In this document: one piece after another, positions 1 to 64,000 of the stretch
Layout: each line of letters opens with the position of its first letter
How positions within the stretch are numbered: position 1 is the stretch's first letter
Made by a program: the position numbers and the translations under genes
The notes under the pieces: generated by a model
Told to the model about the DNA's origin: nothing
Seen by the model: only the letters and a program-made list of their open reading frames with translations
Databases searched by the model: none
Origin: a virus
IMG/VR virus record: IMGVR_UViG_3300044818_000015
Location: 1-64,000 of that record
Direction: 5' to 3' (one strand)
Length of the DNA: 64,000 bases

Positions 1-167
1 TCAAGGTTCAGCATTTCTTTTGTCTCCATGGCGGTCACCGCGTCGAGTTTCTGCTCAATGCGGGCTAGTGCGGCTGTGTGGTTAAGGATCTGGCTGGATA
101 CCAGGGCCTCCAAAGCGGGCGAGAGATCGATCGTGACGGAGCCACTTACGTGGATAGAGAGATTCAT
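1..167 (-). CDS. Hypothetical phage protein, cut by the left window edge
   Basis: The first 55 codons of a gene that runs off the left edge. The start ATG (167-165) overlaps the stop of the serine recombinase by four bases (ATGA), which suggests translational coupling. The visible part begins MNLSIHVSGSVTIDLSP and continues as an amphipathic helix rich in Ala, Leu and Glu, a pattern of small coiled-coil phage proteins. No stop occurs in the visible frame. Function unknown. Being minus-strand and leftward, it could belong to the transcript that re-enters from the right edge if the genome is circular; that is inference. Confidence 0.6.
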   Translation of the reverse strand, partial: MNLSIHVSGSVTIDLSPALEALVSSQILNHTAALARIEQKLDAVTAMETKEMLNL

Positions 168-820
168 GCCGTTCTTCCTGCCTTCAATACCCGGCGTAGC
201 GTCGTAAGGGGAACTTTGAGCTGTCTGCCAATCGCGCGCATGCTCATGCCGCCGGCTTTCAGCTCCGCGGCGAGCTCTCGACGGAAAATCCTGGTTTGCC
301 CGCCGAGCGGCAGGTTTCTCTTGGACTTCGACTCGCGCTGCTTCCCTGCTCCCACTTTGCCCGCGGCGTAGAGCTTCTGGTAGTTGTCCACACCTTCCTG
401 CACGCGCTCGTGGATCATATCGAGCTCGAACTCGGCGAACACGGCCAGCAGGTGCATGAGCATCTTCGAAAGCGGGTTGCGCTTGTCCGTGTCGATTCCC
501 TGCGAGCAGGCGATAAAGCGGATGCCGAGGCTATCGAGGGTTACCGTGTTCTGGCAGAACTCGCCGGTGGAGCGCCCGAAGCGATCGATTTTCCAGACCA
601 GCACGACGTCGAACTTACGCAGGGCGGCGTCGGCCATGAGCCGTTTCAGCGCGGGGCGGTTGCTCCCGGCCTTGGCCGATTCCTTCTCCAGATACTCAGC
701 GACGTTCCATCCGCTGCGTTTGGCGAACTCCTGTAGTTCGCGCACCTGGTAGGCGTAATCCTGCTTGACGGTCGAGACGCGGCCGTAGATCCCAGCGGTA
801 AGGGGCTTGGCGTCGAGCAT
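164..820 (-). CDS. Serine site-specific recombinase (resolvase/invertase family)
   Basis: A 218-aa small serine recombinase that would cut and rejoin DNA through a phosphoserine intermediate. The N-terminus shows the catalytic signature YGRVST with the nucleophilic Ser near residue 17. DRFGRST follows near residue 80, and AEFELDMIHERVQEG lies where the long dimerisation helix starts. The C-terminus carries a helix-turn-helix (MSMRAIGRQLKVP). The length fits resolvases and invertases rather than large serine integrases. No inverted crossover sites were recognised nearby. It overlaps the downstream gene at 1-167 by ATGA and lies 43 bases after the 864-1379 gene. It could resolve multimers or invert a host-range segment; the sequence does not decide. 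Confidence 0.93.
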   Translation of the reverse strand: MLDAKPLTAGIYGRVSTVKQDYAYQVRELQEFAKRSGWNVAEYLEKESAKAGSNRPALKRLMADAALRKFDVVLVWKIDRFGRSTGEFCQNTVTLDSLGIRFIACSQGIDTDKRNPLSKMLMHLLAVFAEFELDMIHERVQEGVDNYQKLYAAGKVGAGKQRESKSKRNLPLGGQTRIFRRELAAELKAGGMSMRAIGRQLKVPLTTLRRVLKAGRTA

Positions 821-863
821 GGGTAGGTGCGCGGTTAGTGTGCGGCGGTCTGCGGCGGGAGGC

Positions 864-1379
864 TTACGCGACCTTCAGCCACCATCCCTTACCCATGAAG
901 AAATCGATCTTCTCGAAGACGGAGCCCGCCGGGTAGTCCGCCCCGGGCGGCATGGCCGGCGTCTTGAAGGGGGACTTGCAGGTGTCGTCGCCGAGGGCGG
1001 ACCAGTAGTTGCCGCTTAAGTGGACGCCGATCGAAATGTGGTCCTTGCCCGTAGCCGCGTCCAGTTGTTCCTGGCTCTTGCTGTGATCGGCAGGAACGGG
1101 CGGCATGGCGCAAACAGGAGTCGTCCCTGGGGCGGGCCAGGCGAAGCCATCGGGACTGGTGACCACGGCATAGCCGCCAGGAGGCGTGGGCGGGTTGGTG
1201 TTGTCGTGCTTGCCGGCGAGGACTTCGGTTGTCCACGAGCCGAATCTCGACAGGTACAGGTTCTTCAGCTCGTCGTTGAGGTGGGACACCATAAAGGTGG
1301 AGCTGGCCAGGGTGTTGGCTTTGGCCGCTTCGAGAGTGGTCTGCCATAGCTGCGAAGAGAGGTCGAGAGTAGGGGACAT
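864..1379 (-). CDS. Hypothetical protein, 171 aa
   Basis: Preceded by a good Shine-Dalgarno (AGGAGT, read on the minus strand just upstream of 1379). The N-terminal 55 residues look helical. The middle is Pro/Gly rich and includes PPTPPGGYAVV. The C-terminal half has short conserved-looking stretches such as GVHLSGNYW and FFMGKGWWLKVA. No signal peptide or membrane segment. I recognise no family. Upstream (1386-1404) is an imperfect palindrome centred on GAAATTGGGAATTTC that could be a small operator. Confidence 0.7.
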   Translation of the reverse strand: MSPTLDLSSQLWQTTLEAAKANTLASSTFMVSHLNDELKNLYLSRFGSWTTEVLAGKHDNTNPPTPPGGYAVVTSPDGFAWPAPGTTPVCAMPPVPADHSKSQEQLDAATGKDHISIGVHLSGNYWSALGDDTCKSPFKTPAMPPGADYPAGSVFEKIDFFMGKGWWLKVA

Positions 1380-1405
1380 GGGACTCCTAAGAAATTGGGA
1401 ATTTC

Positions 1406-1672
1406 CTATCGAACTAGGAAAGTGCGTTTCGCCAGAGTGCGATTGATCAGCACAACCAGGGCGCTCTTCCGGTCATGCCCGAGCTTGAGCAAGGCATCGC
1501 GTACGCCGATCAGGCAACATTCCGCATCCTGCGCAAAGGTCGGTACGGAGCAGCGGAACCGTTGCCGTTTGGTGCGCGGCCGCGGTATGCGGCACACGAT
1601 CGCGGTGGGCTTCAAGGTACGCGGAAGTGTGGGGCTCGCGCGGCGCCGCGGGCCTGGCGCGAGGGCTTTCAT
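1406..1672 (-). CDS. Doubtful ORF between a hypothetical gene and the DUF3309-like peptide
   Basis: An 88-codon open frame fills an otherwise empty gap. Its first half is Arg/Pro rich, typical of a GC-rich shadow. The last 45 residues (from FAQDAECC to the end) look more protein-like. No Shine-Dalgarno precedes the ATG. It may be a real small gene with a later start, or non-coding. Confidence 0.25.
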   Translation of the reverse strand: MKALAPGPRRRASPTLPRTLKPTAIVCRIPRPRTKRQRFRCSVPTFAQDAECCLIGVRDALLKLGHDRKSALVVLINRTLAKRTFLVR

Positions 1673-1687
1673 TGGGCGTCACAGGTT

Positions 1688-1828
1688 TTAGAAACGATAG
1701 CCGAGCAGGTAGGCGATCAGCACGACGATCAGCACGAGCCCGAGGCCTCCGCCGAGTCCGTTGTTGCCCCAGCGGTTGTAGCCGCCGCCACCAAAGACCA
1801 GCAGCAAGATGATAAGTAAGATGATCAT
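1688..1828 (-). CDS. DUF3309-like small membrane peptide
   Basis: A 46-aa peptide. Its start ATG overlaps the stop of the NusG-like gene by ATGA, so the two are probably translationally coupled. The layout is a hydrophobic N-terminus (MIILLIILLLVF), a Gly/Asn/Trp-rich turn (GGGGYNRWGNNGLGGG), and a second hydrophobic run (LGLVLIVVLIAYLLG). This two-segment, Gly-hinged plan matches bacterial DUF3309 peptides, which are common in Acidobacteria and Proteobacteria and have no known role. In a phage a small two-pass peptide could also act as a holin or membrane modulator, but nothing here proves that. Confidence 0.8.
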   Translation of the reverse strand: MIILLIILLLVFGGGGYNRWGNNGLGGGLGLVLIVVLIAYLLGYRF

Positions 1829-2349
1829 GGGGTAGCCTCCATTGGCTTGGGCGTTTCCGCCCGTTCGAGCAGATCGAGCGAATCGGCGTCGACTTCAGCC
1901 GAGATCGAGCGGTGCAGCATTTCGACCGACACGACGACGCGCACCAGATTCTTGGAATAGGCGACGTAACCCTCCAGGCCCGCGAGGGGGCCGCCGCGCA
2001 CTCGTACGCGGTCTCCCGCGAAGACGTAAGCGCATGGTTGGGCGAGGGAAGGGAAGGACGTAATCAGTTTCACGGCTGCAATTTCTTCGTCCGGTATCGG
2101 GATCGCGTGGCGGCCGGCTCCGAGGATCGAGACCACCTGGCTGATGGCGACTACCGGAGTTTTCTCTTCGAGGTCGAAGCGGCTGAAGACGTACCCGGGC
2201 ATGAACCTCAGTTCGGTGTCCCGCTTGCCGTCCTTGGACTTGGTGTCCAGGTGCGGGTAGAAGCTCTCGATGCCGGCGCCGTCCAGTTTCATGGCGACCA
2301 GGCCTTCGAAGTTCGAATGAACGTGTAGGGCGTACCAGAGCATGGGCAT
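1825..2349 (-). CDS. NusG/RfaH-like transcription antitermination factor
   Basis: 174 aa with the NusG-family layout. An N-terminal NGN domain begins MLWYALHVHSNFEGLVAMKL and includes FMPGYVFSRF. A C-terminal KOW motif follows (GDRVRVRGGPLAGLEGYV). Such proteins ride RNA polymerase and couple it to Rho, ribosomes or antitermination complexes. Specialised paralogues such as RfaH and UpxY/LoaP drive long operons. Two starts are possible (2349 and 2343); neither has a strong Shine-Dalgarno. A phage-encoded copy next to very long minus-strand operons suggests a processive antiterminator for them, which is inference. It is followed by the coupled DUF3309-like peptide. Confidence 0.88.
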   Translation of the reverse strand: MPMLWYALHVHSNFEGLVAMKLDGAGIESFYPHLDTKSKDGKRDTELRFMPGYVFSRFDLEEKTPVVAISQVVSILGAGRHAIPIPDEEIAAVKLITSFPSLAQPCAYVFAGDRVRVRGGPLAGLEGYVAYSKNLVRVVVSVEMLHRSISAEVDADSLDLLERAETPKPMEATP

Positions 2350-2430
2350 GCGTTCGGACAGCCTACGGCCCCTTCCTTTATAAAAAGGGTTAGGGAAAGG
2401 AACACCGGCACCGTGCCGGGCTGAGGACGT
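2350..2430. other. Short gap with a CCGGCAC/GTGCCGG palindrome
   Basis: Between two minus-strand genes. It contains the near-perfect palindrome CCGGCACCGTGCCGG at about 2410-2424 and an A/T-rich segment (TTTATAAAAAGGG). It could be a weak terminator or regulatory site for the NusG-like gene. Confidence 0.3.
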
Positions 2431-2886
2431 TTACGCCGCGGTGGGCGTCTGGAGCAGGCCTGCGGAGATGTCACGCGAGCCGGTGCGTTCGCTTTTGATG
2501 TAGCCGGACCGCTTTTCTTCGGGCACTACACTTTCGAGCAACTTGAAGGTAATCGTAAGGCGCTCAATCAATTCGTCAAGGCCGAGAATCCGCTTGAGCG
2601 CGGCGAAGGCTTTGGACTTATCGGTGATCTCGCGCTTCATTTCACGCGCGGATAAGTCTAAGAAATAGGTGGATCCGCCAGCGCCTTTTCCGGGCGTTCC
2701 CATAAGACGTACCGGCTTATCGGACGGCTTGCTGGCGCATTCTAACTGGAATTTCGCTTTGAGGTCGGCGAGTTCATCGCGTTCGGGTTTACCGGCGCGC
2801 TCCTTTTCAATCAGGAAAGCGCAACGGTCGATATCCTTGGGAGTGAGGGCAGGAGACGCGGGTTGTAACGCCGTGACGGTTCCCAT
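2431..2886 (-). CDS. Hypothetical protein, 151 aa
   Basis: The start at 2886 is chosen because GAGGAG lies seven bases upstream; the longer frame from 2910 lacks this. The protein is charged and mostly helical (ALTPKDIDRCAFLIEKER, LKAKFQLEC). It has a short Gly-rich insertion (GTPGKGAGGSTYF) and a region reading LKRILGLDELIERLTITFKLLE. No family recognised. It is the first minus-strand gene left of the divergent control region, so it would head the leftward transcript. Confidence 0.65.
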   Translation of the reverse strand: MGTVTALQPASPALTPKDIDRCAFLIEKERAGKPERDELADLKAKFQLECASKPSDKPVRLMGTPGKGAGGSTYFLDLSAREMKREITDKSKAFAALKRILGLDELIERLTITFKLLESVVPEEKRSGYIKSERTGSRDISAGLLQTPTAA

Positions 2887-2910
2887 GAGGTGCTCCTCTA
2901 TGGTGTGCAC

Positions 2911-2981
2911 CGCGGACCCTCCGCGAGCCTATGTTTGATGCCCGTTTCTGCGTTTCGCGCGGTTTTCGGGTATCAAACATA
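2911..2981. promoter_or_regulatory. Divergent control region with paired operator half-sites
   Basis: Lies between the leftward gene starting at 2886 and the rightward gene at 3039. TATGTTTGATGCCCG (2930-2944) and CGGGTATCAAACATA (2967-2981) form a 15-bp inverted repeat with one mismatch, 22 bases apart. Next to it, CGCGGACCCTCCGCG (2911-2925) is a perfect 6-bp hairpin with a 3-base loop. The spacing suits two dimer-binding half-operators flanking overlapping promoters. A TAAAAT box near 3014-3019 is a possible -10 for the rightward genes. The binding protein is unknown; the small HTH product of 3039-3446 is one candidate. Confidence 0.6.
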
Positions 2982-3038
2982 TTACGGAGAGGGGCTATTT
3001 ATTGGGGTTCGGCGTAAAATTGAGGGCAAGGTACGTTC

Positions 3039-3446
3039 GTGGGAAGCATCGCCACCCAACCATTCGCACGAAAAGAGAGAGAAGTCCTGGAGCTGTTGAA
3101 GGCTCGCGTGACGATCAAGAACATCGGCGCGCTACTCGAACTCAGCACCAATACCGTCCGCCAGCGCCTGCGCGTCAGTTGCGAGCTGGCACAGGTCGTC
3201 GATGAGGTCGAGATGCATCTCTTCCTGATCCAGAATCCCGACATTCTCACCAGGGGCGCCACTTGCTTGCCCGGGCTGCACATTCCCATCATGGGAACCC
3301 CCATCGAAGGCGAGGCCGTGCCAGTCAAGCCGTGCGGCTGCGGTAACCCCGAATGTCTGGGGCCCGTGGCCATGCACGTCAAGACGACGAGCCGCGAGGC
3401 GGCTTCGGCCGCCGGCGAACCCCTGCCGCCGGAAGTCTTCAGGTAA
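3039..3446 (+). CDS. HTH-type small DNA-binding protein with a C-terminal Cys cluster
   Basis: 135 aa, GTG start. Residues about 8-45 read as a LuxR/sigma-like helix-turn-helix (REVLELLKARVTIKNIGALL, then STNTVRQRLRV). The C-terminus contains CGCGNPEC, a possible metal-binding knuckle. It is the first rightward gene after the inverted repeat at 2930-2981, so it may be the early regulator acting there; that link is inference. It heads a tight cluster with 3451, 3642 and 4010. Confidence 0.65.
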   Translation: MGSIATQPFARKEREVLELLKARVTIKNIGALLELSTNTVRQRLRVSCELAQVVDEVEMHLFLIQNPDILTRGATCLPGLHIPIMGTPIEGEAVPVKPCGCGNPECLGPVAMHVKTTSREAASAAGEPLPPEVFR

Positions 3447-3450
3447 AGAG

Positions 3451-3630
3451 ATGCGCCTCGACTGTAAAACCTGCCTGCTTCTCTGGGCGGAGTACGGCGC
3501 GGCGTTGGGCTCCGTTCGCCGGAAGATCCGCGGAAGCGCGGATAAGCTGAAAAAGGCCGAGGCGGCGATCGCCGGCCACGATCTGCAACACCACATCCCG
3601 AGGACCGCCGCGGCTTCGGCCCTGGCGTAA
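3451..3630 (+). CDS. Small CxxC protein, 59 aa
   Basis: Begins MRLDCKTCLLLWAEYG, four bases after the previous stop, with a purine-rich stretch (AGGTAAAGAG) overlapping that stop. One CxxC pair sits at the N-terminus and a basic helix (VRRKIRGSADKLKKAEAA) in the middle. Small one-knuckle proteins like this recur along the rightward block. Function unknown. Confidence 0.5.
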   Translation: MRLDCKTCLLLWAEYGAALGSVRRKIRGSADKLKKAEAAIAGHDLQHHIPRTAAASALA

Positions 3631-3641
3631 AGCATCGACCA

Positions 3642-4007
3642 ATGGAACGAATGGAACCGCCGCGCATCTTCGTCCAGGACCTGAAGCGGCAGCAGGCTCC
3701 CAACGTAAAGCCGCTACTCGGATCCAAAGTGAAACGTGTCTGGGGAACGCCGGGCGGTACGATGCTGGCCGTGCTCTTAGAGGGCGGCAAAATCCTCATG
3801 GTCGAAACCAACGAGTCCCTGCTCAACGTAACAGTCGGCGACGAAATCCCCGGTATGGACTGGTCGGCGGTCCCCGCTTATCCGGATCCACACGCCCGAT
3901 CGCTGGTCGGCCGCCGGTTCACCGGCTTTGCGGCCAACGCGGTGACATTCGGCAAGGTCCGCGCACAGTTCAACCGCGACAGTATACGCTGGGTTAGGGA
4001 GCCCTGA
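3642..4007 (+). CDS. Hypothetical protein, 121 aa
   Basis: Compact, mixed alpha/beta-looking protein with beta-like segments (KVKRVWGTPGGTMLAVLLEG, GGKILMVETNESLL). The C-terminal half includes VGRRFTGFAANAVTFGK. No motif recognised. Twelve bases from the upstream small gene and three from the vWA gene, so presumably co-transcribed. A second start nine bases in is possible. Confidence 0.65.
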   Translation: MERMEPPRIFVQDLKRQQAPNVKPLLGSKVKRVWGTPGGTMLAVLLEGGKILMVETNESLLNVTVGDEIPGMDWSAVPAYPDPHARSLVGRRFTGFAANAVTFGKVRAQFNRDSIRWVREP

Positions 4008-4009
4008 GC

Positions 4010-4597
4010 ATGTCTGACGTCGCCGCCCCGCTGCAATCGATCATCAAGCGGCTCGCCGGCACGGACATTGTGGGCCCGGCCGCCAAAAGGGCGCAGCGCT
4101 TTACCGATGCGTCCGACGAGCTCGTCGTGCTGGCCGACTGTTCGGGATCTATGCTCGACTTCATCGGCAGCCAGGGCATTTCGAAGTTCGAGCATTTGCA
4201 GATCGCGCTCGAGGACGTGATGCTGGCCTGGCCGCGCATCAAGATCCTGGCCTTCGCATCGACGTTCCGGGAGATCGCCAACGCCAAAGACCTTCCACGC
4301 GCGGGTCTCGGCGGCGGCACCAATCTGGCGGGCGCGATTGAGTACGCCGCGAAGTGGAGGCCGCGCAAGACCATCATCATTTCGGACGGCCTGCCCGATA
4401 GCGAGGCGGAAGCGATCGCCGCGGCCCAAAAGATCACCGGCGCCGTCGACACCATCTATTGCGGACCGGACGCCCATCCCGCGGTAGCGTTCCTGCGCAA
4501 ACTCTCCCGCGAAGCCGCCGGCATCCACTTCACCTGGGAAGGCGGGCGCACCAGCATTGCGCAGACTATCCGCGGTCTGTTGCCGTCGCCGGAGTAA
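4010..4597 (+). CDS. von Willebrand factor A (vWA) domain protein
   Basis: 195 aa, a single vWA fold. The metal-ion-dependent adhesion site is complete: DCSGS at residues 43-47, a Gly-rich GGGTNLAGA supplying the Thr near residue 103, and IISDGLPD supplying the last Asp. Cytoplasmic vWA proteins often pair with MoxR-type or other ATPases or with stress/Ter systems. No ATPase neighbour is seen here, so its partner is unknown. It starts two bases after the previous gene and is followed closely by 4605, suggesting one operon. Confidence 0.85.
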   Translation: MSDVAAPLQSIIKRLAGTDIVGPAAKRAQRFTDASDELVVLADCSGSMLDFIGSQGISKFEHLQIALEDVMLAWPRIKILAFASTFREIANAKDLPRAGLGGGTNLAGAIEYAAKWRPRKTIIISDGLPDSEAEAIAAAQKITGAVDTIYCGPDAHPAVAFLRKLSREAAGIHFTWEGGRTSIAQTIRGLLPSPE

Positions 4598-4604
4598 CTC
4601 GGGA

Positions 4605-4808
4605 ATGAATTTCTATAGGGTCACCTATCCCGGCCGTTACCTCGGCGCGACCGCAATAGTTGCGGCCGATTCTGAAGAGGAAGCCATCGAACTGGTGAAT
4701 TCCGATCCACGTACTCATGACGGCCACGATGGGAAAGTAGCGATGAAGGTATTCCATATTCCTGTTCCAGGCGCGTGCGTGCTGTACAACGACAACGGAG
4801 ACTATTGA
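4605..4808 (+). CDS. Small hypothetical protein, 67 aa
   Basis: The start at 4605 is preferred because the longer upstream frame overlaps the vWA gene and is Arg-rich. The product begins MNFYRVTYPGRYLGATAIV, then AADSEEEAIELVNSD. This reads like the small beta-alpha-beta domains that phages use in host-takeover proteins. No family recognised. Confidence 0.6.
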   Translation: MNFYRVTYPGRYLGATAIVAADSEEEAIELVNSDPRTHDGHDGKVAMKVFHIPVPGACVLYNDNGDY

Positions 4809-4810
4809 GT

Positions 4811-5368
4811 ATGGACCTGGGCCTCGGAGAACTCACCGACGATCAGCTACTCGAGCTGGTGAACCAGGCTTGTGCCGAGCTGGTGGTGCGGGATCCCTTT
4901 ATTCGCCAGATGGCGCAGTCCACCATCACCACCTGGTCGGAGCAGCTTATCCTCAAGCGGGCCATGATCAAGGAAGCGGTGACCGCGCTCGCCGGGGCGT
5001 ACATCGAGCAGATCAGGAAGGAGACTTTCGCGGAGGTGAAGGCGGCCGTCTCTGCCGGCGAAGCGCGCCTCTTGAGTCCCACACAGGAAGCGCGCGTCGT
5101 CGTCGAGAGCACCATCGAAGCGAAAATCCAGATGATCGATGAACTGGTCGCGCTGACAGAGAAGGGGAAGCGGCCGCCGGTACCGGCGACCGATACGGAG
5201 GATTGGCTGACGGCCAGGGCCAATAACACCATCGATCCTCGCCCGCCGGTCGATCCTTATGATGTGCATTCTGCCGCGTACATCCAACGGCTGCGGGAGG
5301 ACATGGCGAGGGTGTTGGCCGCGGGCTGCACCCCAAAACCGCGGTTCTGGACCCCACCGGGCTTCTGA
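4811..5368 (+). CDS. Hypothetical helical protein, 185 aa
   Basis: Start at 4811, three bases after the previous stop. Mostly helical and charged (LTDDQLLELVNQACAELV, AYIEQIRKETFAEVKAAV). The C-terminus is Pro-rich (NNTIDPRPPVDPYD). No motif, signal or membrane segment. It sits in a chain of genes at two- to three-base spacing from 4010 to 5916. Confidence 0.6.
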   Translation: MDLGLGELTDDQLLELVNQACAELVVRDPFIRQMAQSTITTWSEQLILKRAMIKEAVTALAGAYIEQIRKETFAEVKAAVSAGEARLLSPTQEARVVVESTIEAKIQMIDELVALTEKGKRPPVPATDTEDWLTARANNTIDPRPPVDPYDVHSAAYIQRLREDMARVLAAGCTPKPRFWTPPGF

Positions 5369-5370
5369 AC

Positions 5371-5916
5371 GTGCCCAACGCATTCCTCACCCCGCAGATG
5401 ATCGCCCGCGGCTTCCTGGTCGCGCTGCGTAGCTCGCTGTACGGCGAGAAAATGCACGTCGGAGCAATCGAACACGACTATCGCTTGGGCCACACGGTGA
5501 GGATCGCTACATCGAGGGGCGGCCTTTTCGTCGAAGACCTGACGCCGGAAGGCCTCATGCGGCAGACGTGCCACCATGTTCACCTGGAGCATCAGATCTA
5601 CGTCGACATCGAATATCCGGACGAGGCTTTGACCGTCAGCGCGGACGCCTTCTATCGGCAAGTTCTGGAGCCCGCGGCGCAGATTCTCGCGAACGGCATC
5701 GGCGATTTATGGCCTGAAGGGGCAACGCTCGTTTGCGCGAGCCTGAACGATCTCGCCGGGGCGTCGTCCTGGGTGGTGGTGCGCTATTGCTTGAGGCGCG
5801 GGCTGAACTGGTCTCCCAGTTGGAACGACTCAAGGCCGCCTGAGCTTGTGCCACGCGCATCGATGGACGCCTCCGTTTCAGGCGCTGAGGTTGGGCCGTA
5901 CCGGAACGTGGATTAA
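5371..5916 (+). CDS. Hypothetical protein, 181 aa
   Basis: GTG start two bases after the previous stop. The N-terminus (NAFLTPQMIARGFLVALRSSL) resembles that of the short plus-strand protein at 54557 (NRFLTPDEAAEGLLRDLREL), so the two may share an N-terminal helix. A middle region (HVHLEHQIYVDIEYP) looks beta-rich. The last 22 residues come from a dispersed type-C repeat (5851-5908), so the true C-terminus may have been extended by the repeat. Function unknown. Confidence 0.6.
   Translation: MPNAFLTPQMIARGFLVALRSSLYGEKMHVGAIEHDYRLGHTVRIATSRGGLFVEDLTPEGLMRQTCHHVHLEHQIYVDIEYPDEALTVSADAFYRQVLEPAAQILANGIGDLWPEGATLVCASLNDLAGASSWVVVRYCLRRGLNWSPSWNDSRPPELVPRASMDASVSGAEVGPYRNVD
5851..5908 (+). repeat. 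Dispersed boundary repeat, type C, copy 1
   Basis: Begins CCACGCGCATCG and ends in GCTGAGGTTGGGCCG followed by a CCGGAA block. Forms the 3' end of the 5371 gene and precedes the next gene. Three other good copies: 8374, 12570, 13022. Confidence 0.6.
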
Positions 5917-6002
5917 CGATTTAAATACCATTCCGGCATGGATAGTGGTAGGTTCGCGTGAAGGTATTACAGTTTATAAGACCAAGAGGAGAACCTGCAC
6001 TC

Positions 6003-6575
6003 ATGCCTAGCGAAGCCGCCACACTGAAAAGGATGCTCAATGTTGCCCCCGGCAACGCGGAGTACATCACCTGCCAGGAGGCCACGGAGTTTCTAACGAT
6101 AGGGGAGGGAAAGTCGAAACGGCCGATCAGCGCACGCCGCGTCTTGGAGTTTGCGATGGCGGGAGCGCTGCGTTCCGCGAGGCGCAAGGACGCGAAGCGG
6201 GGCAACCAGATGACCACGGTGGTTTTGCGGTCGGACGTGTTGCGCCTACAGCACGAGCGCGAGAATCCGCCGCTCGAGCCGGCAATCCCTCTACCTCAGA
6301 AGGCGCCACGAGCGCTAGACGAAGCCCCACCCTCCGCGCCGCCGAAACAGCGCCTCCTCGAAGCGCCGGCCGCGCCGCAATCGGTATGGCTCACGCTCGA
6401 TGAGGCCGCGAAAAGGCCAGAGGGATTACCTGCATCCGTGCTGGAGCGGCTGATCAAGAGCGGCAAATTGCCGGCCATGAACGTGGGTATTGAAACGGTC
6501 CGCTACCGCATTCATGTGGAGGATCTGGCGAAGTTGCGGGGCGGGAACTGCGCGGACAAGGCGCCCGCAGAGTGA
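6003..6575 (+). CDS. Putative DNA-binding (excisionase/MerR-like) protein
   Basis: 190 aa from the ATG at 6003, which follows AGGAGA by 11-12 bases; a GTG at 5958 is an alternative. Two segments look like winged-helix or excisionase folds: YITCQEATEFLTIGEG with SARRVLEFAMAGALRS, and later VWLTLDEAAKRPEGLPASVL with RLIKSGKLPAM and YRIHVEDLAKL. The linker is Pro/Ala rich. A two-headed HTH protein just upstream of the integrase region could be a directionality factor or regulator. Family assignment is tentative. Confidence 0.6.
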   Translation: MPSEAATLKRMLNVAPGNAEYITCQEATEFLTIGEGKSKRPISARRVLEFAMAGALRSARRKDAKRGNQMTTVVLRSDVLRLQHERENPPLEPAIPLPQKAPRALDEAPPSAPPKQRLLEAPAAPQSVWLTLDEAAKRPEGLPASVLERLIKSGKLPAMNVGIETVRYRIHVEDLAKLRGGNCADKAPAE

Positions 6576-7062
6576 TCGAATGGGGCGAAGAGAAGGCGTA
6601 CCGGCTTGACCCGCGTCCCTGCCGGGGCATAACCTAATTGCCATCGTGCGGTTTTTGAAAAAAGTGAGAGGGGGAGGGCGGCCAATCCTGAGCAAGGAGC
6701 CGCCCCCTTGGTATTTACTCGATTGAACTCCTCAAAACTATCACGGCCTGTGTGGAACTTCAAGCGGGGGACTGTTACAGCAGGCCCCCGCGTCCATCCT
6801 TTGATGCAGACAGTTTTCCAACCACGAAAAAAAGTCAGCGGTGAATCGCCCGGGAAAGGAAGAGGAGCCCAGACGTGAATCAGCCTATCGAATCCCGGGC
6901 CTCCTGTCTACAGGTGGAATGCCTAGTTCCCCTTTCCTCTCCGCTGTGTAATCATCAAACGGCATCGTGGGCGCTGGCCGGGAGTTCTTCTCAGGACTCA
7001 CACCATCCGGCCAGCTCCACAGCAAGCCCTTATGGTGAGGGCCGTACGTGAAAAAAGCCAAC
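6576..7062. ncRNA. Highly structured non-coding stretch downstream of the integrase
   Basis: No convincing gene in about 490 bases. Several strong inverted repeats lie in it: GGGCGGC/GCCGCCC (6676-6682 with 6699-6705); GCGGGGG/CCCCCGC (6764-6770 with 6785-6791), whose loop contains CTGTTACAGC; CCCGGGA/TCCCGGG (about 6850-6856 with 6892-6898); and GCTGGCCGG/CCGGCCAGC (6973-6981 with 7007-7015) with a nested GAGTTC/GGACTC stem. GGGAAAGGAAGAGG can also pair with CCTTTCCTCTCC near 6935-6946. This density suggests a structured RNA, an attachment region, or both. Confidence 0.4.
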
Positions 7063-8010
7063 TCACAAATCGAGCAGCCCGCAAGCGTTGGACTTCCACA
7101 CGTCCTGCCGCCTGAAGTACTTTCGCAGGGAACTCATGCAGCGGTGGCCGGTTTGGGAGGCGATGAGCAACTCGGAAATTCCGGCCAGTCCTGCCTCCGT
7201 GACAAAGCCACTCCGCATCGAATGGCTTCCGAATCTCAGCTTGGGGTCCAGGCCGATGCGCTTCACCGCCGCCTGCACAATCCCGCAGATCCGCTCCGGC
7301 TGCAGCGCCGACATCCCGCCTTGCCGGGAAGGGAAGAGCGGCCCGGGAGCGGTACCCCTGAGCGCGATCCAGGCCTTCAGCGCGGTCACCGGGCAGGTGT
7401 CGGCGTGCTTGCCGCTCGGAATCCCGATCATTCGTCCACGGCCCACCTGGTCCTGCTTCTCGCCGCGAATGTAGAGCGTCATGCCATGAGCGGAGAACTC
7501 GACTTCGGCCAGCAGCAACTTCACGATCGAGGCCGAGCGCAGCGCCGAACCGAAGCCCACCAGGAATATCGCGCGATTGCGAACAGCTACGCGCGTGCCG
7601 TCCTTGGCGAGCAGCAGACAGATGGCCCGCAGCGCGATGAGACTGAGCGGATTGACCTGGCGCGGGGATTCCTGGCGCAGGCGCCGCGACCCGTGCAGCA
7701 GCTCGCGCACTTCGCAGGTTACCGGCGAGGCCAGGCCGGCCTGGCGATGATTTTGCCCGATGGCCGATACGTGGCGCGCCGCCGTGGCGGTTTTTCTGCC
7801 GCGGCTCAACTGGTCGACCACATAGAGTCCGACCGTATCGGCGCTCGCCGGCAGCGAGCTTTTCCCCATCCGCTCGCACCAACGCCCGAAGGCAGCCGCG
7901 TCATACCGGTATCCGTAGCGCGTGGTGGGAGCGAGAAGCGCCTCGGTGAGTTTTCGTTGCTCGACCAAAAGGGCAGCCAAAGACGAAGGTATAGAATCGG
8001 TTTCAGCCAT
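7063..8010 (-). CDS. Tyrosine recombinase / phage integrase
   Basis: 315 aa with an N-terminal SAM-like core-binding domain (TRYGYRYDAAAFGRWCERMG) and a C-terminal catalytic domain. Catalytic residues visible: Arg in GFGSALRSAS (about residue 158), His-x-x-Arg in HSMRSGF (263-266), His in TGHR (289) and the nucleophile Tyr in LRKYF (298). It integrates or excises DNA through a phosphotyrosine intermediate. It is oriented against its neighbours, with a structured region downstream and a cluster of TGTAAC sites upstream. CTGTTACAGC occurs on both sides of the gene (6772-6781 and 8079-8088). Confidence 0.93.
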   Translation of the reverse strand: MAETDSIPSSLAALLVEQRKLTEALLAPTTRYGYRYDAAAFGRWCERMGKSSLPASADTVGLYVVDQLSRGRKTATAARHVSAIGQNHRQAGLASPVTCEVRELLHGSRRLRQESPRQVNPLSLIALRAICLLLAKDGTRVAVRNRAIFLVGFGSALRSASIVKLLLAEVEFSAHGMTLYIRGEKQDQVGRGRMIGIPSGKHADTCPVTALKAWIALRGTAPGPLFPSRQGGMSALQPERICGIVQAAVKRIGLDPKLRFGSHSMRSGFVTEAGLAGISELLIASQTGHRCMSSLRKYFRRQDVWKSNACGLLDL

Positions 8011-8042
8011 TGCAGCTCCTTACAGCTTCAGTGGTCAAGGGC

Positions 8043-8270
8043 TGTCAGGGTGCTTGTAACATCCAGGCGGCCCAAGTGCTGTTACAGCCTAGCACTCGCT
8101 ACCTGTAACATGAGATTTTCGGTTGTGGAAAAGTACTACCGGGAGTACGGGAAAAATCGGAATTGTAGCTTACTTCCCGATGTGTCCCGCGAGCGCGGAC
8201 CGCCCCTGCGCCGCAGGTTGTAACTCATTAAGCCGGTTCATTCTTGGCAGAGAGACCGGTGTAACAAGCG
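8043..8270. promoter_or_regulatory. Integrase upstream region with five TGTAAC/GTTACA sites
   Basis: No gene in 8011-8442. Sites: CTTGTAACA near 8053, the palindrome GCTGTTACAGC at 8078-8088, CTGTAACA near 8103, GTTGTAACT near 8217 and GTGTAACAAG near 8259. The palindrome core recurs at 6772-6781. The cluster could bind a repressor of the integrase or be arm-type integrase sites. Confidence 0.4.
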
Positions 8271-8373
8271 ATGACCCAACGCAGGTTAAGGCCTACCTCT
8301 TCAGTATAGAAGCCTTCCTGGGTTCAATCAATAACAACTAACCCCGTTTTAGAGAGGCAAGCGCATGTCTGTT

Positions 8374-8430
8374 CCACGCGCATCGGGAGCGCTTGGCGTT
8401 TCAGGGGATGAGATTGGGCCGGGCCGGAAG
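8374..8430 (+). repeat. Dispersed boundary repeat, type C, copy 2
   Basis: CCACGCGCATCGG at the left end and GATTGGGCCGGGCCGGAAG at the right end, directly upstream of the Shine-Dalgarno and start of the 8443 gene. The reading frame through it could extend that gene upstream. Confidence 0.6.
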
Positions 8431-8442
8431 GGTTCGGAGGTA

Positions 8443-8793
8443 ATGGGCGAGGCGAAGTGGACGCCAGGCCCGTGGCGCGCCTGGGACCGGGGAATCGGCT
8501 GGGAGGTACACGCGGGGCCGGAAGATGACCGCCAGCCTGTCAACGATGGCCACCGCGGCACCTTTGACGAGGCCGACGCCCGCCTGATCGCCGCCGCGCC
8601 CGACTTATACGCCGCGCTAGCGGAAATCCAAGACGTCATCGCAGGCGCGGGGCTTGTCGAAGAATTCCCCGTCTGGATCATAGATTTGATGAATGCCGCC
8701 CTCGCGAAAGCCAACCCCGCTGGCCCACCTTCCACTCCATCAGCAGAGACGCCATCGGTGCACGAATCCCAAATTCAGGAGGCGCAGTCATGA
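8443..8793 (+). CDS. Phage TPGPW-type small protein, 116 aa
   Basis: The start at 8443 follows GGAGGTA directly; the longer frame from 8365 only adds repeat-derived sequence. It begins MGEAKWTPGPWRAW and contains EADARLIAAAPDLYAALAEI. This TPGPW plus ARLIAAAPDL combination recurs in small proteins of many prophages; their function is not established. The C-terminal 25 residues are encoded by a type-B boundary repeat (8719-8769). Overlaps the next gene by ATGA. Confidence 0.75.
   Translation: MGEAKWTPGPWRAWDRGIGWEVHAGPEDDRQPVNDGHRGTFDEADARLIAAAPDLYAALAEIQDVIAGAGLVEEFPVWIIDLMNAALAKANPAGPPSTPSAETPSVHESQIQEAQS
8719..8769 (+). repeat. Dispersed boundary repeat, type B, copy 1
   Basis: Runs from CGCTGGCCCACCTTCCA to CGGTGCACGAA. 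Closely matches 14002-14054. It encodes the tail of the 8443 protein and ends about 20 bases before the next start. Confidence 0.6.
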
Positions 8794-9239
8794 TCTTCCC
8801 ACCTGAGACACTCACCCGTGACGAGATGGAAGCTCGCCGTTTGCTGGCGGCCGTGGACTTTCGGGCGGGCAGGCGTCAGGCGTGGGTGGCCAAGAAGTAC
8901 GGTGTGACGCGGACCACGGCGAGCCGCTGGGCCCGCTCGCTGCGCGCGGGAGGGAAGGATGCCTTGCGCAAGACGAAGGCTCCTGGCCGTCCGTTCCGGA
9001 TCTCACCGGGCGAGTCTGCCATCATCGCGGCCATGTTCCGCTCCGGCCCGCCCAAGGAGAAAGGGCTGCGGCGCGATCGCTGGACGTCTGCCGCCTTCGC
9101 CGAGGCCATCTTCGCCAGAATCGGCGTGCGCTACCACTCCGATCACGTTAGCCGGATGATGAAGCGATTCCGCGACTCCGACGACGAGCCCCGGTTTGAC
9201 GATCCCGCACAGCCTGGTCATATCGAGGCAAGGGCATGA
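8790..9239 (+). CDS. Transposase-derived (IS630-type) helix-turn-helix protein
   Basis: 149 aa. Reads as the paired HTH region of an IS630/Tc1-mariner transposase. First HTH: RRLLAAVDFRAGRRQAWVAK with YGVTRTTASRWARS. Linker: KTKAPGRPFRIS. Second winged helix: TSAAFAEAIFARIGVRYHSD then HVSRMMKRF. The DDE catalytic domain is absent. The protein instead ends in its own short tail and overlaps the next gene by ATGA. It looks like a domesticated DNA-binding module rather than a decayed IS, because no terminal inverted repeats are visible and codon use is normal. Confidence 0.8.
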   Translation: MIFPPETLTRDEMEARRLLAAVDFRAGRRQAWVAKKYGVTRTTASRWARSLRAGGKDALRKTKAPGRPFRISPGESAIIAAMFRSGPPKEKGLRRDRWTSAAFAEAIFARIGVRYHSDHVSRMMKRFRDSDDEPRFDDPAQPGHIEARA

Positions 9240-9523
9240 AATCCCGCGCGCTCGTGCCGACGCTGACGCAGGTGGCCATCCTCAAGCACATGGCGAGCGA
9301 CGGCTGGATCTTGATCGAGGACGCCTCGCACGTAGGCCAGACCGGCGTATGGCTTCTTAATAAGGAAGGGAAGCCGAAGCGCCGGATCAGCGGCAACACC
9401 CTCAAGCCCCTGCTCGAGCATGGTTGGATCGAGCCCATTCCTAATCGCCCCGGCTTTCAGCAGATCGCGAACGAAGGCCGCCACCACCTACCTGTCTACC
9501 AAAAGGGGGCGCGTGGTGCGTAA
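9236..9523 (+). CDS. Small winged-helix-like protein, 95 aa
   Basis: Starts with an ATGA overlap of the preceding transposase-derived HTH protein, so the pair is coupled. Reads as a winged helix: LTQVAILKHMASDGWILIED, then NTLKPLLEHGWIEPIPNRPG. The wing end is FQQIANEGRHHL. It could be the repressor for the palindromic operators immediately downstream (9546-9561, 9707-9720); this is inference from position. Confidence 0.65.
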   Translation: MKSRALVPTLTQVAILKHMASDGWILIEDASHVGQTGVWLLNKEGKPKRRISGNTLKPLLEHGWIEPIPNRPGFQQIANEGRHHLPVYQKGARGA

Positions 9524-9545
9524 GTCCTTTGTTTTTGAATGGCGA

Positions 9546-9561
9546 ATATCAGATCTGATAT
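9546..9561. promoter_or_regulatory. Palindromic operator, copy 1
   Basis: Perfect 16-bp palindrome ATATCAGATCTGATAT. Identical core at 9707-9720 and 10516-10531, suggesting a dedicated dimeric regulator. Confidence 0.6.
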
Positions 9562-9706
9562 ATGCTCACTGAAAACACAGAGCTTATTTCCGCGAAAAGC
9601 GCAAACCGGACGCAAATTGCGTCCGCTGGCCGCCCCGAAGTTCTCAGGCTCCTGAGAACTTCGGGAGTCGGGTCGGCACCTAAGTCCTTTAATAAAGGTA
9701 GGCGCC

Positions 9707-9720
9707 TATCAGATCTGATA
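9707..9720. promoter_or_regulatory. Palindromic operator, copy 2
   Basis: TATCAGATCTGATA, touching an upstream ATG of the replication gene and 20 bases before the preferred start at 9741. Confidence 0.6.
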
Positions 9721-9740
9721 TGTCCAGGGGGCGCTCATCG

Positions 9741-11702
9741 ATGAGGAAGGGCGACGACAGACCCAAGCCATCGCAGCCGAAGTTACCGGCGAAGGAAGCG
9801 GCCCAACCCTCCAGGCAGTGCTCCATTTGCCGCCTTGTTTCCACGTCGGAAGATATCTTCCGCACGCGCAAAGACGATGGCGCCATTGTCTGCGTTGATG
9901 ACCGGGACTGCCGCACGCGGCTGCTCTCGATCGCTCTGGGAATCGAGCTCCAGCAGGCCAAGTGGCTGTTCTTCAAATACCCGCGGGATCGCGTATACCG
10001 CGAGATGGACATCCGCCCGAAGGACTGGAGGGTCACCGGCTGGGTTCCGCGCTACACCATGCGGGAGAGGGTCAAGGCGTGCATCCTCTATCACTCCTGG
10101 TGCTACCCGGTGTCACTCGATTATGCCGTGCAGCTTGCCGGCACTCTGCCCCGGGTCGGCCGGGACGACCCCGACCCCGATGCCATCCTGTGCGACGATT
10201 TCAACCGGCCCCGGCCCCTAAAGGTGATGGACATCGGCCGCATCCTCAATGAAGACTGGCAGGGCAACGTCTCCCGGGCCGTGACGCAACTCCGGGTGAT
10301 GAAGGAAATCCGCGTCGACGAGGACCATGTGCTCTCGCCCGCGGCCAAGCTGCTCGATATGTCGATCGAGGAGCGCCGCGCCTTCCAGGGCATCCAGGCG
10401 CCGGAGTCCCAGGAGGGAGTGCCGGAGGAAATTCAGGCCTTCCGCAAACTCCTCAAATCGACGCCCAAGCACCTGCGCTGGAAAGTGGCCTTAATCCAGG
10501 AGCAAGTTCCCTGGGATATCAGATCTGATATATTCCACAGGATCGAGGATGCGTGTTCAGCGTTCTCGGCAGGGCTTGGAACCCTCAGAACTGATAGGAA
10601 CACGACTATCCAAAAGGAGTGTTCACGCGCCGCCTACCTTATACCAGACTTGGAGAGGTCGAGACCCCCAGCCCAGCGAGCGAGCATTCCTTTCGTAGAC
10701 CCGTCTCCTGCCGCAGTTCCTGACGATCGCTCGCAGGTCAATCCCCCATCCTCCACAACAACGCCGGAGGGTGAGGTTGTGCGGCTACCCAGGGATACCG
10801 GCGGGGATCTGAAGAGAATCCGGACCGCGGTGGAAGAAGCATGGGGAGCCCCGCTCCAAGGTGGTGAGGCCGACCCGATACCGGCGCAGTTACTGGCCAT
10901 CGCGGAGAGTCAGAAGATTCCGGTAACCGCCCTCGAGCTTTGGTGCGCCGCCTTCGCGGCGAAGAAGGCCGCGGATAACGTGGCCATCGAGAGTCCCAAC
11001 CTGTTCGTCCATGCGGCGCCGCGCGCGCTGCGGCCGTGGTACGCCGGCAACCGCGCTCAGATCGGCGCGGAGCAGGCCCGCCGCGTGCAAGCCGCGGAGA
11101 TGGCGGCGCGCGCCAAGCAGCCGAAGATCCGGCCGCACCGGGAAGACCCCCGCACCGAGTGGGCCGCTGCCAAGGCGCGCTTGCGGGACAGCGTGAGCGA
11201 GGATAGCTTCACCAATTGGTTCGAGGGCACCTACCAGCTCGCACGGCGCGGCGACACCCTGCTGGTGGCGGTCGATTCGGACGCGAAGATATTTCTCGAA
11301 CGGGAGTACTCGCGCGAGGTCGCGGAAGCTGTCCAGCCGCTGACGGTGACCTACGTCGAGACCGACCGCGTGCAACTCTTCCACACGCTTTTCGGCCGAA
11401 TCGCCGCCATGCAGTTCGAACTGGGAGCGGCGCACGAAGATCCCGTTTCGTCGCTCGAGGAACAGGGCGACATCGACGCCGTGTGCCTGATCCTCGATGC
11501 CCTCGCCGGCGCCGACATCACCGCATTCTGCGATCACGCCGCCGCCGAGTTCAAAGGCCTCGGCAAGAAACGCGCCTTGGCGAAGATGCCGCCGCGCTCC
11601 GAAGAACTCCCCGGCCGCGCGCGATCGCTCGGCCTGCTGATGGAGTGGGCCAAGGCGTGGACCTGGAGGCAAGTCCACGGCAAAACAAACGAGGGAGGTT
11701 GA
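9741..11702 (+). CDS. Phage replication initiator with a DnaA-domain-I-like C-terminus
   Basis: 653 aa from 9741, where AGGGGG sits nine bases upstream; an in-frame ATG at 9720 lies in the operator. The N-terminus has a Cys cluster (CSICRLV, then CVDDRDC) and winged-helix-like sequence (HSWCYPVSLDYAVQLAGTLP). A Pro/Thr-rich linker spans about residues 310-370. Near residues 485-550, EWAAAKARLRDSVSEDSF, TNWFEGTYQLARRGDTLLVA and DAKIFLEREYSREV match DnaA domain I, which recruits the DnaB helicase. No AAA+ ATPase motifs are present. This resembles phage initiators that use a DnaA-I-like tail to load host helicase. A third operator palindrome lies inside the gene. Confidence 0.75.
   Translation: MRKGDDRPKPSQPKLPAKEAAQPSRQCSICRLVSTSEDIFRTRKDDGAIVCVDDRDCRTRLLSIALGIELQQAKWLFFKYPRDRVYREMDIRPKDWRVTGWVPRYTMRERVKACILYHSWCYPVSLDYAVQLAGTLPRVGRDDPDPDAILCDDFNRPRPLKVMDIGRILNEDWQGNVSRAVTQLRVMKEIRVDEDHVLSPAAKLLDMSIEERRAFQGIQAPESQEGVPEEIQAFRKLLKSTPKHLRWKVALIQEQVPWDIRSDIFHRIEDACSAFSAGLGTLRTDRNTTIQKECSRAAYLIPDLERSRPPAQRASIPFVDPSPAAVPDDRSQVNPPSSTTTPEGEVVRLPRDTGGDLKRIRTAVEEAWGAPLQGGEADPIPAQLLAIAESQKIPVTALELWCAAFAAKKAADNVAIESPNLFVHAAPRALRPWYAGNRAQIGAEQARRVQAAEMAARAKQPKIRPHREDPRTEWAAAKARLRDSVSEDSFTNWFEGTYQLARRGDTLLVAVDSDAKIFLEREYSREVAEAVQPLTVTYVETDRVQLFHTLFGRIAAMQFELGAAHEDPVSSLEEQGDIDAVCLILDALAGADITAFCDHAAAEFKGLGKKRALAKMPPRSEELPGRARSLGLLMEWAKAWTWRQVHGKTNEGG
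10516..10531. promoter_or_regulatory. Palindromic operator, copy 3, inside the replication gene
   Basis: Perfect ATATCAGATCTGATAT inside the coding sequence, about 775 bases after the preferred start. An internal copy allows looping or roadblock control, as in operons with auxiliary operators. Confidence 0.6.
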
Positions 11703-11703
11703 G

Positions 11704-12231
11704 ATGGAAGATCCGCTCTGGTACGCCTACATCAAGACAATTGAACTGGCGAACTCAATTTTTCAGGCGATTCAAACCAAGGATGCCGCCTCAGCTCCGC
11801 GAGAAAGTGTCCGACTGACCCCTGCGTGTCGTCACTGCGACGGCCGTGGATTCCGGCTCGACGGTAACCGCGTTGCCTCCTGGTGCACCTGCGAGACCGC
11901 CTGGGCGGTGAAGGCGAAGATGTCCACTTTTGTCGAGGAGTGGAACCAGCGCGTCGAGTTCGGCCAGTTTGGCTCCGCTCCAGCGCCGCAACCGGTAGTG
12001 GACGCGCTTCCGCGGCCGGCCATTCCCGACGCTCGATACCTTGAGCCGCAGTACACCGGTGCCGCGACACATGCCGAAACCGACGAGCCCATGTGCGAGG
12101 AGTGCGGCCGGCCTTTCGGTCCTCCCAGATGCGGAACGTGCGGCGAGCATCTGATCTGCACGTCTTGCGACCCGCAGGCGAGTCTCGGTAGCTCTTCTCA
12201 AGACGTGCCCGACGAGGAAAAACTCGGATGA
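11704..12231 (+). CDS. Zinc-knuckle protein downstream of the initiator, 175 aa
   Basis: Starts one base after the initiator stop. Two metal-binding regions: CRHCDGRGF with WCTC in the N-terminal third, which resembles the DnaJ-type CxxCxGxG repeat, and CEECGRPF, CGTCGEH, CTSC at the C-terminus, which reads as a zinc ribbon. The tail (SSSQDVPDEEKLG) is encoded by a degenerate type-A boundary repeat. It may accompany the initiator in replication; that is inferred from adjacency only. Confidence 0.7.
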   Translation: MEDPLWYAYIKTIELANSIFQAIQTKDAASAPRESVRLTPACRHCDGRGFRLDGNRVASWCTCETAWAVKAKMSTFVEEWNQRVEFGQFGSAPAPQPVVDALPRPAIPDARYLEPQYTGAATHAETDEPMCEECGRPFGPPRCGTCGEHLICTSCDPQASLGSSSQDVPDEEKLG

Positions 12232-12389
12232 CACCCGCCCAGCAACTCGAACACGACCGCCGGAACCAGGAAGCCACCGTATCCCTCGCCCGCGAAATCC
12301 TGGAGCGCCCGCAGGACTTCACCGCGGCCCAGCTCGCCATGGCCCGCGACATTCTGGCACCCCACGACGTGCCCGAAGAAACAGGCTGA
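12228..12389 (+). CDS. Small helical protein, 53 aa
   Basis: Starts by ATGA overlap with the previous gene. MTPAQQLEHDRRNQEATV is followed by LAREILERPQDFTAAQLAMA; two helices. The tail HDVPEETG is encoded by the right end of a type-A boundary repeat (GACGTGCCCGAAGAA at 12366-12380). Unknown function. Confidence 0.55.
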   Translation: MTPAQQLEHDRRNQEATVSLAREILERPQDFTAAQLAMARDILAPHDVPEETG

Positions 12390-12473
12390 AACCTATCGGA
12401 CGCGGGAGCCTGGCTCGACCGCGTTTGAGACATCAGAGCCAGATTGGTTCAACTTTGAAGGAGGCAAACCAAC

Positions 12474-12758
12474 ATGAACGAAATCCCAAACGCGGGAGCC
12501 ATTCCCAAACATAACAGTCCTACCCTCCTCTCCCTAAATGAAGGGGAGAGGAACGACGCCGACACTGCGCCACGCGCACCGGAGGTTCCTGCCGCCCCCG
12601 ATGCTGAGGCTGGGCCGAACCGGACGTTTACCCGGCGAGAGTACCTGGTAGCGCTTCACGATCTCCGGATTCGACGTGACGCGCTGAATCTCGCGATCCG
12701 CGGGCTGGCGTCTGCGCTCGAAACCGGAGCGATCCTGGATCCGAAGGTGCAGCCGTGA
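12474..12758 (+). CDS. Hypothetical protein, 94 aa
   Basis: The start follows AAGGAGG by eight bases. The N-terminal 45 residues are low-complexity and partly encoded by a type-C repeat (12570-12626). The C-terminal half is a clear helical domain (TRREYLVALHDLRIRRDALN, LAIRGLASALETG). The helical part may be the original protein with repeat-derived sequence added in front. Confidence 0.55.
   Translation: MNEIPNAGAIPKHNSPTLLSLNEGERNDADTAPRAPEVPAAPDAEAGPNRTFTRREYLVALHDLRIRRDALNLAIRGLASALETGAILDPKVQP
12570..12626 (+). repeat. Dispersed boundary repeat, type C, copy 3
   Basis: CCACGCGCACCGG to GCTGAGGCTGGGCCG with CCGGACG following. The middle (TTCCTGCCGCCCCCG) resembles the middle of type A at 26487-26537 and type B at 14002. 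Confidence 0.6.
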
Positions 12759-13090
12759 GCGGCGAGGTGCTCGTGCGCGGCCAGGCCGGAGAGTTGCGCG
12801 CTTCGCTTGTGCACATCTTCACGCGGGAGAATATCGGGCATTCGACGGAAGCCCCAACCATCCGCAATATGGTGCTGTCTGTCTTGGCCCTGCCAGGGGT
12901 TAACCGCGTGGCCTACCTCGTCACACGGTCGTTGGTGCCATTCTTCCTGATTGACCTGGCGGGCTACTGGGTTGACGTACTCCAGAACCCGGTGAAGATT
13001 GCGCGGTTCAATCCTGATATGCCACGCGCATCGGGGCAGGGCGCCGACACTGGTTTCGACGCTGGGCCGGGCCGGAAGGCGGGCGTATGA
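12755..13090 (+). CDS. Hypothetical protein with one possible membrane segment, 111 aa
   Basis: GTG start overlapping the preceding stop. The hydrophobic stretch LVPFFLIDLAGYWVDVL near residues 60-76 could span or touch the membrane. Before it, FTRENIGHSTEAPTIRNMVL looks globular. The last 20 residues are encoded by a type-C repeat. The stop overlaps the next gene's ATG. Confidence 0.55.
   Translation: MSGEVLVRGQAGELRASLVHIFTRENIGHSTEAPTIRNMVLSVLALPGVNRVAYLVTRSLVPFFLIDLAGYWVDVLQNPVKIARFNPDMPRASGQGADTGFDAGPGRKAGV
13022..13079 (+). repeat. Dispersed boundary repeat, type C, copy 4
   Basis: CCACGCGCATCGGGG at the left, GACGCTGGGCCGGGCCGGAAG at the right. It encodes the tail of the 12755 protein and ends eight bases before the next ATG. 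Confidence 0.6.
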
Positions 13091-13365
13091 AAAAGACGAA
13101 GACCCAAAAGACGAAGACCCAAACCGATGTGGACGACGCTTTTCATATCGGCATATGCGTAGCCTTGGCTGTCATCTACGATGCAGGGGCTGAGGGCATA
13201 GCTGAAGAGCTGATAGGCTGCTGCGGCGCAGGAAACCTATTGCGAGTGGCCCGAAAGAACGCGGAGCCGTGCCGCGCCGATCTGATTAAAACCGTGCGCC
13301 AGATGCGGATGGACGAACGCTGGCGCAAGACGATGGCAAGGAAGCGAATGGAGGCTGCATCATGA
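13087..13365 (+). CDS. Small phage protein, 92 aa
   Basis: Lys/Thr-rich start (MKKTKTQKTKTQ), then FHIGICVALAVIYDAGAEGI, LIGCCGAGNLLRVARKNAEP. The pattern of a helix ending in LLRVAR matches a recurrent small helical phage family of unknown function. Overlaps the next gene by ATGA. Confidence 0.6.
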   Translation: MKKTKTQKTKTQTDVDDAFHIGICVALAVIYDAGAEGIAEELIGCCGAGNLLRVARKNAEPCRADLIKTVRQMRMDERWRKTMARKRMEAAS

Positions 13366-13841
13366 GCGCACCACGGCGAAAGATGCCGGCCCCTGAGCAC
13401 GAGGCGGAGATGGCGCTCCATTCTTCCCACATTCACCTGCCGAGCGTCCATATCCGCGACAAACACGGGAACGGGTTCGACTACGACGAAGATCTCTACA
13501 TCGAGCTAATCGGCCGAAGCGCGCGCCGCCGCGTTCTCCGCGTGGTTCGCCTGGTCGTGATCGAAGGCGGAGCCCCAGTGCTCGTCCGCGAAACACATGA
13601 CCAACTGTGCCGTGAGGAACTGGCCCAACTCGAAGACGACCTGCCGATTCTGATGGACGAAGGGAACCCCGCAGCGGAGGCGATCATGCAGGAATGCGCC
13701 CGCAAGGAGTGCGCGCGCCAGCTCCGGATCGCTGCCGGCGAGGAGCAGGCCTGCGCCCTCTGTGGGTGTTCCGAAACGCGCGCGTGCTCCGGTAACTGCG
13801 TGTGGGCGACGGCTACGCTCTGTTCGAGGTGCGCGTCATGA
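13362..13841 (+). CDS. Protein with the phage CxxCGC...ACxGxCxW...C zinc knuckle, 159 aa
   Basis: The N-terminal two thirds are charged and helical. The C-terminal 30 residues hold a compact cysteine module: CALCGCSE, RACSGNCVWAT and LCSRCA. This spacing is a recognisable zinc module found at the ends of many phage and prophage proteins. The role is probably structural or nucleic-acid binding, not established. Overlaps the next gene by ATGA. Confidence 0.7.
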   Translation: MSAPRRKMPAPEHEAEMALHSSHIHLPSVHIRDKHGNGFDYDEDLYIELIGRSARRRVLRVVRLVVIEGGAPVLVRETHDQLCREELAQLEDDLPILMDEGNPAAEAIMQECARKECARQLRIAAGEEQACALCGCSETRACSGNCVWATATLCSRCAS

Positions 13842-14068
13842 CGCCAGCAGACCATGACATACAGGCATTGGCCCAGGCGCTCGACGAGGCGTTGTTCCTG
13901 TTAGAAGTTGCATTGAGCGGATGCGGAATTCCAACTCCCCGCGTCGATAAGGTGCTGGCCCGGCACCGCGTTCTCGTCGTGCGACATAGCCCGAAGGCCC
14001 ACGCTGGCCCAACTTCTACCGCCCCCACCGAAGCGCCAACGGTGCACAAAAAAGGAGATTCCGAGTGA
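13838..14068 (+). CDS. Small helical protein, 76 aa
   Basis: Starts by ATGA overlap (13838). The core is DIQALAQALDEALFLLEVAL then CGIPTPRVDKVLARHRVLVV. The tail (AGPTSTAPTEAPTVHKK) is encoded by type-B repeat copy 2 and parallels the tail of the unrelated 8443 protein. The GTG of the next gene overlaps its stop. Confidence 0.55.
   Translation: MTPADHDIQALAQALDEALFLLEVALSGCGIPTPRVDKVLARHRVLVVRHSPKAHAGPTSTAPTEAPTVHKKGDSE
14002..14054 (+). repeat. Dispersed boundary repeat, type B, copy 2
   Basis: CGCTGGCCCAACTTCTACC to AACGGTGCACAAAAAAGGAG. The right end supplies the Shine-Dalgarno (AAGGAG) of the next gene. Confidence 0.6.
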
Positions 14069-14295
14069 CCTACACCCAACACGGCGAGCGCGTCACGCTC
14101 GAAATAACCCGCGACATGTACGACCAACTGCTCAGGCTGATCGGCGCCGGGATGGCAACCATGGCCGGCGATCTACTGACCCACGCGAGTAAGGCGGAAC
14201 TTTACCGCCTCCTCGAATTCACCAACGAGCTGAACAACGGCAACCCGAACTACACGCCGTATAGCATCCCGCCCGAGTTCGAAGGGCACAAGTGA
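14065..14295 (+). CDS. Small hypothetical protein, 76 aa
   Basis: GTG start overlapping the previous stop, with AAGGAG upstream supplied by the type-B repeat. MTYTQHGERVTLEITRDMYD is followed by a helix (LLRLIGAGMATMAGDLLTHA) and LYRLLEFTNELNNGN. No family recognised. Confidence 0.6.
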   Translation: MTYTQHGERVTLEITRDMYDQLLRLIGAGMATMAGDLLTHASKAELYRLLEFTNELNNGNPNYTPYSIPPEFEGHK

Positions 14296-14311
14296 GAGGC
14301 TGAAACCCATC

Positions 14312-14527
14312 ATGAACGCTAATTACTACGCCAAGCTAGCAACGGAAATACGAGAGATTGAATCTGGTATCAGCACGTCCAGAGATGACAAGTACTCGCC
14401 GAAAAGGCTGGAATCGCTGGTTCACTTGAAGTTGGCAGCTTCAGGCTTACAGAGTATAGCGGAAGCTCTGGCACAGGAAGAAATTACTTCTACGGGCGCG
14501 GCGGGAGGCGCGGGCGATGGCAAATAG
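14312..14527 (+). CDS. Small coiled-coil protein, 71 aa
   Basis: ATG preceded by the leader GAAACCCATC, also found at 20445. Helical throughout (YYAKLATEIREIESGIS; LESLVHLKLAASGLQSIAEA). The Gly/Ala-rich end overlaps the start of the next gene by 11 bases. Function unknown. Confidence 0.5.
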   Translation: MNANYYAKLATEIREIESGISTSRDDKYSPKRLESLVHLKLAASGLQSIAEALAQEEITSTGAAGGAGDGK

Positions 14528-14873
14528 CACGCCGGACGGGGGCCTCGTTAGTCGTCGGGATGGAATTCTGCGGGAACTCGACGAACTTTGTGTGCGCTGT
14601 ACGATTACAGGTTTCATCGGACCCGCGATGGTGATTGCCACCTTACACGGCGCTATTTGCGGTGAGCGTGACCGCATCGCCGAGGGCCGCAGTAGAATCG
14701 ATCCGCCTGATTTCGCCCGGCGGCTCGCCATCGCTCTGTTAGATGCCGCAGAGGCCGAGGACGGATTAGTCCTCGACGACGTGCGCGGGGCATTGGGCGA
14801 CTTTTTGCCGCATCCGGCGACTTCCCCCACTGGGCCACCGCAGCACGCGCCCGAAGAAGGAGCGAAGCCGTGA
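14517..14873 (+). CDS. Hypothetical protein, 118 aa
   Basis: ATG inside the end of the previous gene. A helical core (RDGILRELDELCVRCTITGF, FARRLAIALLDAAEAEDGL) and a tail (PTGPPQHAPEEGAKP) from a type-A boundary repeat. The repeat's GAAGAAGGAG end provides the Shine-Dalgarno of the next gene. Confidence 0.55.
   Translation: MANSTPDGGLVSRRDGILRELDELCVRCTITGFIGPAMVIATLHGAICGERDRIAEGRSRIDPPDFARRLAIALLDAAEAEDGLVLDDVRGALGDFLPHPATSPTGPPQHAPEEGAKP
14810..14860 (+). repeat. Dispersed boundary repeat, type A
   Basis: GCATCCGGCGACTTCC at the left end and CAGCACGCGCCCGAAGAAGG at the right, ending 10 bases before the next gene's GTG. A close match lies at 15112-15160, and the same right end lies inside the giant gene near 48655. 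Confidence 0.75.
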
Positions 14874-15118
14874 TCGCAACTCCGCAGGAGATTCAAGACG
14901 CGCAAGGCTATCTCGTCGTCGCTGGCTTCGAGCCTTTCACGGTAGGCGACATTCTGACAGGGTGGAATTCGTCAGTTCCGCTGGAGTCACTCGGGAAAGT
15001 GGTGGTCATCGGCTTGGCAACACGCCAAGAATGGGATGAGCAGTTCGCTCGGTTCCTTTGCCTAGATGTGAACCTCCCCCAAGGCATCGCCCACTTTGCG
15101 AAGGTCGTGGCGGAATGA
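14870..15118 (+). CDS. Small hypothetical protein, 82 aa
   Basis: GTG start with the repeat-supplied GAAGAAGGAG upstream; overlaps the preceding stop. MIATPQEIQDAQGYLVVAGF then DILTGWNSSVPLESLGK. Compact with no motif. Followed by another type-A repeat. Confidence 0.55.
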   Translation: MIATPQEIQDAQGYLVVAGFEPFTVGDILTGWNSSVPLESLGKVVVIGLATRQEWDEQFARFLCLDVNLPQGIAHFAKVVAE

Positions 15119-15160
15119 GTCCCGCGCCCGACACACCGCAGCACGCGCCCGAAGAAGGGA
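15112..15160 (+). repeat. Dispersed boundary repeat, type A, outside any gene
   Basis: Right end CCGCAGCACGCGCCCGAAGAAGG is identical to the copy 300 bases upstream, but here it follows a stop codon and is not translated in any identified gene. This shows conservation at the DNA level. Confidence 0.75.
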
Positions 15161-15167
15161 GCCAGCC

Positions 15168-15308
15168 ATGAAATCGCTGGCCTGCCATCTATTTCACCGC
15201 AAGCACTGGAAGTGCCTTACCTCTCTCAATCTGACCATTGGACCCGAGTATTTATTTATGTTCTGCACCCGTTGCCTCAGAGCTTGGGAAGAAATCGAGG
15301 AGCCATGA
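15168..15308 (+). CDS. Small Cys/His protein, 46 aa
   Basis: Begins MKSLACHLFHRKHWKCL and ends FCTRCLRAWEEIEEP. One CxxC plus N-terminal His/Cys residues could bind a metal. The Shine-Dalgarno-like GAAGGGAG comes from the repeat upstream. The stop overlaps the next gene. Confidence 0.5.
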   Translation: MKSLACHLFHRKHWKCLTSLNLTIGPEYLFMFCTRCLRAWEEIEEP

Positions 15309-15751
15309 AAGCCCAGTCCGACCGGCTCTACTCCTACCGCGAGGCAATGCGGCTCACCGGATCCACTCCCCGGCAACTGCAATGGTGGGACGAGAAAGGG
15401 ATTGTCCAGCCGCGGCACATAGGCCACAAGCGGTGCTATCAGGCTGCCGACCTGCTCCGGCTCATGATCGTGCAGGAGCTCCGCCGAAAAGGCGTCAACC
15501 CGATCTTTGCGCGCCGGCTGAAGGTCATCGCCGCTGATTTTCTGCTGATCGAGGTGAAGCCGGGCTGTGGCCATGGCAACTGGGAGACCACACGAGGCCG
15601 CGATCGCTTCACCGCATACGTTAGCCACTGGGAACACTCGCCCGAGGCCGCAATCGCGCGGATGGAGAAATCGCCATCGGGTTTCCATCTTGTCTACGTC
15701 GGCGAGTTGCGGGCGAAGTTAGAGCAACGAACGAACGGAGGAAAACGATGA
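15305..15751 (+). CDS. MerR-family HTH transcription regulator
   Basis: 148 aa from ATG at 15305 (ATGA overlap). The N-terminal 70 residues are a MerR winged helix: YSYREAMRLTGSTPRQLQWW, then DEKGIVQPRHIGHKRCYQAA, DLLRLMIVQELRRKGVN. The C-terminal half is a small unrecognised domain, not the usual long dimerisation coiled coil, so ligand sensing is uncertain. It may regulate the surrounding early operon. Confidence 0.8.
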   Translation: MKAQSDRLYSYREAMRLTGSTPRQLQWWDEKGIVQPRHIGHKRCYQAADLLRLMIVQELRRKGVNPIFARRLKVIAADFLLIEVKPGCGHGNWETTRGRDRFTAYVSHWEHSPEAAIARMEKSPSGFHLVYVGELRAKLEQRTNGGKR

Positions 15752-16494
15752 AGGTTGAATTGAATGGCGAAACGTACCGGATCGAGTTCGAGCACGGGAG
15801 CGGCGACGGCCAACACACGGCGGAGTACACCACCTGCCGGATTCAACAGGTCGAAGTCGTGCACAACATGCGCGATACGGAGGCGCTGGTGACCGTGGCG
15901 GAAGGAACGGCGGTTCGCTACTACAAAGACCCACCGAATCGCGAGATGGCGCGGAAAGCGGCGCTGGCGAAGGCGCTCCAGAGGTTGGATCGCGAATTTG
16001 AAGTGGAGTCCCTCAATAAGGCCCGCCGCAAGCTGTTCTGGGATGCCTACCTCGGGCGAAAGCGCGCGCCGCCCGTTGAATTGGCGCGGATGCCGCAGAC
16101 GGCCGTGGAAGCGGCAGAGTTTTTCGCCAAATACGGAAACGTAGGCCGCGCCAAGGAACTGCTTGCGGTGCTCCCCACTGAGGCACAGCTTCGATCGGCG
16201 TGCGACATGGCCCGCGCCAACGGGCAACCCGCCGAAGTGGTCAACGCAGCCTCCGCGCTGATAATGGCGCCGCCGGCGTATAGTCCGAAGCTGGTTGGGA
16301 AGGTCACCCGGAACGGCCGGGGATGGGACGTCACGTTTTCCTGTGGCCACACCGTCTGGTGGGCCGTCGAACCACCACGGGAATACGAGATCTGCGCGGA
16401 GTGCCTCGATGAGTTCGCGACCGAGCTGCGCGAGCTGCAGAAGAGGTCGGGCAGCCTCACCGCCAAGCCTGGTCTGACCGCCCCTATCGAATAG
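15748..16494 (+). CDS. Hypothetical protein with a C-terminal CxxC, 248 aa
   Basis: Overlaps the MerR gene by ATGA, with AACGGAGGAAAACG upstream. N-terminal beta-rich part (MKVELNGETYRIEFEHGSGD), helical middle (ARKAALAKALQRLDREFEVE), then FSCGHTVWWAVEPP with ICAECLDEF, a possible four-ligand zinc site. Role unknown. Confidence 0.6.
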   Translation: MKVELNGETYRIEFEHGSGDGQHTAEYTTCRIQQVEVVHNMRDTEALVTVAEGTAVRYYKDPPNREMARKAALAKALQRLDREFEVESLNKARRKLFWDAYLGRKRAPPVELARMPQTAVEAAEFFAKYGNVGRAKELLAVLPTEAQLRSACDMARANGQPAEVVNAASALIMAPPAYSPKLVGKVTRNGRGWDVTFSCGHTVWWAVEPPREYEICAECLDEFATELRELQKRSGSLTAKPGLTAPIE

Positions 16495-16521
16495 ATCGTT
16501 CAAATCTAAAAAGGAACCCCC

Positions 16522-16698
16522 ATGACAAAGCTAACCGGAGGAAAGACCATCACTCGGGAAACGGACGTCTACGAGCGCACACGCCCTTTAGTAGTGGAAC
16601 TGCACCCCAAGTACTTGACCATCCGTTTGAAAGGGGAAGGTGAGCCTTTAATGGTCAGCTACGGCGAGCTGTTGAAGATGGCCAGGAGGAAAAGGTGA
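16522..16698 (+). CDS. Small hypothetical protein, 58 aa
   Basis: ATG preceded by AAGGAA. MTKLTGGKTITRETDVYERT then LVVELHPKYLTIRLKGEGE and VSYGELLKMARRKR. Reads as a small all-beta domain with a basic C-terminus. The next gene's GTG overlaps its stop. Confidence 0.55.
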   Translation: MTKLTGGKTITRETDVYERTRPLVVELHPKYLTIRLKGEGEPLMVSYGELLKMARRKR

Positions 16699-16982
16699 CA
16701 CGCGCAAAGAAGTCGAAGGGCGGGCCCGCTACTGAGGCTGGGCCGCTGCGCGAGGTGCAATTCCTCATCGAGCGGGAGTGTCCGGAGGCGGGCGACGTCC
16801 CGACGAACCTCGAGGAGTATCCGGCTGCGGTGTTCGTCTATTGGCCGCCAACCGGGAAGCCCGTTCTCCGGTGCTCCTCGCCGCGCTTCTACATCATGCT
16901 GGACAGCGAGGCGGTCCGCCTGGGGTATAACTCCGCCGATCGCTGGTATGTCTGCGAGCACATGGGGAGGATCATCGAGTGA
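16695..16982 (+). CDS. Small hypothetical protein, 95 aa
   Basis: GTG start overlapping the previous stop. The first 17 residues (TRAKKSKGGPATEAGPL) include the right end of a type-C repeat (16729-16746). The rest is globular: EVQFLIERECPEAGDVPTNL, VFVYWPPTGKPVLRC, YNSADRWYVCEHMG. No family recognised. Confidence 0.55.
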   Translation: MTRAKKSKGGPATEAGPLREVQFLIERECPEAGDVPTNLEEYPAAVFVYWPPTGKPVLRCSSPRFYIMLDSEAVRLGYNSADRWYVCEHMGRIIE

Positions 16983-17024
16983 TCGCTCCGCGGCCCCGGT
17001 GCACGAAAAGGGAACAGGCTTAGA

Positions 17025-17363
17025 ATGCCTTCCCCCTATGATCACCACTGGCGCACGTATGACCGTCCCGCCGTACTGAAGCGAGTAGGAGGCCAGTTCC
17101 ACAAGAGGCGCTACGTCGGTTACGCCCATTGCGAACGGTGCAAGTGGAAAGAAGGCTTCCTCTATGCCGGCCAGCGCTCGAAGCTCGAGATCGCGCACCT
17201 GGACGGCAATAACCGAAACGGGAAGCCTGAGAATCTGGCGTGCGTCCCGTGCCACAAGCGCCAAGACTATCCGCTGTGGGCTGCCCGCTGCCATCGTACG
17301 CGATACGGGAAGAAGGACTGGAAGCGCCCGCTACTGATTCACCAGGAGGAACTGAGCCTATGA
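17025..17363 (+). CDS. HNH endonuclease-like protein
   Basis: 112 aa. Residues about 35-85 form an HNH/zinc module: HCERCKWKEGF, then LEIAHLDGNNRNGKPENL with the catalytic-type His, and CVPCHKRQD as the second knuckle. Phage HNH nucleases often act with terminases or as homing enzymes; this one lies in the early region, away from packaging genes. Its stop overlaps the next ATG. Confidence 0.85.
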   Translation: MPSPYDHHWRTYDRPAVLKRVGGQFHKRRYVGYAHCERCKWKEGFLYAGQRSKLEIAHLDGNNRNGKPENLACVPCHKRQDYPLWAARCHRTRYGKKDWKRPLLIHQEELSL

Positions 17364-17614
17364 AATTCCACGAAGCGCAAGACCTGTCGAAGCGCGGCTA
17401 CTCCTGGTTAGTCGAGGGGGAAACCTACGCCGTCGTATTTCAAACCGAGTCTCCGGATATCGGGATCTTCTGCCGTCTTTGCCGCCAGATATCGCACAAC
17501 CTGAACGACATCAGCCATCTGTATTGCGGCAACTGCCATCGATTCCATGAGCGTCCGGCGAATACTCCCGCGCCCGCCGCACCCCAGCCCGTGCCCGAAG
17601 GAAAAACAAGTTGA
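17360..17614 (+). CDS. Small zinc-ribbon protein, 84 aa
   Basis: Starts by ATGA overlap with AGGAGGA upstream. The centre carries FCRLCRQISHNLNDISHLYC, then GNCHRFHE, a CxxC...CxxC ribbon with SHN typical of small phage zinc proteins. The tail (RPANTPAPAAPQPVPEGKTS) is encoded by a type-A repeat. The TTG start of the HerA-like gene overlaps its stop. Confidence 0.7.
   Translation: MKFHEAQDLSKRGYSWLVEGETYAVVFQTESPDIGIFCRLCRQISHNLNDISHLYCGNCHRFHERPANTPAPAAPQPVPEGKTS
17551..17600 (+). repeat. Dispersed boundary repeat, type A
   Basis: GCGTCCGGCGAATACTCCCG to AGCCCGTGCCCGAAGG, ending 11 bases before the TTG start of the HerA-like gene. Near-identical ends, in reverse orientation, at 25914-25961. 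Confidence 0.75.
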
Positions 17615-19443
17615 AACTACACCTCGCGAGCAATCTAAGCCTGCCCGTAGACACGGTAACCCAGAGCCTGGCCATCCTGGCACGGAAAAGGGCGGGGAAG
17701 AGCTATCTGGCCCGCCGGTTTGCCGAGCAGCTTCTGGCATCCGACCAACAAGTCGTAATCGTGGACCCGAAAGGCGACTGGTGGGGTATCCGATCGAGCG
17801 CTGACGGCAAGAGCCCAGGCTTCCCGGTTGTAGTTTTAGGCGGGGAGCACGGAGACCTGCCGCTTGAAAAGACGGCCGCCGAAACCGTGGCGCGGCTGAT
17901 TGTAGAGGAGCGCGTCAGTGTCTTGCTGGACCTGAGCGAGTTCCGCAAGTCCGAAATAGCCCTGTTCCTGGGTGGCGACATCCGCCAGCACCGTGACGGC
18001 CTGCTTGAAATCATCTATCGCCTGAAGGCCAAGGAGGAGTTTCGGACTCCGGTGATGGTAATCGTCGACGAGGCGGACGCCATCGCGCCACAGCGGCCCT
18101 ATCCTGGCGAGGAACGCATGCTGGGGGCGATGTCCGATATCGTGCGCCGCGGCGGACAGCGGGGAATCGGCTCGATGTTAATAACGCAGAGATCGAGCGT
18201 GATCAATAAGGACGTGCTGACCCAGAGCCAGGTGATGATCGCGCTGCGCACCATCGCCAAGCTCGATCTCAACGCCATCATGGATTGGGTGGACGTGCAC
18301 GGGGTTCCGGAGCAGGGCAAGGTACTGAAAGCCTCCCTGCCGTCGCTGCCGACAGGGGACGCCTGGATGCTCTCGCCGGGCTGGCCGACCGACGCCGGCA
18401 TCTTCGAGCGGATCCACGGCCTGCCGATCAACACGTTCGATAGCGGCGCCACCCCGAAACCCGGTGAGAAGCGGATCAAGCCGCGAAATCTGGCCGACGT
18501 GGACCTGCCCGCGCTGCAGCGCCGCATGGCCGAGACCATTGAGCGCGTCAAAGCCGACGATCCGAAGATCCTGCGCCAGGAAATAGCCAAGCTCAAGGCG
18601 GAACTGGCGAAGAAGCCGGGGCCGAGCGGAACTGGGGTTCCGGTCAAAGTGGATCCCGCGGCCGTCGAACGCGCGGTGGCCGCCGCGATCGCCAAGACGG
18701 CCGGCGCCGCGCAAAAGGAGATGGCGCGGATACTGAAGCCTATTCGGGACGCCATGCAGACCGCAGTAGGGCTGCTTGGCAGGGCGGCGCGCGAGATCGA
18801 GGCGGCCTTACCTCCGGAGTCTGTGACTCTGAAGGTAAGCGTGGATTTGCCGCAGCCCGACCATATTTCCCGATCGGTGAATATGGTCCCACCTCCCCAT
18901 CAGCCACATCAGAACAGGAGGCCGCCCGTTACCCGAGATCCGAAGCCCGCCGGCGACGGCCCGCCAGAGAGCCTTTCGAAGATGCAGCGCACGATGTTGA
19001 CTGCGCTCGCGCAGCATCCGGAAGGGCTCACGAAAGCCCAGCTTCTCCTGCATGCGGATTACTCGGCCAACGGATCGACCTCGCGAACCTTTGCCGAATT
19101 CGCGCGGTTTGGGTGGGCAATGGCAAGCCAGGGGAAGGTTGTGATCACGGCCGAGGGGCTGGCGAGCCTTGGTGAATACGAGCCGCTGCCGGTTGGTGAT
19201 GATCTTCGCCGGCATCTTCTGACGTCTCCTAAACTATCGACGATGGAAAAGGCGCTGTTGGGGCAACTGTGTGAGAGATACCCCGATTCAGTGCCCAAAG
19301 GACTACTCCTTCAGCTCGCACGCTATTCCGCCAACGGGTCAACCTCCCGCGCCTTCGCCAGGCTAGTGCGATTCGGGTACGTGACGGGCTCCGGATCGGG
19401 GATGTTGCGGGCCGCGGATGTTCTATTCCTGGAGGGCCAATGA
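17611..19443 (+). CDS. HerA/FtsK-like ATPase with tandem winged helices
   Basis: 610 aa, TTG start overlapping the previous stop. The N-terminal 270 residues form a HerA-type RecA fold. The P-loop reads ARKRAGKS, lacking the usual first Gly. Walker B is VMVIVDEADA. A later motif is SMLITQRSSVINKDV. A coiled coil (IERVKADDPKILRQEIAKLK) leads to two homologous C-terminal winged helices, about 460-525 and 540-605, both containing YSANGSTSR. HerA-type pumps translocate DNA; phage copies are linked to replication or packaging, but no NurA-type nuclease partner is seen here. The tandem winged helices suggest DNA docking. Confidence 0.8.
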   Translation: MKLHLASNLSLPVDTVTQSLAILARKRAGKSYLARRFAEQLLASDQQVVIVDPKGDWWGIRSSADGKSPGFPVVVLGGEHGDLPLEKTAAETVARLIVEERVSVLLDLSEFRKSEIALFLGGDIRQHRDGLLEIIYRLKAKEEFRTPVMVIVDEADAIAPQRPYPGEERMLGAMSDIVRRGGQRGIGSMLITQRSSVINKDVLTQSQVMIALRTIAKLDLNAIMDWVDVHGVPEQGKVLKASLPSLPTGDAWMLSPGWPTDAGIFERIHGLPINTFDSGATPKPGEKRIKPRNLADVDLPALQRRMAETIERVKADDPKILRQEIAKLKAELAKKPGPSGTGVPVKVDPAAVERAVAAAIAKTAGAAQKEMARILKPIRDAMQTAVGLLGRAAREIEAALPPESVTLKVSVDLPQPDHISRSVNMVPPPHQPHQNRRPPVTRDPKPAGDGPPESLSKMQRTMLTALAQHPEGLTKAQLLLHADYSANGSTSRTFAEFARFGWAMASQGKVVITAEGLASLGEYEPLPVGDDLRRHLLTSPKLSTMEKALLGQLCERYPDSVPKGLLLQLARYSANGSTSRAFARLVRFGYVTGSGSGMLRAADVLFLEGQ

Positions 19444-19733
19444 TGGACGCGGAACAACTAACCCATCTCGCCGCGACGGAGGCGATGACTCCCGAGGGGC
19501 AGAAATTCGAGCTAGCCATGGTGCTCGATGTCCATTGTGCGATGATCCTCGCCGCCCAACTACAGTTGGCTCTGCGGCATCCGCATAACCAGGCCGGCCG
19601 GCAGCTTGGGGTAGTGCGGCAGTTTATCGACGGCGTGATTGCCAGATTCGAGGAAGCGGGCCTGGTGGCGTGCGCCACGCTGGCCAGGGCGGGGGACAAT
19701 CCGGAGATGGACACCTGGGAGATGGACACATGA
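19440..19733 (+). CDS. Small helical protein, 97 aa
   Basis: ATG overlaps the HerA stop (a second ATG follows at 19443). Helical: LTHLAATEAMTPEGQKFELA, VLDVHCAMILAAQLQLALRH, GRQLGVVRQFIDGVIARFEE. No motif. Translational coupling to the ATPase suggests a possible cofactor, by position only. Confidence 0.55.
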   Translation: MMDAEQLTHLAATEAMTPEGQKFELAMVLDVHCAMILAAQLQLALRHPHNQAGRQLGVVRQFIDGVIARFEEAGLVACATLARAGDNPEMDTWEMDT

Positions 19734-19918
19734 ATCATTTTCCAAAGCTACAGGTTCTGATATTCCTTGCCTGGGTAGTCCTCTCCTGCTGGCAAAACTC
19801 CATCATTCGCGAGCAGAACAGGCTACTCGTCCGCTATCAGGGACAGGCGAACGAGCTGGCCGAGCTTGACGTGAAGGTGCAAGACGCGGCGCGAATCTGC
19901 GGCGCACTCTCCAAATGA
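19730..19918 (+). CDS. Small single-pass membrane protein, 62 aa
   Basis: ATGA overlap start. One hydrophobic segment near the N-terminus (LQVLIFLAWVVLSCW) is followed by a coiled coil (IREQNRLLVRYQGQANELAE). The topology resembles Rz/spanin-like or septum-type peptides, but no lysis gene is nearby. Confidence 0.55.
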   Translation: MNHFPKLQVLIFLAWVVLSCWQNSIIREQNRLLVRYQGQANELAELDVKVQDAARICGALSK

Positions 19919-19968
19919 GATATAGGAATTGTCCGGAGTTATAGAGAAAAGAGAAGAAGGGAACACGC

Positions 19969-20304
19969 ATGGTCAAACTAACTAACGAGCTGATAGCCGC
20001 AGCAATTCTCGGCTTTGAGGAACAGAAGCGCCGGATCGACGGGCAGATCGAGGAGTTACGGAGCCTGCAGGCCGGCAGTCCCGCCGCCCCGAAGGAGCCA
20101 GAGCGAGCGCGTAAGATGACAGCAGCCGGCCGCAAGGCCATCGCTCAGGCCCAGAAGGACCGATGGGCGAAAATCCATGCGGCGAAGGCCGCGGCGGCCG
20201 AGCCGCCGGTGAAGAAGCGCACTCTCACAGCCAAGGGCCGGCGAAACATCATCGCCGCGCTCAAGAAGCGGCACGCGATGAAACGGATGGCCGCGGGGGC
20301 CTAA
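19969..20304 (+). CDS. Basic small DNA-binding-like protein, 111 aa
   Basis: The N-terminal coiled coil (ILGFEEQKRRIDGQIEELRS) is followed by two Lys/Arg/Ala-rich repeats: KMTAAGRKAIAQAQKDRWAK and TLTAKGRRNIIAALKKRHA. The AxGRRxIxxAxKxRW pattern recurs in small mobile-element and Acidobacteria proteins and probably contacts nucleic acid. Compare the short protein at 29868. Confidence 0.65.
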   Translation: MVKLTNELIAAAILGFEEQKRRIDGQIEELRSLQAGSPAAPKEPERARKMTAAGRKAIAQAQKDRWAKIHAAKAAAAEPPVKKRTLTAKGRRNIIAALKKRHAMKRMAAGA

Positions 20305-20456
20305 ACTTATGCCGTCCTGGCTTCCCACTGACGATTACGCCAGGCCAACCGCTTGCGCGCGCTCCTGATGCACTGGACCCCGCCCTATCACTGGTCGGTG
20401 CGTGTAAGCCGCGGGATAGTGGTGGTGATGAAGTTGAAACCATGGAAACCCATCAT

Positions 20457-20711
20457 ATGAAACAACGATTTCTACGCGGAGTACGGCAACTCCGGCTGGT
20501 GATGCTCGGATCGTCGCTGGTGATGGTCGGCTTCTGCGCCGGCCGCTGGACTCATGGAGATCTCGCCGTCGAGCTGGCGACGGCTGCGTACCTCGGCAAC
20601 GCGGTGTTATGGGCGTGGTTCCTCTGGCGCGATCACCGCCGCGATGATGCCGATCTCCGCGCCGGCCTGCGGGACTCGGCCCGTTCGTTTCGAGGCGAAC
20701 CCTACCAATGA
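20457..20711 (+). CDS. Small two-pass membrane protein, 84 aa
   Basis: ATG at 20457, after the leader GAAACCCATCAT also used at 14297; an in-frame ATG at 20442 is possible. Two hydrophobic segments: LVMLGSSLVMVGFCAG and LATAAYLGNAVLWAWFLW. The C-terminus is charged (RDHRRDDADLRAGLRD). Two-pass topology and size would suit a holin-like protein, though no endolysin is adjacent. Confidence 0.55.
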   Translation: MKQRFLRGVRQLRLVMLGSSLVMVGFCAGRWTHGDLAVELATAAYLGNAVLWAWFLWRDHRRDDADLRAGLRDSARSFRGEPYQ

Positions 20712-20992
20712 CCACAATTATCTGTTGGTGCAAGACGCTGGTCGACGTGGTGGACCGCAAGATTGCCGTGCACAACACGCCCGAGGGCGAACCATGCTCT
20801 CGCGGCAGCCAGGCCTACATCCCGCAGCGGATCCACGTCGGGCATCCGCGGGGGCAGGGAAAGCCGAGCGCCTCGTTCGAAGTGATGGGCGCCAAGCCGG
20901 TGGAAATAGACTGCCGCGGCTGCGGCGGGACTCACGACATGATCGAGCTGACCGGCAAGGTTCACCACCACGGCGCCCCGGAGTTCAATTGA
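20708..20992 (+). CDS. Small Cys-containing protein, 94 aa
   Basis: ATGA overlap. MTTIICWCKTLVDVVDRKIA begins with CWC, and CRGCGGTHDMIELTGK near the C-terminus gives another CxxC. It could bind one metal ion. No family recognised. Confidence 0.55.
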   Translation: MTTIICWCKTLVDVVDRKIAVHNTPEGEPCSRGSQAYIPQRIHVGHPRGQGKPSASFEVMGAKPVEIDCRGCGGTHDMIELTGKVHHHGAPEFN

Positions 20993-21600
20993 CCGACCAA
21001 CTTCTCAAGGGACTCGCCGCGCAGGTCGCCAACATGGCAAAGACGGAGCTCCGGTACCGGCACGAGCTCAACGGCATCCTGGCGAGCTATCACGAGGGCG
21101 AGGGGCTGCACCGGATGCGCAAGATCGAACTGATGGTGCAGGGGGTCGCCGGTAAGGACTGGCTCAACCACGATCACGCCAAGGATATGCTCTTCGCCGT
21201 CCTGCGGGTCGCGAATCTGCGCCATGCGGCCGGTGTGACGATGCCCGACGCCCTGGTGATCGCGACGGCCGGCGATGCCTATCTGACCAATGACGCCTAC
21301 GCCGCGCTATCGGACGCGGAGCGAGCGGCACTTGAAGATCTCCTCGACCGGGGCGAGACGCATCGCCGCGATCATCCCAAGTATTTCGACACCTGGGAGT
21401 GTCTCTCGGTCGTGTCGCAGTCGGCGGATCGCGTCTGTATCTACCACCAGAAGTTTGAGCGCGGCCTGCTCATCGGCGAGCCGAAGATCGACTTCTTCGA
21501 CCAATCCCAGTTCTCCGGCCGTCTGAAACTCTACGGCGTCGATCCACCGCCCGAAGTACTGCGCGCCGTCGAGAAGCGCAAGCAGCAGCGCACCCCATAA
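20989..21600 (+). CDS. Hypothetical protein, 203 aa
   Basis: TTG start overlapping the previous stop. The upstream part of this open frame is Arg-rich shadow sequence and was left out. It begins with helices (TDQLLKGLAAQVANMAKTEL), then GEGLHRMRKIELMVQGVAGK, HAKDMLFAVLRVANLRHAAG and a C-terminal part with WECLSVVSQSADRVCIYHQK. Globular and cytoplasmic. Unknown. Confidence 0.6.
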   Translation: MTDQLLKGLAAQVANMAKTELRYRHELNGILASYHEGEGLHRMRKIELMVQGVAGKDWLNHDHAKDMLFAVLRVANLRHAAGVTMPDALVIATAGDAYLTNDAYAALSDAERAALEDLLDRGETHRRDHPKYFDTWECLSVVSQSADRVCIYHQKFERGLLIGEPKIDFFDQSQFSGRLKLYGVDPPPEVLRAVEKRKQQRTP

Positions 21601-21720
21601 TCCGCCGCACTCCTACCCCTCGGACCCCCTCCGCGATTCGTCCTGGCCTCTCCCAGCGCCGGGAAACTACCCGAAAATGCGGTTATGGGCGGATACTGGA
21701 CACCAGGGAGAATTTTCACC

Positions 21721-22014
21721 ATGAAGGGTTTTATCATCATCCGGGGCTACTGCTTGTTCGCAGCAGGCATCAGCATCGGCACGTTCCAGCATCAAGCCGA
21801 CGACACTTATCGGCTCAACCTCAACCCGGGTCTCGGGACGTTGGCGGCGAAGCCGGGCCCGGGCCAACTGCCGCTCTACATCGACGCGCCGGTGGCCGAA
21901 TGGACCCCCGCGCTCAAGACCGCGCCCGAAATGGCGCTGGGCTTCCGAACGTTGGTCGCCGCGCAAACGCGCTTGAGTAAGGGGGCGACCAAAGCCAGGA
22001 CGGCCGGAAGCTAG
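21721..22014 (+). CDS. Hypothetical protein, possibly exported, 97 aa
   Basis: ATG at 21721 with AGGGAG 11 bases upstream. The N-terminus (MKGFIIIRGYCLFAAGISIG) is hydrophobic and could be a signal anchor. The rest is Pro/Ala/Thr-rich. Followed at 22028-22050 by CGCCGCC/GGCGGCG, a likely hairpin. Confidence 0.5.
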   Translation: MKGFIIIRGYCLFAAGISIGTFQHQADDTYRLNLNPGLGTLAAKPGPGQLPLYIDAPVAEWTPALKTAPEMALGFRTLVAAQTRLSKGATKARTAGS

Positions 22015-22024
22015 GGCCTAAATG

Positions 22025-22052
22025 AGAAACGCCGCCCCGGAGGGAGGCGGCG
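22025..22052 (+). terminator. GC-rich hairpin after the 21721 gene
   Basis: CGCCGCC and GGCGGCG flank a short loop; a purine-rich tail follows rather than a T-run. It may slow or end transcription weakly. Confidence 0.35.
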
Positions 22053-22102
22053 CCAAGAAGAGAGTCGGAAACTTAAACAATGCGGACGCGAACAAGCCAA
22101 GT

Positions 22103-22411
22103 ATGGCACAGGCGGGCATCGACGGCATGCGCCACACCATAGAGTTCAAAGCGTCGGGCCGCGGCAAGGCGCAATGTCCGCCCAATCCCGACTTTCCGCA
22201 CGGGATCGCACTCGATGCCACCACGTCCGGCGGACCAAACTGCACCGTTAGGCTCCCCTATCCCGCGCCCGAATGTGGGATGTGGGTCATTCATTGCAAG
22301 GAGTGTCCCACGTCGGTAGCGGTCACGGCAGTGGGCCGAGTCGATGATCCGATCAGCATCAAAATGGAATGCAGCGCGCAGGCTGACGGCACACCGCCCG
22401 TGCCAAGATGA
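22103..22411 (+). CDS. Small zinc-ribbon-like phage protein, 102 aa
   Basis: Start uncertain (22103 or 22127; no clear Shine-Dalgarno). The core is RHTIEFKASGRGKAQCPPNP, then CGMWVIHCKECPTSVAVTAV, GRVDDPISIKMEC. The Cys pattern with a final GRxDDP...C recurs in small phage zinc-ribbon proteins. Function not established. Confidence 0.6.
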   Translation: MAQAGIDGMRHTIEFKASGRGKAQCPPNPDFPHGIALDATTSGGPNCTVRLPYPAPECGMWVIHCKECPTSVAVTAVGRVDDPISIKMECSAQADGTPPVPR

Positions 22412-22592
22412 TGAGTAAGCCGTGGAGATAATAGCCTCTCGCGGAAAACGGCATGCGCTCTCTCTACCCGGTGTTGTGCCGGATGCGTCGGCGAAGCTCG
22501 GACCGTACGGCGAAGTCCCGGGCCCCTGGCGGCGGACGCACCGCGCGGGTCCACACGCCGGGTTACCGGGGCGCTGAAGAACGGAGTCGACC
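22412..22592. other. Gap without a convincing gene
   Basis: An open frame here is Arg-rich and lacks a ribosome site. I see no strong repeat; CGGAG near 22580 serves the next gene. Confidence 0.3.
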
Positions 22593-22796
22593 ATGGATCC
22601 AGACGAACGCAAGTGGCTGCAATCGGCGATTGAAGCCGCCCAAGAGGCATCGCAGAAGAACGTCACCGTCTTGCTCGTGCGGCGGAATGAAAACGAGGCC
22701 GATCTCCTCGTGACGAACGCCAATAATTCCGAGGCCATCGCCGGCATGGCGCTGGCAATGAACGGGCCAGGCGAGGTGTGCAGCTCGGAAGGATGA
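22593..22796 (+). CDS. Small hypothetical protein, 67 aa
   Basis: CGGAG upstream. MDPDERKWLQSAIEAAQEAS, then KNVTVLLVRRNENEADLLVT. Reads as a helix followed by two strands. The next gene's ATG overlaps its stop. Confidence 0.6.
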   Translation: MDPDERKWLQSAIEAAQEASQKNVTVLLVRRNENEADLLVTNANNSEAIAGMALAMNGPGEVCSSEG

Positions 22797-23257
22797 GGCT
22801 TCCCGTCGTCAACAAAACCGCCTGGGTGAACCCGGGCAACCGTCCGGACCGCACCACGGCGCGCGGCACGTCCATTGGATCGAGCCTGCGCGCCTCGATC
22901 GGCGGTAAAGCGGTCCACATGACGGCGCCGGGGATCGCAGCAGTCATGACGGCGCCGCGGATGTTCGCGCCGGCAGCGCTCGCGCCCCTCGCACCGCCCG
23001 AGCTCGCGCCACCGAAGCTGCGCCGCCGGCCGCAGCCCCCGATCGGCGTCGTGCGTGTCGATTGGACGCCCGCGTCCATCGCGCCCTCGGTACCGAAACC
23101 GCGCGCGGCCAGGCCGACCGGCCCGTCTCCGTTCTGCCCCTGGCCGCGCATAGAGCCGTCACGTCCGAGCATGTGTCCCCGTTGCGGCCTGTGGTTCGAG
23201 AGCCGGAAGCCGCGAGGGCGTCATCAGTTTACCTGCTCAATGGAAGGGGCGGACTGA
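22793..23257 (+). CDS. Pro/Ala-rich protein with a C-terminal C2H2-like finger, 154 aa
   Basis: ATGA overlap start. A long Pro/Ala/Arg-rich, probably disordered N-terminal part ends in CPRCGLWFESRKPRGRHQFTC, with Cys/Cys...His...Cys spacing close to a zinc finger. Likely nucleic-acid binding; unknown role. Confidence 0.55.
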   Translation: MRLPVVNKTAWVNPGNRPDRTTARGTSIGSSLRASIGGKAVHMTAPGIAAVMTAPRMFAPAALAPLAPPELAPPKLRRRPQPPIGVVRVDWTPASIAPSVPKPRAARPTGPSPFCPWPRIEPSRPSMCPRCGLWFESRKPRGRHQFTCSMEGAD

Positions 23258-23261
23258 GTTT

Positions 23262-23489
23262 ATGATCATCGGCAGTTGGGACATTCAACCGCTCGGCGTT
23301 CGGCAGGCCGCCTACTGGCATGAGCCGGGCACTCCACCAGGAAATCTGCAGCCTTATGTCCCGATCCGAGAGGCCACACACGAGGAATGGCTGGCTGAGG
23401 CCCGCGAGCGTGCGGCGTTTCAAGGCCGCCCGCTCCCGCCGCTTGACCACGAGCGTTGCACCTACTACTACGAGATCTCGACGGACTGA
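23262..23489 (+). CDS. Small hypothetical protein, 75 aa
   Basis: MIIGSWDIQPLGVRQAAYWH, then REATHEEWLAEARERAAFQG and CTYYYEISTD. Conserved-looking aromatic ends, no known family. Three bases before the beta-propeller gene. Confidence 0.55.
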   Translation: MIIGSWDIQPLGVRQAAYWHEPGTPPGNLQPYVPIREATHEEWLAEARERAAFQGRPLPPLDHERCTYYYEISTD

Positions 23490-23492
23490 CCT

Positions 23493-24779
23493 ATGCCCGA
23501 CGTCTGCATCCCGCCCGATTACGACACCTTCCGCCCGCCGGGCGTGTGGCAATCCTACGCGGATCCAGTCTTCGGCACGTCCATCAAGCGGATCTCGGAC
23601 GCCATGGCGACCTCGAGCTACACCGGCGATCGAAAACTGTGGTGGATCAGCGACGAGTACTCGACAGCGAGCCCGTTCAATCTCGATAACTCGAAGATCC
23701 TCCTGGTTCACGAGAGCATCTTCGCCCTCTACGACGGCGACGGCCGCTTTCTCCGCTACCTGGACGTGGAGCTCAACGCCTCGAGCGAGCCGCGCTGGTC
23801 GCGGCACGACGCTGAGATCCTCTTCTACTGCCGGAGTAACCAGCTCAAGCGCCTGAACGTGGTCACGGGCGAAAAAGCCGTGATTCGGACCTTCAAGGAA
23901 TACGAGGAGATCACGGGCAAGGGCGAATCGGACATCTCGGCCGATGGCGATCGTATGGTTTTCGCCGGCGACAGGCGCTATGTGTTCGTCTACGACCTGG
24001 CCGCGGATAAGTGCTCCCCACCCTTCGACACGATGGGCAACGCCTTCGATAGCCTCTATATTTCGGCGTCGTCGGACGATAACGAGGTCACCATCACCTG
24101 GGACCAGGCGGGGACGGCGCGCCTCACCGGGATCGAGCTCTTCGACGGCCGCGACATGAAGTTTATCCGTCAGCTCACCCGAGCCGGCGGCCACATGGAC
24201 ATCACCACGGACGATAACGGCGCCTGTCTGGTCTGGTGCAATGCGAACGACCCTAAGCCGATCGCGCCCAACGCCGTGGTGAAAGTCCCATTGGTGGGAT
24301 CCAAACAATCGGTCCTGGCGGAGTTCGATTGGAGTCTGGCGGTGCACGTCTCCGCGCCCGATATGGCGGGGTTTGTCTACGTCGAAACCTACGCGCCCAG
24401 CAATCCGATTTCGTCGGACTGGAAGCCGTACACCAACGAGCTTTTGAAGGTGGCGCTCGATGGTTCGGGCGTCACCCGCCTGGCGCACCATCGCTCGAGG
24501 TCCTTCCGCGGGAACAAGTACAACTGGCAGCCGCGGATGAGTTGCAGCCGGGATGGATCGAGGATCGTATTCAATTCGGACTTCAACTTAGAGGTGGTCC
24601 TCGACTATCCGGAGCAATACTGCGACGTGTATATGATCGGCGCCGCCGCGCCCGCGATCGACGCGCCGGTGAGTACGGAGGCCCAGGCGGCGGGTTTCTT
24701 TGGGCGCCGCTCGAAGCCGGTAGCCAAGCCCGGTTTCGGACCGCGCGCGCGGCCACGCGGCGAGCCTGTTAAGATTTGA
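23493..24779 (+). CDS. WD40/TolB-like beta-propeller protein, 428 aa
   Basis: Repeating strands with SxDxxxI-type turns, e.g. RWSRHDAEILFYCRSNQL, ESDISADGDRMVFAGDRRY, RMSCSRDGSRIVFNSDFN. This fits a six- or seven-bladed propeller related to TolB, WD40 or oligogalacturonate lyase proteins. No signal peptide, so either cytoplasmic or a virion component. The C-terminus is Pro/Arg-rich and probably disordered. It is the last gene of the rightward block, and its end faces the leftward gene at 24864. Confidence 0.65.
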   Translation: MPDVCIPPDYDTFRPPGVWQSYADPVFGTSIKRISDAMATSSYTGDRKLWWISDEYSTASPFNLDNSKILLVHESIFALYDGDGRFLRYLDVELNASSEPRWSRHDAEILFYCRSNQLKRLNVVTGEKAVIRTFKEYEEITGKGESDISADGDRMVFAGDRRYVFVYDLAADKCSPPFDTMGNAFDSLYISASSDDNEVTITWDQAGTARLTGIELFDGRDMKFIRQLTRAGGHMDITTDDNGACLVWCNANDPKPIAPNAVVKVPLVGSKQSVLAEFDWSLAVHVSAPDMAGFVYVETYAPSNPISSDWKPYTNELLKVALDGSGVTRLAHHRSRSFRGNKYNWQPRMSCSRDGSRIVFNSDFNLEVVLDYPEQYCDVYMIGAAAPAIDAPVSTEAQAAGFFGRRSKPVAKPGFGPRARPRGEPVKI

Positions 24780-24863
24780 AGGTCCATTCAAAAATAGCCA
24801 GCGCGATCGGGGATGGCAAATCTCGGGGGAGGTGGCTGTCCCGGGTCGCGCAAACCCTTTCAC

Positions 24864-25148
24864 TTAGGCTGACAACCCACATTTCCATTGACCACGTTTA
24901 AGGTGCGTCTCGGCCAGGAAGGCGGGGCAGGAGATTGACCCTGCCTTGCTGACGGGGTAGGCGTCGCTGGACTTCACTTCGCTCGCCTCGACCGCCACGC
25001 GCTGTGCTTCGCGGTCCCATAAGAGCCGCACGTAAGGAGTGTCGAGGAGCGTTCGGGCGCCCCGGTGCAGGGTTATAAAGCGGCGGCCGCAATATACCCT
25101 GATGCTGTTGTCCCTGCGGTTCTTGCCACCGAAAATCGTGTATGCCAT
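24864..25148 (-). CDS. Hypothetical protein, 94 aa
   Basis: GGGGAGGC upstream of ATG. MAYTIFGGKNRRDNSIRVYC, then RRFITLHRGARTLLDTPYVR; ends in a Cys-containing tail (GQWKCGLSA). Last gene of the leftward DNA-metabolism block. Unknown. Confidence 0.6.
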   Translation of the reverse strand: MAYTIFGGKNRRDNSIRVYCGRRFITLHRGARTLLDTPYVRLLWDREAQRVAVEASEVKSSDAYPVSKAGSISCPAFLAETHLKRGQWKCGLSA

Positions 25149-25163
25149 CGGAAGCCTCCCCTA

Positions 25164-25409
25164 TTAGGGTTTTCCTTTTTGGCGACTAATCCGTTTCCGC
25201 GCCCGCCAAGCGCATCGCTCCGAGCAGTATGTGGTCCGGGAATACGGGGACCGGATCGATACGCCGCATTCCGGACAGGTGACAAGCCGCGGACACCTGG
25301 GACAGGTTTTGAAATGCTCGACGATCTCAGCCGCGGTGAGCTTGGCGCCGCAGCGCCATCCGCACGGCATGCGGAGTTCTCGCGTCGAATGCTTCCCTGA
25401 TAGCGGCAT
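25164..25409 (-). CDS. Zinc-binding protein with two Cys clusters, 81 aa
   Basis: GGGAGG upstream, spaced as in the next gene. CGWRCGAKLTAAEIVEHFKT with CPRC gives a first knuckle; CPECG with YCSERCAWRARKR gives a treble-clef-like second. Probably nucleic-acid binding. Confidence 0.65.
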   Translation of the reverse strand: MPLSGKHSTRELRMPCGWRCGAKLTAAEIVEHFKTCPRCPRLVTCPECGVSIRSPYSRTTYCSERCAWRARKRISRQKGKP

Positions 25410-25733
25410 TTGTCGGAGCCCTCCCTATTTTGAAAAAGCTGCAAGTCCGGGGCACGCGGAGCTTCTTTTTCGCCGGCCGCCTGCCAAACTCCGCCAGGAA
25501 ACACCAAACCGGCTTTTGCCGTGCCATCGATGCCGCTATCGCCAATGAAATCAAGGGATTGAGGCCAAAAAAGTGCGCCACGAACTTCAGTTCATGGCGC
25601 ACCCTTTTCGCTCGCGTAACCCCTTTGTTTGCGCTGCAGACACTGCAGCTTTTCAACCAGTTCGTGGCGCACCCCTTTTCCGCCCTTTTTGCCCCCTGGC
25701 CGGCGGTCCTTTACTCGAGCGGCTCATAGCGTC
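25410..25733. other. Non-coding gap with terminator hairpin and repeats
   Basis: No supported gene; frames on both strands are shadow-like. It contains a strong bidirectional hairpin (25567-25607) and a third copy of its arm, GTTCGTGGCGCACCCCTTTT, near 25663-25682. CTGCAGACACTGCAG (about 25637-25651) is a small extra hairpin. Confidence 0.5.
25567..25607. terminator. Bidirectional intrinsic terminator-like hairpin
   Basis: GTGCGCCACGAAC (25573-25585) pairs with GTTCATGGCGCAC (25590-25602), 12 of 13 positions, loop TTCA. An A-run precedes the stem and CCCTTTT follows it, so it could terminate in both directions. Confidence 0.6.
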
Positions 25734-25901
25734 TCATCGTAGTGCCAGCCAGATCAAGGCCGCTGCCGCCACGTCCACCGCCACCAGCATCCAGAAGCGG
25801 CGCCGCCATCGATTCATCTCGACCCACGGAGAAAGTCCTTCGTCCTCCAGGTGGCGCAGGACGGCTGCGTGATCGGGGGCGTGCTCCTCAAATCTCATCA
25901 T
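25734..25901 (-). CDS. Small C-tail-anchored membrane protein, 55 aa
   Basis: Start MMRFEEHAPDHAAVLRHLED at 25901, overlapping the ASCH-like gene's end (ATGATGA). The C-terminal segment FWMLVAVDVAAAALIWLAL is a single membrane span. The ribosome site (GAAGAAAGAAGG) lies at the end of a type-A repeat. Confidence 0.6.
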   Translation of the reverse strand: MMRFEEHAPDHAAVLRHLEDEGLSPWVEMNRWRRRFWMLVAVDVAAAALIWLALR

Positions 25902-26362
25902 CGGGCCTTCTTTCTTCGGGCACGGGCTGCGGTTTGCCCAGCGGGAGTATCCGCCGGACGAGTGTCCCAGTGAATGACGTGGCCGCGGAAAACGAAGGGA
26001 GCCTTCCGCTTCGCGTTGCCGTGCGTCAGCATCCAGAACCGCATCATAGCCTCGAACGATCTCCCTCGCGGGCAGTTGCGGAAGCCGTCGCGCCAGGCCA
26101 GATCGTTCTTCTCGTCGATCGACAATTCGACGCCCTCGATCACCACGCCAAAGGATCCGTCGCCGCGCTCGTAGATCTCGATGCCCTCCACCTTCGAGCA
26201 CGGCCACCTGCCCAAGAGCCGCATCGTCTTCTGACGTGGATCCACATAGCAGTGACAGGTTTCCCCGACACGCGGGGCAATCTTCCGCTCTCCACGTATG
26301 CTGTGACGCTTCGAGCCCTCCTCGACCAACGGCGCAAACTGGCGCTTAAATCCCAGGAGCAT
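25898..26362 (-). CDS. ASCH/PUA-like domain protein, 154 aa
   Basis: The N-terminal part reads MLLGFKRQFAPLVEEGSKRH, SIRGERKIAPRVGETCHCYV, with later KVEGIEIYERGDGSFGVVIE. This matches the ASCH/PUA-like beta-barrel layout, in which the first strand and an Arg-rich loop bind RNA or modified nucleic acid. Phage ASCH proteins are common. The tail is encoded by a type-A repeat but in a shifted frame relative to other copies (RPADTPAGQTAARARRKK). Confidence 0.7.
   Translation of the reverse strand: MLLGFKRQFAPLVEEGSKRHSIRGERKIAPRVGETCHCYVDPRQKTMRLLGRWPCSKVEGIEIYERGDGSFGVVIEGVELSIDEKNDLAWRDGFRNCPRGRSFEAMMRFWMLTHGNAKRKAPFVFRGHVIHWDTRPADTPAGQTAARARRKKAR
25914..25961 (-). repeat. Dispersed boundary repeat, type A
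   Basis: Read on the minus strand: CGTCCGGCGGATACTCCCG to GCAGCCCGTGCCCGAAG, directly upstream of the next minus gene (25901). Same order and polarity toward the downstream gene as the plus-strand copies. Confidence 0.75.
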
Positions 26363-26363
26363 C

Positions 26364-26474
26364 TCAGTGCTTCCTTCTTCTGTCGCCAGCCCAGCCGGCC
26401 AGCCAGATCACGCCGATTACCAGGAGCAACATGACCACTACGCCAATCACGATTCCGATCAAAAGTCTGTCCAT
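26364..26474 (-). CDS. Single-pass membrane peptide, 36 aa
   Basis: ATG at 26474 sharing a base with the previous TAA. MDRLLIGIVIGVVVMLLLVI, then GVIWLAGWAGDRRRKH: one membrane helix with a basic C-terminus. The end (AGAAGAAGGAAG) doubles as the ribosome site of the ASCH-like gene. Confidence 0.6.
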   Translation of the reverse strand: MDRLLIGIVIGVVVMLLLVIGVIWLAGWAGDRRRKH

Positions 26475-26701
26475 TACGCTTTTTCTCCTTCGGGCTCGTC
26501 TTGCGTTGCGGTGGGGGCGGTGGAAGTCGCCGGACGCTCAAAGCGTGCGGATATCGCGACGGCTTCGAGCACCACGCGAAGGTAATTGCCGCTGAGCGTG
26601 TGCACCAGGTTCCACAGATTGAGCGGGCAACTCAGGATGTGCAGTGCGCCGCGCCAGCCGGCATCGCCAAGCAGGCCGTGAGGGATCACGGGTGTTTTCA
26701 T
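26474..26701 (-). CDS. Small hypothetical protein, 75 aa
   Basis: ATG at 26701 with GAGGTG upstream and an ATGA overlap. MKTPVIPHGLLGDAGWRGAL, HILSCPLNLWNLVHTLSGNY, VVLEAVAISARF. The tail (RPATSTAPTATQDEPEGEKA) is encoded by a type-A repeat. Confidence 0.55.
   Translation of the reverse strand: MKTPVIPHGLLGDAGWRGALHILSCPLNLWNLVHTLSGNYLRVVLEAVAISARFERPATSTAPTATQDEPEGEKA
26487..26537 (-). repeat. Dispersed boundary repeat, type A
   Basis: Minus strand: GCGTCCGGCGACTTCCACCG to GACGAGCCCGAAGG. Its middle (CTTCCACCGCCCCCACCG) nearly matches the type-B copy at 14002, linking types A and B. Confidence 0.75.
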
Positions 26702-26886
26702 GAGAATTGCACCTCGCCGAACAGGCAGCACTGGAGGAACACGTCGCCCGTTGTCGCATCGTCATCCTCCTTGAGGAAGTCGGCGAAGGTCTTCGAGGCC
26801 GGATTGTCGCAGTTGTCGCAAACCACCAGGCCGTTCTTGATGGCGTGCAAGCGGCGCGCCCGCGCAATGATCTTAGCTATCGTCAT
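26698..26886 (-). CDS. Small CxxC protein, 62 aa
   Basis: ATGA overlap. MTIAKIIARARRLHAIKNGL, then VVCDNCDNPASKTFADFLKE and LQCCLFGEVQF. One CxxC and a CC pair; possibly metal binding. Unknown. Confidence 0.55.
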   Translation of the reverse strand: MTIAKIIARARRLHAIKNGLVVCDNCDNPASKTFADFLKEDDDATTGDVFLQCCLFGEVQFS

Positions 26887-27527
26887 TTGCGCTCCAGATA
26901 CACGCCGCCTCCCAGCCTCGCGCCAGGCACAGCAATATCCGCCTTCAGATCCGCCTTGACCATCGACGTAGAGACTTCCACCTTGGCCGACCGCACCTCA
27001 CCGAGCACCTGTTCGCGAAGGTCGAGATCGAGCGAGTCGCAGACCAGTTCCCATGTCTCCGCCGGCAGCGTCACGGTGACGCGCTTGTATTTCGTGGGCA
27101 CGGCCTGCTCATCGACCACCTCGGCCCGCTTGTCGCAGCCTCGGGCATTGAAGGTGACGGTGGTGCCCTCCAGGCGCCGGCGTTTGCCCTTGGCGTCCAG
27201 TCCCAGGCTGTCGATGGTGCGCAGGACGTAGCGCTCGACAAAGGCGAAGGCGCGGGTGTAGCGCGCCTCCCTGGCCTCCTGCCGCTTGCGCTCATCGTGG
27301 GCACAGGCGATCATCGATTCGCACTGAGCCATCCAGGCGCTCACGCGATCGCGCTTGGCGACGGCCGCGAGGAGCGCGGCCTGCAGTTCCATGCCGTACT
27401 CGGCCTCCAGCTCGGCAGGGACCGTTTCCTTACTGTCGAGGAGTGTCTGAAGGTGCTGCTCAATATCGAGCATGCCGCGTGGTGCAGCCAGCGCGGATAC
27501 TTCGGGGGCTTGGGCAAGAGCTAGCAT
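26883..27527 (-). CDS. Siphovirus Gp157-like protein, 214 aa
   Basis: ATG at 27527 sharing a base with the upstream TAA. The N-terminal coiled coil (LQTLLDSKETVPAELEAEYG; RDRVSAWMAQCESMIACAHD) leads to KGKRRRLEGTTVTFNARGCD and AVPTKYKRVTVTLPAETWEL. Helix, then a small basic beta part, then an IPxxY-like motif is the Gp157 layout. Gp157 proteins lie beside recombination or ssDNA-binding genes and have been linked to phage resistance; the biochemical role is unclear. Confidence 0.7.
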   Translation of the reverse strand: MLALAQAPEVSALAAPRGMLDIEQHLQTLLDSKETVPAELEAEYGMELQAALLAAVAKRDRVSAWMAQCESMIACAHDERKRQEAREARYTRAFAFVERYVLRTIDSLGLDAKGKRRRLEGTTVTFNARGCDKRAEVVDEQAVPTKYKRVTVTLPAETWELVCDSLDLDLREQVLGEVRSAKVEVSTSMVKADLKADIAVPGARLGGGVYLERK

Positions 27528-28654
27528 TACGCCACCGCCTTGCGGACGATTGCATCGAGGCGCCAGTAGCATTCCCGCGCCTTCCCGTAGGCGTTGGGCG
27601 CCTTATTATCGATCGCGTTGCGCAGGTCTTGAAAGGAGCGCCAGCCGAACCGGTCCAGCTCGTCGCGCCAAGCCGTTTCGCCAGCCTTCTCGCGCATGAC
27701 TTTGAAATGCTCGGCTAGCTCCTTCATGTTCTTCCAGGGGGCGTTGCGGTCGAGGTTGCCGCTGGCAATCTTCTGCTCTGCGACGTACTGCGCCGCGGCG
27801 CGCGTGTTCGGCGGGTTGCCGCCGATATCGATGTCCTCGGCCACGGAGAAGTCCTCCACGTCCTGCGTGAAAAACTCGCTCGCGCTGGTGGCGTTCACCG
27901 TTCCTGAGATCTTCGCTCGCTTATAGGCAATTTTGAGAATGGTATTCACCACGTCGGCGACGTCGGGATTCAGCTTGCGTCCAGTCTCCTGGCTTTCGAT
28001 GGATTGGTCGCCATCATTGAATACCGTGCCGCAGCCGTCCGTCTTGCGCCAGCAATACCAGCCGCCGTCCCGGCTCTTACGGATGTTCGCCTTGCCGCAG
28101 CTCGGGCAGGTCCGCTCCGCCTTGCGCCAGCGGTACTTGCTCTCCCACGAGCTGCAGGAGCCCACGCCCTCGCCGATCAGGAAGTCGCCGCGGTATACCA
28201 ATGTGCGGATCTGGTAATAGAAGAACATCTCCCCGCCGTGGTGCTCTCCGCTCCAGTCCTCCACCTTCTCGAGGAACTCGTACTTGAGTGTGAGCCCGAA
28301 CAGGTTGCACAGCTTGTCCGCGCCCGGCTGGAGGAGCGCCGGTTTGGTGGTGCCGGGAATCTTGCCGTAGTCCACGTCCTCCGTCATGAGGCGCTTCATC
28401 GCCTGGACGATCACCTCGCGCCGCTGCACGGCTTGCTCGATGTCCATCACCGGCATGAACCGCGCCAGTTCGTTGCTACCATGCTGGGTAGCAGGGAGTG
28501 TGACCACCTCTGCCTGTTTTGCCAATTCCAGCGCGGGTGCTTCTACACCCGCGTTGGTCCTGCCGTTTAAACATTCCATCGTCCCTCTCCTTTTGAATTC
28601 GTCCTCGCCCTTCATTCGGTCTGCGTATGCGCGCTGGGCCTCCAGGGTGTTCAT
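27527..28654 (-). CDS. Conserved phage DNA-metabolism protein with a zinc ribbon, 375 aa
   Basis: Two starts are plausible: 28654 (ATGA overlap) and 28579 (AAGGAG at optimal spacing). It contains DVDYGKIPGTTKPALLQPGA, DKLCNLFGLTLKYEFLEKVE, CPSCGKANIRKS with WYCWRKTDGCG (a zinc ribbon), and RKLNPDVADVVNTILKIAYK. The KPALLQPGADKLC...F segment resembles phage ssDNA-annealing or Rad52/Erf-like early proteins, and the Gp157-like neighbour fits a recombination cassette. The family is not certain. Confidence 0.55.
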   Translation of the reverse strand: MNTLEAQRAYADRMKGEDEFKRRGTMECLNGRTNAGVEAPALELAKQAEVVTLPATQHGSNELARFMPVMDIEQAVQRREVIVQAMKRLMTEDVDYGKIPGTTKPALLQPGADKLCNLFGLTLKYEFLEKVEDWSGEHHGGEMFFYYQIRTLVYRGDFLIGEGVGSCSSWESKYRWRKAERTCPSCGKANIRKSRDGGWYCWRKTDGCGTVFNDGDQSIESQETGRKLNPDVADVVNTILKIAYKRAKISGTVNATSASEFFTQDVEDFSVAEDIDIGGNPPNTRAAAQYVAEQKIASGNLDRNAPWKNMKELAEHFKVMREKAGETAWRDELDRFGWRSFQDLRNAIDNKAPNAYGKARECYWRLDAIVRKAVA

Positions 28655-29025
28655 GCCGCCATCGCCTCCGTTGCCAGGGCGAGCGCAGCGCCCTCGAATT
28701 CGCGCAGCGCGCTGTCCCGGTGCTTGAGATAGGACTCGATCAGCGCGGGGATGATCGGATCCAGCTTCTCGGCGATCGCCAGGAATACCTTGGGGTTCTT
28801 GCGCGGCAACTGGGCGCAGAGCACGCGCACGCTCTTATCGCCGAAGAGCATGAAGGATTCGCTCGTGCCGTAGGTGTCGTGCTTTATCGTCACGGTGCTG
28901 ATGCGGAGGTAGATTCCCCGAATCCGCGCGTCTTTGTCGTAGGACAGGGCAAGTTTGGCAACTTCCCCTTCCGGAGCGCTGAGATAGCGGTAGTCTCCGT
29001 CGTGTCTGAGCGTTAGGTGTGTCAT
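28651..29025 (-). CDS. Hypothetical protein, 124 aa
   Basis: ATG at 29025; the longer upstream frame is shadow sequence of the next gene. MTHLTLRHDGDYRYLSAPEG, LALSYDKDARIRGIYLRIST, SESFMLFGDKSVRVLCAQLP, LDPIIPALIESYLKHRDSAL. Beta-rich front, helical back. Overlaps the 27527-28654 gene by ATGA. Confidence 0.6.
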   Translation of the reverse strand: MTHLTLRHDGDYRYLSAPEGEVAKLALSYDKDARIRGIYLRISTVTIKHDTYGTSESFMLFGDKSVRVLCAQLPRKNPKVFLAIAEKLDPIIPALIESYLKHRDSALREFEGAALALATEAMAA

Positions 29026-29054
29026 CGTCGTTTTGGCTCCCTTTTCTGCGCGGG

Positions 29055-29447
29055 TTAGGCCGCGCCCATGTCTTCGTACTGCTGTACTGCCGTCACCGCC
29101 CGCAGTCGCGCGTTCCAGCGGCTCCGGTCGTTGTGGTACTCGCAGGTAAACGGGTTGAACATATCGACGTCCGTCTGCGTGCAGGTGCATTCCGGCTCTT
29201 CGCTCTCGACCGCTGCAATGGCGCAAGCGAGACATGAGGGCCAGCCGTCGACGGCCGCCCGGTGCTCGTTGCAGAAAAGCGCGTTGCAGCCTTCGCATAC
29301 AAATGACAGGTGATCGCACCCGCCCTTGCAGAGCCGGACTGCGCAGCCTGGGTGTCCGCAGCGCACGGCCTCGAGCTCCGGTACTCCGTCTTCGTCCCGC
29401 TCTACGTGATCGAAGGTCGTTGAACAATTACTGCAAGTGGCTGTCAT
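29055..29447 (-). CDS. Cys-rich multi-zinc protein, 130 aa
   Basis: Fourteen or more cysteines in paired knuckles: CSNCSTTF, RCGHPGCAVRLCKGGC, VCEGCNALFCNEH, CLACA, CTCTQ. The order resembles RING/B-box-like or AN1-like clusters, but no exact family was recognised. Probably binds nucleic acid or protein. Overlaps the HNH-like gene by ATGA. Confidence 0.6.
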   Translation of the reverse strand: MTATCSNCSTTFDHVERDEDGVPELEAVRCGHPGCAVRLCKGGCDHLSFVCEGCNALFCNEHRAAVDGWPSCLACAIAAVESEEPECTCTQTDVDMFNPFTCEYHNDRSRWNARLRAVTAVQQYEDMGAA

Positions 29448-29761
29448 GCGGATCTCCTTTGTCTTTCGTTCCAGAGGCGGTTGTAGTGGTTGATCAGCGC
29501 CGGGATGTTCAATCCGTGGCGTTCCGCGAATGCCTGGGGATCGTCGTCGAATTCGTCGTGTTCTTTTCTGGTCAGTGGGATTGTGGAGAAGTCAGAGGAC
29601 TTCTGTCCCGTCCCGTGCGGTCCCGTGTGGCAGGCATCGCAGCCGCCATATCCCGAGACGACGGATGCCTGTGTACGGATGAAGGCCAAGTACTTCTTGT
29701 CGCGTGCCGGCTTTACCCCTTTGTAGATCGGGTTGGTTGCGACTTGGAAGGCTTGGTACAT
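29444..29761 (-). CDS. HNH/DUF968-like nuclease-type protein, 105 aa
   Basis: AFIRTQASVVSGYGGCDACH, then TGPHGTGQKSSDFSTIPLTR, KEHDEFDDDPQAFAERHGLN. CDACH...GQKSSDF...PLxxxxHDEF is the zinc/HNH arrangement of DUF968/NinG-type phage recombination proteins. It is the first gene of the leftward DNA-metabolism block, next to the operators at 29769-29843. Confidence 0.7.
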   Translation of the reverse strand: MYQAFQVATNPIYKGVKPARDKKYLAFIRTQASVVSGYGGCDACHTGPHGTGQKSSDFSTIPLTRKEHDEFDDDPQAFAERHGLNIPALINHYNRLWNERQRRSA

Positions 29762-29768
29762 TTGGACT

Positions 29769-29843
29769 ATGCTTGCCTGTAAGTATTATGCTTGCTGGCA
29801 GGCATCACGTCAAGTACTATCTTTCTAGCAAGCATGTGCTTGC
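29769..29843. promoter_or_regulatory. Operator cluster between divergent genes
   Basis: ATGCTTGC half-site (29769-29776), imperfect palindrome ATGCTTGCTGGCAGGCAT (29788-29805) and near-perfect palindrome GCAAGCATGTGCTTGC (29828-29843; arms GCAAGCA/TGCTTGC). They sit between the leftward HNH-like gene and the rightward gene at 29868. Three sites of one sequence suggest cooperative binding of one regulator. Confidence 0.65.
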
Positions 29844-29867
29844 CGGAAGGTATATGATGGATGCCTG

Positions 29868-30029
29868 ATGGCACAGGAACAAGAAGGGAAGCCTTTGACC
29901 GTTAAGGAAATGGCCGCGATGGGGGGGAAGGCTCGCGCCAAGGGCCTGACGAAGAAGCGCCGAAAGGAAATAGCCTCCGACGCGGCAAAGAAGCGCTGGG
30001 CATCGACGAAGGCGGACGGGCCCAAGTAA
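29868..30029 (+). CDS. Small basic GGKARAK-type protein, 53 aa
   Basis: MAQEQEGKPLTVKEMAAMGG, KARAKGLTKKRRKEIASDAA, KKRWASTKADGPK. The GGKARAxxLxxxxRxEIAxxAAxxRW pattern is common in small plasmid and phage proteins of likely DNA-binding function. Its place beside the 29769-29843 operators makes it a candidate regulator of them. Confidence 0.65.
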   Translation: MAQEQEGKPLTVKEMAAMGGKARAKGLTKKRRKEIASDAAKKRWASTKADGPK

Positions 30030-30105
30030 AGTCCTGCTGATCGGGTCTCCTACCGGACTGGCACTATCCCGAAACGCACGAACAGCCTACTGGAGGTTCC
30101 TCACC

Positions 30106-30936
30106 ATGGTTAACAACCGAACACTCGCATTGACGCTGCTCACGACTATGGCGGTCTCGACCGCGTATAGCCAAGCTGTCAACGCCCAAGCCATCAACGC
30201 GGCCAGCGGAGCTGCAATCGTGGCTCCTGGATCGCTCATTTCCGTATTTGGGAAATTTGATGCTCCCACAGGAAAGGCCACGACGCTGCCGTTGCCGACG
30301 ACAACAATACCAGGGGGATTCTCCTTCATGATGGCCGGTGGTGCAGGCATACTCGCTCGATCCGTTTCGTTGCTCTATTGGAGCCCTTCCCAGATCAACG
30401 CGCTCCTGCCGGCTTCGGCCACGTCTCAAAGCCAGTTTCTGGAATATATCTATGGCCAACCACTGTCCGGCAGGGTTTTGCTTAGTGTTGCGGCGCAAGC
30501 GCCCGGCATCTTCACCAACCCGGTTTCCGATTGCAGCCTCGCGGCGGACGGCTGTTGGCAGCGGATCTTAAGGGGGATCATCACGGACGGCTACTACTTT
30601 CCGATCAACAGTCTCAATGCCGCTCGTCCGGGCCAATCTCTTGTGATTTGGGTCACTGGATTGGGAAGCAACGTCGTCTCGCTGCCGTTAAGCGAATACC
30701 CCGTTGTCGCGCTTCTGCCAAGCGGCGCCGCGGTAACGGTCAAGGTGTTCTATGCCGGGCCGACAACGTTCGCGGGATTGGATCAGGTCAACATCACTCT
30801 ACCCGGCGGCAAGGCGCTCTCTCCGGGATGCGTAGTTGGCGCACATGTCGAGATTCCCTTATCAATGAAGTCCGTTGTCACGGGCATCCAGTCCAACACG
30901 GTTTTACTGCCGGTCGTCACCGATTCCTGTAACTAA
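30106..30936 (+). CDS. Secreted TIGR03437-type Acidobacteria protein, 276 aa
   Basis: Signal peptide (MVNNRTLALTLLTTMAVSTA, YSQA). The mature part shows the TIGR03437-type pattern: INAASGAAIVAPGSLISVFG, VSLLYWSPSQINALLPASAT, AAQAPGIFT, LVIWVTGLGSNV, GLDQVNITLPGG. That domain is abundant in Solibacterales surface proteins, usually as a C-terminal module. Here it stands almost alone. In a phage it looks like host-derived cargo. Confidence 0.9.
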   Translation: MVNNRTLALTLLTTMAVSTAYSQAVNAQAINAASGAAIVAPGSLISVFGKFDAPTGKATTLPLPTTTIPGGFSFMMAGGAGILARSVSLLYWSPSQINALLPASATSQSQFLEYIYGQPLSGRVLLSVAAQAPGIFTNPVSDCSLAADGCWQRILRGIITDGYYFPINSLNAARPGQSLVIWVTGLGSNVVSLPLSEYPVVALLPSGAAVTVKVFYAGPTTFAGLDQVNITLPGGKALSPGCVVGAHVEIPLSMKSVVTGIQSNTVLLPVVTDSCN

Positions 30937-31015
30937 GGGACGCGCAATGAGCCGGCCGCCCATGATGAAGCCGGGTGGGCGCTTCGAGTTAACCCAAAAC
31001 GCAGCCCAAGGCGTT

Positions 31016-31066
31016 TCTTCGGGCACGTATTGAGAAGCTACGATGGCAGGAGTATCACGCCGGACG
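31016..31066 (-). repeat. Dispersed boundary repeat, type A, reversed relative to the next gene
   Basis: On the plus strand TTCTTCGGGCACGTATTGAG to ACGCCGGACGGAGG; the GGAGG end supplies the ribosome site of the 31080 gene. The same arrangement occurs at 32641-32691. Confidence 0.75.
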
Positions 31067-31079
31067 GAGGATTCTCTAA

Positions 31080-31391
31080 ATGAGCGATCAAGACAAATTC
31101 GAAGCACAAGGGCGCGCCCACGCTGCGCTGAGAGCGGCCAGGTCCAACGTAGCGACACTGACGGTCGCCCTTCGCGAGTTTTCCCAAGGGCTCAGGGAGC
31201 TGAGCCAGGAGATTGAAATACTCGTTGCCGACCCCGCGCGCCACGAGTCTGGGGCGATCAAACCGCAAGCCGAGAATCTTGGTGACCACCTGCGGCGGCT
31301 CGACGTTGGCAGCGCCGCTTTTCAACTCGCTGAGATTTGCCGGGAAGCCACGAAGGCCCGTCTACTTGAAGCGGAGATTGCGAAGTTTTGA
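31080..31391 (+). CDS. Coiled-coil protein, 103 aa
   Basis: ACGGAGGA upstream, from a type-A repeat. MSDQDKFEAQGRAHAALRAA, then ATLTVALREFSQGLRELSQE, GDHLRRLDVGSAAFQLAEIC. Continuous heptads. No membrane segment. Cargo region. Function unknown. Confidence 0.6.
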   Translation: MSDQDKFEAQGRAHAALRAARSNVATLTVALREFSQGLRELSQEIEILVADPARHESGAIKPQAENLGDHLRRLDVGSAAFQLAEICREATKARLLEAEIAKF

Positions 31392-31658
31392 CTAGGCGAC
31401 CGTGATTCGTGCAAAGGGGCCGACCGCCGAGCCAGTTAAGGAAGTTGGGCCAGCGTAGCGAAGGGGATTACGGCGCGAACCGGCGAAGGAATCGAGCCCT
31501 CAATCCGGGATCTTCCTTGTCGGGATTGTCGATCATGTCTTGAACGAAGCGGGGGAGGGGATTGTAAATGAGAGCCGGTCGTGCAGAAGTGGCGGACATT
31601 TTTCGCAAGTGGCTCGCCGAACGTACGTTCTTGCGTTGTGACTTCACCTTCCATAAAA
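31392..31658. other. Gap with a possible broken minus-strand gene
   Basis: Two overlapping minus frames each hold a plausible piece: one has EVTTQERTFGEPLAKNV, the other NPLPRFVQDMIDNPDKED with LRARFLRRFAP. They would join only by a frameshift. Either a decayed gene or shadow sequence. Confidence 0.25.
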
Positions 31659-31862
31659 CTAACAAATAGGATGCGTCCACGCCCAAACATTCAAAAGGAC
31701 GCCGTCAGACCTGCCCCCAATTTGCCGTTCCACGTCGGCCCGAGACGTGCCGACCGCTACTATCTTGCCATCGTCTGAGACGTAAACCCACGACTTCGGG
31801 GGAAGCCCGGATAGGTCAACTTCGAAAGGTGCCGTTGCTCGTCCATCATCGATATGTTGCAT
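31659..31862 (-). CDS. DUF5678-like small protein, 67 aa
   Basis: ATG at 31862 with GGGGAAG upstream. DLSGLPPKSWVYVSDDGKIV, AVGTSRADVERQIGGRS, then LLNVWAWTHPIC. The WVxVSxDGKxVAxGxS core is the DUF5678 signature. In bacteria DUF5678 genes often lie directly upstream of retropepsin-like proteases, as one co-directional pair. Here the partner is on the opposite strand and the two starts overlap head to head. Confidence 0.65.
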   Translation of the reverse strand: MQHIDDGRATAPFEVDLSGLPPKSWVYVSDDGKIVAVGTSRADVERQIGGRSDGVLLNVWAWTHPIC

Positions 31863-32381
31863 AACTTCCCCTATTCTAAAGTGCCGGTAGACCACGGCAA
31901 TGCATTCCCAGAGGTCCATATCGCGATGCGCCCAGTCTTACGGGTAACGCTGCGAAGCCCAACCGGCGAGGCACCGTTTACGGCAATTGTAGATTCCGGT
32001 GCCGACTATTGCCTGTTCCCCCTGCACCTGAGGGCCAAGCTCGGGCTGCGCATGGAAGATGCCAGGAGCGTGTCGGGGATAGCGGGCTATGGATCCAGCT
32101 ACGATAATGGCCAGGATGTCTTATTCTGGCCATTGGTGCTGGACATCGCTCCAGGGCTCTCGATCAGCACGGTAGTTGGTTTTGCCGAGCGGCAGGACGA
32201 AGTAGGCTTTGGCCTTTTAGGTCAACTCGGCTTCTTCAGCAAGGTGGCGCAGGTTTATTTCGACCATAGGGCTGGATGGTTTGCGATCAAGCCTTTAGAT
32301 CCGGCGGAGTCTTTCGCTATGCCACCTGGGACCAGGCCGAGAAGGGACACGCTGCGGTTGTGGCGAGTGCGCACAAGTTAG
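31854..32381 (+). CDS. Retropepsin-like aspartic protease, 175 aa
   Basis: Catalytic motif AIVDSGADYCLFP (Asp-Ser-Gly) near residue 45, and GLLGQLGFFSKVAQVYFD toward the C-terminus as in single-domain bacterial aspartyl proteases. The N-terminus FPYSKVPVDHGNAFPEVHIA fits the family, supporting the start at 31854 despite no Shine-Dalgarno and a 9-bp overlap with the divergent DUF5678-like start; a start at 31926 would avoid it. Substrate unknown. Confidence 0.8.
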   Translation: MLHNFPYSKVPVDHGNAFPEVHIAMRPVLRVTLRSPTGEAPFTAIVDSGADYCLFPLHLRAKLGLRMEDARSVSGIAGYGSSYDNGQDVLFWPLVLDIAPGLSISTVVGFAERQDEVGFGLLGQLGFFSKVAQVYFDHRAGWFAIKPLDPAESFAMPPGTRPRRDTLRLWRVRTS

Positions 32382-32445
32382 CCAAGGGGTGACGGCCTGC
32401 TTAAAAAGAAGCGGCTAAAAGAAGCGGCTAAGGGCGAAGAGTAAT

Positions 32446-32616
32446 TTGACGATCAGTGCACAGTGGAGAGGAAAGATCGAGGACACCCTGCTCATCTTGT
32501 GCTGTTGCTTCTTCTATGTCGTAGCTTTCGTATCGTTCTGGGTTTTGGCGGAATGGTTGGGCGGCAAGGAGACTCTAGTGCAGGTCGTCAGCAATTTGAT
32601 GAAGCGGGTCTTCTAG
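32446..32616 (+). CDS. Small single-pass membrane protein, 56 aa
   Basis: TTG start after GGGCGAAGAGTAAT. The hydrophobic segment LLILCCCFFYVVAFVSFWVL, then EWLGGKETLVQVVSNLMKR. Just upstream, AAGAAGCGGCTAA is duplicated (32405-32430). Plausible, not certain. Confidence 0.4.
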   Translation: MTISAQWRGKIEDTLLILCCCFFYVVAFVSFWVLAEWLGGKETLVQVVSNLMKRVF

Positions 32617-32640
32617 CTTATAAGGGGTGACGGGCCTGTT

Positions 32641-32691
32641 ACTTCGGGCACGTCTTGAGGAGGATGGGATGGCAGAGAATACGCCGGGCGA
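32641..32691 (-). repeat. Dispersed boundary repeat, type A, reversed relative to the next gene
   Basis: ACTTCGGGCACGTCTTGAGG to ACGCCGGGCGAGGG; the GAGGGA end is the ribosome site of the 32698 gene. Shares its middle (GATGGCAG) with the copy at 31016-31066. Confidence 0.75.
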
Positions 32692-32697
32692 GGGACC

Positions 32698-33048
32698 ATG
32701 AAGAAGAAAACCGAAGTCGCCGTCATCGTCGCCGAGGAAGTCCCGCCGCCGCCGTCCGAGCTGAAGGACTGGGCACTTGTGGAATTATTCGGGCATCAGA
32801 AGATCGTCGGCTATCTCTCGCAGCAAGCGTTCGGTACCGGCGTGTTGTTCCGCGTGGACGTGCCGGACTTGCTGAAGGATTCGAAGGTAGTGCGGAAGGG
32901 TTTCACGCGCTACTTTGGACTCTCCGCGATTTACTCCATCACGCCAGTCGACGAGGCCACGGTTCGCGCGTTGCTGCCGTCTATTGATGGGACACCGGCG
33001 GCGCGCCCGCTATCACTCCGAAGCTACGACCGCGACGATTATGGTTAA
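32698..33048 (+). CDS. Conserved phage hypothetical protein, 116 aa
   Basis: Lys-rich start, PPPP linker, then ELKDWALVELFGHQKIVGYL, GTGVLFRVDVPDLL, FGLSAIYSITPVDEATVRAL. The xxALVELFGHxxxxG start with a final IYxIxPxDExTVRxL is a recognisable small family of diverse phages and prophages; function unknown. Last gene of the cargo block. Confidence 0.7.
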   Translation: MKKKTEVAVIVAEEVPPPPSELKDWALVELFGHQKIVGYLSQQAFGTGVLFRVDVPDLLKDSKVVRKGFTRYFGLSAIYSITPVDEATVRALLPSIDGTPAARPLSLRSYDRDDYG

Positions 33049-33366
33049 ACTGCGTCCGGCGAGCGCTTCCGCAATAGCTGAGAATGGGTATGGCCGCCTA
33101 GTCCTGGCCTCGCGAACCTGGATGAACGTAGGAGTCCTTGACCTGCTGGCGGCCAGCTTGAGTCAAACCCGATAGCGCCTAAAACGCCTTGTGTAAAGAG
33201 ATTCGTGGTTTGCTTTACACAATGGGCCTGCGTCCGGCGAGCGCTATCGTTGGGGCATCTCAAAACGCGCCCGAAGAAGAAAAAGCCTGATTTGTCTCTT
33301 TTTGGGTGCGCTGGGAAGGCCCAGGTTGAATTGCTGGAGGGATAGGAGGGGTAAGAGTGCGGGAGT
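33049..33366. other. Convergent intergenic region with repeats and an inverted repeat
   Basis: No gene. CTGCGTCCGGCGAGCGCT appears twice (about 33053 and 33229), the second as part of a full type-A repeat. TTGTGTAAAG (33189-33198) and CTTTACACAA (33213-33222) form a perfect 10-bp inverted repeat with a 14-base loop, a possible terminator or operator. Purine-rich sequence follows to the giant gene's stop. Confidence 0.5.
33231..33280 (+). repeat. Dispersed boundary repeat, type A
   Basis: CGTCCGGCGAGCGC to AAACGCGCCCGAAGAAGA. No plus-strand gene follows, so it is not kept as a ribosome site here. Confidence 0.75.
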
Positions 33367-36300
33367 TTATTGCCCTGAAAGCCGATTCATCTGCTCGATA
33401 ACTTCCTGTTGCTGATTCAGCGGGAGCTTCGGCCAGGCGGTCCTGATCTTCTTGTTAAGAATGGGAGTGAACAGGATACGTTCCTCGGGCGTGGTAATGT
33501 CCATGATGTCGAGCGCCGACATCATGTCGAGGGACTCGAAGCCCGCGACATTCTTCGGCACCTTGGCGCGCTTGAGGGCTAGCTTCACGTCATTTGGCGA
33601 GATCACGCCCGCGGCAATCTGCTTGCCGATCAGCTCGTTGGCTTCGTCGATCTTGTCGTCGCGCACCAGGCTGGTGATCTGGTTCTTCACCTTCACGCGG
33701 TCGGCATTGGCCGCGCTCGATCGCTGCCGCGCCAGGAACTCCGCATGGTTGAGGGCGTCCCCAGGCCGGCTGAATAACTGCGGCGTTGCCAGATCCACAG
33801 CCATACGCAGCCAGTGATTCGCGGGGTCGTCGCCGTGCGGCATCAGGCCCTTGGTCAGCCCGGTCGCTTCGCCGACGTTCTCGAGGAAGCCGTTCATGGT
33901 GACAAGTGGCGCCAGGGCATGCGCCTTCGCCCAGCCAGCCATTCCCGGCTTCTGCGTTTCTACCGCTTTCATAAGTTGCGGGTTAAACTTGCCGCGATCG
34001 TCGCGCCAGCCGGTGACGTATGGCTCGGTTCCGCTGAGGCCCACCCAGGCCGCACTGAACGGAGGGCCGAGGAGCGGATGCGCCGCAGCGTTAAAGGCGC
34101 CGGCGACGGCCGCGTCCATCAACTGGTCCGTGCTGCCGCCGGCCTTGTAGGCGTCGAAGGCTCCGGAGATGCCGAGAGCGCGCGCGCCGCGCTTCACGAG
34201 CGGCGAGAAGAAGCCGATATCGATGTAGGCGTCTCCATTCGACGGCGGGCCCCACAACTGTTGGGCCAGCCAGGTGGCACGCTGCTTATCGGTCAGACGC
34301 ACGGCCAGGAGCTTCGAGTGCGGATCTTTCCATGGCGGGTCCCCGCGCATCGCTTCGTGCATGGCGATCCACAGGGCGATCAGTCCCACCGCTCCGCCGG
34401 TTATTGCCTGCAGGGCACGCAGGCCTGCGCCGCCCTTGGGCATCGGTCCGCGGCCGGTCCAGGCGTTGACGCCATTCCGCGCCATGGTCGAGCCCGCGGT
34501 GTAGAACGGGCTCCAGCCGCTTTCCTTCGCAGCGCGCTCGATGCTGCCCTGCAGGGCGCGGGTGTAGTTGCCGAGTTGGTTGACCACCAGATACAGGTCT
34601 TTCGTCGTCGCTTGCGGGTACAGTGCTTTAGCGGCGCGATACATCACCAGCCGCGCACGAATGTCGATCCCCTTGGGACCATACAGGAACGGGCCGAAGC
34701 CGAGGCTCGCCTCAACATCCCGCTTCGCTGGTCCCGGCTGCCGTAGAACCATCGCGGCAAAGTCTTCCGCCGTCTCACGCAAAGCCCGCTTAATTTCGCC
34801 GCCGAGGGTTGGCTCGACGTCCGCACCCATTTGCGCGGCGTATTCCCGGCTCTTCTTGAACCAAGACGAGGCCATCGAGCCATATTTCTCTGGCACCACC
34901 CCGAGCTTCGCCATGTCGATGATGTCCTGGACGCTCTCCTCGGTGGTCGGATTGGTGTTGATCAAATGGAAGATGGCCGCCGCCCGCTTGGTGAATGGGT
35001 TGCCGCCTGCGATCTTGCCGGCGAGACTCGTCCCAAGGAACGGGGTATTCGCCACCAGGGTGCCGATAAGGTTCGCCGAGTGGATCACCGCATCGAGCGG
35101 TCCGGCCAGCGTGAACTGAGTGATCTTGCCGATGAGACTCGCGGGGTCCGACAAGTTGAGGTTGTTCTTGTCGAGAATCGGCCGCAGCTCCTCTTCGAGC
35201 CACGCCGCGGTAACCATGTGCTGCGCCGGCACAAATACGGATCCCTGTCCTGGCGTCACAATCTGGCGGTCCGGCTTAACCTCGACCTTCACGGCCTTGT
35301 AATCTTTGCTGCGGATCGCGATCGAGTCCGGCAGGGATTCGCCGCGGCCCAACTTCCGGCCGAGCTTGTTGTCTTCGAGCGCCTGGATCAGCGCCCCCTT
35401 ATTGTTGGCGCGGAACGCCTGGCGCAGCCGGTCGGCCAGTGCCTCCATGCCGGCGTCGTAGAATTCTCCATGGCCGGTGGCGAAATAGTTGGCGATGTTG
35501 GGAGGCTTGCGATACGGGACCGCGCGCCCCCAGCGGCCCTTGGCGTTCGGTTGCTCTTCATCCAGGCGGACCAGCGGGTAATAGGTGTCAAGCGGCCCAA
35601 GGGCGTTTGAAAGCACGCCTTCGTTCTCTTCGTGATTCTCCCGTACCGCATCCTCCACCAGCGTTTTGTAGACCTTCAGGCCGCCGGCGAATCCAGCGTG
35701 TTGGGTGATGTCCTGGTACTCGGTCTCGGGCATCATCCGCGCCACGCGCGCCGCCGCCCGCTCGAAGGTGTCCACCAGAAACGCACGCAGGCCGTCCATG
35801 TCGCCGCGCTCGAGGAGCGCCGCGGCCGTCAGCGCCGGGCTCTGGATCGGCACGCCGATACTCTCCTCATGAATCGCCTGGAGGGCGTGCATGACGCTTG
35901 CGAGGAATGCCGGCAGGTCATCGTTGGTCGATTGCGCCGCGCCTTCGGCCATGTTGTCCCAGCGTCCGCGCAGGCCGCGCAGCCGCGATTCGATCAGCGA
36001 TCGCCGGAAATTGAGCCAGCTCGGCCCGTTCTTCCCTAGTGCCGCTTCGACTCGTGGCGCCGCAGCCCGCATGAGCGCCACAGTTTGCGCGCGCGACGTC
36101 GCGGTCTGTACCGCTGCCGCGTGGGCGGGATGGCTTACCTTTTCAAGCTGGGAGAGGTTGCGGACGAGCTTGTTTTTGAGCGCGCCGGTCTTCGACTGGT
36201 AGCTGGCTGGTTCGTTTAGGGCTTTGCGGCGCCGGGCAAAGGCCGGTCCGTCTTGTAGAAGAAGTGCGGCTTGTCCTCGGGATCCTCCGGCGGCATGATT

Positions 36301-39300
36301 TCCTCCATGGCTTCCGCGAGAGCTTTGGGGCCCTGTCTCGCCGCTGTCAGCCCCTTGCGGTAATTCGCCTTGAGGCGTTCCAGATCTTCGTTCTGTTTCG
36401 GCGTTAATTCCGGCACGTAGCACCGCCTCTTTCATCATGGGAGCAAGGTTTGTGATGGCTTGCTCGACTGCTTTGGCTCCATGCTGCTTGGTGAGCAACG
36501 TGAAGTAGTGCGTCCCTAACTCTACCGCTTGCGGGCGGGTAAGTCCCAGTTCTTCGTACTGGCCGCCCACCAGGTGCGTACCGATTTCGGCGGCGATCTC
36601 GTTTTCGGGGTATCCCTTGAGACGCAGTTGCACCGCTGCGTCTTGCGCGAACGGGTGATCGAGTAATTCCTGCTCGTGCTCGCCGAGGTGCCCCTCTAGC
36701 TGGTCGATACTGAGGTGCCACTTCTCATGGCGCAAGGTGGCCGCGGCGCGCTGCAGGCCCGCGCTTCCGTTGACCAGCAACACGGATTGCTCGTTAGCCC
36801 CTGCTTTTTCGAGAGCGAGCGCCAGCGCCGGATGGGTCGGCATCAGCGCTTTCACCGCCCTGACGACGTGGCGCGGGTGCAGGCGCATGCCATCGAGCGC
36901 CGGATCTCCCCAGACTTGGCCGATCGCGGTTACGTTGGCCTGGTTCGTGATCAGCTTACCGGGCTGTACGGTGATCCGCAGTGCGCCCGGGTCCGAGGTT
37001 TCGCCGTCCGGCGTGCGGGCGAACAGCGGCTGTCCCTGCATCACCGAATCCACCATGGCAGGCGTGATGTCGATCGAGTGCAACGGCTGCAGCGCGCCTG
37101 GATTATCGGTGGCTACCCTCGCGACGAAGGCCTCAGCCTGTGCGCGGGTTTCAAATTCCCTTACGGGTTCGGACAGAGTATCTTGGCTATCCAGAACGGA
37201 GAACATCTGGCCGGCTGCTCCGCCGTCCTGCTCGTCGATAAATAGGTCGCCGGCGATTGACGGTTTATTTATCTGCGTCGTCCCTACCTTCGCGTCCCAT
37301 TTTTTCCCGTACTTCTTGGCGTAGTCGACCAGTATCTTGTCGTAGAAGCCCTTCATCCCCTCGCCGCCGACTTTCAGGTCCAGGCCGGTGAAGGTTCTGG
37401 CGGCAGGGTCGCCAAAGTCCGACTTTTCACCCTCGCCCGCTACGATCCTTTGCGCCATCTCCTTGCCGACGATATCTTCGAGCCCTTCCGCCGTGACAGG
37501 TCCAGTGCGGCCGGTGTCGTAAATTGTCTCTCCGCCCTTGGCATCGACTGTAAGATCAAACGTCCCTCCTTTGGCTGGTTTTGCCCAAATGGATTCAAGT
37601 TGCTGGCTCAGGTCGTACCGGTCCGCATGCGTCTCGCCGGTGTCCCAGGCCAGCCTGTCGTAGCCGTTTTCCGCCGCATAGCGCAGCATCCGCTTGAAGG
37701 CGAGCTCGTGCCAGGTCTTGGCGAATGGTGCGGGAGGGACGCCGCTATCATTCTTGTGCACGGTGGACAGGGTGTTCGCCTTATCGATCCACTCCTCGCC
37801 GAAGTGCTCGCGGAGAGCTTCGAGCCGTTTCGCCTTACTCGCCTGCGCGGCTTTACTTGCCTGTGCGTTGGTGTCGCCCGGCCTTTCGAAAAGCCATCCG
37901 AAAGTGTAAGGGGATAGGCCGAGGTCAACGCTGTTGAGATACGCCTCTGCTTGATTGCGCAGCGCGTCCCACTGGCCTCCCTGGTAGCCCTTCTTCTTTC
38001 CTTCCTGGTGCCAGTCGCTCTGAAGTTCGTAGACGTGCAGGATCTTCTCAGGTGGGGTGTAAGGCGTTCCGTCGGCGCTGGTCCAGCGATCGCCGAAACG
38101 GACGTGCGCGAGGACGTTGGGCTCGCTCCAGTGGGAGGAGCGGTAAGTGCCCGCGGTCTGCCGGGTACGCTCCATCCCGTTGGCGTCGGTGTAAGTTTCG
38201 CTCTTCGCGCCGGGCAGTGTCAGTAGCAGCTCGCGGTAGTTCTCGCCGCCCGGGGTGACGTAGCCGCCGTACTTGGCTACAGATTCCCTGGCGGGGCCCT
38301 GGTCAAGGTCAATCTCGATGCGCTCTGCTTCGACGGCATCCTTGGCCGCAGCAATAGAGTCAAACTCGCCGAGCGAGCCATGGGTGCTCGTAAGGCTGAA
38401 GCCGTCGTATCCTTTATTGGGCGTGATAGTGTAGCGGCCTTCCGGCGTGTCGGCGATCCAGTCGGGAAGCTCTTCCTTCCACGCCGTAGGCTCGAGCTCG
38501 GCGCCTCCGCCCTTGACCACTTCCTCGACCTGCACCTCGTTCGCCTTCACGAACGCGAGCACCTGCTCCCGGGTCACCGGCCCCTTGCGCTCTTCGAGCC
38601 AGGTATCGAGTCCGGTCCATTTCAGCTCATCGGCCTTCACTCCACTCTGCGGGTTGCGCAGCATGGCCAGCAGTTGACCTGGCACGGCCGGTCCTTTCAT
38701 CTTGGCCGCGATCGCGCGCTCGAGCTGGGAATAGAAGCCCGGGGTTTTGCGGGAGTACTGCGGTGTGTCCTTGAAACGCTCGGCCTGCTCTGCGTGAAAG
38801 GCCTTCCATGCCGCCGCGTCCGCCTCATAGAATGCCTGAGCGGCTGCGGTGGAATCGTCGTCAAAGGGGCGGTCCGCTTGACTCTTCTGGAATGCCTGGA
38901 AGGCGCGGTCTCTCTCCTTCACGAACTCGTCGACGCGCCGGTGCTGCGCGTTGTTAAACTCCGCCCGGCTCGCTATTACCTTTTCGGCACGTTGCTGGCC
39001 GGTCTGTGCCGCCGCCGGCGAAAGCTCGGCCAGCGATTGCTCCAGCCGTTTGACGGCCGCAGCAGCCGCGGCGCGCTCGCCCGGTATGGTGGCGCGCTCC
39101 ATGAGTGCCTTCGCCGAGCGTAATTGATCGGTTAGCCTGGCGCGGGGGTCCTGGAGCACGCGCGAGTACTGCGGCTTGTCCGCTGCCTTCGGCTGGCGCG
39201 AGAAGAGCGGCGCCTGCTCCGGCTCCTGGCCCTGGTCGCCGAACAGGCTATCGCTGCCGCGGTCTTTCGCCGGCTTCAGCTTGGCGGGCCTGGCCGCCAT

Positions 39301-42300
39301 ACCGGATTTGACCTGCGCCGTCAGTTGCGCGCCGAGTAGCCGGTCCGCGGCCGATTGCGTCTCTGCTTGCGAGCTCGCTTCCGCCACGCGGTCCACCAGC
39401 GAGGCCTGGCCGGCGATTTCGTGCGCCTTCGCCCTGGCACGCTCCAAGGTCGGATAGATCGTAACCGTGGGCAGGGTCTGCTCGGCATCGAGGTCGCGCA
39501 GCGTGACCGCGTATCCGTTCGGATGCCTGGTGACCACGGACTCGAGGCCGTCTTCGTGGTTGGTATAGCGCGCCAACACTTCGGGCGCCTGGCGCGAGAA
39601 CTGCGGCGCATCGGGCGGCGCCTCGTCCGGCTTCACCGGATAGGCTTCGAGAATGCGATCGAGGATCGCCCCTGTCGTGTTGGGCCCGTCCCCGTCGTAC
39701 TTCCTGGGGATGTAATACACCGGCGTGATGCCCTTTTCGGAGAGAGCGCCAAGGGTCAACAGATTGCGGGCGACGTCCTGGTTTGGCGGGAATAGCTGAA
39801 TTACCTGGATCCGTCCAATGATCCCGCGGCGTACCTGGGTGTTGCCTTCGAGGGTGTAAGTCAGGTTGTTGCGCAGCACGTCGTCATGGAGCTGCTTGGC
39901 GTCGACGGTGCTCTTGCCGCCCGAAATGCGATCGAGCAAGGCGCGAATCCGCGATTCGGGAATGTCGATACCGACCACGCGCTCGGCAGTCTTCGAGTCC
40001 GCGGTGGTGTAGATGCTGTTGCGGATGAAGGCTGCATCGCGGATCGGATTCCAGAAGCGCATCACTTCGCCGCCAATCAGGTGGTGATGGGTGGTGGTGT
40101 GAGTCGGCGCCGCGTCGTAGCGCTCCTTCCAAATATCCTTGGCCCATTGCTGGGGATCCTTGGCGATGGCTTCCGCCGCGGCCAGCGGCGCCCGCTGCGC
40201 CTCCACTTCCTTGGTGCTGGCGTCAACCCGCTTGCGCTGCCAGCTATCCGCCGGCATCTCGTACGCCTTAGCCTTGGCAAGGGCAGTCTTCGCCCGTTCC
40301 AGTGCTTCCTCCCGCCGGGTGCGCGCGAAGTACTCGAAGTCCGGCGCCGCCGCCTCATCCGCGCGGCCTTGCGCATAGCTTAGATCGGATTCCGCGTCGC
40401 GCACCCTCGAGGTGCGGTTGTTGTCTTCGTCCCGCTTCAGTTGAGCCTGGTCGCGCTCGAGGTCCCGCTCCGCGCCCTTCAGCGCGTCCTGTGCCTTGCT
40501 CAATTCCTCCTTCGCCCAGGTGTCCACTTCCTTGAGGCCCTTGCCGCGCAGCTCCGCCTGCGTGACCTTGAGCCAGCGTCCGCGTTCCGGCTTGGCGGTG
40601 TAAGACGACGGTTCGACGTTTCCGTCCGCGTGCACGGTCGGCGGGGCGTCGATCACCAGATAGAGCACGCCCTTCTCGTTGCGCGCGATCGCCGCATGCC
40701 GCTTCTCGTGCTGCAGGAGGCGCTCGTCCAACTCCTCGGGCGACACGCGCTCCGTTTTGTTCTTGGCGTCAACGGGATAGTAGTAAGTCTCCGCGCCGGT
40801 CTTCGGATCTTTGGCGAGTAATCGCTGTTCCTTTACTTCGATCTCATCGCCCGGCAGGGTTTTGACGCCGGTATCGAGCGTGCCCGCGGCGATCGCCTGC
40901 TCAACGGCCGCATTAAAGATGTTGAAGAAATAGCGATACGTCGCGTTTTGAATGTCCGGATCGAGCGCCATCAGCCGGTTCAGCAGCTTGGTGACGTTCG
41001 TCATATCCGCGGGCGGGATTTCGGGCCCGCTCGAGCCGAGCTTGATTACTCTGAGATCGGTGAGAACCTGGAGGCCGCTGAGCCCGGTGCCGGGTACGGG
41101 TTGGTTGCGGAGGAGTTGGGTATAGAAGGAGTTGGTCGCGGCGCGGCCCTGCTCCGTCTCAATGTTGGCGTTCTCGCCCATGGCGGAGCCCGCCGCGGCG
41201 TTCTTCTGGCCTTTGGTCAACGCGCCGAGCGAACCCAGGCGCCGCTGAATGGTCGAAACGAACCGTTGCTCGCCCGCCAGGTCGGAAATCAGGAAGACGT
41301 ACTCGGGCGGCTGCTTCTGGTTGGTGCGGTGGGTGCGGCCCAGCATCTGCTGCGCCTTGTCCGCGGACCAGCCCGTCTGCAGGGTGATGTGATAGCGCTT
41401 TTGCTGGTTGGCGACGTCGTTGCCGGCGTGCAGCGAGATTCCGGTACCGCCCGCCGAGGAGAGCACCGCTACCCGCTTCTTGCCGCCTTGGAAGGCGCGC
41501 ATCTCGAAGAGGTTGATTTCTTTCTTCGAGGCCTTGGGGTCGCCGCGTGGTACGAACTTGCCGATGGAGCGGTCATACTTCTCTTTGCGTCCTGTGATCT
41601 CCGCGACGTGCTTGTCTCCGCCCAGGCTGTTGATCAGGATGTCGAGCGGATTCTCTGGCATGTGCAGATCGCGGTTGAGCTTCGCAATCAGCGCATCCCG
41701 GGCTTCGACGGCCGCCGGATTGACAACCGGGATCTTACGGCCCTGCTCATCGTTCCGGTAAACCGGCACTTTGATGGGGTTGCCGCTCGAGTCTACGTCG
41801 TCGGCATACTGCTGGGTCGGGTAACTCGTGAGGACCATGTTGACCAGGGCTTCCTTCGGCCCGAAGTCATACTCCGGTAAATCGTCCGGATCCTCGTCCT
41901 CGTCGCGCTGCTTGGCTTTCTCGCGATTCTGCGCCGCCTCGTTGGTGTTCACCAGCGTGATCACTACCGACTTACCCTCGGCCAGCGCCTTATTGGCGAG
42001 CTCTACCGCGGTGGGCGTCTTGAGCGCGGTAATCAGTAGACCGAAGAAGCGCTGCTGTGCGCCGCCGAACGCGGACATGAAGTTGCCGCGCTGCTGCCGG
42101 CCGCCATTGGTCGTATTGGCGATGGTGGCTTCGGCGTGCTGAATGACGGAGGCCCAGGCCTGCGTTGCGGTGCGGTACAGGTCTTTCTGTTCCTTGGATA
42201 GCTTGTGGGTCTCTGTCTCGTAAGTGACGCCCTTGTAACTCAGCGTCCGCGCCAGATACTTGCCCTGCGCCTTGAGTGAGCGGGCGATCAGCTCCATCGC

Positions 42301-45300
42301 GGCAATGCCGCCTGGCCCGATCTGCGACTGGAACTCGCCGAACCCTTGCGGGAAGGCTGTCCCTGGCCCCCACTGGCCCAGGCGATCGAGATAGCCGAGG
42401 TTGATTACATCGGTCGCGGCCGTCGCCGAGAGAGAGACCGTGCGCAGCTTCGGCATGCGCGCCAGCAACTCCTTGGCCGCTACGCCCCTCTGGCTTTCCG
42501 AGCCGCCTTGGGCGGCGACGGCCGATTTGAGATTGTGCGACTCGTCCCATAGGATGTACGCGCCTTCGCCGTCGTCATCGCCGCGTAGATACGCCTCCAT
42601 CTGGTCGATGCGGCGCTGCCCGGTCTTATTCTTGCCGGTGAGCAGGGCATAGGTCGAGAACAATACGCCGTCGTGCTCGATCTTCTTGCCGTAGCCGAAC
42701 TTACTGAACGCCTGCACGGCGGGGTTCTCGCCCATCACGTTCTTGCCGTCCTCGATGGAGATTCCGCGCGTCAAGGCGTCCGCGCCGATGTTGCGGAAGT
42801 CGTGAATGGCCGCGTCCATCAGGTCCCACTTCTCGGAGACCCAGATCAGGCGCTTCCGTCCCTGGAGATAGTTATCCCAGAGGATGCCGGCGGAAATGCG
42901 GCCTTTGCCCACACCGGTTCCGTCGCCGATCAGCGCACTGGCATAGTGCCCGCCGGGCAGGACGATGGAATTCTGCTGGCCCGCGAACGCGATCGCTTCC
43001 ATCTGCACGGCGGAGAGGCGGCCGTTTTCAAGGACCGAAGGCGGCAGGGAGGGCTTGTAGGAGATGGGTGGCGGCTTTACGGTCGCCATCGTGCGGGTTT
43101 CGACGATATCGCCGGGATGCGCCGGTCCGGCGATCGAGGGGCGGTACGGAACGAACGGGCCGTTGTCGGCTTCGGCTTCCGGTTGGGGGACTTCTTCGAG
43201 GTTCGGGCCTAGTGTGAGAGTAGACGGTCGTTCGTCATTTGAGTCCGGAGGACGGCTTTCAGGACGTTCAGCGGCGGGAGTTTCGGGATGTCCCGCAGAC
43301 TCAGTTCCGGGTTGGACTCCACCAGGTAGTTTATCGCCAGCACCGGCTTGAACTCCCGCATGCTGACTACCAGATCCTCCAGGCTTTCCGGCAGGTTTGC
43401 CCGCTCGGCCAGTTCCTCGGCCGCCCGGGTGTACTCCTGGCGGCACTGCATCATCATTGCCAGGATCTGCGCCCAGGCCAGTTCCGGACTTACCGGGCCG
43501 AGGGCCATTACCGCCTCGCGGGACAGGCTCGATTTGCGGGCGATCGGCTGCGACATCTCTAAGAAGATTGTACGCCTCCTCAAGCGTCTCAACATTTCCC
43601 TGGAGCACGGAGTCCCAGGTTTTCACCGCGCCGGGCTTCACCTGCGAGGGCGTGGCCCCGTTCTTGTCGATGACAATGATCCGCGTCGAGAACGTGGTGC
43701 CGTACTTCTGGTATTCCTTGCCGGCGATCCGGATGTTGGCGCGCACGTTGTACTGCGCCGCAATCCGCTCGAACCATTTGCCCGAGGGTCCGGTGGTGAG
43801 GTTGGCGCCGCCGTTGGTGTCGTCGGCGCGTCCGCCGCCCAGGATCACCACCAGCCGGCCGTTCGGGAGGAGACGCTGGAGCGCCTGGTCTACGTGGTTC
43901 AGCCCATAGATCGCGCGGTTTGTGGCTTCGTGCGATTTGATGGCGCTCGCCGAGAACGGCGGATTCATCAGCACCACGGTCGGACGGATGGCCGGATCGA
44001 GCAGCGCGTTGATCAGCTCGCCGTCGTGCGCGGTCGGCTTATTGAAGCCGATCAGCTCCATCATTTGGGCGCGGCGCTCGGAGACCTCGTTGACGTGGAC
44101 TTCGGCGCCAATGGCCTTCGGCCAGATAGCAATCCCGCCATTGCCGGCGGAGGGTTCGAGTACGACGTCAGTAGGAAGGATGCCGCCAACTCGGGCCACT
44201 ACATAGGATTCGGTTGGGGGCGTCGAGAATTGCTGGTTGGCCAGTTGTTCATCGGTCCGGACGCTCTGCGTGGTGACGCGCCCCAGCAGCTCGCGCAGAT
44301 CTTTCAACGCGGCGATGGGGTCCATTTCCATCAGCGCCTTGCCGCGTTCGAGCAGCAGCTTGTTGATGCCGGCTTCCATGGCATCGAAGGCGTCTTTCGG
44401 GGTCCAGTCGCCCGAGGCGCGGGATCCGCCCAGGTGGAGCTCCGCCAGCTTATTGAACTCGACGACGTTGCCGAGCGAGCCGCCGGATTTCAGCTTGTCG
44501 TAGACGGCATCGATGAGCGCTTGCGCGGGATGCGCCGCGGGCTCAGGCTCAGGCGCGCTCGTCGACACGCCATTAATCTTGCGGATATCCGCCGGTTTGA
44601 TGTAGACGGAGCGGGCCGGCTTGTCGGTGGCCGGGATGCGTACTTCAATCTCGCCGCTACTGCCGTAGATCGCGACGACATTACCCTTGTGGATGCCCTG
44701 CGGGGAATCGAAGACCACAACATCGCCCTTGTTGACGACGGGCATCGGCTTGTCGGCTTGTACTGGTTGCTGATCGCCGGACGCGGGTTTCTCGGCCGGG
44801 GGCTTCATGGGCTCCACGGTCTTGCCGTTAATCTTCGCCACGGCGACGGCGAGACGGTGCACCTGGCGCAGCGCGTCTTCCGGAGTCTGGCCGGTTTTCT
44901 TGGCGTACCACTGGATCACCGGGCCGACGTCCTCGTTCATGCGGGCGAGCCAGGCGGCTTCGTCGGTCACGCCATCGAGCATGTGCTCGGCGCCGACCGT
45001 GGCCAGATCGATGCGCGCCTGCTTGATACGCGGATCGGGCGGGGTGGTTCCGTTGGCGCCTTCGGTGCGCGAGTATTGCGGCTTGTCGGGCTTAGAATTG
45101 ACTTCGCCATCTTCGGGCGCGATATTGGAATCAGGTGCACCACTGTTCGGCGAAGGAGTTTCGCCGCTCCCTTTGCGGGGGGTTCCGGGAACACTCGTAG
45201 TCCTCCCGGAAGGCAGAGGAACTTGACCGCTGGTTCCCGGGGGAGTCGGTCCGGGACCTTTCGGGGCTTCACCAACGCGGATTCTGGTGGTGAGGGCCGG

Positions 45301-48300
45301 CGGTTCATCTTCATATACGGTAAGCAGCCATTTCTTCGCTTTCCCGTCATAGTCCAGGCGCACTGCGGCTTTGTGCCGATCGTCAAATAGCCGAATACGA
45401 TTCGCTCCTGAACGCTTTTCATCCACCTGCATCTTCGGAAAGAACTCCGGGAGCTCGGCAAGAATTGCGGTGCGGCCCTTAGCCACCAGCTTGGCGACGC
45501 CCTCTCCGTCCTCGAAGTCCTTTTCTGGCGTGCCCGACTTTCCCCAGATGATGTCCACGTCCCCGAGGCGGGGGTCCGGGTGATATAGTGCCGCTACCGC
45601 GTCACCGGTCTCATGTTCGAGGAGCCACGAGATCGCGCCTTTGGCGTCGTGGTGGAACTGCCGGAGAATCGGCCCGTGCGATCCCATTTCTGGCTGATCT
45701 GTCCTCCGCGAGTACTGTGGTTTGTCGTCTTCCTCCAGCAGCGCCTTCATGCGATCGCGCGCTTCCTTGCCGGCATCGGCGAGCGGATTGGCTTTGGCGG
45801 GCGGCGCGGCCTTCTTCGGAGCGGACGGGTGATTTGGCGGGAATTTGGATTTCGGGGCGGGGGTTGCCGTGCTTGCGTCAACGGTGACGACCTTGCCGCT
45901 GTCTCTCACGGCCAGGGTGAAGGCGGGCTCCTGGTCGCCGTGGTTGTCGATGCGCAATACCTCGCCAGAATGCGCGGTACCGCCAGGCCCGTTGAAAGTC
46001 ACCCTTCCGCCGATAGGAAACCGCTTTTCCATGTCGGCCGTAGTGGCGCGAGCCGTGCCGCGCTTCGCCGCAATTGCGGCAGCCGCGGCGTCGACGGCCT
46101 CTTGCTCTTCGTCGGAGATCTCGGGCTCGGCGGGCTTTCCGGAAGCGAGCGCCTTGAGATCGGAGATCTGGCCCCGGAGAAACTGCTTATTCTCCTCACC
46201 AGCCGCCGCGGCGTCTTCCAGAATGGATTCGGCTATGGCGATGTCACCCCGGATCTCGGCGCGGGCATCCGCCCGGGCTCCAGCCGAATCGGAGCTGAGT
46301 GTCAACTCCCACTGCTTTTGTTTCTCGAAGAGGCTGTCGATGATATTGGCGAGCGCTAATTCGGCCTCGTTTTTAGCCCTGTGTTCCTTTTGAAGCTGGT
46401 CTTCGAGATTGGCCGTGTGCTTCTTGCTGATAGGGATCTTCTCGGCGGTGGTCAGGTCTTCCGTCACTGGCGCGGGAGCCACCGGTCCGGTCTTCGGCGC
46501 TCCGAACGCCTTGGCGAATTCCTCGACCGGATCCGGTTGCTCGAAGAACGATTCCGCGGTGGAGCGTTCCACATAGGCGCGGACCATCTTGGCGATCGCG
46601 GTGCCGGAATCCTTGCGCAGGATGCCGGCCAGGTGCTCCGCCCGCGGCGTCGTCTCCGGCCGCTGGCTGCCGAACATCTCGGGCTGGTCCTTGGCAAGCT
46701 GGCTGTTGGCGTCGAATCCGTGCGCCTTCTTGTAGTCGGCCTCGTATTCGATCAGCGCCGTGGCCTGGCGGACGTCGGGTGAAAGCGTCCAATCCGGACG
46801 CGCTTCGATGATGCGCAATAGGGGGGCAATGCGCTCCAGTTTGTTGCGCAGCGCGGGGGCGATGCGCTTAAACTGGTCGCTGTCTTCGAACAGGCTGCCC
46901 ATCACCAGCTTGGCTACGCGCTCCTTGGCGGCCTTGGTGACCGCGCCGCTGGTCGAATCGAAAAGGACGGGCCGCTCCTCTTCGGTAAAAATGCCTTCGC
47001 TGATGAGCCGGTTGACGATGCTCGGGCCCATCTTCGAGTTCATGATGTCGTTGAGCGAATCATCGGGACCGAAGGATTCGAGGACGGAGGCGAGATACTT
47101 CGCCAACTCCGGGGTGATGCTGCGGGCGTCTTCCGTTGCCTGTTCGGCAGTCGAGAGCTTTGCCGTGGGTACTTTGTTGAGGTCGGCGATTGCGCGTTGC
47201 TTGTCGATAGTGTCGTCGGCGATAACGCGGAACAGGCCCGGCTTTTTGAATCCGTCTATCCCGGCGGGATCGATACCGAACATGGGGGCGCGCTTCCTGA
47301 GCCGCTCCTGGTACCGCTTGGCAAGTTCAGGAATCTTGTAGGCGCGCTTCAGGGTGATGAGCCGGTTGTTGCCACCGAGGGCGTTGCCTACGTCCTCAAT
47401 GACGGAGGGGCCGTTGATCGCGTCGGGGTTGTCATTGATGAGATAAGCCTCATCGAAGAAGGCGGGCAGGCTGTTTTGGATCGGACGGGCCCGGTTCAGC
47501 TCGTCGCTGTAATCTCGGCCGTTAACGTATGGATAGTCGGGGTCTTCTTCGAAAGTAAAAGGATCGTGGCTGGGGCGAACGTCGTCTATTTCTCGGATGG
47601 AGTAATAGGCTTCGTAGGGGAGGGCTCTTCCCTTGACACGAATTTGCGTCCGTTCGCCTTTAATCTCTTTTCGGCCTGTTGGAGGCGGTTCAGGAAGCGA
47701 TTCTCCTTCGTCTCCACGCTGTCCTCGGGCTGAACGTGTTTCATCGGATGGCTCCTCTACTATAGGCGTTTTGTCGGCTGGGGGTTTTTCTTGTATTGAA
47801 CCTTCCTCAGATGTGGCGGTCGGTCCAGCGGCTTCGGTGGTTGTGGCAGGCCGGATGCGCTCCCAGTAAACGGTGGCTTCAACGTCGTCATCGTCGAATT
47901 TGACGCGAATGCCGTCCCGCGTCTTCGTGTTGGCAAAGCGTTTGAGGTCGACCATTTTGACCACTGCCGGGCGGTCGGGCTTCTCGCCGGGGATGCTTAC
48001 CAGGACGTGCTGGCCCACCGCGAAATCGTGGATGCCGGCGGGCTTCTTCAGATCCGGATAGTCGGCCAACACTTCCGGCGGTATGGTCTCGCCAACGTTC
48101 ATTGCCTTCCGGATCGCGGCCTCATGGCGCCGGGAGAGTTCCGTTGTCGGGACGCGGGCGGCGCCGTAGCGCTCCGGATCGCGCAATTCTCCTTGAATCA
48201 TCTGCGCAAAATCGTTGCCGGGGTTGTTGTAGTCGCCGTAGGTATCAGCGAGCGCGTTATGGCGCGCAGTCGTATCGCGACTGTGGTTCAGGAGGTCGGC

Positions 48301-51300
48301 CAGTTCCCGGTAGGGCAACTCCCAGGCGTGTTTGCCCTCGGCGGCGGGCTTCTTCTGGCCGCCCCACTCGCGGCCCTTGGCGGATGGCTCAAATTCGGGG
48401 ATGCCGCCCAGCTCGGCGATGACCGCGGCGTGGTCGATCTTCTTCGCGGTGGCGCGCTTCCGGAATTCGGCGAGCTTCGCCTGCGCTTCCTCGATTCGCT
48501 TGTCGCGATCGCTGATGTTCTCCCACGTCTCCCATTCGTAGCGGCCCTGGCCGGCGAATTGGGCATCGGCCTCGCGGGCGTGCTTCAGGGAGTCCGCAAT
48601 TTTCTGGAGAGCGTTGAGCGAGAGCTTGACCGATTGTTTGACGCGCTCGGGAACTTCTTCGGGCGCGTGCTGTGGCGCTTCGGCGGGAGGCGCATCGCCG
48701 GACGCGGGCGCGGGGGTTCCGCGCTTCTTCGCGATCGCCGCGGCTGCCGCATCGATGGCTTCCTGTTCCTCTTCGGAAACTCCTGCCTCGACGGGCTTCT
48801 TGTCTGCCAGCGGGTGTTGCGGGGGAAGCGTCTGCTTCTTCGGCGGGGCGGGTGGCTTTGGCTTTACGGCGGCCTTCCAGAGGTGATCGTGCGATGGCAC
48901 CTGAATCACGCCGGGCTTGGCGTCCTTCGCGATGCCTTTGATGCTGTCTCGGACCGCCACACCACCGGTGCGGATCTCCGCTTCCTTCAGCCCGGTGTGC
49001 TGTGCGACGAAATCGACGTACTTCTGATCGTGCTTCGAGGGAGTCTTCTGAGCTGCAATGTACGCGGCCTTGTCCAGGTCGTTCTCGAATTCCAGGGTGA
49101 ACTGTTTCGGCCCGTAGCTGTAGCGCGGGGCGGCTCCCTGGAGAGCATGCGGGAGGATGGCGGGAGTTGCAGATTGTGGCTGTTCAGCCACATTACTTAC
49201 TTGACTAAGCTCTGGTTTTTCTTCGGGCGCCGGCGTCTCGTTTTGGAGGGGAGGCACATCGCCGGACGACGGCTGCGCTTCCGCCGCGGGCTTCCCTGTT
49301 AGCGGGATTTCGACTATCTTGCCGTCTTTTCCGCTGAACGTGAGCGAATCGAGGGTGATCGTTCGTCCGGTGACGTTGCGAATGATGCTCCCGTCGTATA
49401 ACTCGCGGTGTGTCCCTGGCTTCAGGTAGGCGATGGTGACGTGTGGCTTATAAGTGGGGAATGTGTTGCCGGTGTGGTCGACGGCATCGCCGACCAGCTT
49501 ATTCAGCTCGTGCAGCTCGGGCGAGTCTACGTCTACCTTGAGGACGTCCGGTCCGCCGTCCGTACCCTTAAATATGGAGGTCTTGCCGAAGGTGACGGTG
49601 ATCGGTCCTTGCCCTTTCAGAATTTCCTGAATCGGAGTGGGGTCCGCGCTGGGGTTGCCGTATTTGACGGTGACGTGTATTTCCTTCTCGCGGCCGTCGC
49701 TGGCGTCGCCTCCGGTTTTCTCCCCTGCTTCAACGTGTAAATGCTCATCGGGGATGGCGGCGCCGAACTTGCGCACTGCATCCGCGATATCCTCCGGCAT
49801 GTTGACCTGGGTAGAAGAGTAGTCGTGAGTTTGAGGGGCAGTATCATCATTTGATACCGGCGCTGCTTTCTCTTCGGGCGCGGGCTTCGGCTTGCCGGCC
49901 GCGGGCCGCGCCATGGCGGCGTCCACGTCGGCACGCAGGGCATTGTCGAGCGATTCGTATGGTTTACCGTGCCGCGCCATCGCAACGCGATCGCGGGCGA
50001 TGCTCTCCGGCGTTGCTTCGGGCGCGGCAGCCGCGGGTTTCGGCGGCACGTCGTCGGCACCGTCATCCGGCTTCGGCGGTTTCGGTGGCACGTCATCCGG
50101 CTTCGGTGGTTTCGGCGGAACATCATCGGGCTTTGGCGGTTTCGGCGGAACGTCCCTCTTGCCGGTCCGTTGGAATTCCTTCTCGAGAATGGAATACGCC
50201 GCTTGGTTGCGCCGGAAGATAGCCGGGTCGACGCCGGGGTTTCTGTCCGGATGGGACGCCATCGCGGCCTTGCGGTACGCGGCGCGCACCTCTTCGAACG
50301 TCGCGTTTCGGTCGACGCCTAGAATATCGCGGGCTTGGTCCTGGGAAAACTCCGGAGATCCGCGGGGCCGTCTCTGTCGCCGGGCGTCATCCTCCTCACG
50401 CTGGCGCTTTTGCCGGGCTTCTGATTCCTCACGTTCGCGCTTGAGTTTGGCTTCATATTCCGCTCGCCTTCGCGCGGAGGCATCTGCGCTTTGGTCCGGA
50501 GGTGGCTTCTTGGTGCCATCGCGTGCGGCCGTTGTCTCCTCATACATCTGCCACATGCGTTCGTCGGTGTACTGGTGGCCGCTGGCGGGGTCTTCCCACA
50601 TCCCTTGCGCGTTTTTCTTATAGAGGTTGTCGCGCCATGTCTCGTAGGGGCCGGGCTTGTAGCCGTCGTCGGGTGGGGGCTTCTTGGGTCCGCCGCCGCC
50701 TTCCCGCTTAAACTTCTCAAAGAGGGACTCTTCGTCAAATTCATTGCCGTTAGTTCGGTCCTTTGACTGCCAGCGATCTTCGGTACCGTGTTGCTCGTAA
50801 AACTTGTCTCGCCACGCATTAAATTCTGGGTCGGGGGCGCCGCCCCTTTGCTCGCTGCGTCCATGGGTGCCAAAGCGTTGGTTATACTCAGCGTGCAGCG
50901 CTTCATCGGTGAAGGTGTTGCCCGCAGTGTCTTCCCAAGTGCCTTGCGCCGTCTGCTTGTAGTTCTTATTGCGCCAGTCTGAGTAGAAGTTTCTAAATCG
51001 GTTGGGGCCCGTGCCGTGGGAGCCAGGGTCGCCGCTATCCGGTGGGGGCTCGTCAACGATTTTCTCTGCTTCGCCGGGCTTGAACTTGAAATTGAAGATG
51101 TCGCCGAGTTTCTTCTCGATGGCGGTAAGCACCTTTTCGCGGTATTCCGGACCGGCCGCGTGGACAAAGGGCAACAGGGTCATGGCGGCATGGCCCACCA
51201 GGTCGCCGGCCGTGGCTGGCGACGGGTCTTGCTTGAAGCGCTCATACACTTCAGGTAGGTCTTTCGCCATAGTGGTGGCGAAATATGCATCGACGCCCGC

Positions 51301-52992
51301 CCGCACCGAATCCGGTATCCCTGGCAGCCTTAGTCCCGCGATGGTCGCCGCGCCCTGCGGCGTGTACAAAAAATCGACGATGCCGGGAATCCCCTTGCTC
51401 GCGTGGAAGAGGAATTCCGCCGTCTTGGCTGGCGCCGGCAGCTTCCCGCGGGTCACGTCCCATGGCTCGCCGAGCGTGCCCTCAATCAGCCTCTTGGCCG
51501 ACTGCCAGGCAAGGTCCCAGATGTCTGTCAGTGTGCCGCCGCCTAGCGCTTTAATCGCGTGCGTGGTGGCAATCGTTTTCGCGCCGTCGACTACGGCGCT
51601 GGCGCGCTCCTGGATAGTCTTCGGTAGCTGGTTGGGTGGGGGCGTCGATTGGATGCCCTTCTGGAGATTGGATGCTTCGTCTTCGAGCGCTTGCGCTGTC
51701 GAGATATCTTCCTGCCGCAAGGGCCGGGTAGCGCGTAGCTGCGCGGCTTGCTGCTTCAGTTGATCGATCCGCGCTCCCGCTTCCGCTGGACGGTAGCCAG
51801 CCGGGGCGCTCTGCGCGGCCTGGTTCGCCTGCTGGATTTGAAGGCTCTGGAGTCCCGCCTTCAGCGTCTCGTCCCGCTTGAACGCCTCAACTTGCGCCTT
51901 ATAGACGCCGATCTCGTCGTTGACCTTCGCTTCGAGCGCCTGCTGCTCCTGGATCTTAGCGTTGTGCGCGTCAATCTCTCCCTGGTCGATGGCTCCGCTA
52001 CTGCCCGGGCCCGGCATGGTCCGCATGTCGATCTGCTGGCGCTCAGCATCGAGCTCCTGCCGCTTCGCGTTGGCGAAGGCAATCAGTTTGTCGACGTTCT
52101 GGCCGCGGAGCGTGAGCGTGCCGCGGCTGAGGACTTGGCTCTCAGGTGCGGCTGGCGCCGCAGTCGTCTCGTCCGGCGGGGATTCCTTTAGATCGTCGTC
52201 CAGTTCCTCATCGAGCGTTTTTCTCGTAGGGGGCCGGGGAATGACGTTTCCGGCGCTATCGACGGGCGCGGGCTTGCCCTCGTCGTCAACGTACTGGCCG
52301 GTTGGCAGGCCTTTTGCCTTGGCTGCCAGTGCTTGCGGAAGATCGAAGGCGCGATAGGTGTAGCCCGTTTCGTCCGGCGGTCCGACGCTCTTCTCGTCGT
52401 AGACGTTGGGCTCGAACAGATGATCAAGGCCATCGGAAACGGCCGGTGCCGAAGCTGCGGGCTTCGTTGCCGCCGGCGCTGCGCCACCGAACAGATCATC
52501 GAGGCCGTCTCCTGCCGGTTTTCCCGCGCTGAAGGGAATTTTGCTGGTGCCTTCGGCGTGGGATACCGCCTGCGCCAGGTCGTCCAGCCGGTCCTTATAA
52601 GTGCCGATCGGCGTAGTAACCGGAACCTTGAGCTTGGATGCAACGTTCTTAGCCCAATCCTCCGGCCGGTTGTTCCCGTCGCCCGCTGGCGCCCACACCT
52701 TACCCAGATCGAGCAAGGTGCTGTCACCGTTCAGCTTGTGCCGGGTGTTCCCCGAGATCTTGGCCGATAAGTCAGAGCGCAGAGCTTCCCACCCCGCTTC
52801 CGGCGTGTCGTAGCTGCCTATCGAGGTGGGCGTGTCGCGGATGTTGCCGGGATTGTTCCGGCCCGTAGGCGCAGATATCGCGGGAGCGGTAGGCGCGGTG
52901 GCCACCGGGGCAGGATTCGGAGCTGCGGGTTTTGGGAAGAGATCGTCCAGGCCGTCGCCGGCCTGTTGATCCTCGGGGAGATAGTTTGGCAA
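33367..52992 (-). CDS. Giant phage polyvalent protein (6541 aa): helicase, methyltransferase, nuclease-like and protease-like domains
   Basis: Last gene of the late module, after the ejection-type proteins. Approximate domain order: NNPGNIR-type virion domain (43-123); three W-x-D-x-x-Y repeats (665-820); DnaJ domain with HPD (882-940); PPKPPKPDD repeats (946-985); 2H phosphoesterase with two HVT motifs (1065-1232); DdrB-like ParB domain (1777-2150); PBECR-type nuclease (2435-2567); adenine-methyltransferase fold with NPPF (2916-3110); Strawberry-notch SF2 helicase with GDGTGVGKGR, DESHN and GRTHR (3320-3935); large polyvalent-associated domains (4300-5250); zincin-like HEKWH (5422); LPD38-like tail with a hydrophobic helix near 6187-6210 (5655-6541). 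Such proteins are thought to be packaged and injected to shield incoming DNA. Length is exceptional. Two regions carry competing frames (36216-36416, 43209-43556). Domain names are from memory of families, without profile searches. Confidence 0.85.
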   Translation of the reverse strand: MPNYLPEDQQAGDGLDDLFPKPAAPNPAPVATAPTAPAISAPTGRNNPGNIRDTPTSIGSYDTPEAGWEALRSDLSAKISGNTRHKLNGDSTLLDLGKVWAPAGDGNNRPEDWAKNVASKLKVPVTTPIGTYKDRLDDLAQAVSHAEGTSKIPFSAGKPAGDGLDDLFGGAAPAATKPAASAPAVSDGLDHLFEPNVYDEKSVGPPDETGYTYRAFDLPQALAAKAKGLPTGQYVDDEGKPAPVDSAGNVIPRPPTRKTLDEELDDDLKESPPDETTAAPAAPESQVLSRGTLTLRGQNVDKLIAFANAKRQELDAERQQIDMRTMPGPGSSGAIDQGEIDAHNAKIQEQQALEAKVNDEIGVYKAQVEAFKRDETLKAGLQSLQIQQANQAAQSAPAGYRPAEAGARIDQLKQQAAQLRATRPLRQEDISTAQALEDEASNLQKGIQSTPPPNQLPKTIQERASAVVDGAKTIATTHAIKALGGGTLTDIWDLAWQSAKRLIEGTLGEPWDVTRGKLPAPAKTAEFLFHASKGIPGIVDFLYTPQGAATIAGLRLPGIPDSVRAGVDAYFATTMAKDLPEVYERFKQDPSPATAGDLVGHAAMTLLPFVHAAGPEYREKVLTAIEKKLGDIFNFKFKPGEAEKIVDEPPPDSGDPGSHGTGPNRFRNFYSDWRNKNYKQTAQGTWEDTAGNTFTDEALHAEYNQRFGTHGRSEQRGGAPDPEFNAWRDKFYEQHGTEDRWQSKDRTNGNEFDEESLFEKFKREGGGGPKKPPPDDGYKPGPYETWRDNLYKKNAQGMWEDPASGHQYTDERMWQMYEETTAARDGTKKPPPDQSADASARRRAEYEAKLKREREESEARQKRQREEDDARRQRRPRGSPEFSQDQARDILGVDRNATFEEVRAAYRKAAMASHPDRNPGVDPAIFRRNQAAYSILEKEFQRTGKRDVPPKPPKPDDVPPKPPKPDDVPPKPPKPDDGADDVPPKPAAAAPEATPESIARDRVAMARHGKPYESLDNALRADVDAAMARPAAGKPKPAPEEKAAPVSNDDTAPQTHDYSSTQVNMPEDIADAVRKFGAAIPDEHLHVEAGEKTGGDASDGREKEIHVTVKYGNPSADPTPIQEILKGQGPITVTFGKTSIFKGTDGGPDVLKVDVDSPELHELNKLVGDAVDHTGNTFPTYKPHVTIAYLKPGTHRELYDGSIIRNVTGRTITLDSLTFSGKDGKIVEIPLTGKPAAEAQPSSGDVPPLQNETPAPEEKPELSQVSNVAEQPQSATPAILPHALQGAAPRYSYGPKQFTLEFENDLDKAAYIAAQKTPSKHDQKYVDFVAQHTGLKEAEIRTGGVAVRDSIKGIAKDAKPGVIQVPSHDHLWKAAVKPKPPAPPKKQTLPPQHPLADKKPVEAGVSEEEQEAIDAAAAAIAKKRGTPAPASGDAPPAEAPQHAPEEVPERVKQSVKLSLNALQKIADSLKHAREADAQFAGQGRYEWETWENISDRDKRIEEAQAKLAEFRKRATAKKIDHAAVIAELGGIPEFEPSAKGREWGGQKKPAAEGKHAWELPYRELADLLNHSRDTTARHNALADTYGDYNNPGNDFAQMIQGELRDPERYGAARVPTTELSRRHEAAIRKAMNVGETIPPEVLADYPDLKKPAGIHDFAVGQHVLVSIPGEKPDRPAVVKMVDLKRFANTKTRDGIRVKFDDDDVEATVYWERIRPATTTEAAGPTATSEEGSIQEKPPADKTPIVEEPSDETRSARGQRGDEGESLPEPPPTGRKEIKGERTQIRVKGRALPYEAYYSIREIDDVRPSHDPFTFEEDPDYPYVNGRDYSDELNRARPIQNSLPAFFDEAYLINDNPDAINGPSVIEDVGNALGGNNRLITLKRAYKIPELAKRYQERLRKRAPMFGIDPAGIDGFKKPGLFRVIADDTIDKQRAIADLNKVPTAKLSTAEQATEDARSITPELAKYLASVLESFGPDDSLNDIMNSKMGPSIVNRLISEGIFTEEERPVLFDSTSGAVTKAAKERVAKLVMGSLFEDSDQFKRIAPALRNKLERIAPLLRIIEARPDWTLSPDVRQATALIEYEADYKKAHGFDANSQLAKDQPEMFGSQRPETTPRAEHLAGILRKDSGTAIAKMVRAYVERSTAESFFEQPDPVEEFAKAFGAPKTGPVAPAPVTEDLTTAEKIPISKKHTANLEDQLQKEHRAKNEAELALANIIDSLFEKQKQWELTLSSDSAGARADARAEIRGDIAIAESILEDAAAAGEENKQFLRGQISDLKALASGKPAEPEISDEEQEAVDAAAAAIAAKRGTARATTADMEKRFPIGGRVTFNGPGGTAHSGEVLRIDNHGDQEPAFTLAVRDSGKVVTVDASTATPAPKSKFPPNHPSAPKKAAPPAKANPLADAGKEARDRMKALLEEDDKPQYSRRTDQPEMGSHGPILRQFHHDAKGAISWLLEHETGDAVAALYHPDPRLGDVDIIWGKSGTPEKDFEDGEGVAKLVAKGRTAILAELPEFFPKMQVDEKRSGANRIRLFDDRHKAAVRLDYDGKAKKWLLTVYEDEPPALTTRIRVGEAPKGPGPTPPGTSGQVPLPSGRTTSVPGTPRKGSGETPSPNSGAPDSNIAPEDGEVNSKPDKPQYSRTEGANGTTPPDPRIKQARIDLATVGAEHMLDGVTDEAAWLARMNEDVGPVIQWYAKKTGQTPEDALRQVHRLAVAVAKINGKTVEPMKPPAEKPASGDQQPVQADKPMPVVNKGDVVVFDSPQGIHKGNVVAIYGSSGEIEVRIPATDKPARSVYIKPADIRKINGVSTSAPEPEPAAHPAQALIDAVYDKLKSGGSLGNVVEFNKLAELHLGGSRASGDWTPKDAFDAMEAGINKLLLERGKALMEMDPIAALKDLRELLGRVTTQSVRTDEQLANQQFSTPPTESYVVARVGGILPTDVVLEPSAGNGGIAIWPKAIGAEVHVNEVSERRAQMMELIGFNKPTAHDGELINALLDPAIRPTVVLMNPPFSASAIKSHEATNRAIYGLNHVDQALQRLLPNGRLVVILGGGRADDTNGGANLTTGPSGKWFERIAAQYNVRANIRIAGKEYQKYGTTFSTRIIVIDKNGATPSQVKPGAVKTWDSVLQGNVETLEEAYNLLRDVAADRPQIEPVPRGGNGPRPGKSGTGLGADPGNDDAVPPGVHPGGRGTGRAGKPAGKPGGSGSQHAGVQAGAGDKLPGGVQPGTESAGHPETPAAERPESRPPDSNDERPSTLTLGPNLEEVPQPEAEADNGPFVPYRPSIAGPAHPGDIVETRTMATVKPPPISYKPSLPPSVLENGRLSAVQMEAIAFAGQQNSIVLPGGHYASALIGDGTGVGKGRISAGILWDNYLQGRKRLIWVSEKWDLMDAAIHDFRNIGADALTRGISIEDGKNVMGENPAVQAFSKFGYGKKIEHDGVLFSTYALLTGKNKTGQRRIDQMEAYLRGDDDGEGAYILWDESHNLKSAVAAQGGSESQRGVAAKELLARMPKLRTVSLSATAATDVINLGYLDRLGQWGPGTAFPQGFGEFQSQIGPGGIAAMELIARSLKAQGKYLARTLSYKGVTYETETHKLSKEQKDLYRTATQAWASVIQHAEATIANTTNGGRQQRGNFMSAFGGAQQRFFGLLITALKTPTAVELANKALAEGKSVVITLVNTNEAAQNREKAKQRDEDEDPDDLPEYDFGPKEALVNMVLTSYPTQQYADDVDSSGNPIKVPVYRNDEQGRKIPVVNPAAVEARDALIAKLNRDLHMPENPLDILINSLGGDKHVAEITGRKEKYDRSIGKFVPRGDPKASKKEINLFEMRAFQGGKKRVAVLSSAGGTGISLHAGNDVANQQKRYHITLQTGWSADKAQQMLGRTHRTNQKQPPEYVFLISDLAGEQRFVSTIQRRLGSLGALTKGQKNAAAGSAMGENANIETEQGRAATNSFYTQLLRNQPVPGTGLSGLQVLTDLRVIKLGSSGPEIPPADMTNVTKLLNRLMALDPDIQNATYRYFFNIFNAAVEQAIAAGTLDTGVKTLPGDEIEVKEQRLLAKDPKTGAETYYYPVDAKNKTERVSPEELDERLLQHEKRHAAIARNEKGVLYLVIDAPPTVHADGNVEPSSYTAKPERGRWLKVTQAELRGKGLKEVDTWAKEELSKAQDALKGAERDLERDQAQLKRDEDNNRTSRVRDAESDLSYAQGRADEAAAPDFEYFARTRREEALERAKTALAKAKAYEMPADSWQRKRVDASTKEVEAQRAPLAAAEAIAKDPQQWAKDIWKERYDAAPTHTTTHHHLIGGEVMRFWNPIRDAAFIRNSIYTTADSKTAERVVGIDIPESRIRALLDRISGGKSTVDAKQLHDDVLRNNLTYTLEGNTQVRRGIIGRIQVIQLFPPNQDVARNLLTLGALSEKGITPVYYIPRKYDGDGPNTTGAILDRILEAYPVKPDEAPPDAPQFSRQAPEVLARYTNHEDGLESVVTRHPNGYAVTLRDLDAEQTLPTVTIYPTLERARAKAHEIAGQASLVDRVAEASSQAETQSAADRLLGAQLTAQVKSGMAARPAKLKPAKDRGSDSLFGDQGQEPEQAPLFSRQPKAADKPQYSRVLQDPRARLTDQLRSAKALMERATIPGERAAAAAAVKRLEQSLAELSPAAAQTGQQRAEKVIASRAEFNNAQHRRVDEFVKERDRAFQAFQKSQADRPFDDDSTAAAQAFYEADAAAWKAFHAEQAERFKDTPQYSRKTPGFYSQLERAIAAKMKGPAVPGQLLAMLRNPQSGVKADELKWTGLDTWLEERKGPVTREQVLAFVKANEVQVEEVVKGGGAELEPTAWKEELPDWIADTPEGRYTITPNKGYDGFSLTSTHGSLGEFDSIAAAKDAVEAERIEIDLDQGPARESVAKYGGYVTPGGENYRELLLTLPGAKSETYTDANGMERTRQTAGTYRSSHWSEPNVLAHVRFGDRWTSADGTPYTPPEKILHVYELQSDWHQEGKKKGYQGGQWDALRNQAEAYLNSVDLGLSPYTFGWLFERPGDTNAQASKAAQASKAKRLEALREHFGEEWIDKANTLSTVHKNDSGVPPAPFAKTWHELAFKRMLRYAAENGYDRLAWDTGETHADRYDLSQQLESIWAKPAKGGTFDLTVDAKGGETIYDTGRTGPVTAEGLEDIVGKEMAQRIVAGEGEKSDFGDPAARTFTGLDLKVGGEGMKGFYDKILVDYAKKYGKKWDAKVGTTQINKPSIAGDLFIDEQDGGAAGQMFSVLDSQDTLSEPVREFETRAQAEAFVARVATDNPGALQPLHSIDITPAMVDSVMQGQPLFARTPDGETSDPGALRITVQPGKLITNQANVTAIGQVWGDPALDGMRLHPRHVVRAVKALMPTHPALALALEKAGANEQSVLLVNGSAGLQRAAATLRHEKWHLSIDQLEGHLGEHEQELLDHPFAQDAAVQLRLKGYPENEIAAEIGTHLVGGQYEELGLTRPQAVELGTHYFTLLTKQHGAKAVEQAITNLAPMMKEAVLRAGINAETERRSGTPQGELPQGADSGETGPQSSRGSHGGNHAAGGSRGQAALLLQDGPAFARRRKALNEPASYQSKTGALKNKLVRNLSQLEKVSHPAHAAAVQTATSRAQTVALMRAAAPRVEAALGKNGPSWLNFRRSLIESRLRGLRGRWDNMAEGAAQSTNDDLPAFLASVMHALQAIHEESIGVPIQSPALTAAALLERGDMDGLRAFLVDTFERAAARVARMMPETEYQDITQHAGFAGGLKVYKTLVEDAVRENHEENEGVLSNALGPLDTYYPLVRLDEEQPNAKGRWGRAVPYRKPPNIANYFATGHGEFYDAGMEALADRLRQAFRANNKGALIQALEDNKLGRKLGRGESLPDSIAIRSKDYKAVKVEVKPDRQIVTPGQGSVFVPAQHMVTAAWLEEELRPILDKNNLNLSDPASLIGKITQFTLAGPLDAVIHSANLIGTLVANTPFLGTSLAGKIAGGNPFTKRAAAIFHLINTNPTTEESVQDIIDMAKLGVVPEKYGSMASSWFKKSREYAAQMGADVEPTLGGEIKRALRETAEDFAAMVLRQPGPAKRDVEASLGFGPFLYGPKGIDIRARLVMYRAAKALYPQATTKDLYLVVNQLGNYTRALQGSIERAAKESGWSPFYTAGSTMARNGVNAWTGRGPMPKGGAGLRALQAITGGAVGLIALWIAMHEAMRGDPPWKDPHSKLLAVRLTDKQRATWLAQQLWGPPSNGDAYIDIGFFSPLVKRGARALGISGAFDAYKAGGSTDQLMDAAVAGAFNAAAHPLLGPPFSAAWVGLSGTEPYVTGWRDDRGKFNPQLMKAVETQKPGMAGWAKAHALAPLVTMNGFLENVGEATGLTKGLMPHGDDPANHWLRMAVDLATPQLFSRPGDALNHAEFLARQRSSAANADRVKVKNQITSLVRDDKIDEANELIGKQIAAGVISPNDVKLALKRAKVPKNVAGFESLDMMSALDIMDITTPEERILFTPILNKKIRTAWPKLPLNQQQEVIEQMNRLSGQ
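36216..36416 (-). CDS. Nested 66-codon frame inside the giant gene
   Basis: GTG start with AAGAGG eight bases upstream. PELTPKQNEDLERLKANYRK, GLTAARQGPKALAEAMEEIM, DKPHFFYKTDRPLPG. It has normal G/C-ending codons, while the giant frame over the same bases reads low-complexity Gly/Ser/Gln. Its DKPHFFYKTDRP resembles the DKPQYSRRTDQP linker elsewhere in the giant protein. It is either an independent overlapping gene or the original frame now read through after indels. Confidence 0.45.
   Translation of the reverse strand: MPELTPKQNEDLERLKANYRKGLTAARQGPKALAEAMEEIMPPEDPEDKPHFFYKTDRPLPGAAKP
43209..43556 (-). CDS. Nested 115-codon frame inside the giant gene
   Basis: From the ATG at 43556 (an upstream ATG at 43595 also exists). 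MSQPIARKSSLSREAVMALG, LAWAQILAMMMQCRQEYTRA, LPESLEDLVVSMREFKPVLA, NYLVESNPELSLRDIPKLPP. By hand count about four fifths of its codons end in G or C; the giant frame in the same stretch has about two fifths and reads as Gly/Pro/Arg linker. Helical, globular-looking product. It lies between the methyltransferase and helicase domains. No good Shine-Dalgarno at either start. Confidence 0.45.
   Translation of the reverse strand: MSQPIARKSSLSREAVMALGPVSPELAWAQILAMMMQCRQEYTRAAEELAERANLPESLEDLVVSMREFKPVLAINYLVESNPELSLRDIPKLPPLNVLKAVLRTQMTNDRLLSH
48655..48706 (-). repeat. Type-A boundary repeat within a linker of the giant gene
   Basis: Minus strand GCGTCCGGCGATGCGCC to CAGCACGCGCCCGAAGAAG, the same right end as 14841-14858. 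Translated as PASGDAPPAEAPQHAPEE. Confidence 0.75.
49221..49270 (-). repeat. Type-A boundary repeat within a linker of the giant gene
   Basis: Minus strand CGTCCGGCGATGTGCC to GGCGCCCGAAGAAAAA; translated SSGDVPPLQNETPAPEEK. A shorter partial copy lies at 49871-49905. Confidence 0.7.
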
Positions 52993-53001
52993 TGGAGTGG
53001 C

Positions 53002-54468
53002 TTACAGGGTTCCTGCGGCGCGCGCGGCTTTGACGGCCGCTTCCGCTTCCGGACCATCGGCTTTGAATCCGCGGCTGACTGCGCCTTGACGGATCTGGGC
53101 CTCGGTGTACTTCTTGGTTGCCGGCGGCGGATCTGCGGCGGGTTTTGCAACTTGCGCGCCACGGCCGCCGCCGTTAGGGGGAGTGGCCCCTATCTTGGTC
53201 AGCTTCCCGTCGGCTCCTACGCTGAGGCCGGGTGCCCCGCTGGTACCGCTGTTGGCGAGCTTATAGTTACGCAGGTCCCCGCCCTTGATAGCGCGCAGGG
53301 CTTTCAGCACCCCACCGCGGTTATCACCGATCGGATGATTCTCGTAATAGTCGGTGTTGGCGACGTTCTTGATCGCGTCGTCCACGCCCGCCCCACCGTT
53401 TGCGTTGCTTTCGGCAACGGCTTGGTAGGCGAGAGCCAGGTCCTCGTTGGCGCGCTGGGGAACCGTCTCGTGCTTCTTGGCCCGCTCGGCGGCGTCCTCT
53501 CTGAGTTTCAGGCTCTTAGCGCGGTCTTCTTCCGATTGCTTGGTGCGCCGTCGCGTTTCTGCGTCCATGGCCGCGGTCCGGTCGGCAGCTTCGATCTGCG
53601 CGGCGGTCATGCCCATTCGATTGAGGCTCTGCATCGCAGCCGGGTTCACCTTGCCGGCGGCGTCAAACGGTGGAGCGCCGAACGAGTCCGGCGGCAGTTC
53701 GCTGTCATTGATGATCTGGTTCCACTGATTCAGCTCGGTCACGCCGCGCAATTTGCCGCGGGTTTGATCGATCTTGGCCTGCTGCAGGGCGAGCTTCGCC
53801 TTCTCGGCCGTGGCCGTCTCCGCCGCCAGCTTGGCGTCGGCGGCGAGTGAGGCGTGCGTATTCAGCTCGTTGCGCATCGCGGTGACGCCCTCGCGGCCAG
53901 GGAATTCCCCGAATGTCTTCAGGGCTTGCGCGTGTTCGTCGTTGCTGGTCAGATTGTCCCGGTTAAACCCCTCGAGGATCTTCGGCCAGCGGGCTTTCAG
54001 CTCGTCGTCCGTCAGGTCTAAGGCCGAAGTCAGCCGGTCCCGCATGGCGCCGTTCTTCTGCGCCGTGGCGTTGAATTTCTTCACCCCCAGGTCGACGTCG
54101 GCTTCATTCTGTTTGGTCAGCGCGAGCGCGTGATCGTCCAGGCCCTTGCGGACTCGCGCGATTCCCCGCGTCGACATCCCATTCTGGGTAGCCAGATCCA
54201 GGAACTTCTTCGGATCTCCCTGCGCAATCTTGAATTGGGTGTTGCCGATCTCCTCGTCCTTCTGGTCCTGCTGCATCTCCGCGGCCTTCATGCTGGCTTC
54301 CTGCGCCTGCGCCTGGTGTTGCTGGAGAATCAACGGATTGAGCTGGGCCTGCTGTTGCTGCTGCGCCTTCATGTTCTGCAGGGACATCATCTGTCCATAC
54401 ATTTGCATGGGGTCGTTGAGCTGCTGAGTAGGATGTCCAGCTTGTAGTGGGATAGAAGCGTCGATCAT
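53002..54468 (-). CDS. Internal virion / ejection-type protein, 488 aa
   Basis: The Gln/Met-rich N-terminus (MQMYGQMMSLQNMKAQQQQQ), long coiled coils (AETATAEKAKLALQQAKIDQ; RRTKQSEEDRAKSLKLREDA) and a Pro/Ala C-terminus match ejection (internal virion) proteins of podoviruses. Its position between the 54794 gene and the giant polyvalent protein is where P22-like phages keep their ejection proteins. It ends nine bases before the giant gene's ATG. Confidence 0.65.
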   Translation of the reverse strand: MIDASIPLQAGHPTQQLNDPMQMYGQMMSLQNMKAQQQQQAQLNPLILQQHQAQAQEASMKAAEMQQDQKDEEIGNTQFKIAQGDPKKFLDLATQNGMSTRGIARVRKGLDDHALALTKQNEADVDLGVKKFNATAQKNGAMRDRLTSALDLTDDELKARWPKILEGFNRDNLTSNDEHAQALKTFGEFPGREGVTAMRNELNTHASLAADAKLAAETATAEKAKLALQQAKIDQTRGKLRGVTELNQWNQIINDSELPPDSFGAPPFDAAGKVNPAAMQSLNRMGMTAAQIEAADRTAAMDAETRRRTKQSEEDRAKSLKLREDAAERAKKHETVPQRANEDLALAYQAVAESNANGGAGVDDAIKNVANTDYYENHPIGDNRGGVLKALRAIKGGDLRNYKLANSGTSGAPGLSVGADGKLTKIGATPPNGGGRGAQVAKPAADPPPATKKYTEAQIRQGAVSRGFKADGPEAEAAVKAARAAGTL

Positions 54469-54482
54469 AAAAAGAACCTTTT

Positions 54483-54534
54483 TCTTCGGGCACGTCTTGA
54501 GCGGGATTCCCGGGGAAGTTGCTCGCCGGACGTG
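54483..54534 (-). repeat. Dispersed boundary repeat, type A, between divergent genes
   Basis: Minus strand CACGTCCGGCGAGCAACTTC to GACGTGCCCGAAGAAAAAGG, serving the minus gene start at 54468. On the other side lies the plus-strand gene at 54557. This copy has a CACGTC/GACGTG pair at its two ends. Confidence 0.75.
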
Positions 54535-54556
54535 AGTTTCCGGTAGAACTTAAAGG

Positions 54557-54793
54557 ATGGCGAACAGATTTCTCACGCCCGATGAGGCCGCAGAAGGATT
54601 ACTGCGGGATCTCCGCGAGTTGGGCGAGAAGATCAGCATGAGGGCTGGCGTTTCAGAGGAGGATGGCCAGTTCTGGGTGGCTTACGAGTTCCAGACTCGC
54701 GTCGGGCGCTTCCCCCACAATCCCCAGTCCGACGACGGACAGCGCTTCGAACGGATCAGCGAAGAGATTCGTAAAGCGGGTGGACGGATCTAG
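54557..54793 (+). CDS. Small plus-strand cargo gene inside the late module, 78 aa
   Basis: ATG after AAAGG. MANRFLTPDEAAEGLLRDLR, ELGEKISMRAGVSEEDGQFW, RFERISEEIRKAGGRI. Opposite to the surrounding late genes and preceded by a type-A repeat, the pattern of a moron gene. The N-terminus recalls that of the 5371 protein. Confidence 0.6.
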   Translation: MANRFLTPDEAAEGLLRDLRELGEKISMRAGVSEEDGQFWVAYEFQTRVGRFPHNPQSDDGQRFERISEEIRKAGGRI

Positions 54794-55738
54794 TTATGAC
54801 TCCGGATCGCCGAACGATTGGAATGCGGGATTCGACCATCCTCCGCCGCTCCCGCCCGGTTTGGTGCGGCCCATTTTCGAGAGCCCATAAAGCATCGCGC
54901 TGTTGCCGACGCCGTTCAGCGCGCCGCCCCAGGCATTCGCCGCGCCCACCGTACCCGCTGCCTGCGAGTTGCCGACGCCGGTGATCAGGTCCGCGTCTTT
55001 CCCGGCACCCTGCATTTGGGCGTTGCCGATATACTCGTTGCCCTGCATGGCGGTATTCGTCTTCAGGCCAGCCGCCTGCATGTTGGTATTCACGCCCATG
55101 CCGGCGAGCGACGTCAGCTCTCCGCCGTAGATGCCGCCCGCCTGGAGATTCTGCGCGTTGGCCGTCTGGCCCATATTGGCGAGCGATTGATAGCCGGCCC
55201 GGTTGGTGTCGAACGTGGAAAGAGCGCGGGCGTACGCATCCTTATAACTGGTCCCAGCGAGTCCCTGCGAGTAGCCCTCCATGGCTTTCAGCGTGGCGCC
55301 CGATTGCAGCATTCCGCGCGAGGCGGCCGAGCTTTGCAGCGCCTTCAATCCCTGAGCCAGTTGGAACTGGTAACCCGGCTCGCTCTCGAGGTCCTTCGGG
55401 TTGAAGCTGAAGTCACCCTGCGACTTCATCTTGTCCAGGCCGTACGTCCCCGATTCCGCGTAGGGAGTCAGGCCCGCCTTCATGTCGGCGTAGACGCCTT
55501 TTTGCGCCGTGCCGGCATCGCCGATGTATTTGGTGGCAGCTCCGGTACCGGCGTCGACGGCGTTATTCGCCTGCTCGATGCCGGCGTATCCCCGCTCCAC
55601 CGCGGCGCCGGTCGCGTAGTCAACCTTCTTCTGCGCGGCTTCCCCGGCGATCCTCTGCTGTTCCGCGGCTTTCCTCGCGGAGCTCGATCCGATGAGGCCC
55701 CCGATCAAAGAAGTTCCGGCCGCGGCTAATATCGGCAT
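54794..55738 (-). CDS. Phage ejection/DNA-transfer-type protein, 314 aa
   Basis: MPILAAAGTSLIGGLIGSSS, then AARKAAEQQRIAGEAAQKKV; Gly/Ala-rich N-terminus followed by long amphipathic helix and Gln/Asn-rich segments (GYQSLANMGQTANAQNLQAG). N-terminal GGLIGxxSARKAAEQQ is typical of podovirus internal ejection proteins (T7 gp14/P22 gp7-type group). Stop directly abuts the plus-strand cargo gene. Confidence 0.75.
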   Translation of the reverse strand: MPILAAAGTSLIGGLIGSSSARKAAEQQRIAGEAAQKKVDYATGAAVERGYAGIEQANNAVDAGTGAATKYIGDAGTAQKGVYADMKAGLTPYAESGTYGLDKMKSQGDFSFNPKDLESEPGYQFQLAQGLKALQSSAASRGMLQSGATLKAMEGYSQGLAGTSYKDAYARALSTFDTNRAGYQSLANMGQTANAQNLQAGGIYGGELTSLAGMGVNTNMQAAGLKTNTAMQGNEYIGNAQMQGAGKDADLITGVGNSQAAGTVGAANAWGGALNGVGNSAMLYGLSKMGRTKPGGSGGGWSNPAFQSFGDPES

Positions 55739-55740
55739 GT

Positions 55741-56211
55741 TTATGTGACCATCGGCTTACTCGCACCCAGTAGTATCTGGTCCTGGAGTTTGCCGTCCTT
55801 TTTATAACTCTTGAGGTTTCTTCCGTACGCCTTGAGTCCCGCACGTAACCCGAATCTGTGCGCGATCGCGTTCGATTCGACGACGCTCGTCACGGCGCGA
55901 ACGCACGGCGTGTGTTTCCAGAGCCATCCGTGCGGCCCGAGCAGCTCGTGCATCGCCGTCAGCGCCCGCCGGTCGAGCGCCATCACGGTATGGAACGCCC
56001 AGGTGATCGTGTTGCCGTTGTCCGGCGCGAACATCCAGAAGCCGAGGAGTACTCCTCCATCGCGCGCCAGGATGTACCAGACGGCCGCGTTCTCAATCAC
56101 GGCTGCATCCTCGATCGAGGCCGAGAAGTCATCGCCCAGGAACGGGAACAGCCCGGGATTGCGCACCAGCTCGTTCAACATTCCGTATTCGAAGGTGCGT
56201 TCGAAGGTCAT
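55741..56211 (-). CDS. GNAT/acyltransferase-like phage protein, 156 aa
   Basis: ATG at 56211 overlapping the TGA of the upstream gene; the longer frame adds shadow sequence. ENAAVWYILARDGGVLLGFW, AFHTVMALDRRALTAMHELL, then VRAVTSVVESNAIAHRFGLR. This reads as a small GNAT-like fold, and such genes are common in podovirus tail modules where they may modify or assemble tail proteins. The acetyl-CoA loop is not obvious, so activity is uncertain. Confidence 0.6.
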   Translation of the reverse strand: MTFERTFEYGMLNELVRNPGLFPFLGDDFSASIEDAAVIENAAVWYILARDGGVLLGFWMFAPDNGNTITWAFHTVMALDRRALTAMHELLGPHGWLWKHTPCVRAVTSVVESNAIAHRFGLRAGLKAYGRNLKSYKKDGKLQDQILLGASKPMVT

Positions 56212-56777
56212 CAGTAGAGATCGATCTGGCAGTTGAGGTTCAGATGGGTTGTGCCCACTGCCGCGCCATAGAGCCGCAAGTCTCCGGTGGTGTACAAGAA
56301 AAGCATCGCTGCGCCCCACGTATTGGACCCGCTGCTGTAGGTCGCGATGCGGCCCACCAGGGAGATATCCGCGCGGAAGTAGCCTGCGGGCATCGTGCAG
56401 AGCACTATCGCGTCGGTAATGACACCACCCGAGAGCTGCCCGCGCAGGTGCAGCTTGTCAGGCGTCGACTCTTTGGAATAGACTTGGGCGCCATAGGTGG
56501 GTACGTTTGCCGATGCCCATCCGTTTTGCGGCGCAGGCAGGGCGATCCACGCTGGCACCACAGCGCCACCGGATGCTATCACTGCCGGCGCGTCCTCAAG
56601 CGCGGTCACTGCCGCGTCCAGCTTCCCGATCGCGCGCAGGGTGCCTTTCCAGAAGTCGTACCAAACCCGGTTCACGCCTCCCAGCCTGGAGATCATGCCG
56701 GCGGATTCGTCGCTGCCGTCTCCGTCGAACATCGCCGAGCGGATCGGGACTTCATTATGGCGGTCGGGATTAACCAC
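56211..56777 (-). CDS. Tail fibre / receptor-binding tip protein, 188 aa
   Basis: The N-terminal coiled segment (VWYDFWKGTLRAIGKLDAAV) is followed by NGWASANVPTYGAQVYSKES, LHLRGQLSGGVITDAIVLCT, MPAGYFRADISLVGRIA. The LHLRGxLxGG...IxxLPxGYRP-like motif is a widespread phage receptor-binding tip. Stop overlaps the next gene. Confidence 0.7.
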   Translation of the reverse strand: MVNPDRHNEVPIRSAMFDGDGSDESAGMISRLGGVNRVWYDFWKGTLRAIGKLDAAVTALEDAPAVIASGGAVVPAWIALPAPQNGWASANVPTYGAQVYSKESTPDKLHLRGQLSGGVITDAIVLCTMPAGYFRADISLVGRIATYSSGSNTWGAAMLFLYTTGDLRLYGAAVGTTHLNLNCQIDLY

Positions 56778-56778
56778 C

Positions 56779-58896
56779 TTACGAGATCCCCAGTTCCACG
56801 TCCAGATAGGCGTTAATCAGGGCCTTCGGCGCATTTCCCGTCACCGTCAACCGGAATACCCGGTCATCGGCGCTGCCGAGCTGCCAGAACACTACGCGGT
56901 CCATCGTGTTTACGGTCGACGCGGTAATCGTGAATGCCGGTCCGCCGCCCTCGAATGTATGGCCGCCGTCGTCGGACCATTCGAGCTCCACCGTCAGGGC
57001 TATTCCGCCCTTGGCTGTTTCGAGATCGAGCTGCCATTTGAGGAAGAATTGCCGCAAGCGCTCTTCGCAGATATGCGGCAGAGTGCGGAAGCACGCCATC
57101 TCGTGGCTGTCGTCGGTATAGATGGTGGGCGACAACTCGTAGATCTTTCCGTTCTGGTAGTCGCCGATCCAGTGCTTGCCCCAGACGTAGCAGTGGCAAT
57201 TGGCGCGATGCCGGTGCTCTGCCGCCGGGCCGGGCACATTGCTCCAGGAAGTGCGCTCATGCCACATGGGCTTGCCCATTTCAAGCGAGGACGTGCGGTC
57301 GTACACCCAGGTCTCATCCGCATCGGGAAAGGTGACTTGCCATAATTCGTGGCCATCCAATCGATAGGAGAAGCCGATCGCATCCGAGGACTGCGCGAAG
57401 GTTTTCCAGTGCGCTTCGAGCGCGAACGTGGAAATGCGTTCCGGCTGATAGCCTTTGACGTAATAAGCCAGGGGCCCGCCGGCCAGGCTGCCTCCGATGA
57501 AGGCGAGTCCATCGCGAAATCCGGCTACCGACGCCGGCGCGAAGATGCCAACGCTCATGGTCGCCCCGTCATCGCGTTGCAGCGGGAAGCTGGTTGCATC
57601 CGCCGCTGGCCCGCGCCATACTTCGCTCTTCGATTCGCCGAGGACGTACAACTCGGAGTGGTCGGAGTAAAGAGCGCCGATATTGTCGGGGTAGGTCTCC
57701 TTGCGGGCGCTATCGAGAGGAGCGAATATGGTGCCGTCGCCCGCCGCGGAGGCCTGCATGAGCTTCGATGAGGGCGGCGCGACGATGAAATAGCTGTTGA
57801 GGAATGCCCCCGATGCGGCCTCGAGGATCGGATTCATCGCAAACGTGTAGGTTCCGGGAGCGACGACTGTCCCGAGTTCCAGGCTTGTGGGGCTCGTCAC
57901 GCTGGTCGGACTGCCCATGGATGTGCCGTCAAGCAGCAGAGTGGCCCCCACGATCCCAAAGGCGACCCCCACTCCGGCCATAGGAAACAAATCCCCTGAA
58001 TCCCAGGTAAGCGTGGTGCCCGCCACCGTTGCCGTTCCGTTCAGGCCGGCAACCACGTAGAACTGCGCGAGCGATACGCCCGGGTCCGTCGCCAGATTCA
58101 CGCGGTAGCCCGCGGGCGCGGGGACATTCGTCACCGTGTAGATCACGTTATTGATCTGGATGGCGGAGCCCGCCTGCAGGGTGGGGAAAAGAGTAAGCGT
58201 GCCGGTAGCCGGACTTGCCACGTAAACCGAGTAATCGACAGCCGCGGCGTTCGTCGTCGATTCTACGGTGACCAGGGACGTCGGACTAAGGGGGAGTTTG
58301 ACGTGGCAGGCCACGCCATCGATCGTGATCAGGTCGCCCGAGATCAAGCCCGCAAAAGTCTGCCCGCTAAACCAGGACACCAACTGCCCGGCGCTGGTGA
58401 CCCTTCCAATCCGGGAAAGGGTATCGGCTGTTCCGGTTATCGGATCTCCAGACACCGGTCCGAGTCCGTTGTCGATGTAGAACCGTCCGGCGCTCACAAT
58501 TCCCAGTTGATCGCCGTTCGGAAGCATCTGCACCGGCAGGCCGTCGTCGCCCACGTCGCCGCGCGCTGTGTGGTCGGCCGGTCCGCCGAGGCCGATGATG
58601 GTTCCGTCCTGGGCAATCTCGTAGAGCTTCGATCCCACCACCGCGAACATGCGCCCGCCCGAGCCGTCGAGAGGATACAGTGGGGAGCCGCCTGCCAGTA
58701 AGCCGCGTACGCCAGTGAACCCGGTTCCTAGCTGGACCAGCGCCGCGGCCAGCCCCGGGCATGAGCGCAGATAGCCGACACACTTCTCGCCGTCCACCTC
58801 CACCACTTCGGAGAACAGGTTGACGCTCCGCTGGCAGGCAACGTTCTTCGAGGCGAGCGAGTAACTGGGAGAGAGCCAGCCTTTAAATGGGGCCAT
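56779..58896 (-). CDS. P22 gp10-like tail hub / DNA-stabilisation protein, 705 aa
   Basis: Begins MAPFKGWLSPSYSLASKNVA, CQRSVNLFSEVVE, like packaged-DNA-stabilisation proteins with their RxxNLFxE start. Later signatures: LYSDHSELYVLGESKSEVW, GIFAPASVAGFRDGLAFIGG, ALEAHWKTFAQSSDAIGFSY, GHELWQVTFPDADETWVYDR. In P22 gp10 closes the portal channel and joins the tail. A roughly 200-residue middle part is beta-rich and looks like an insertion. No clear Shine-Dalgarno. Confidence 0.8.
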   Translation of the reverse strand: MAPFKGWLSPSYSLASKNVACQRSVNLFSEVVEVDGEKCVGYLRSCPGLAAALVQLGTGFTGVRGLLAGGSPLYPLDGSGGRMFAVVGSKLYEIAQDGTIIGLGGPADHTARGDVGDDGLPVQMLPNGDQLGIVSAGRFYIDNGLGPVSGDPITGTADTLSRIGRVTSAGQLVSWFSGQTFAGLISGDLITIDGVACHVKLPLSPTSLVTVESTTNAAAVDYSVYVASPATGTLTLFPTLQAGSAIQINNVIYTVTNVPAPAGYRVNLATDPGVSLAQFYVVAGLNGTATVAGTTLTWDSGDLFPMAGVGVAFGIVGATLLLDGTSMGSPTSVTSPTSLELGTVVAPGTYTFAMNPILEAASGAFLNSYFIVAPPSSKLMQASAAGDGTIFAPLDSARKETYPDNIGALYSDHSELYVLGESKSEVWRGPAADATSFPLQRDDGATMSVGIFAPASVAGFRDGLAFIGGSLAGGPLAYYVKGYQPERISTFALEAHWKTFAQSSDAIGFSYRLDGHELWQVTFPDADETWVYDRTSSLEMGKPMWHERTSWSNVPGPAAEHRHRANCHCYVWGKHWIGDYQNGKIYELSPTIYTDDSHEMACFRTLPHICEERLRQFFLKWQLDLETAKGGIALTVELEWSDDGGHTFEGGGPAFTITASTVNTMDRVVFWQLGSADDRVFRLTVTGNAPKALINAYLDVELGIS

Positions 58897-58931
58897 AGTG
58901 AGTGTAGAGTTAGGGAAGTGGAGGTGCGGAC

Positions 58932-59216
58932 ATGCAAACGCTGAATCTGGAGGCGCCGACGATGCGGCCCTATGGCCAACGGGTTGGCAAGCTAACCCGC
59001 TTTGGAGGAACGTGGCTCGATCTGGACCGGATCGAAGGCGTCGTATTCGGGCCGGAGGACGGTTGCGGATCTGAGGTATCCCTCAGCGGAGGCGACAGAC
59101 TGCACCTTTCCTTTGAAGATGCGGAATGCCTGCGGGTTTACCTCACCGCATTCGAGTCCATTCAAAGAGACGTGGACAGCATTCCTGTAGCGTCCGGCGT
59201 AGAATCTGCGCCGTAA
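58932..59216 (+). CDS. Small plus-strand cargo gene inside the late module, 94 aa
   Basis: GGAGGTGCGGAC upstream. MQTLNLEAPTMRPYGQRVGK, GGTWLDLDRIEGVVFGPEDG, DRLHLSFEDAECLRVYLTAF. Small beta-rich protein opposite to the late genes. Its C-terminus (VASGVESAP) lies in a type-A repeat at 59190-59240. Moron-like. Confidence 0.6.
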   Translation: MQTLNLEAPTMRPYGQRVGKLTRFGGTWLDLDRIEGVVFGPEDGCGSEVSLSGGDRLHLSFEDAECLRVYLTAFESIQRDVDSIPVASGVESAP

Positions 59217-59240
59217 GCCAACGCAGTGCGTGCCCGACGA
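59190..59240 (+). repeat. Dispersed boundary repeat, type A
   Basis: AGCGTCCGGCGTAGAATCTG to CGCAGTGCGTGCCCGACGA, covering the end of the 58932 gene. Its right half resembles 62942-62994 (CAACGCAGxxx...GTGCCCGA). Confidence 0.7.
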
Positions 59241-59248
59241 CGCATGAC

Positions 59249-60043
59249 TTAATCGCCAGTCCGGTAATTGAAGCCGCTGCGCCCGCTCCGAATCGGCATG
59301 ATCCCCGGGTTGCAGTCCATCTGCGGCGTCTGCGCGTTCAACCGTTGGATCTTCGCCAGTGCCTCGGTCGCCAGCATCACTACGCCCTCTTTGAGAGGCT
59401 TGTCCCATTCCATGGCGAGACGGATTGCCAGGTGATAGCGCACGGCATCGAGATATCCAGGCGGCACGCTGAAGGTTGTCGCTCCATCGAGAATTGCTCC
59501 CGCGATCGGCTGCCAGGAGGAAAGCCATACCAAATCGGCCGAGCTCTGCGGTACCGGCCAGAGGTTCGCGGTCGCATAGGGATAACTCGTCGCGTAGTAC
59601 AGCCGCTGCGGGATCGTGCTGCCCGTGCCCGGCAGCGGGATCGATTGAAACTGGTCGGAATTGATTACTTGCAGTTCCAGGTGCAGCGGCGATGCCGGGT
59701 TGGTCATCACCACGAGCATCGCTTTGGTGACTTTCACCGGACGGCTGGCGTCCCAGTTGCCCTGCGGCCCCACGGTGTACTGCGCCTGGCCCGCCACCAG
59801 GGCAAACGATTGTGTCAGCGTGCAGTAGGCGTTCAGCTCGTCCACTGCCCAGGAATCGAGCATGGCGTTGAGGATAAAAAGCGCGTCCGTAAGCTCGCTA
59901 TCGCTGTATCCGAATCCCGGGAGTAACTGGCCGATGCACCGGAACGAGCTGCGTAACAGATCGCTGACCAGGACGCCGGCGCCCGCGATCGTCCCGCCGC
60001 CGGCCAGGGGTTGGTTGAATAGTGCAGTGTTAAATTCGCCCAT
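59249..60043 (-). CDS. P22 gp4-like tail accessory / connector protein, 264 aa
   Basis: LRSSFRCIGQLLPGFGYSDS, ELTDALFILNAMLDSWAVDE, LNAYCTLTQSFALVAGQAQY then Pro-rich loops, and GYLDAVRYHLAIRLAMEWDK. These are the helical signatures of gp4-type head-completion proteins that extend the portal. A second, shorter relative lies at 63002-63658 with the same landmarks, so the genome carries two. GAGGACACCACC precedes the ATG. Confidence 0.75.
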   Translation of the reverse strand: MGEFNTALFNQPLAGGGTIAGAGVLVSDLLRSSFRCIGQLLPGFGYSDSELTDALFILNAMLDSWAVDELNAYCTLTQSFALVAGQAQYTVGPQGNWDASRPVKVTKAMLVVMTNPASPLHLELQVINSDQFQSIPLPGTGSTIPQRLYYATSYPYATANLWPVPQSSADLVWLSSWQPIAGAILDGATTFSVPPGYLDAVRYHLAIRLAMEWDKPLKEGVVMLATEALAKIQRLNAQTPQMDCNPGIMPIRSGRSGFNYRTGD

Positions 60044-60061
60044 GGTGGTGTCCTCGGGCGC

Positions 60062-62863
60062 TTAATAGGACGGATAAAACTTCGAAGTACCGGGGTCGTA
60101 GCACATTTGCATGGCCTTGCCGATGACTCCGGTGCTCGCGATCGCGATGTTGCCGGCGTTGGTGGTGGTGTAGGCCGCATCCGGGATCCAGTTGAGGCAG
60201 CCGCCCGTGAAGCCCGCAGGCAGCGTCACCGTAACAATGGCGGCCGTGCCCGTGACGTGGAACATCGCGCCAGTGGGAAGGATTGTTGCCGCGCTTGCCA
60301 CGTTGGCGCCCACCAGGTTGTTGTTGTAAGTGGGCAATCCTCCCAGCCAGAGCAGGGTGCCATCGGAGTAGTAGAACGTCGGGACATTCCGCCGTGCGGC
60401 GTAGGTGTTGCCGATGGTGGCGCCGGCGGTAAAAGCAACCACCCCATCGACGGCGGTGAAGTAGCCGCTGCGTCCGGCCCAGGCGGATCCAGACGCAGGC
60501 ACGGAGCCCGCCGGTCCGATGGCGGTGATCGTAGTTGTGCCGGTGATATTGAAATTGGGATTGAGGGGCATCGTCAGGGTCGCCGCGGAGGCCACCGTGC
60601 CTTGCACGTCCGAGACGCCCAGATTGAACCCCATCGTCAAGTGGGTCGGGAACGTAGCGCCGCCTAAATTGATAGCGATAGGCCCGGTGGTGAATGGTCC
60701 GGTGAAGGAAGCGCCCGAGAGATCGTTCCCGGCGATCACAACATTGGCGCCGCCGGCCTCGGCCAGGATTCCCCAGGCTGCCTTGCTGGAATGGATGACG
60801 TTGTTGGTAATTATGGCGCTGGCCCCGTTGAGGATGATGCAGCCAATCGAGGCCGAGGACGCCTCATTGCAGTCGGTGATCGAGTTGCCTGAGATCACCG
60901 CTTGCCGCCCCTGCGCCGCATTCAACTGAATGGCGGCGTTCTTCAGGGAGCGAAAATTGTTATCGGTGATCGAAATCACTCCGAACGGCGCTCCGCCGCT
61001 TGTAGTTTGCAGGACGGCGTAATTGCAGGTTGCCGCCCCGCCGACGTCGGAATTGTGAATATAGATGTCCCCCGCGTTGGCGCTCGCGGTGTTGGCAATT
61101 TGGAACGCGGCTCCGTTGGCGGCGCATCCATCCACCAGCAGATCATCGATATCGATGCTGGCCAGATACCAGATGGGATACCCGGTTAATCCGCCCGGTA
61201 CCATTTTTATGAACGCATCGCCGCCAGCGCCACGGACGTGCGAGATGCCGATGCCATCAGCCGCCTGGATGTTGATGGCGACCGCGCCCGAGGTTTGTGT
61301 GGTCGCTGGGCTGATCGAGAAAATCTCGCCGTTCGTGACGGTGATATCGGAGTTGCTTTGCAGCCCGACCGTGGCGGTGAACAGGATGGCGTCGAGCGCA
61401 TGGGCCTGGTTTTGCAAGTAGAAGTTGTTGAGACTCGAATTCGACGCGGCGTCGAACACTACTTGGTGCGGCCCGTCATAGATGCGGATGCCGTCAATGT
61501 GGCAGGAAACTTTGACGCAGTAGATGGCGGCCCCGGTCGATTGCGCGGCGGTGGTGTAGTTGTTGATGGTCAGGTTGCGGACATAGGTCTGCTTCACCGG
61601 GCTTGTGGAAGCCGTGTCCGCGATCAGCAACAGATCGCCATTGGCATGATCCTCCGGCCGGGTGATCGAATATTGCGCCCCGGTGTTCTTGCCGTCGAGC
61701 GTGAAGTTACCGAGCGGAAAGGTGACCTTCCCGTGCATCACGATCCCGGCCTCCGGATTCAGTTCCGCCGTCCCGCCTCCATAGGTGGCGAACAGGTAAC
61801 CCAGAGCTTCCTGGATCCCGCCCGTCGCACTGAGGACCGTCCAGGCGCCTGAGTGATTGTTGGCGGGCGACACCTGCACCGTCCCGGATGCCAGTCCCGA
61901 GGTACATGTGCCGCCGGCGGAGACCAGCGCTTCCGCCGTGCCGCTTCCACCGGTGATATAGAGTGTGCTGGCATAGACCCCGTTTGCCACGATTCCCACC
62001 GGGCAGGGAATCAGCGTGATGGATTGCAGCCCACCGCCGCCCGTCAGAGTGCCGCCGGGCGTTTGCACAGGGAAGTCGAAATCCGGAACGTATGCCGTGG
62101 CCGCTGTCTTGAAGGCCCCGCTAAAGGGCGTCGTGGCGTCCGCTCGGTACCGCTGAAACGGCGCCGTGCCGGTGGGAGTTACTGCCGGCAGCACACCCGA
62201 GTCCACCAATGCGCCGTCCGAGTCATACTTCGGCACCGTTCCTACGCCCGGGGCGCTTGAAGCGGCCATCTGCACTTTCGTGGTGTTCAATCCGCGGGTG
62301 CTGCCGTTCAGTAGCGCCTGCAGGCCCAGAGGCGCGGTGACCTGGCCCGTTCCTCCTTTATTGATAGGGATCGTGGGCCCCGAGGTTGTGCCCGGGATAT
62401 TGGCCATGCTCGCGCCGAGCGCCGTCTCGATGGCCTCTACTTCCACCCGGTTCACATTGTGGTGCCACGCCGTCATGAGCACCGCAACGCAACCGTGAGG
62501 GGTCGTCCCGACGCACGTCGCGCCAGTTGAAGTATGTACGGCGGCGGTGGTGCCATCGAAGGCGCGTCCGTTGATATTCGGGCAGGCTCCGGTGGCTCCT
62601 ACGTTCAGAACGTTCGCCCCTGCTACGCCGCAGATCGAGATAATCTCCGAATCGACGCTGACCAGCATGTTGGCGACGAAGCCCGTGGTCGAGGCCACAA
62701 CCAGCACTGTGTCGCCCACCAGCGTGGTCGAGGTCAGATTCGTCTGGAGCCGGTTGACGGCCACCTTGAGTTGGCTGTCGGCGGCTACCGCGGTCGGGAA
62801 TTGCGCCGTCTGCGCGCAGGCCGATACTACGGCCATGACAAGTAAGAGGGCGAGGTTTCGCAT
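60062..62863 (-). CDS. Tail fibre/spike with beta-helix and a lipoprotein-like signal, 933 aa
   Basis: The N-terminus MRNLALLLVMAVVSACAQTA reads as a signal peptide with a lipobox-like VSAC. After it come TTLVGDTVLVVASTTGF, PTIPINKGGTGQ (a phage fibre repeat) and, from about residue 360, a right-handed parallel beta-helix with turns such as DITVTNGEIFSI, IDIDDLLVDGC, SITDNNFRSLKN, NSITDCNE, NVVIAGNDL. The C-terminus LNWIPDAAYTTTNAGNIAIA resembles other Acidobacteria-phage fibres. A secretion signal on a virion fibre is unusual and may mark a host-derived front end. No catalytic residues assigned. Confidence 0.75.
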   Translation of the reverse strand: MRNLALLLVMAVVSACAQTAQFPTAVAADSQLKVAVNRLQTNLTSTTLVGDTVLVVASTTGFVANMLVSVDSEIISICGVAGANVLNVGATGACPNINGRAFDGTTAAVHTSTGATCVGTTPHGCVAVLMTAWHHNVNRVEVEAIETALGASMANIPGTTSGPTIPINKGGTGQVTAPLGLQALLNGSTRGLNTTKVQMAASSAPGVGTVPKYDSDGALVDSGVLPAVTPTGTAPFQRYRADATTPFSGAFKTAATAYVPDFDFPVQTPGGTLTGGGGLQSITLIPCPVGIVANGVYASTLYITGGSGTAEALVSAGGTCTSGLASGTVQVSPANNHSGAWTVLSATGGIQEALGYLFATYGGGTAELNPEAGIVMHGKVTFPLGNFTLDGKNTGAQYSITRPEDHANGDLLLIADTASTSPVKQTYVRNLTINNYTTAAQSTGAAIYCVKVSCHIDGIRIYDGPHQVVFDAASNSSLNNFYLQNQAHALDAILFTATVGLQSNSDITVTNGEIFSISPATTQTSGAVAINIQAADGIGISHVRGAGGDAFIKMVPGGLTGYPIWYLASIDIDDLLVDGCAANGAAFQIANTASANAGDIYIHNSDVGGAATCNYAVLQTTSGGAPFGVISITDNNFRSLKNAAIQLNAAQGRQAVISGNSITDCNEASSASIGCIILNGASAIITNNVIHSSKAAWGILAEAGGANVVIAGNDLSGASFTGPFTTGPIAINLGGATFPTHLTMGFNLGVSDVQGTVASAATLTMPLNPNFNITGTTTITAIGPAGSVPASGSAWAGRSGYFTAVDGVVAFTAGATIGNTYAARRNVPTFYYSDGTLLWLGGLPTYNNNLVGANVASAATILPTGAMFHVTGTAAIVTVTLPAGFTGGCLNWIPDAAYTTTNAGNIAIASTGVIGKAMQMCYDPGTSKFYPSY

Positions 62864-63001
62864 TTTAGGGGAATTCCTTTAACTGCTTTTTGGGTTGAAC
62901 AATCTACTCGCGGGGCGCGGTGTTACCAGGAGCCGGCTTAAGCGGCCGGCGTAGAAGCTACCGGCGAAGCAACGCAGCAAACGTGCCCGAAGAAAACTGT
63001 C
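62864..63001. other. Gap containing a type-A repeat
   Basis: Between the connector gene's stop and the fibre gene's start; AAAGGA near 62875 is the fibre's ribosome site. A full type-A repeat fills 62942-62994. Confidence 0.5.
62942..62994 (+). repeat. Dispersed boundary repeat, type A, in the late module
   Basis: GCGGCCGGCGTAGAAG to CAAACGTGCCCGAAGAA. Oriented opposite to the minus-strand genes around it. Confidence 0.7.
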
Positions 63002-63658
63002 TTACTGTTGTTGCGCCTGCGCGCTATGTTCGCTGGCGTTGCTAGCGCCTAAAGCCGACTTACACTGGTCGGCCACCAGCTTGATGGTGGGATCGAGCTT
63101 CCGCCCGAACTTCGGCGCCAGGTCCACTGCCAGGTTGTACAGGATGGCCTTCAGGTATCCCGGCGGGAAGTCGAGATCGAGCGCGGTATCGGTGACCGCG
63201 GCTAACTGGCTCCATACCCACAGCGACAGTGTTTGGCCGCCGTTCGGGATCGGATAGATGCGAATAGTCCCCACCGGGTAGGCGGCGTCGTACGTGAGTG
63301 CGCGGATCCGCGAGCCGGTCAACGCCGCGTCGTCCACTAATGCCTCGAACGTCAGGGCGTCCACCGGCTTTCCGTCGTCGCTCGTTCCGCCCGCCGTGGT
63401 CGATGCCCACGCTTCGATCTTCTCCGGCCGTGTGGGGAAAGTCCCGCCGGGTCCAGCGGTGAGGGTGGCCTGTCCGTTTACCAGCGCCGCGGTCACGCGC
63501 CCTACCGAGTAGACCGCCTGCCCCGTTGCGTTCCACTCGCCCAACAGCATATTCAGCCCTAGCAGGCTGGTTGTCCGCGCCTCGGGGCTAATTGTCTGTC
63601 CTGGGTAGCGGACGCCGAGGAGTAAGAGCGCTTCGAGAATCAGTTGATCGCCGGTCAT
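63002..63658 (-). CDS. Second gp4-like connector/tail accessory protein, 218 aa
   Basis: MTGDQLILEALLLLGVRYPG, TSLLGLNMLLGEWNATGQAV, later AAYPVGTIRIYPIPNGGQTL and GYLKAILYNLAVDLAPKFGR. Shares the order LNxxLxxW...A(V/I)xYxLA with the 264-aa protein downstream and with podovirus gp4-like proteins. The C-terminal tail is Ala/Gln-rich. Last large gene before the window's right edge; starts three bases after the coiled-coil gene's stop. Confidence 0.75.
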   Translation of the reverse strand: MTGDQLILEALLLLGVRYPGQTISPEARTTSLLGLNMLLGEWNATGQAVYSVGRVTAALVNGQATLTAGPGGTFPTRPEKIEAWASTTAGGTSDDGKPVDALTFEALVDDAALTGSRIRALTYDAAYPVGTIRIYPIPNGGQTLSLWVWSQLAAVTDTALDLDFPPGYLKAILYNLAVDLAPKFGRKLDPTIKLVADQCKSALGASNASEHSAQAQQQ

Positions 63659-63661
63659 GGG

Positions 63662-64000
63662 TTACTCCGTTGCCGGTTTCGGCGATGGTGCGGACTTTGC
63701 CTTCTTCGAGGCGGCAGCGCGCAGCTCGAGAACTTCGGCCACTCGCTCGGCGCAGTAGCTCTGCACGTCCGCGTGGTCTTTCGCCAGCCGCGCATGCTCG
63801 GCGGTCAACGTGGCGAAGGCGTCCTGCAGACGAAGGTTCTCGGCCTTCAGCTCCCCCAGTGTCGGTTCGGCCACCGGCGCCACCAACGGGATGGGCGGGT
63901 AGGGCGTATCCCTCCACGGGCTTTCGAGCGCGCGGTCTTCGGCTTCGCCGTTCACGGTCTTGGTGCTGCCATCCGGGTGATAGCGGACGCTCGGATAGGA
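63662..64000 (-). CDS. Coiled-coil phage protein, cut by the right window edge
   Basis: The frame stays open to base 64000, so the gene starts outside the window; the GTG at 63955 is internal. Visible from SYPSVRYHPDGSTKTVNGEA, then ESPWRDTPYPPIPLVAPVAE, LGELKAENLRLQDAFATLTA, EHARLAKDHADVQSYCAERV. RYHPDG...TVNxxxEDxALxxxWxDxP followed by a short coiled coil is common in small virion-region proteins of phages. Confidence 0.7.
   Translation of the reverse strand, partial: SYPSVRYHPDGSTKTVNGEAEDRALESPWRDTPYPPIPLVAPVAEPTLGELKAENLRLQDAFATLTAEHARLAKDHADVQSYCAERVAEVLELRAAASKKAKSAPSPKPATE

What the first reader, a model, noticed from the sequence alone, without database searches (positions are those of the whole stretch)
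1825..2349. Phage-encoded NusG paralogue at the head of leftward transcription
It is among the first minus-strand genes after the divergent operator at 2930-2981. If the genome is circular, the leftward transcript would continue into the late module, ending at the giant gene. RfaH/LoaP-type NusG paralogues are known to keep polymerase going over long operons. This may be a phage late antiterminator replacing lambda-Q-type control.
Basis: inference. Interest (0 to 1): 0.6.

Follow-up and report, generated by a model that had tools for sequence, protein, structure and literature searches.

The report
Phage NusG antiterminator with loading hairpin
This bacterial virus carries its own version of NusG, a protein that helps RNA polymerase keep going, at the head of a 59-kb run of structural genes, next to a small conserved hairpin sequence that probably loads the protein onto the polymerase; otherwise unrelated phages share the same cassette, which suggests a portable late-gene switch.

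Summary
Window 1825-2349 (-) encodes a full-length two-domain NusG paralogue, second gene after the divergent operator. The record (90,044 bp) has an exact 127-bp end overlap, so it closes to an 89,917-bp circle. The leftward strand then runs 59.5 kb through terminase, P22-type portal, scaffold and capsid genes to a 6,541-aa polyvalent gene.

New evidence goes further. Six distinct viral lineages carry the pair gene X-nusG, upstream of at least four different terminase types, in podovirus-like and long-tailed phages. Between X and nusG all six keep one element, GGGGCCGNAGGCTGYC (window 2357-2372, -). It is unique in this genome and stays put when a cargo gene or spacer separates it from nusG. 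It is a short hairpin (C-GNA-G core) with two compensated stem pairs, and it lines up with the E. coli ops pause register, though its likeness to ops is only modest. The proteins have antiterminator-type residues: Phe at RfaH F56 and a changed Rho-contact loop.

Best reading: a cis-loaded NusG-type antiterminator for the late operon. Function is inferred; no transcript data exist. It is not RfaH, LoaP or UpxY by curated cut-offs. New variant of a known kind.

The parts
1825..2349 (-). NusG paralogue (174 aa; NGN + KOW domains), proposed late-operon antiterminator
   Evidence: orthologues in L009/L010, L011, L012/L013, L014, L129/L130
2357..2372 (-). Conserved element GGGGCCGTAGGCTGTC (family consensus GGGGCCGNAGGCTGYC), proposed pause/recruitment site; 3-bp stem with GNA loop
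2375..2388 (-). Possible RNA hairpin CCTTT-TTAT-AAAGG directly 5' of the element; comparable but non-homologous hairpins occur in some relatives; weak
   Evidence: z-scores not significant
2405..2419 (-). GC hairpin CCGGCACGGTGCCGG after gene X, weak terminator-like; not seen in relatives
2431..2910 (-). Gene X (151-159 aa, ATG at 2886 likely), helical protein of unknown function directly upstream of the element and nusG
2930..2981 (.). Divergent operator: inverted repeat, arms 2930-2944 and 2967-2981; leftward promoter presumed here
   Evidence: relatives L009 and L011 have inverted repeats of different sequence at the same place
3039..3446 (+). Divergent small HTH-type gene; weak homologue in L009, also divergent
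164..820 (-). Small serine recombinase, downstream of nusG; also in L009, L010, L011, G001, G007
33367..52992 (-). Giant 6,541-aa polyvalent protein gene at the far end of the leftward run
53002..64000 (-). Part of the late module inside the window; the rest is at record 64001-89917 (TerS 87192-87680, TerL 85676-87217, P22-like portal 79327-81681, scaffold 67723-68799, major capsid 66477-67718)

Best explanation
A cis-loaded, NusG-type processive antiterminator for the phage late operon. RNA polymerase starts at the operator-controlled leftward promoter, transcribes gene X, and meets the element at 2372-2357. There a short hairpin in the exposed non-template DNA (or the nascent RNA), probably together with a pause, recruits the phage NusG paralogue. 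The paralogue takes the site of host NusG on the polymerase, does not recruit Rho, and stays bound for the next 59 kb, so that the structural genes and the 19.6-kb giant gene at the end are transcribed. Because the element lies upstream of nusG in the same transcript, the first loading events would raise nusG expression further (positive feedback). Shown: the gene, the circular genome, the single-strand run, the conserved X-element-nusG cassette, the hairpin covariation, and its reuse upstream of unrelated late modules. Inferred: recruitment at the element, pausing, anti-Rho action, feedback.
For: NusG fold and both domains. Phe at the RfaH-F56 RNAP-affinity position in all phage members aligned, Leu in E. 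coli NusG; Rho-contact residues I164-F165-G166 replaced (MLH, SAE, MLE, GIE, MLA) (roles from PMC7593976). Circular genome and 59.5-kb leftward run. Element exact once in the whole genome, no other site with 2 or fewer mismatches. Best shared 16-mer of the intergenic regions: summed mismatches 9, against a minimum of 22 in 500 shuffles. L010 equals L009 at 99.9% except for a 440-bp cargo gene inserted just 3' of the element; L012 has about 70 nt there; so the element is not the nusG ribosome site. A scan with gene X alone found L129/L130, again followed by nusG and by an element whose four mismatches all lie in the two outer stem pairs, both still paired. Terminases downstream differ: phrog_5902, phrog_31467 and phrog_3717 types and a phrog_10250 type; G007 has a tape-measure protein, this phage a P22 portal. 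No sigma or Q-like family among the top PHROG hits of the early genes.
Against: No transcript or binding data. No strict intrinsic terminator lies in the leftward run, so what is anti-terminated (Rho, pausing, or weak terminators) is unknown. Likeness of the element to ops is modest: 9 of 12, reached by 2.4% of same-letter shuffles and 0.5% of genome 16-mers. The RfaH residues that read ops are not conserved. Only six lineages; covariation rests on one of them. The structural model of the paralogue has only moderate confidence (pLDDT 68).
Confidence: 0.6

Rival explanations
1. NusG paralogue antiterminates the late operon, but is recruited through an RNA structure (LoaP-like RNA hairpin, or the upstream CCC...GGGG hairpin plus the GCC-GNA-GGC hairpin), not through non-template DNA.
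For: Hairpin is conserved with a G-U type pair in L130; in several members an upstream hairpin abuts the element; LoaP binds a small leader RNA hairpin (PMC12691694).
Against: Sequence of the element, including unpaired GG and TGYC, is kept more strictly than the stem; RNA folding z-scores of the leaders are not significant and the upstream hairpin gets no consensus support; element lines up with a consensus-pause register.
Confidence: 0.2
2. The element is a leader or translation signal or a protein-binding site for autoregulation of nusG or X, and the NusG paralogue acts generally on host transcription (for example competing with host NusG) rather than being loaded for the late operon.
For: The element lies between X and nusG; in four lineages it sits within about 20 nt of the start codon.
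Against: In L010 a 142-aa gene and in L012 about 70 nt separate it from nusG; no Shine-Dalgarno consensus in it; the cassette heads the late strand where that can be judged.
Confidence: 0.12
3. The element is a crossover site for the serine recombinase encoded just downstream, and nusG is a passenger.
For: Serine recombinase in the same operon in most members; the L010 insertion starts exactly at the 3' edge of the element.
Against: Only one copy per genome, no second copy at the other end of the L010 insert, and the site is shorter than known small-serine-recombinase sites (own knowledge).
Confidence: 0.03
4. The gene is a host NusG paralogue picked up by chance, with no role in phage late transcription.
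For: Phages do pick up host genes; distant NusG paralogues exist in bacterial genomes (L015, 31%).
Against: Conserved order X-element-nusG in six lineages with otherwise unrelated late genes; no close bacterial relative was found.
Confidence: 0.05

Closest known systems
RfaH / ops (Escherichia coli)
   Same: NusG-family; Phe at position 56; altered Rho loop; short hairpin element in the transcribed leader in the consensus-pause register; long target operons, including giant-protein operons (PMC7819879, PMC5995543)
   Different: Encoded in its target operon and downstream of the element; CTD has NusG-like KOW sequence and modelled beta strands, without RfaH autoinhibition residues E48/F130; ops-reading residues H20, R23, Q24, R73 absent; stem is 3 bp with a GNA triloop, whereas ops has a 4-nt GGTA loop; score far below the RfaH cut-off
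UpxY (Bacteroides capsule operons)
   Same: Best NCBIfam subfamily hit (76 bits, E 3e-21); encoded at the head of its own operon, acting in the leader upstream of its own gene (PMC7819879)
   Different: Below the curated cut-off of 100; phage late operon, not a capsule operon; no UpxZ partner seen; recruitment site of UpxY not known to me
LoaP (Bacillus) with dfn hairpin
   Same: Leader hairpin next to a NusG paralogue controlling a long operon
   Different: LoaP score 52 against a cut-off of 125; LoaP reads a UNCG RNA hairpin, here C-GNA-G; LoaP works against intrinsic terminators, none found here
Lambda N-nut and Q
   Same: Phage-encoded, site in cis, control of a whole early (N) or late (Q) transcript; nutL lies upstream of N in its own transcript, as the element does here (own knowledge)
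   Different: N and Q are not NusG homologues; N works with host NusG, whereas this protein would replace host NusG
Plasmid NusG paralogues (ActX in tra/pilus operons)
   Same: Resident NusG paralogue inside a long transfer operon of a mobile element (PMC7819879)
   Different: Plasmid not phage; recruitment site unknown

Membership tests
NusG/Spt5 family (specialised paralogue) | NGN domain followed by KOW domain | tested here: met
   Pfam NusG 2e-15; PDB alignments over residues 4-156; Foldseek hits to NusG and RfaH, five CTD strands in the model
NusG/Spt5 family (specialised paralogue) | Phe at RfaH-F56 and lost Rho-contact loop | tested here: met
   alignment, residue roles from PMC7593976
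RfaH | Score above the curated RfaH cut-off | tested here: not met
   47.5 bits against 144.5
RfaH | ops-reading residues K10, H20, R23, Q24, R73 | tested here: not met
   H, K, G, A, S in the window protein
RfaH | Autoinhibition residues E48, I93, F130 and alpha-helical CTD | tested here: not met
   L, I, V; CTD modelled as strands, moderate confidence
RfaH | ops element GGCGGTAGNNT in the leader | tested here: not met
   Related but different element GGCCGNAGGCTG, 8-9 of 12 positions
UpxY | Score above the NCBIfam cut-off | tested here: not met
   76.1 bits against 100
LoaP | Score above the NCBIfam cut-off; UNCG leader hairpin | tested here: not met
   51.8 bits against 125; loop is GNA
Processive antiterminator (functional class) | Makes RNAP read through terminators or resist Rho | not testable with these tools
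   needs in vitro transcription or RNA-seq
Processive antiterminator (functional class) | Cis-acting site in the early part of the target transcript | tested here: inconclusive
   Conserved single-copy hairpin element in the right place; action not shown

The most novel reading that the evidence does not exclude
A new class of phage late-gene control: a portable cassette (gene X, a GNA-loop hairpin element and a NusG paralogue) that loads a substitute NusG onto RNA polymerase in cis and is exchanged between phages with unrelated packaging and tail modules, taking the place held by Q in lambdoid phages.
Probability: 0.45. Interest if true: 0.8.

Novelty: new variant of a known kind. Interest (0 to 1): 0.62.

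Why it matters
Recruitment sites of NusG paralogues other than RfaH and LoaP are mostly unknown. Here comparison of unrelated phages gives a defined 16-nt candidate site with covarying stem pairs, next to the protein that should read it, so the question becomes directly testable. It would also add a NusG-replacement route to the known ways phages control late genes, and would explain how one transcript can reach a 19.6-kb gene 40-60 kb from its start.

Tried and rejected
Single-sequence scans of viral and genome collections with the window protein found nothing; alignments did. A bacterial-genome scan gave one distant relative (31%, Nitrospira MAG), so a host origin or host phylum could not be fixed. 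An exact scan of 2.9 million viral contigs for the element gave 99 stretches; only the five already known carry a nusG, so the rest look like chance and the element alone is no finder. Ribosome-site reading of the element rejected (L010, L012). Promoter reading rejected: no constant second box follows it. Recombination-site reading disfavoured (single copy). An upstream RNA hairpin seemed common by eye, but folding z-scores are not significant and RNAalifold gave it no support. Strict intrinsic terminators in the late run: none, so a role against intrinsic terminators is unsupported. The structure of X was too poorly predicted to interpret (pLDDT 51). Papers on phage-encoded NusG paralogues: none found in the open library; subscription journals are not covered.

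Full report
Observation. The ORF at 1825-2349 on the minus strand is a NusG-family protein with both the NGN and KOW parts: Pfam NusG 2.1e-15, phrog_6386 'transcription antiterminator' 5e-18, and E. coli NusG structures aligned over residues 4-156. NCBIfam ranks UpxY first (76 bits), then LoaP, RfaH and NusG, each below its curated cut-off. An AlphaFold model from six relatives (pLDDT 68) matches NusG and RfaH in the PDB (best E 6e-9) and puts strands, not helices, in the C-terminal domain.

Circularity and the leftward run. The window is bases 1-64000 of a 90,044-bp virus record. Its first and last 127 bp are identical, as expected of a closed assembly (a direct terminal repeat would also join the edges), so the unit is 89,917 bp. 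Beyond the window the minus strand continues through TerS, TerL, a P22-like portal (Pfam 4e-149), scaffold and major capsid genes and, back in the window, head-closure and ejection-type genes to the 6,541-aa gene at 33367-52992. TerS is placed by its position and its homologues in relatives, not by a direct hit. The giant gene encodes a polyvalent protein with DnaJ, 2'-5' ligase/Acb1-like, ddrB-ParB and Strawberry-notch helicase domains. From 2910 to 33367 this is 59,461 bp with 40 of 42 called genes on one strand; the two exceptions are short.

Relatives. TerL as query gave L009 and L010; L009 carries X, nusG, the recombinase and TerL in the window's order, and L010 the same from the end of X on. 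A three-row NusG alignment added L011, L012, L013 (59-61% identity) and L014 (47%). A scan with gene X alone found L129/L130 (46% for X), again with nusG directly downstream, an independent test of the linkage. Counting near-identical contigs once, there are six lineages. Downstream terminases fall in different PHROG types: phrog_5902 (window and L011; L009 by its 61% identity to the window TerL), phrog_31467 (L012), phrog_3717 (L014) and a phrog_10250 type in G007, the record behind L130, which also has a different portal and a tape-measure protein. Apart from one small early-region gene, G007 shares only X, nusG and the recombinase with this phage at the level tested. G001, the record behind L012, repeats the whole layout on an unclosed contig: X-nusG, late genes on one strand, and a 4,901-aa gene partly homologous to the giant gene on the same strand.

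The element. The X-nusG intergenic regions do not align well except for one block: GGGGCCGTAGGCTGTC here (2357-2372, -), GGGGCCGAAGGCTGTC in L009 and L011, GGGGCCGGAGGCTGTC in L010, GGGGCCGAAGGCTGCC in L012, GGTGCCGTAGGACTGCC in L014, GGGCGCGGAGTGTGTC in L130. In the whole circular genome it occurs once, with no other site at 2 or fewer mismatches. The best 16-mer shared by five intergenic regions has 9 summed mismatches, against a minimum of 22 in 500 dinucleotide shuffles. L009 and L010 are 99.9% identical except that L010 has a 440-bp cargo gene directly 3' of the element, and L012 has about 70 nt there, so the element is not the nusG ribosome site.

Hairpin. The element can form a 3-bp stem around a GNA loop. 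On the six distinct sequences all 18 pair cells are standard pairs, and two of the three pairs show a change on both sides (G-C to C-G, C-G to G-T), both in L130; 15 of 500 shuffles reach this, and slid versions do not. In L014 the outer pair is kept if one A is bulged. Requiring 4 or fewer mismatches plus stem plus GNA, a chance hit in about 50 positions has an expectation of 0.002-0.004. In the ops hairpin the stem is C3:G8, with the loop G4-A7 and T6 flipped out, in a consensus pause (PMC5995543). The window element matches ops at 9 of 12 positions in the same pause register, which is modest by chance standards (2.4% of same-letter shuffles). So the conservation is strong and the likeness to ops only suggestive.

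Protein signatures. All phage members aligned have Phe at the RfaH-F56 position (Leu in E. coli NusG) and have changed the I164-F165-G166 Rho-contact loop; these are the early steps proposed for antiterminator-type paralogues (PMC7593976). The RfaH residues that read ops are absent, as expected if a different element is read.

Mechanism and limits. The simplest model that fits is cis loading of the paralogue at the element and processive elongation over the late operon, with exclusion of host NusG and so of Rho. No strict intrinsic terminator was found in the run, so action against Rho and pausing is the likelier need; RfaH itself works mainly this way and is thought to matter for giant-protein operons (PMC7819879). 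DNA and RNA recruitment cannot be separated here. No known late regulator (sigma, Q) appeared among the top 25 PHROG families matched by 45 early-region proteins, which is weak evidence that this is the late switch.

Novelty. NusG paralogues on plasmids and prophages have been noted (PMC7593976) and PHROGs has a phage family, so the protein kind is known. I found no paper in the open library on a phage NusG paralogue controlling late genes or on such an element. I class it as a new variant of a known kind.

Noticed in passing
33367-52992 (-): 6,541-aa polyvalent protein with DnaJ, 2'-5' RNA ligase/anti-CBASS Acb1-like, ddrB-ParB and Strawberry-notch helicase domains; a possible injected counter-defence protein. 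A 4,901-aa partial homologue lies at the same end of the operon in G001.
   Followed up: partly
L010:122-561: A cargo gene (142 aa) inserted exactly between the 3' edge of the element and nusG, the only large difference from L009 over 6.6 kb; the one mismatch in the left block is the variable loop base of the element.
   Followed up: partly
2930-2981; L009:1270-1340; L120:15986-16038: Inverted repeats in the divergent region upstream of X, at the same place but with different sequences, as if repressor specificities differ while the element stays constant.
   Followed up: partly
L008:1-9437: Contig with the closest TerL (78%) but no X-nusG in the 4.4 kb upstream of it; instead homologues of window 26883-28654 lie upstream on the other strand, so the phage family is mosaic here.
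   Followed up: no
L130:6929-7453: By eye a sigma-factor-like protein in the same strand run downstream of nusG in the long-tailed relative; not tested against a library.
   Followed up: no
59249-60043 and 63002-63658 (-): Two paralogous proteins (both phrog_12985) in the late operon.
   Followed up: no
4010-4597 (+): von Willebrand factor A-like domain protein (below Pfam cut-off) in the rightward early region.
   Followed up: no
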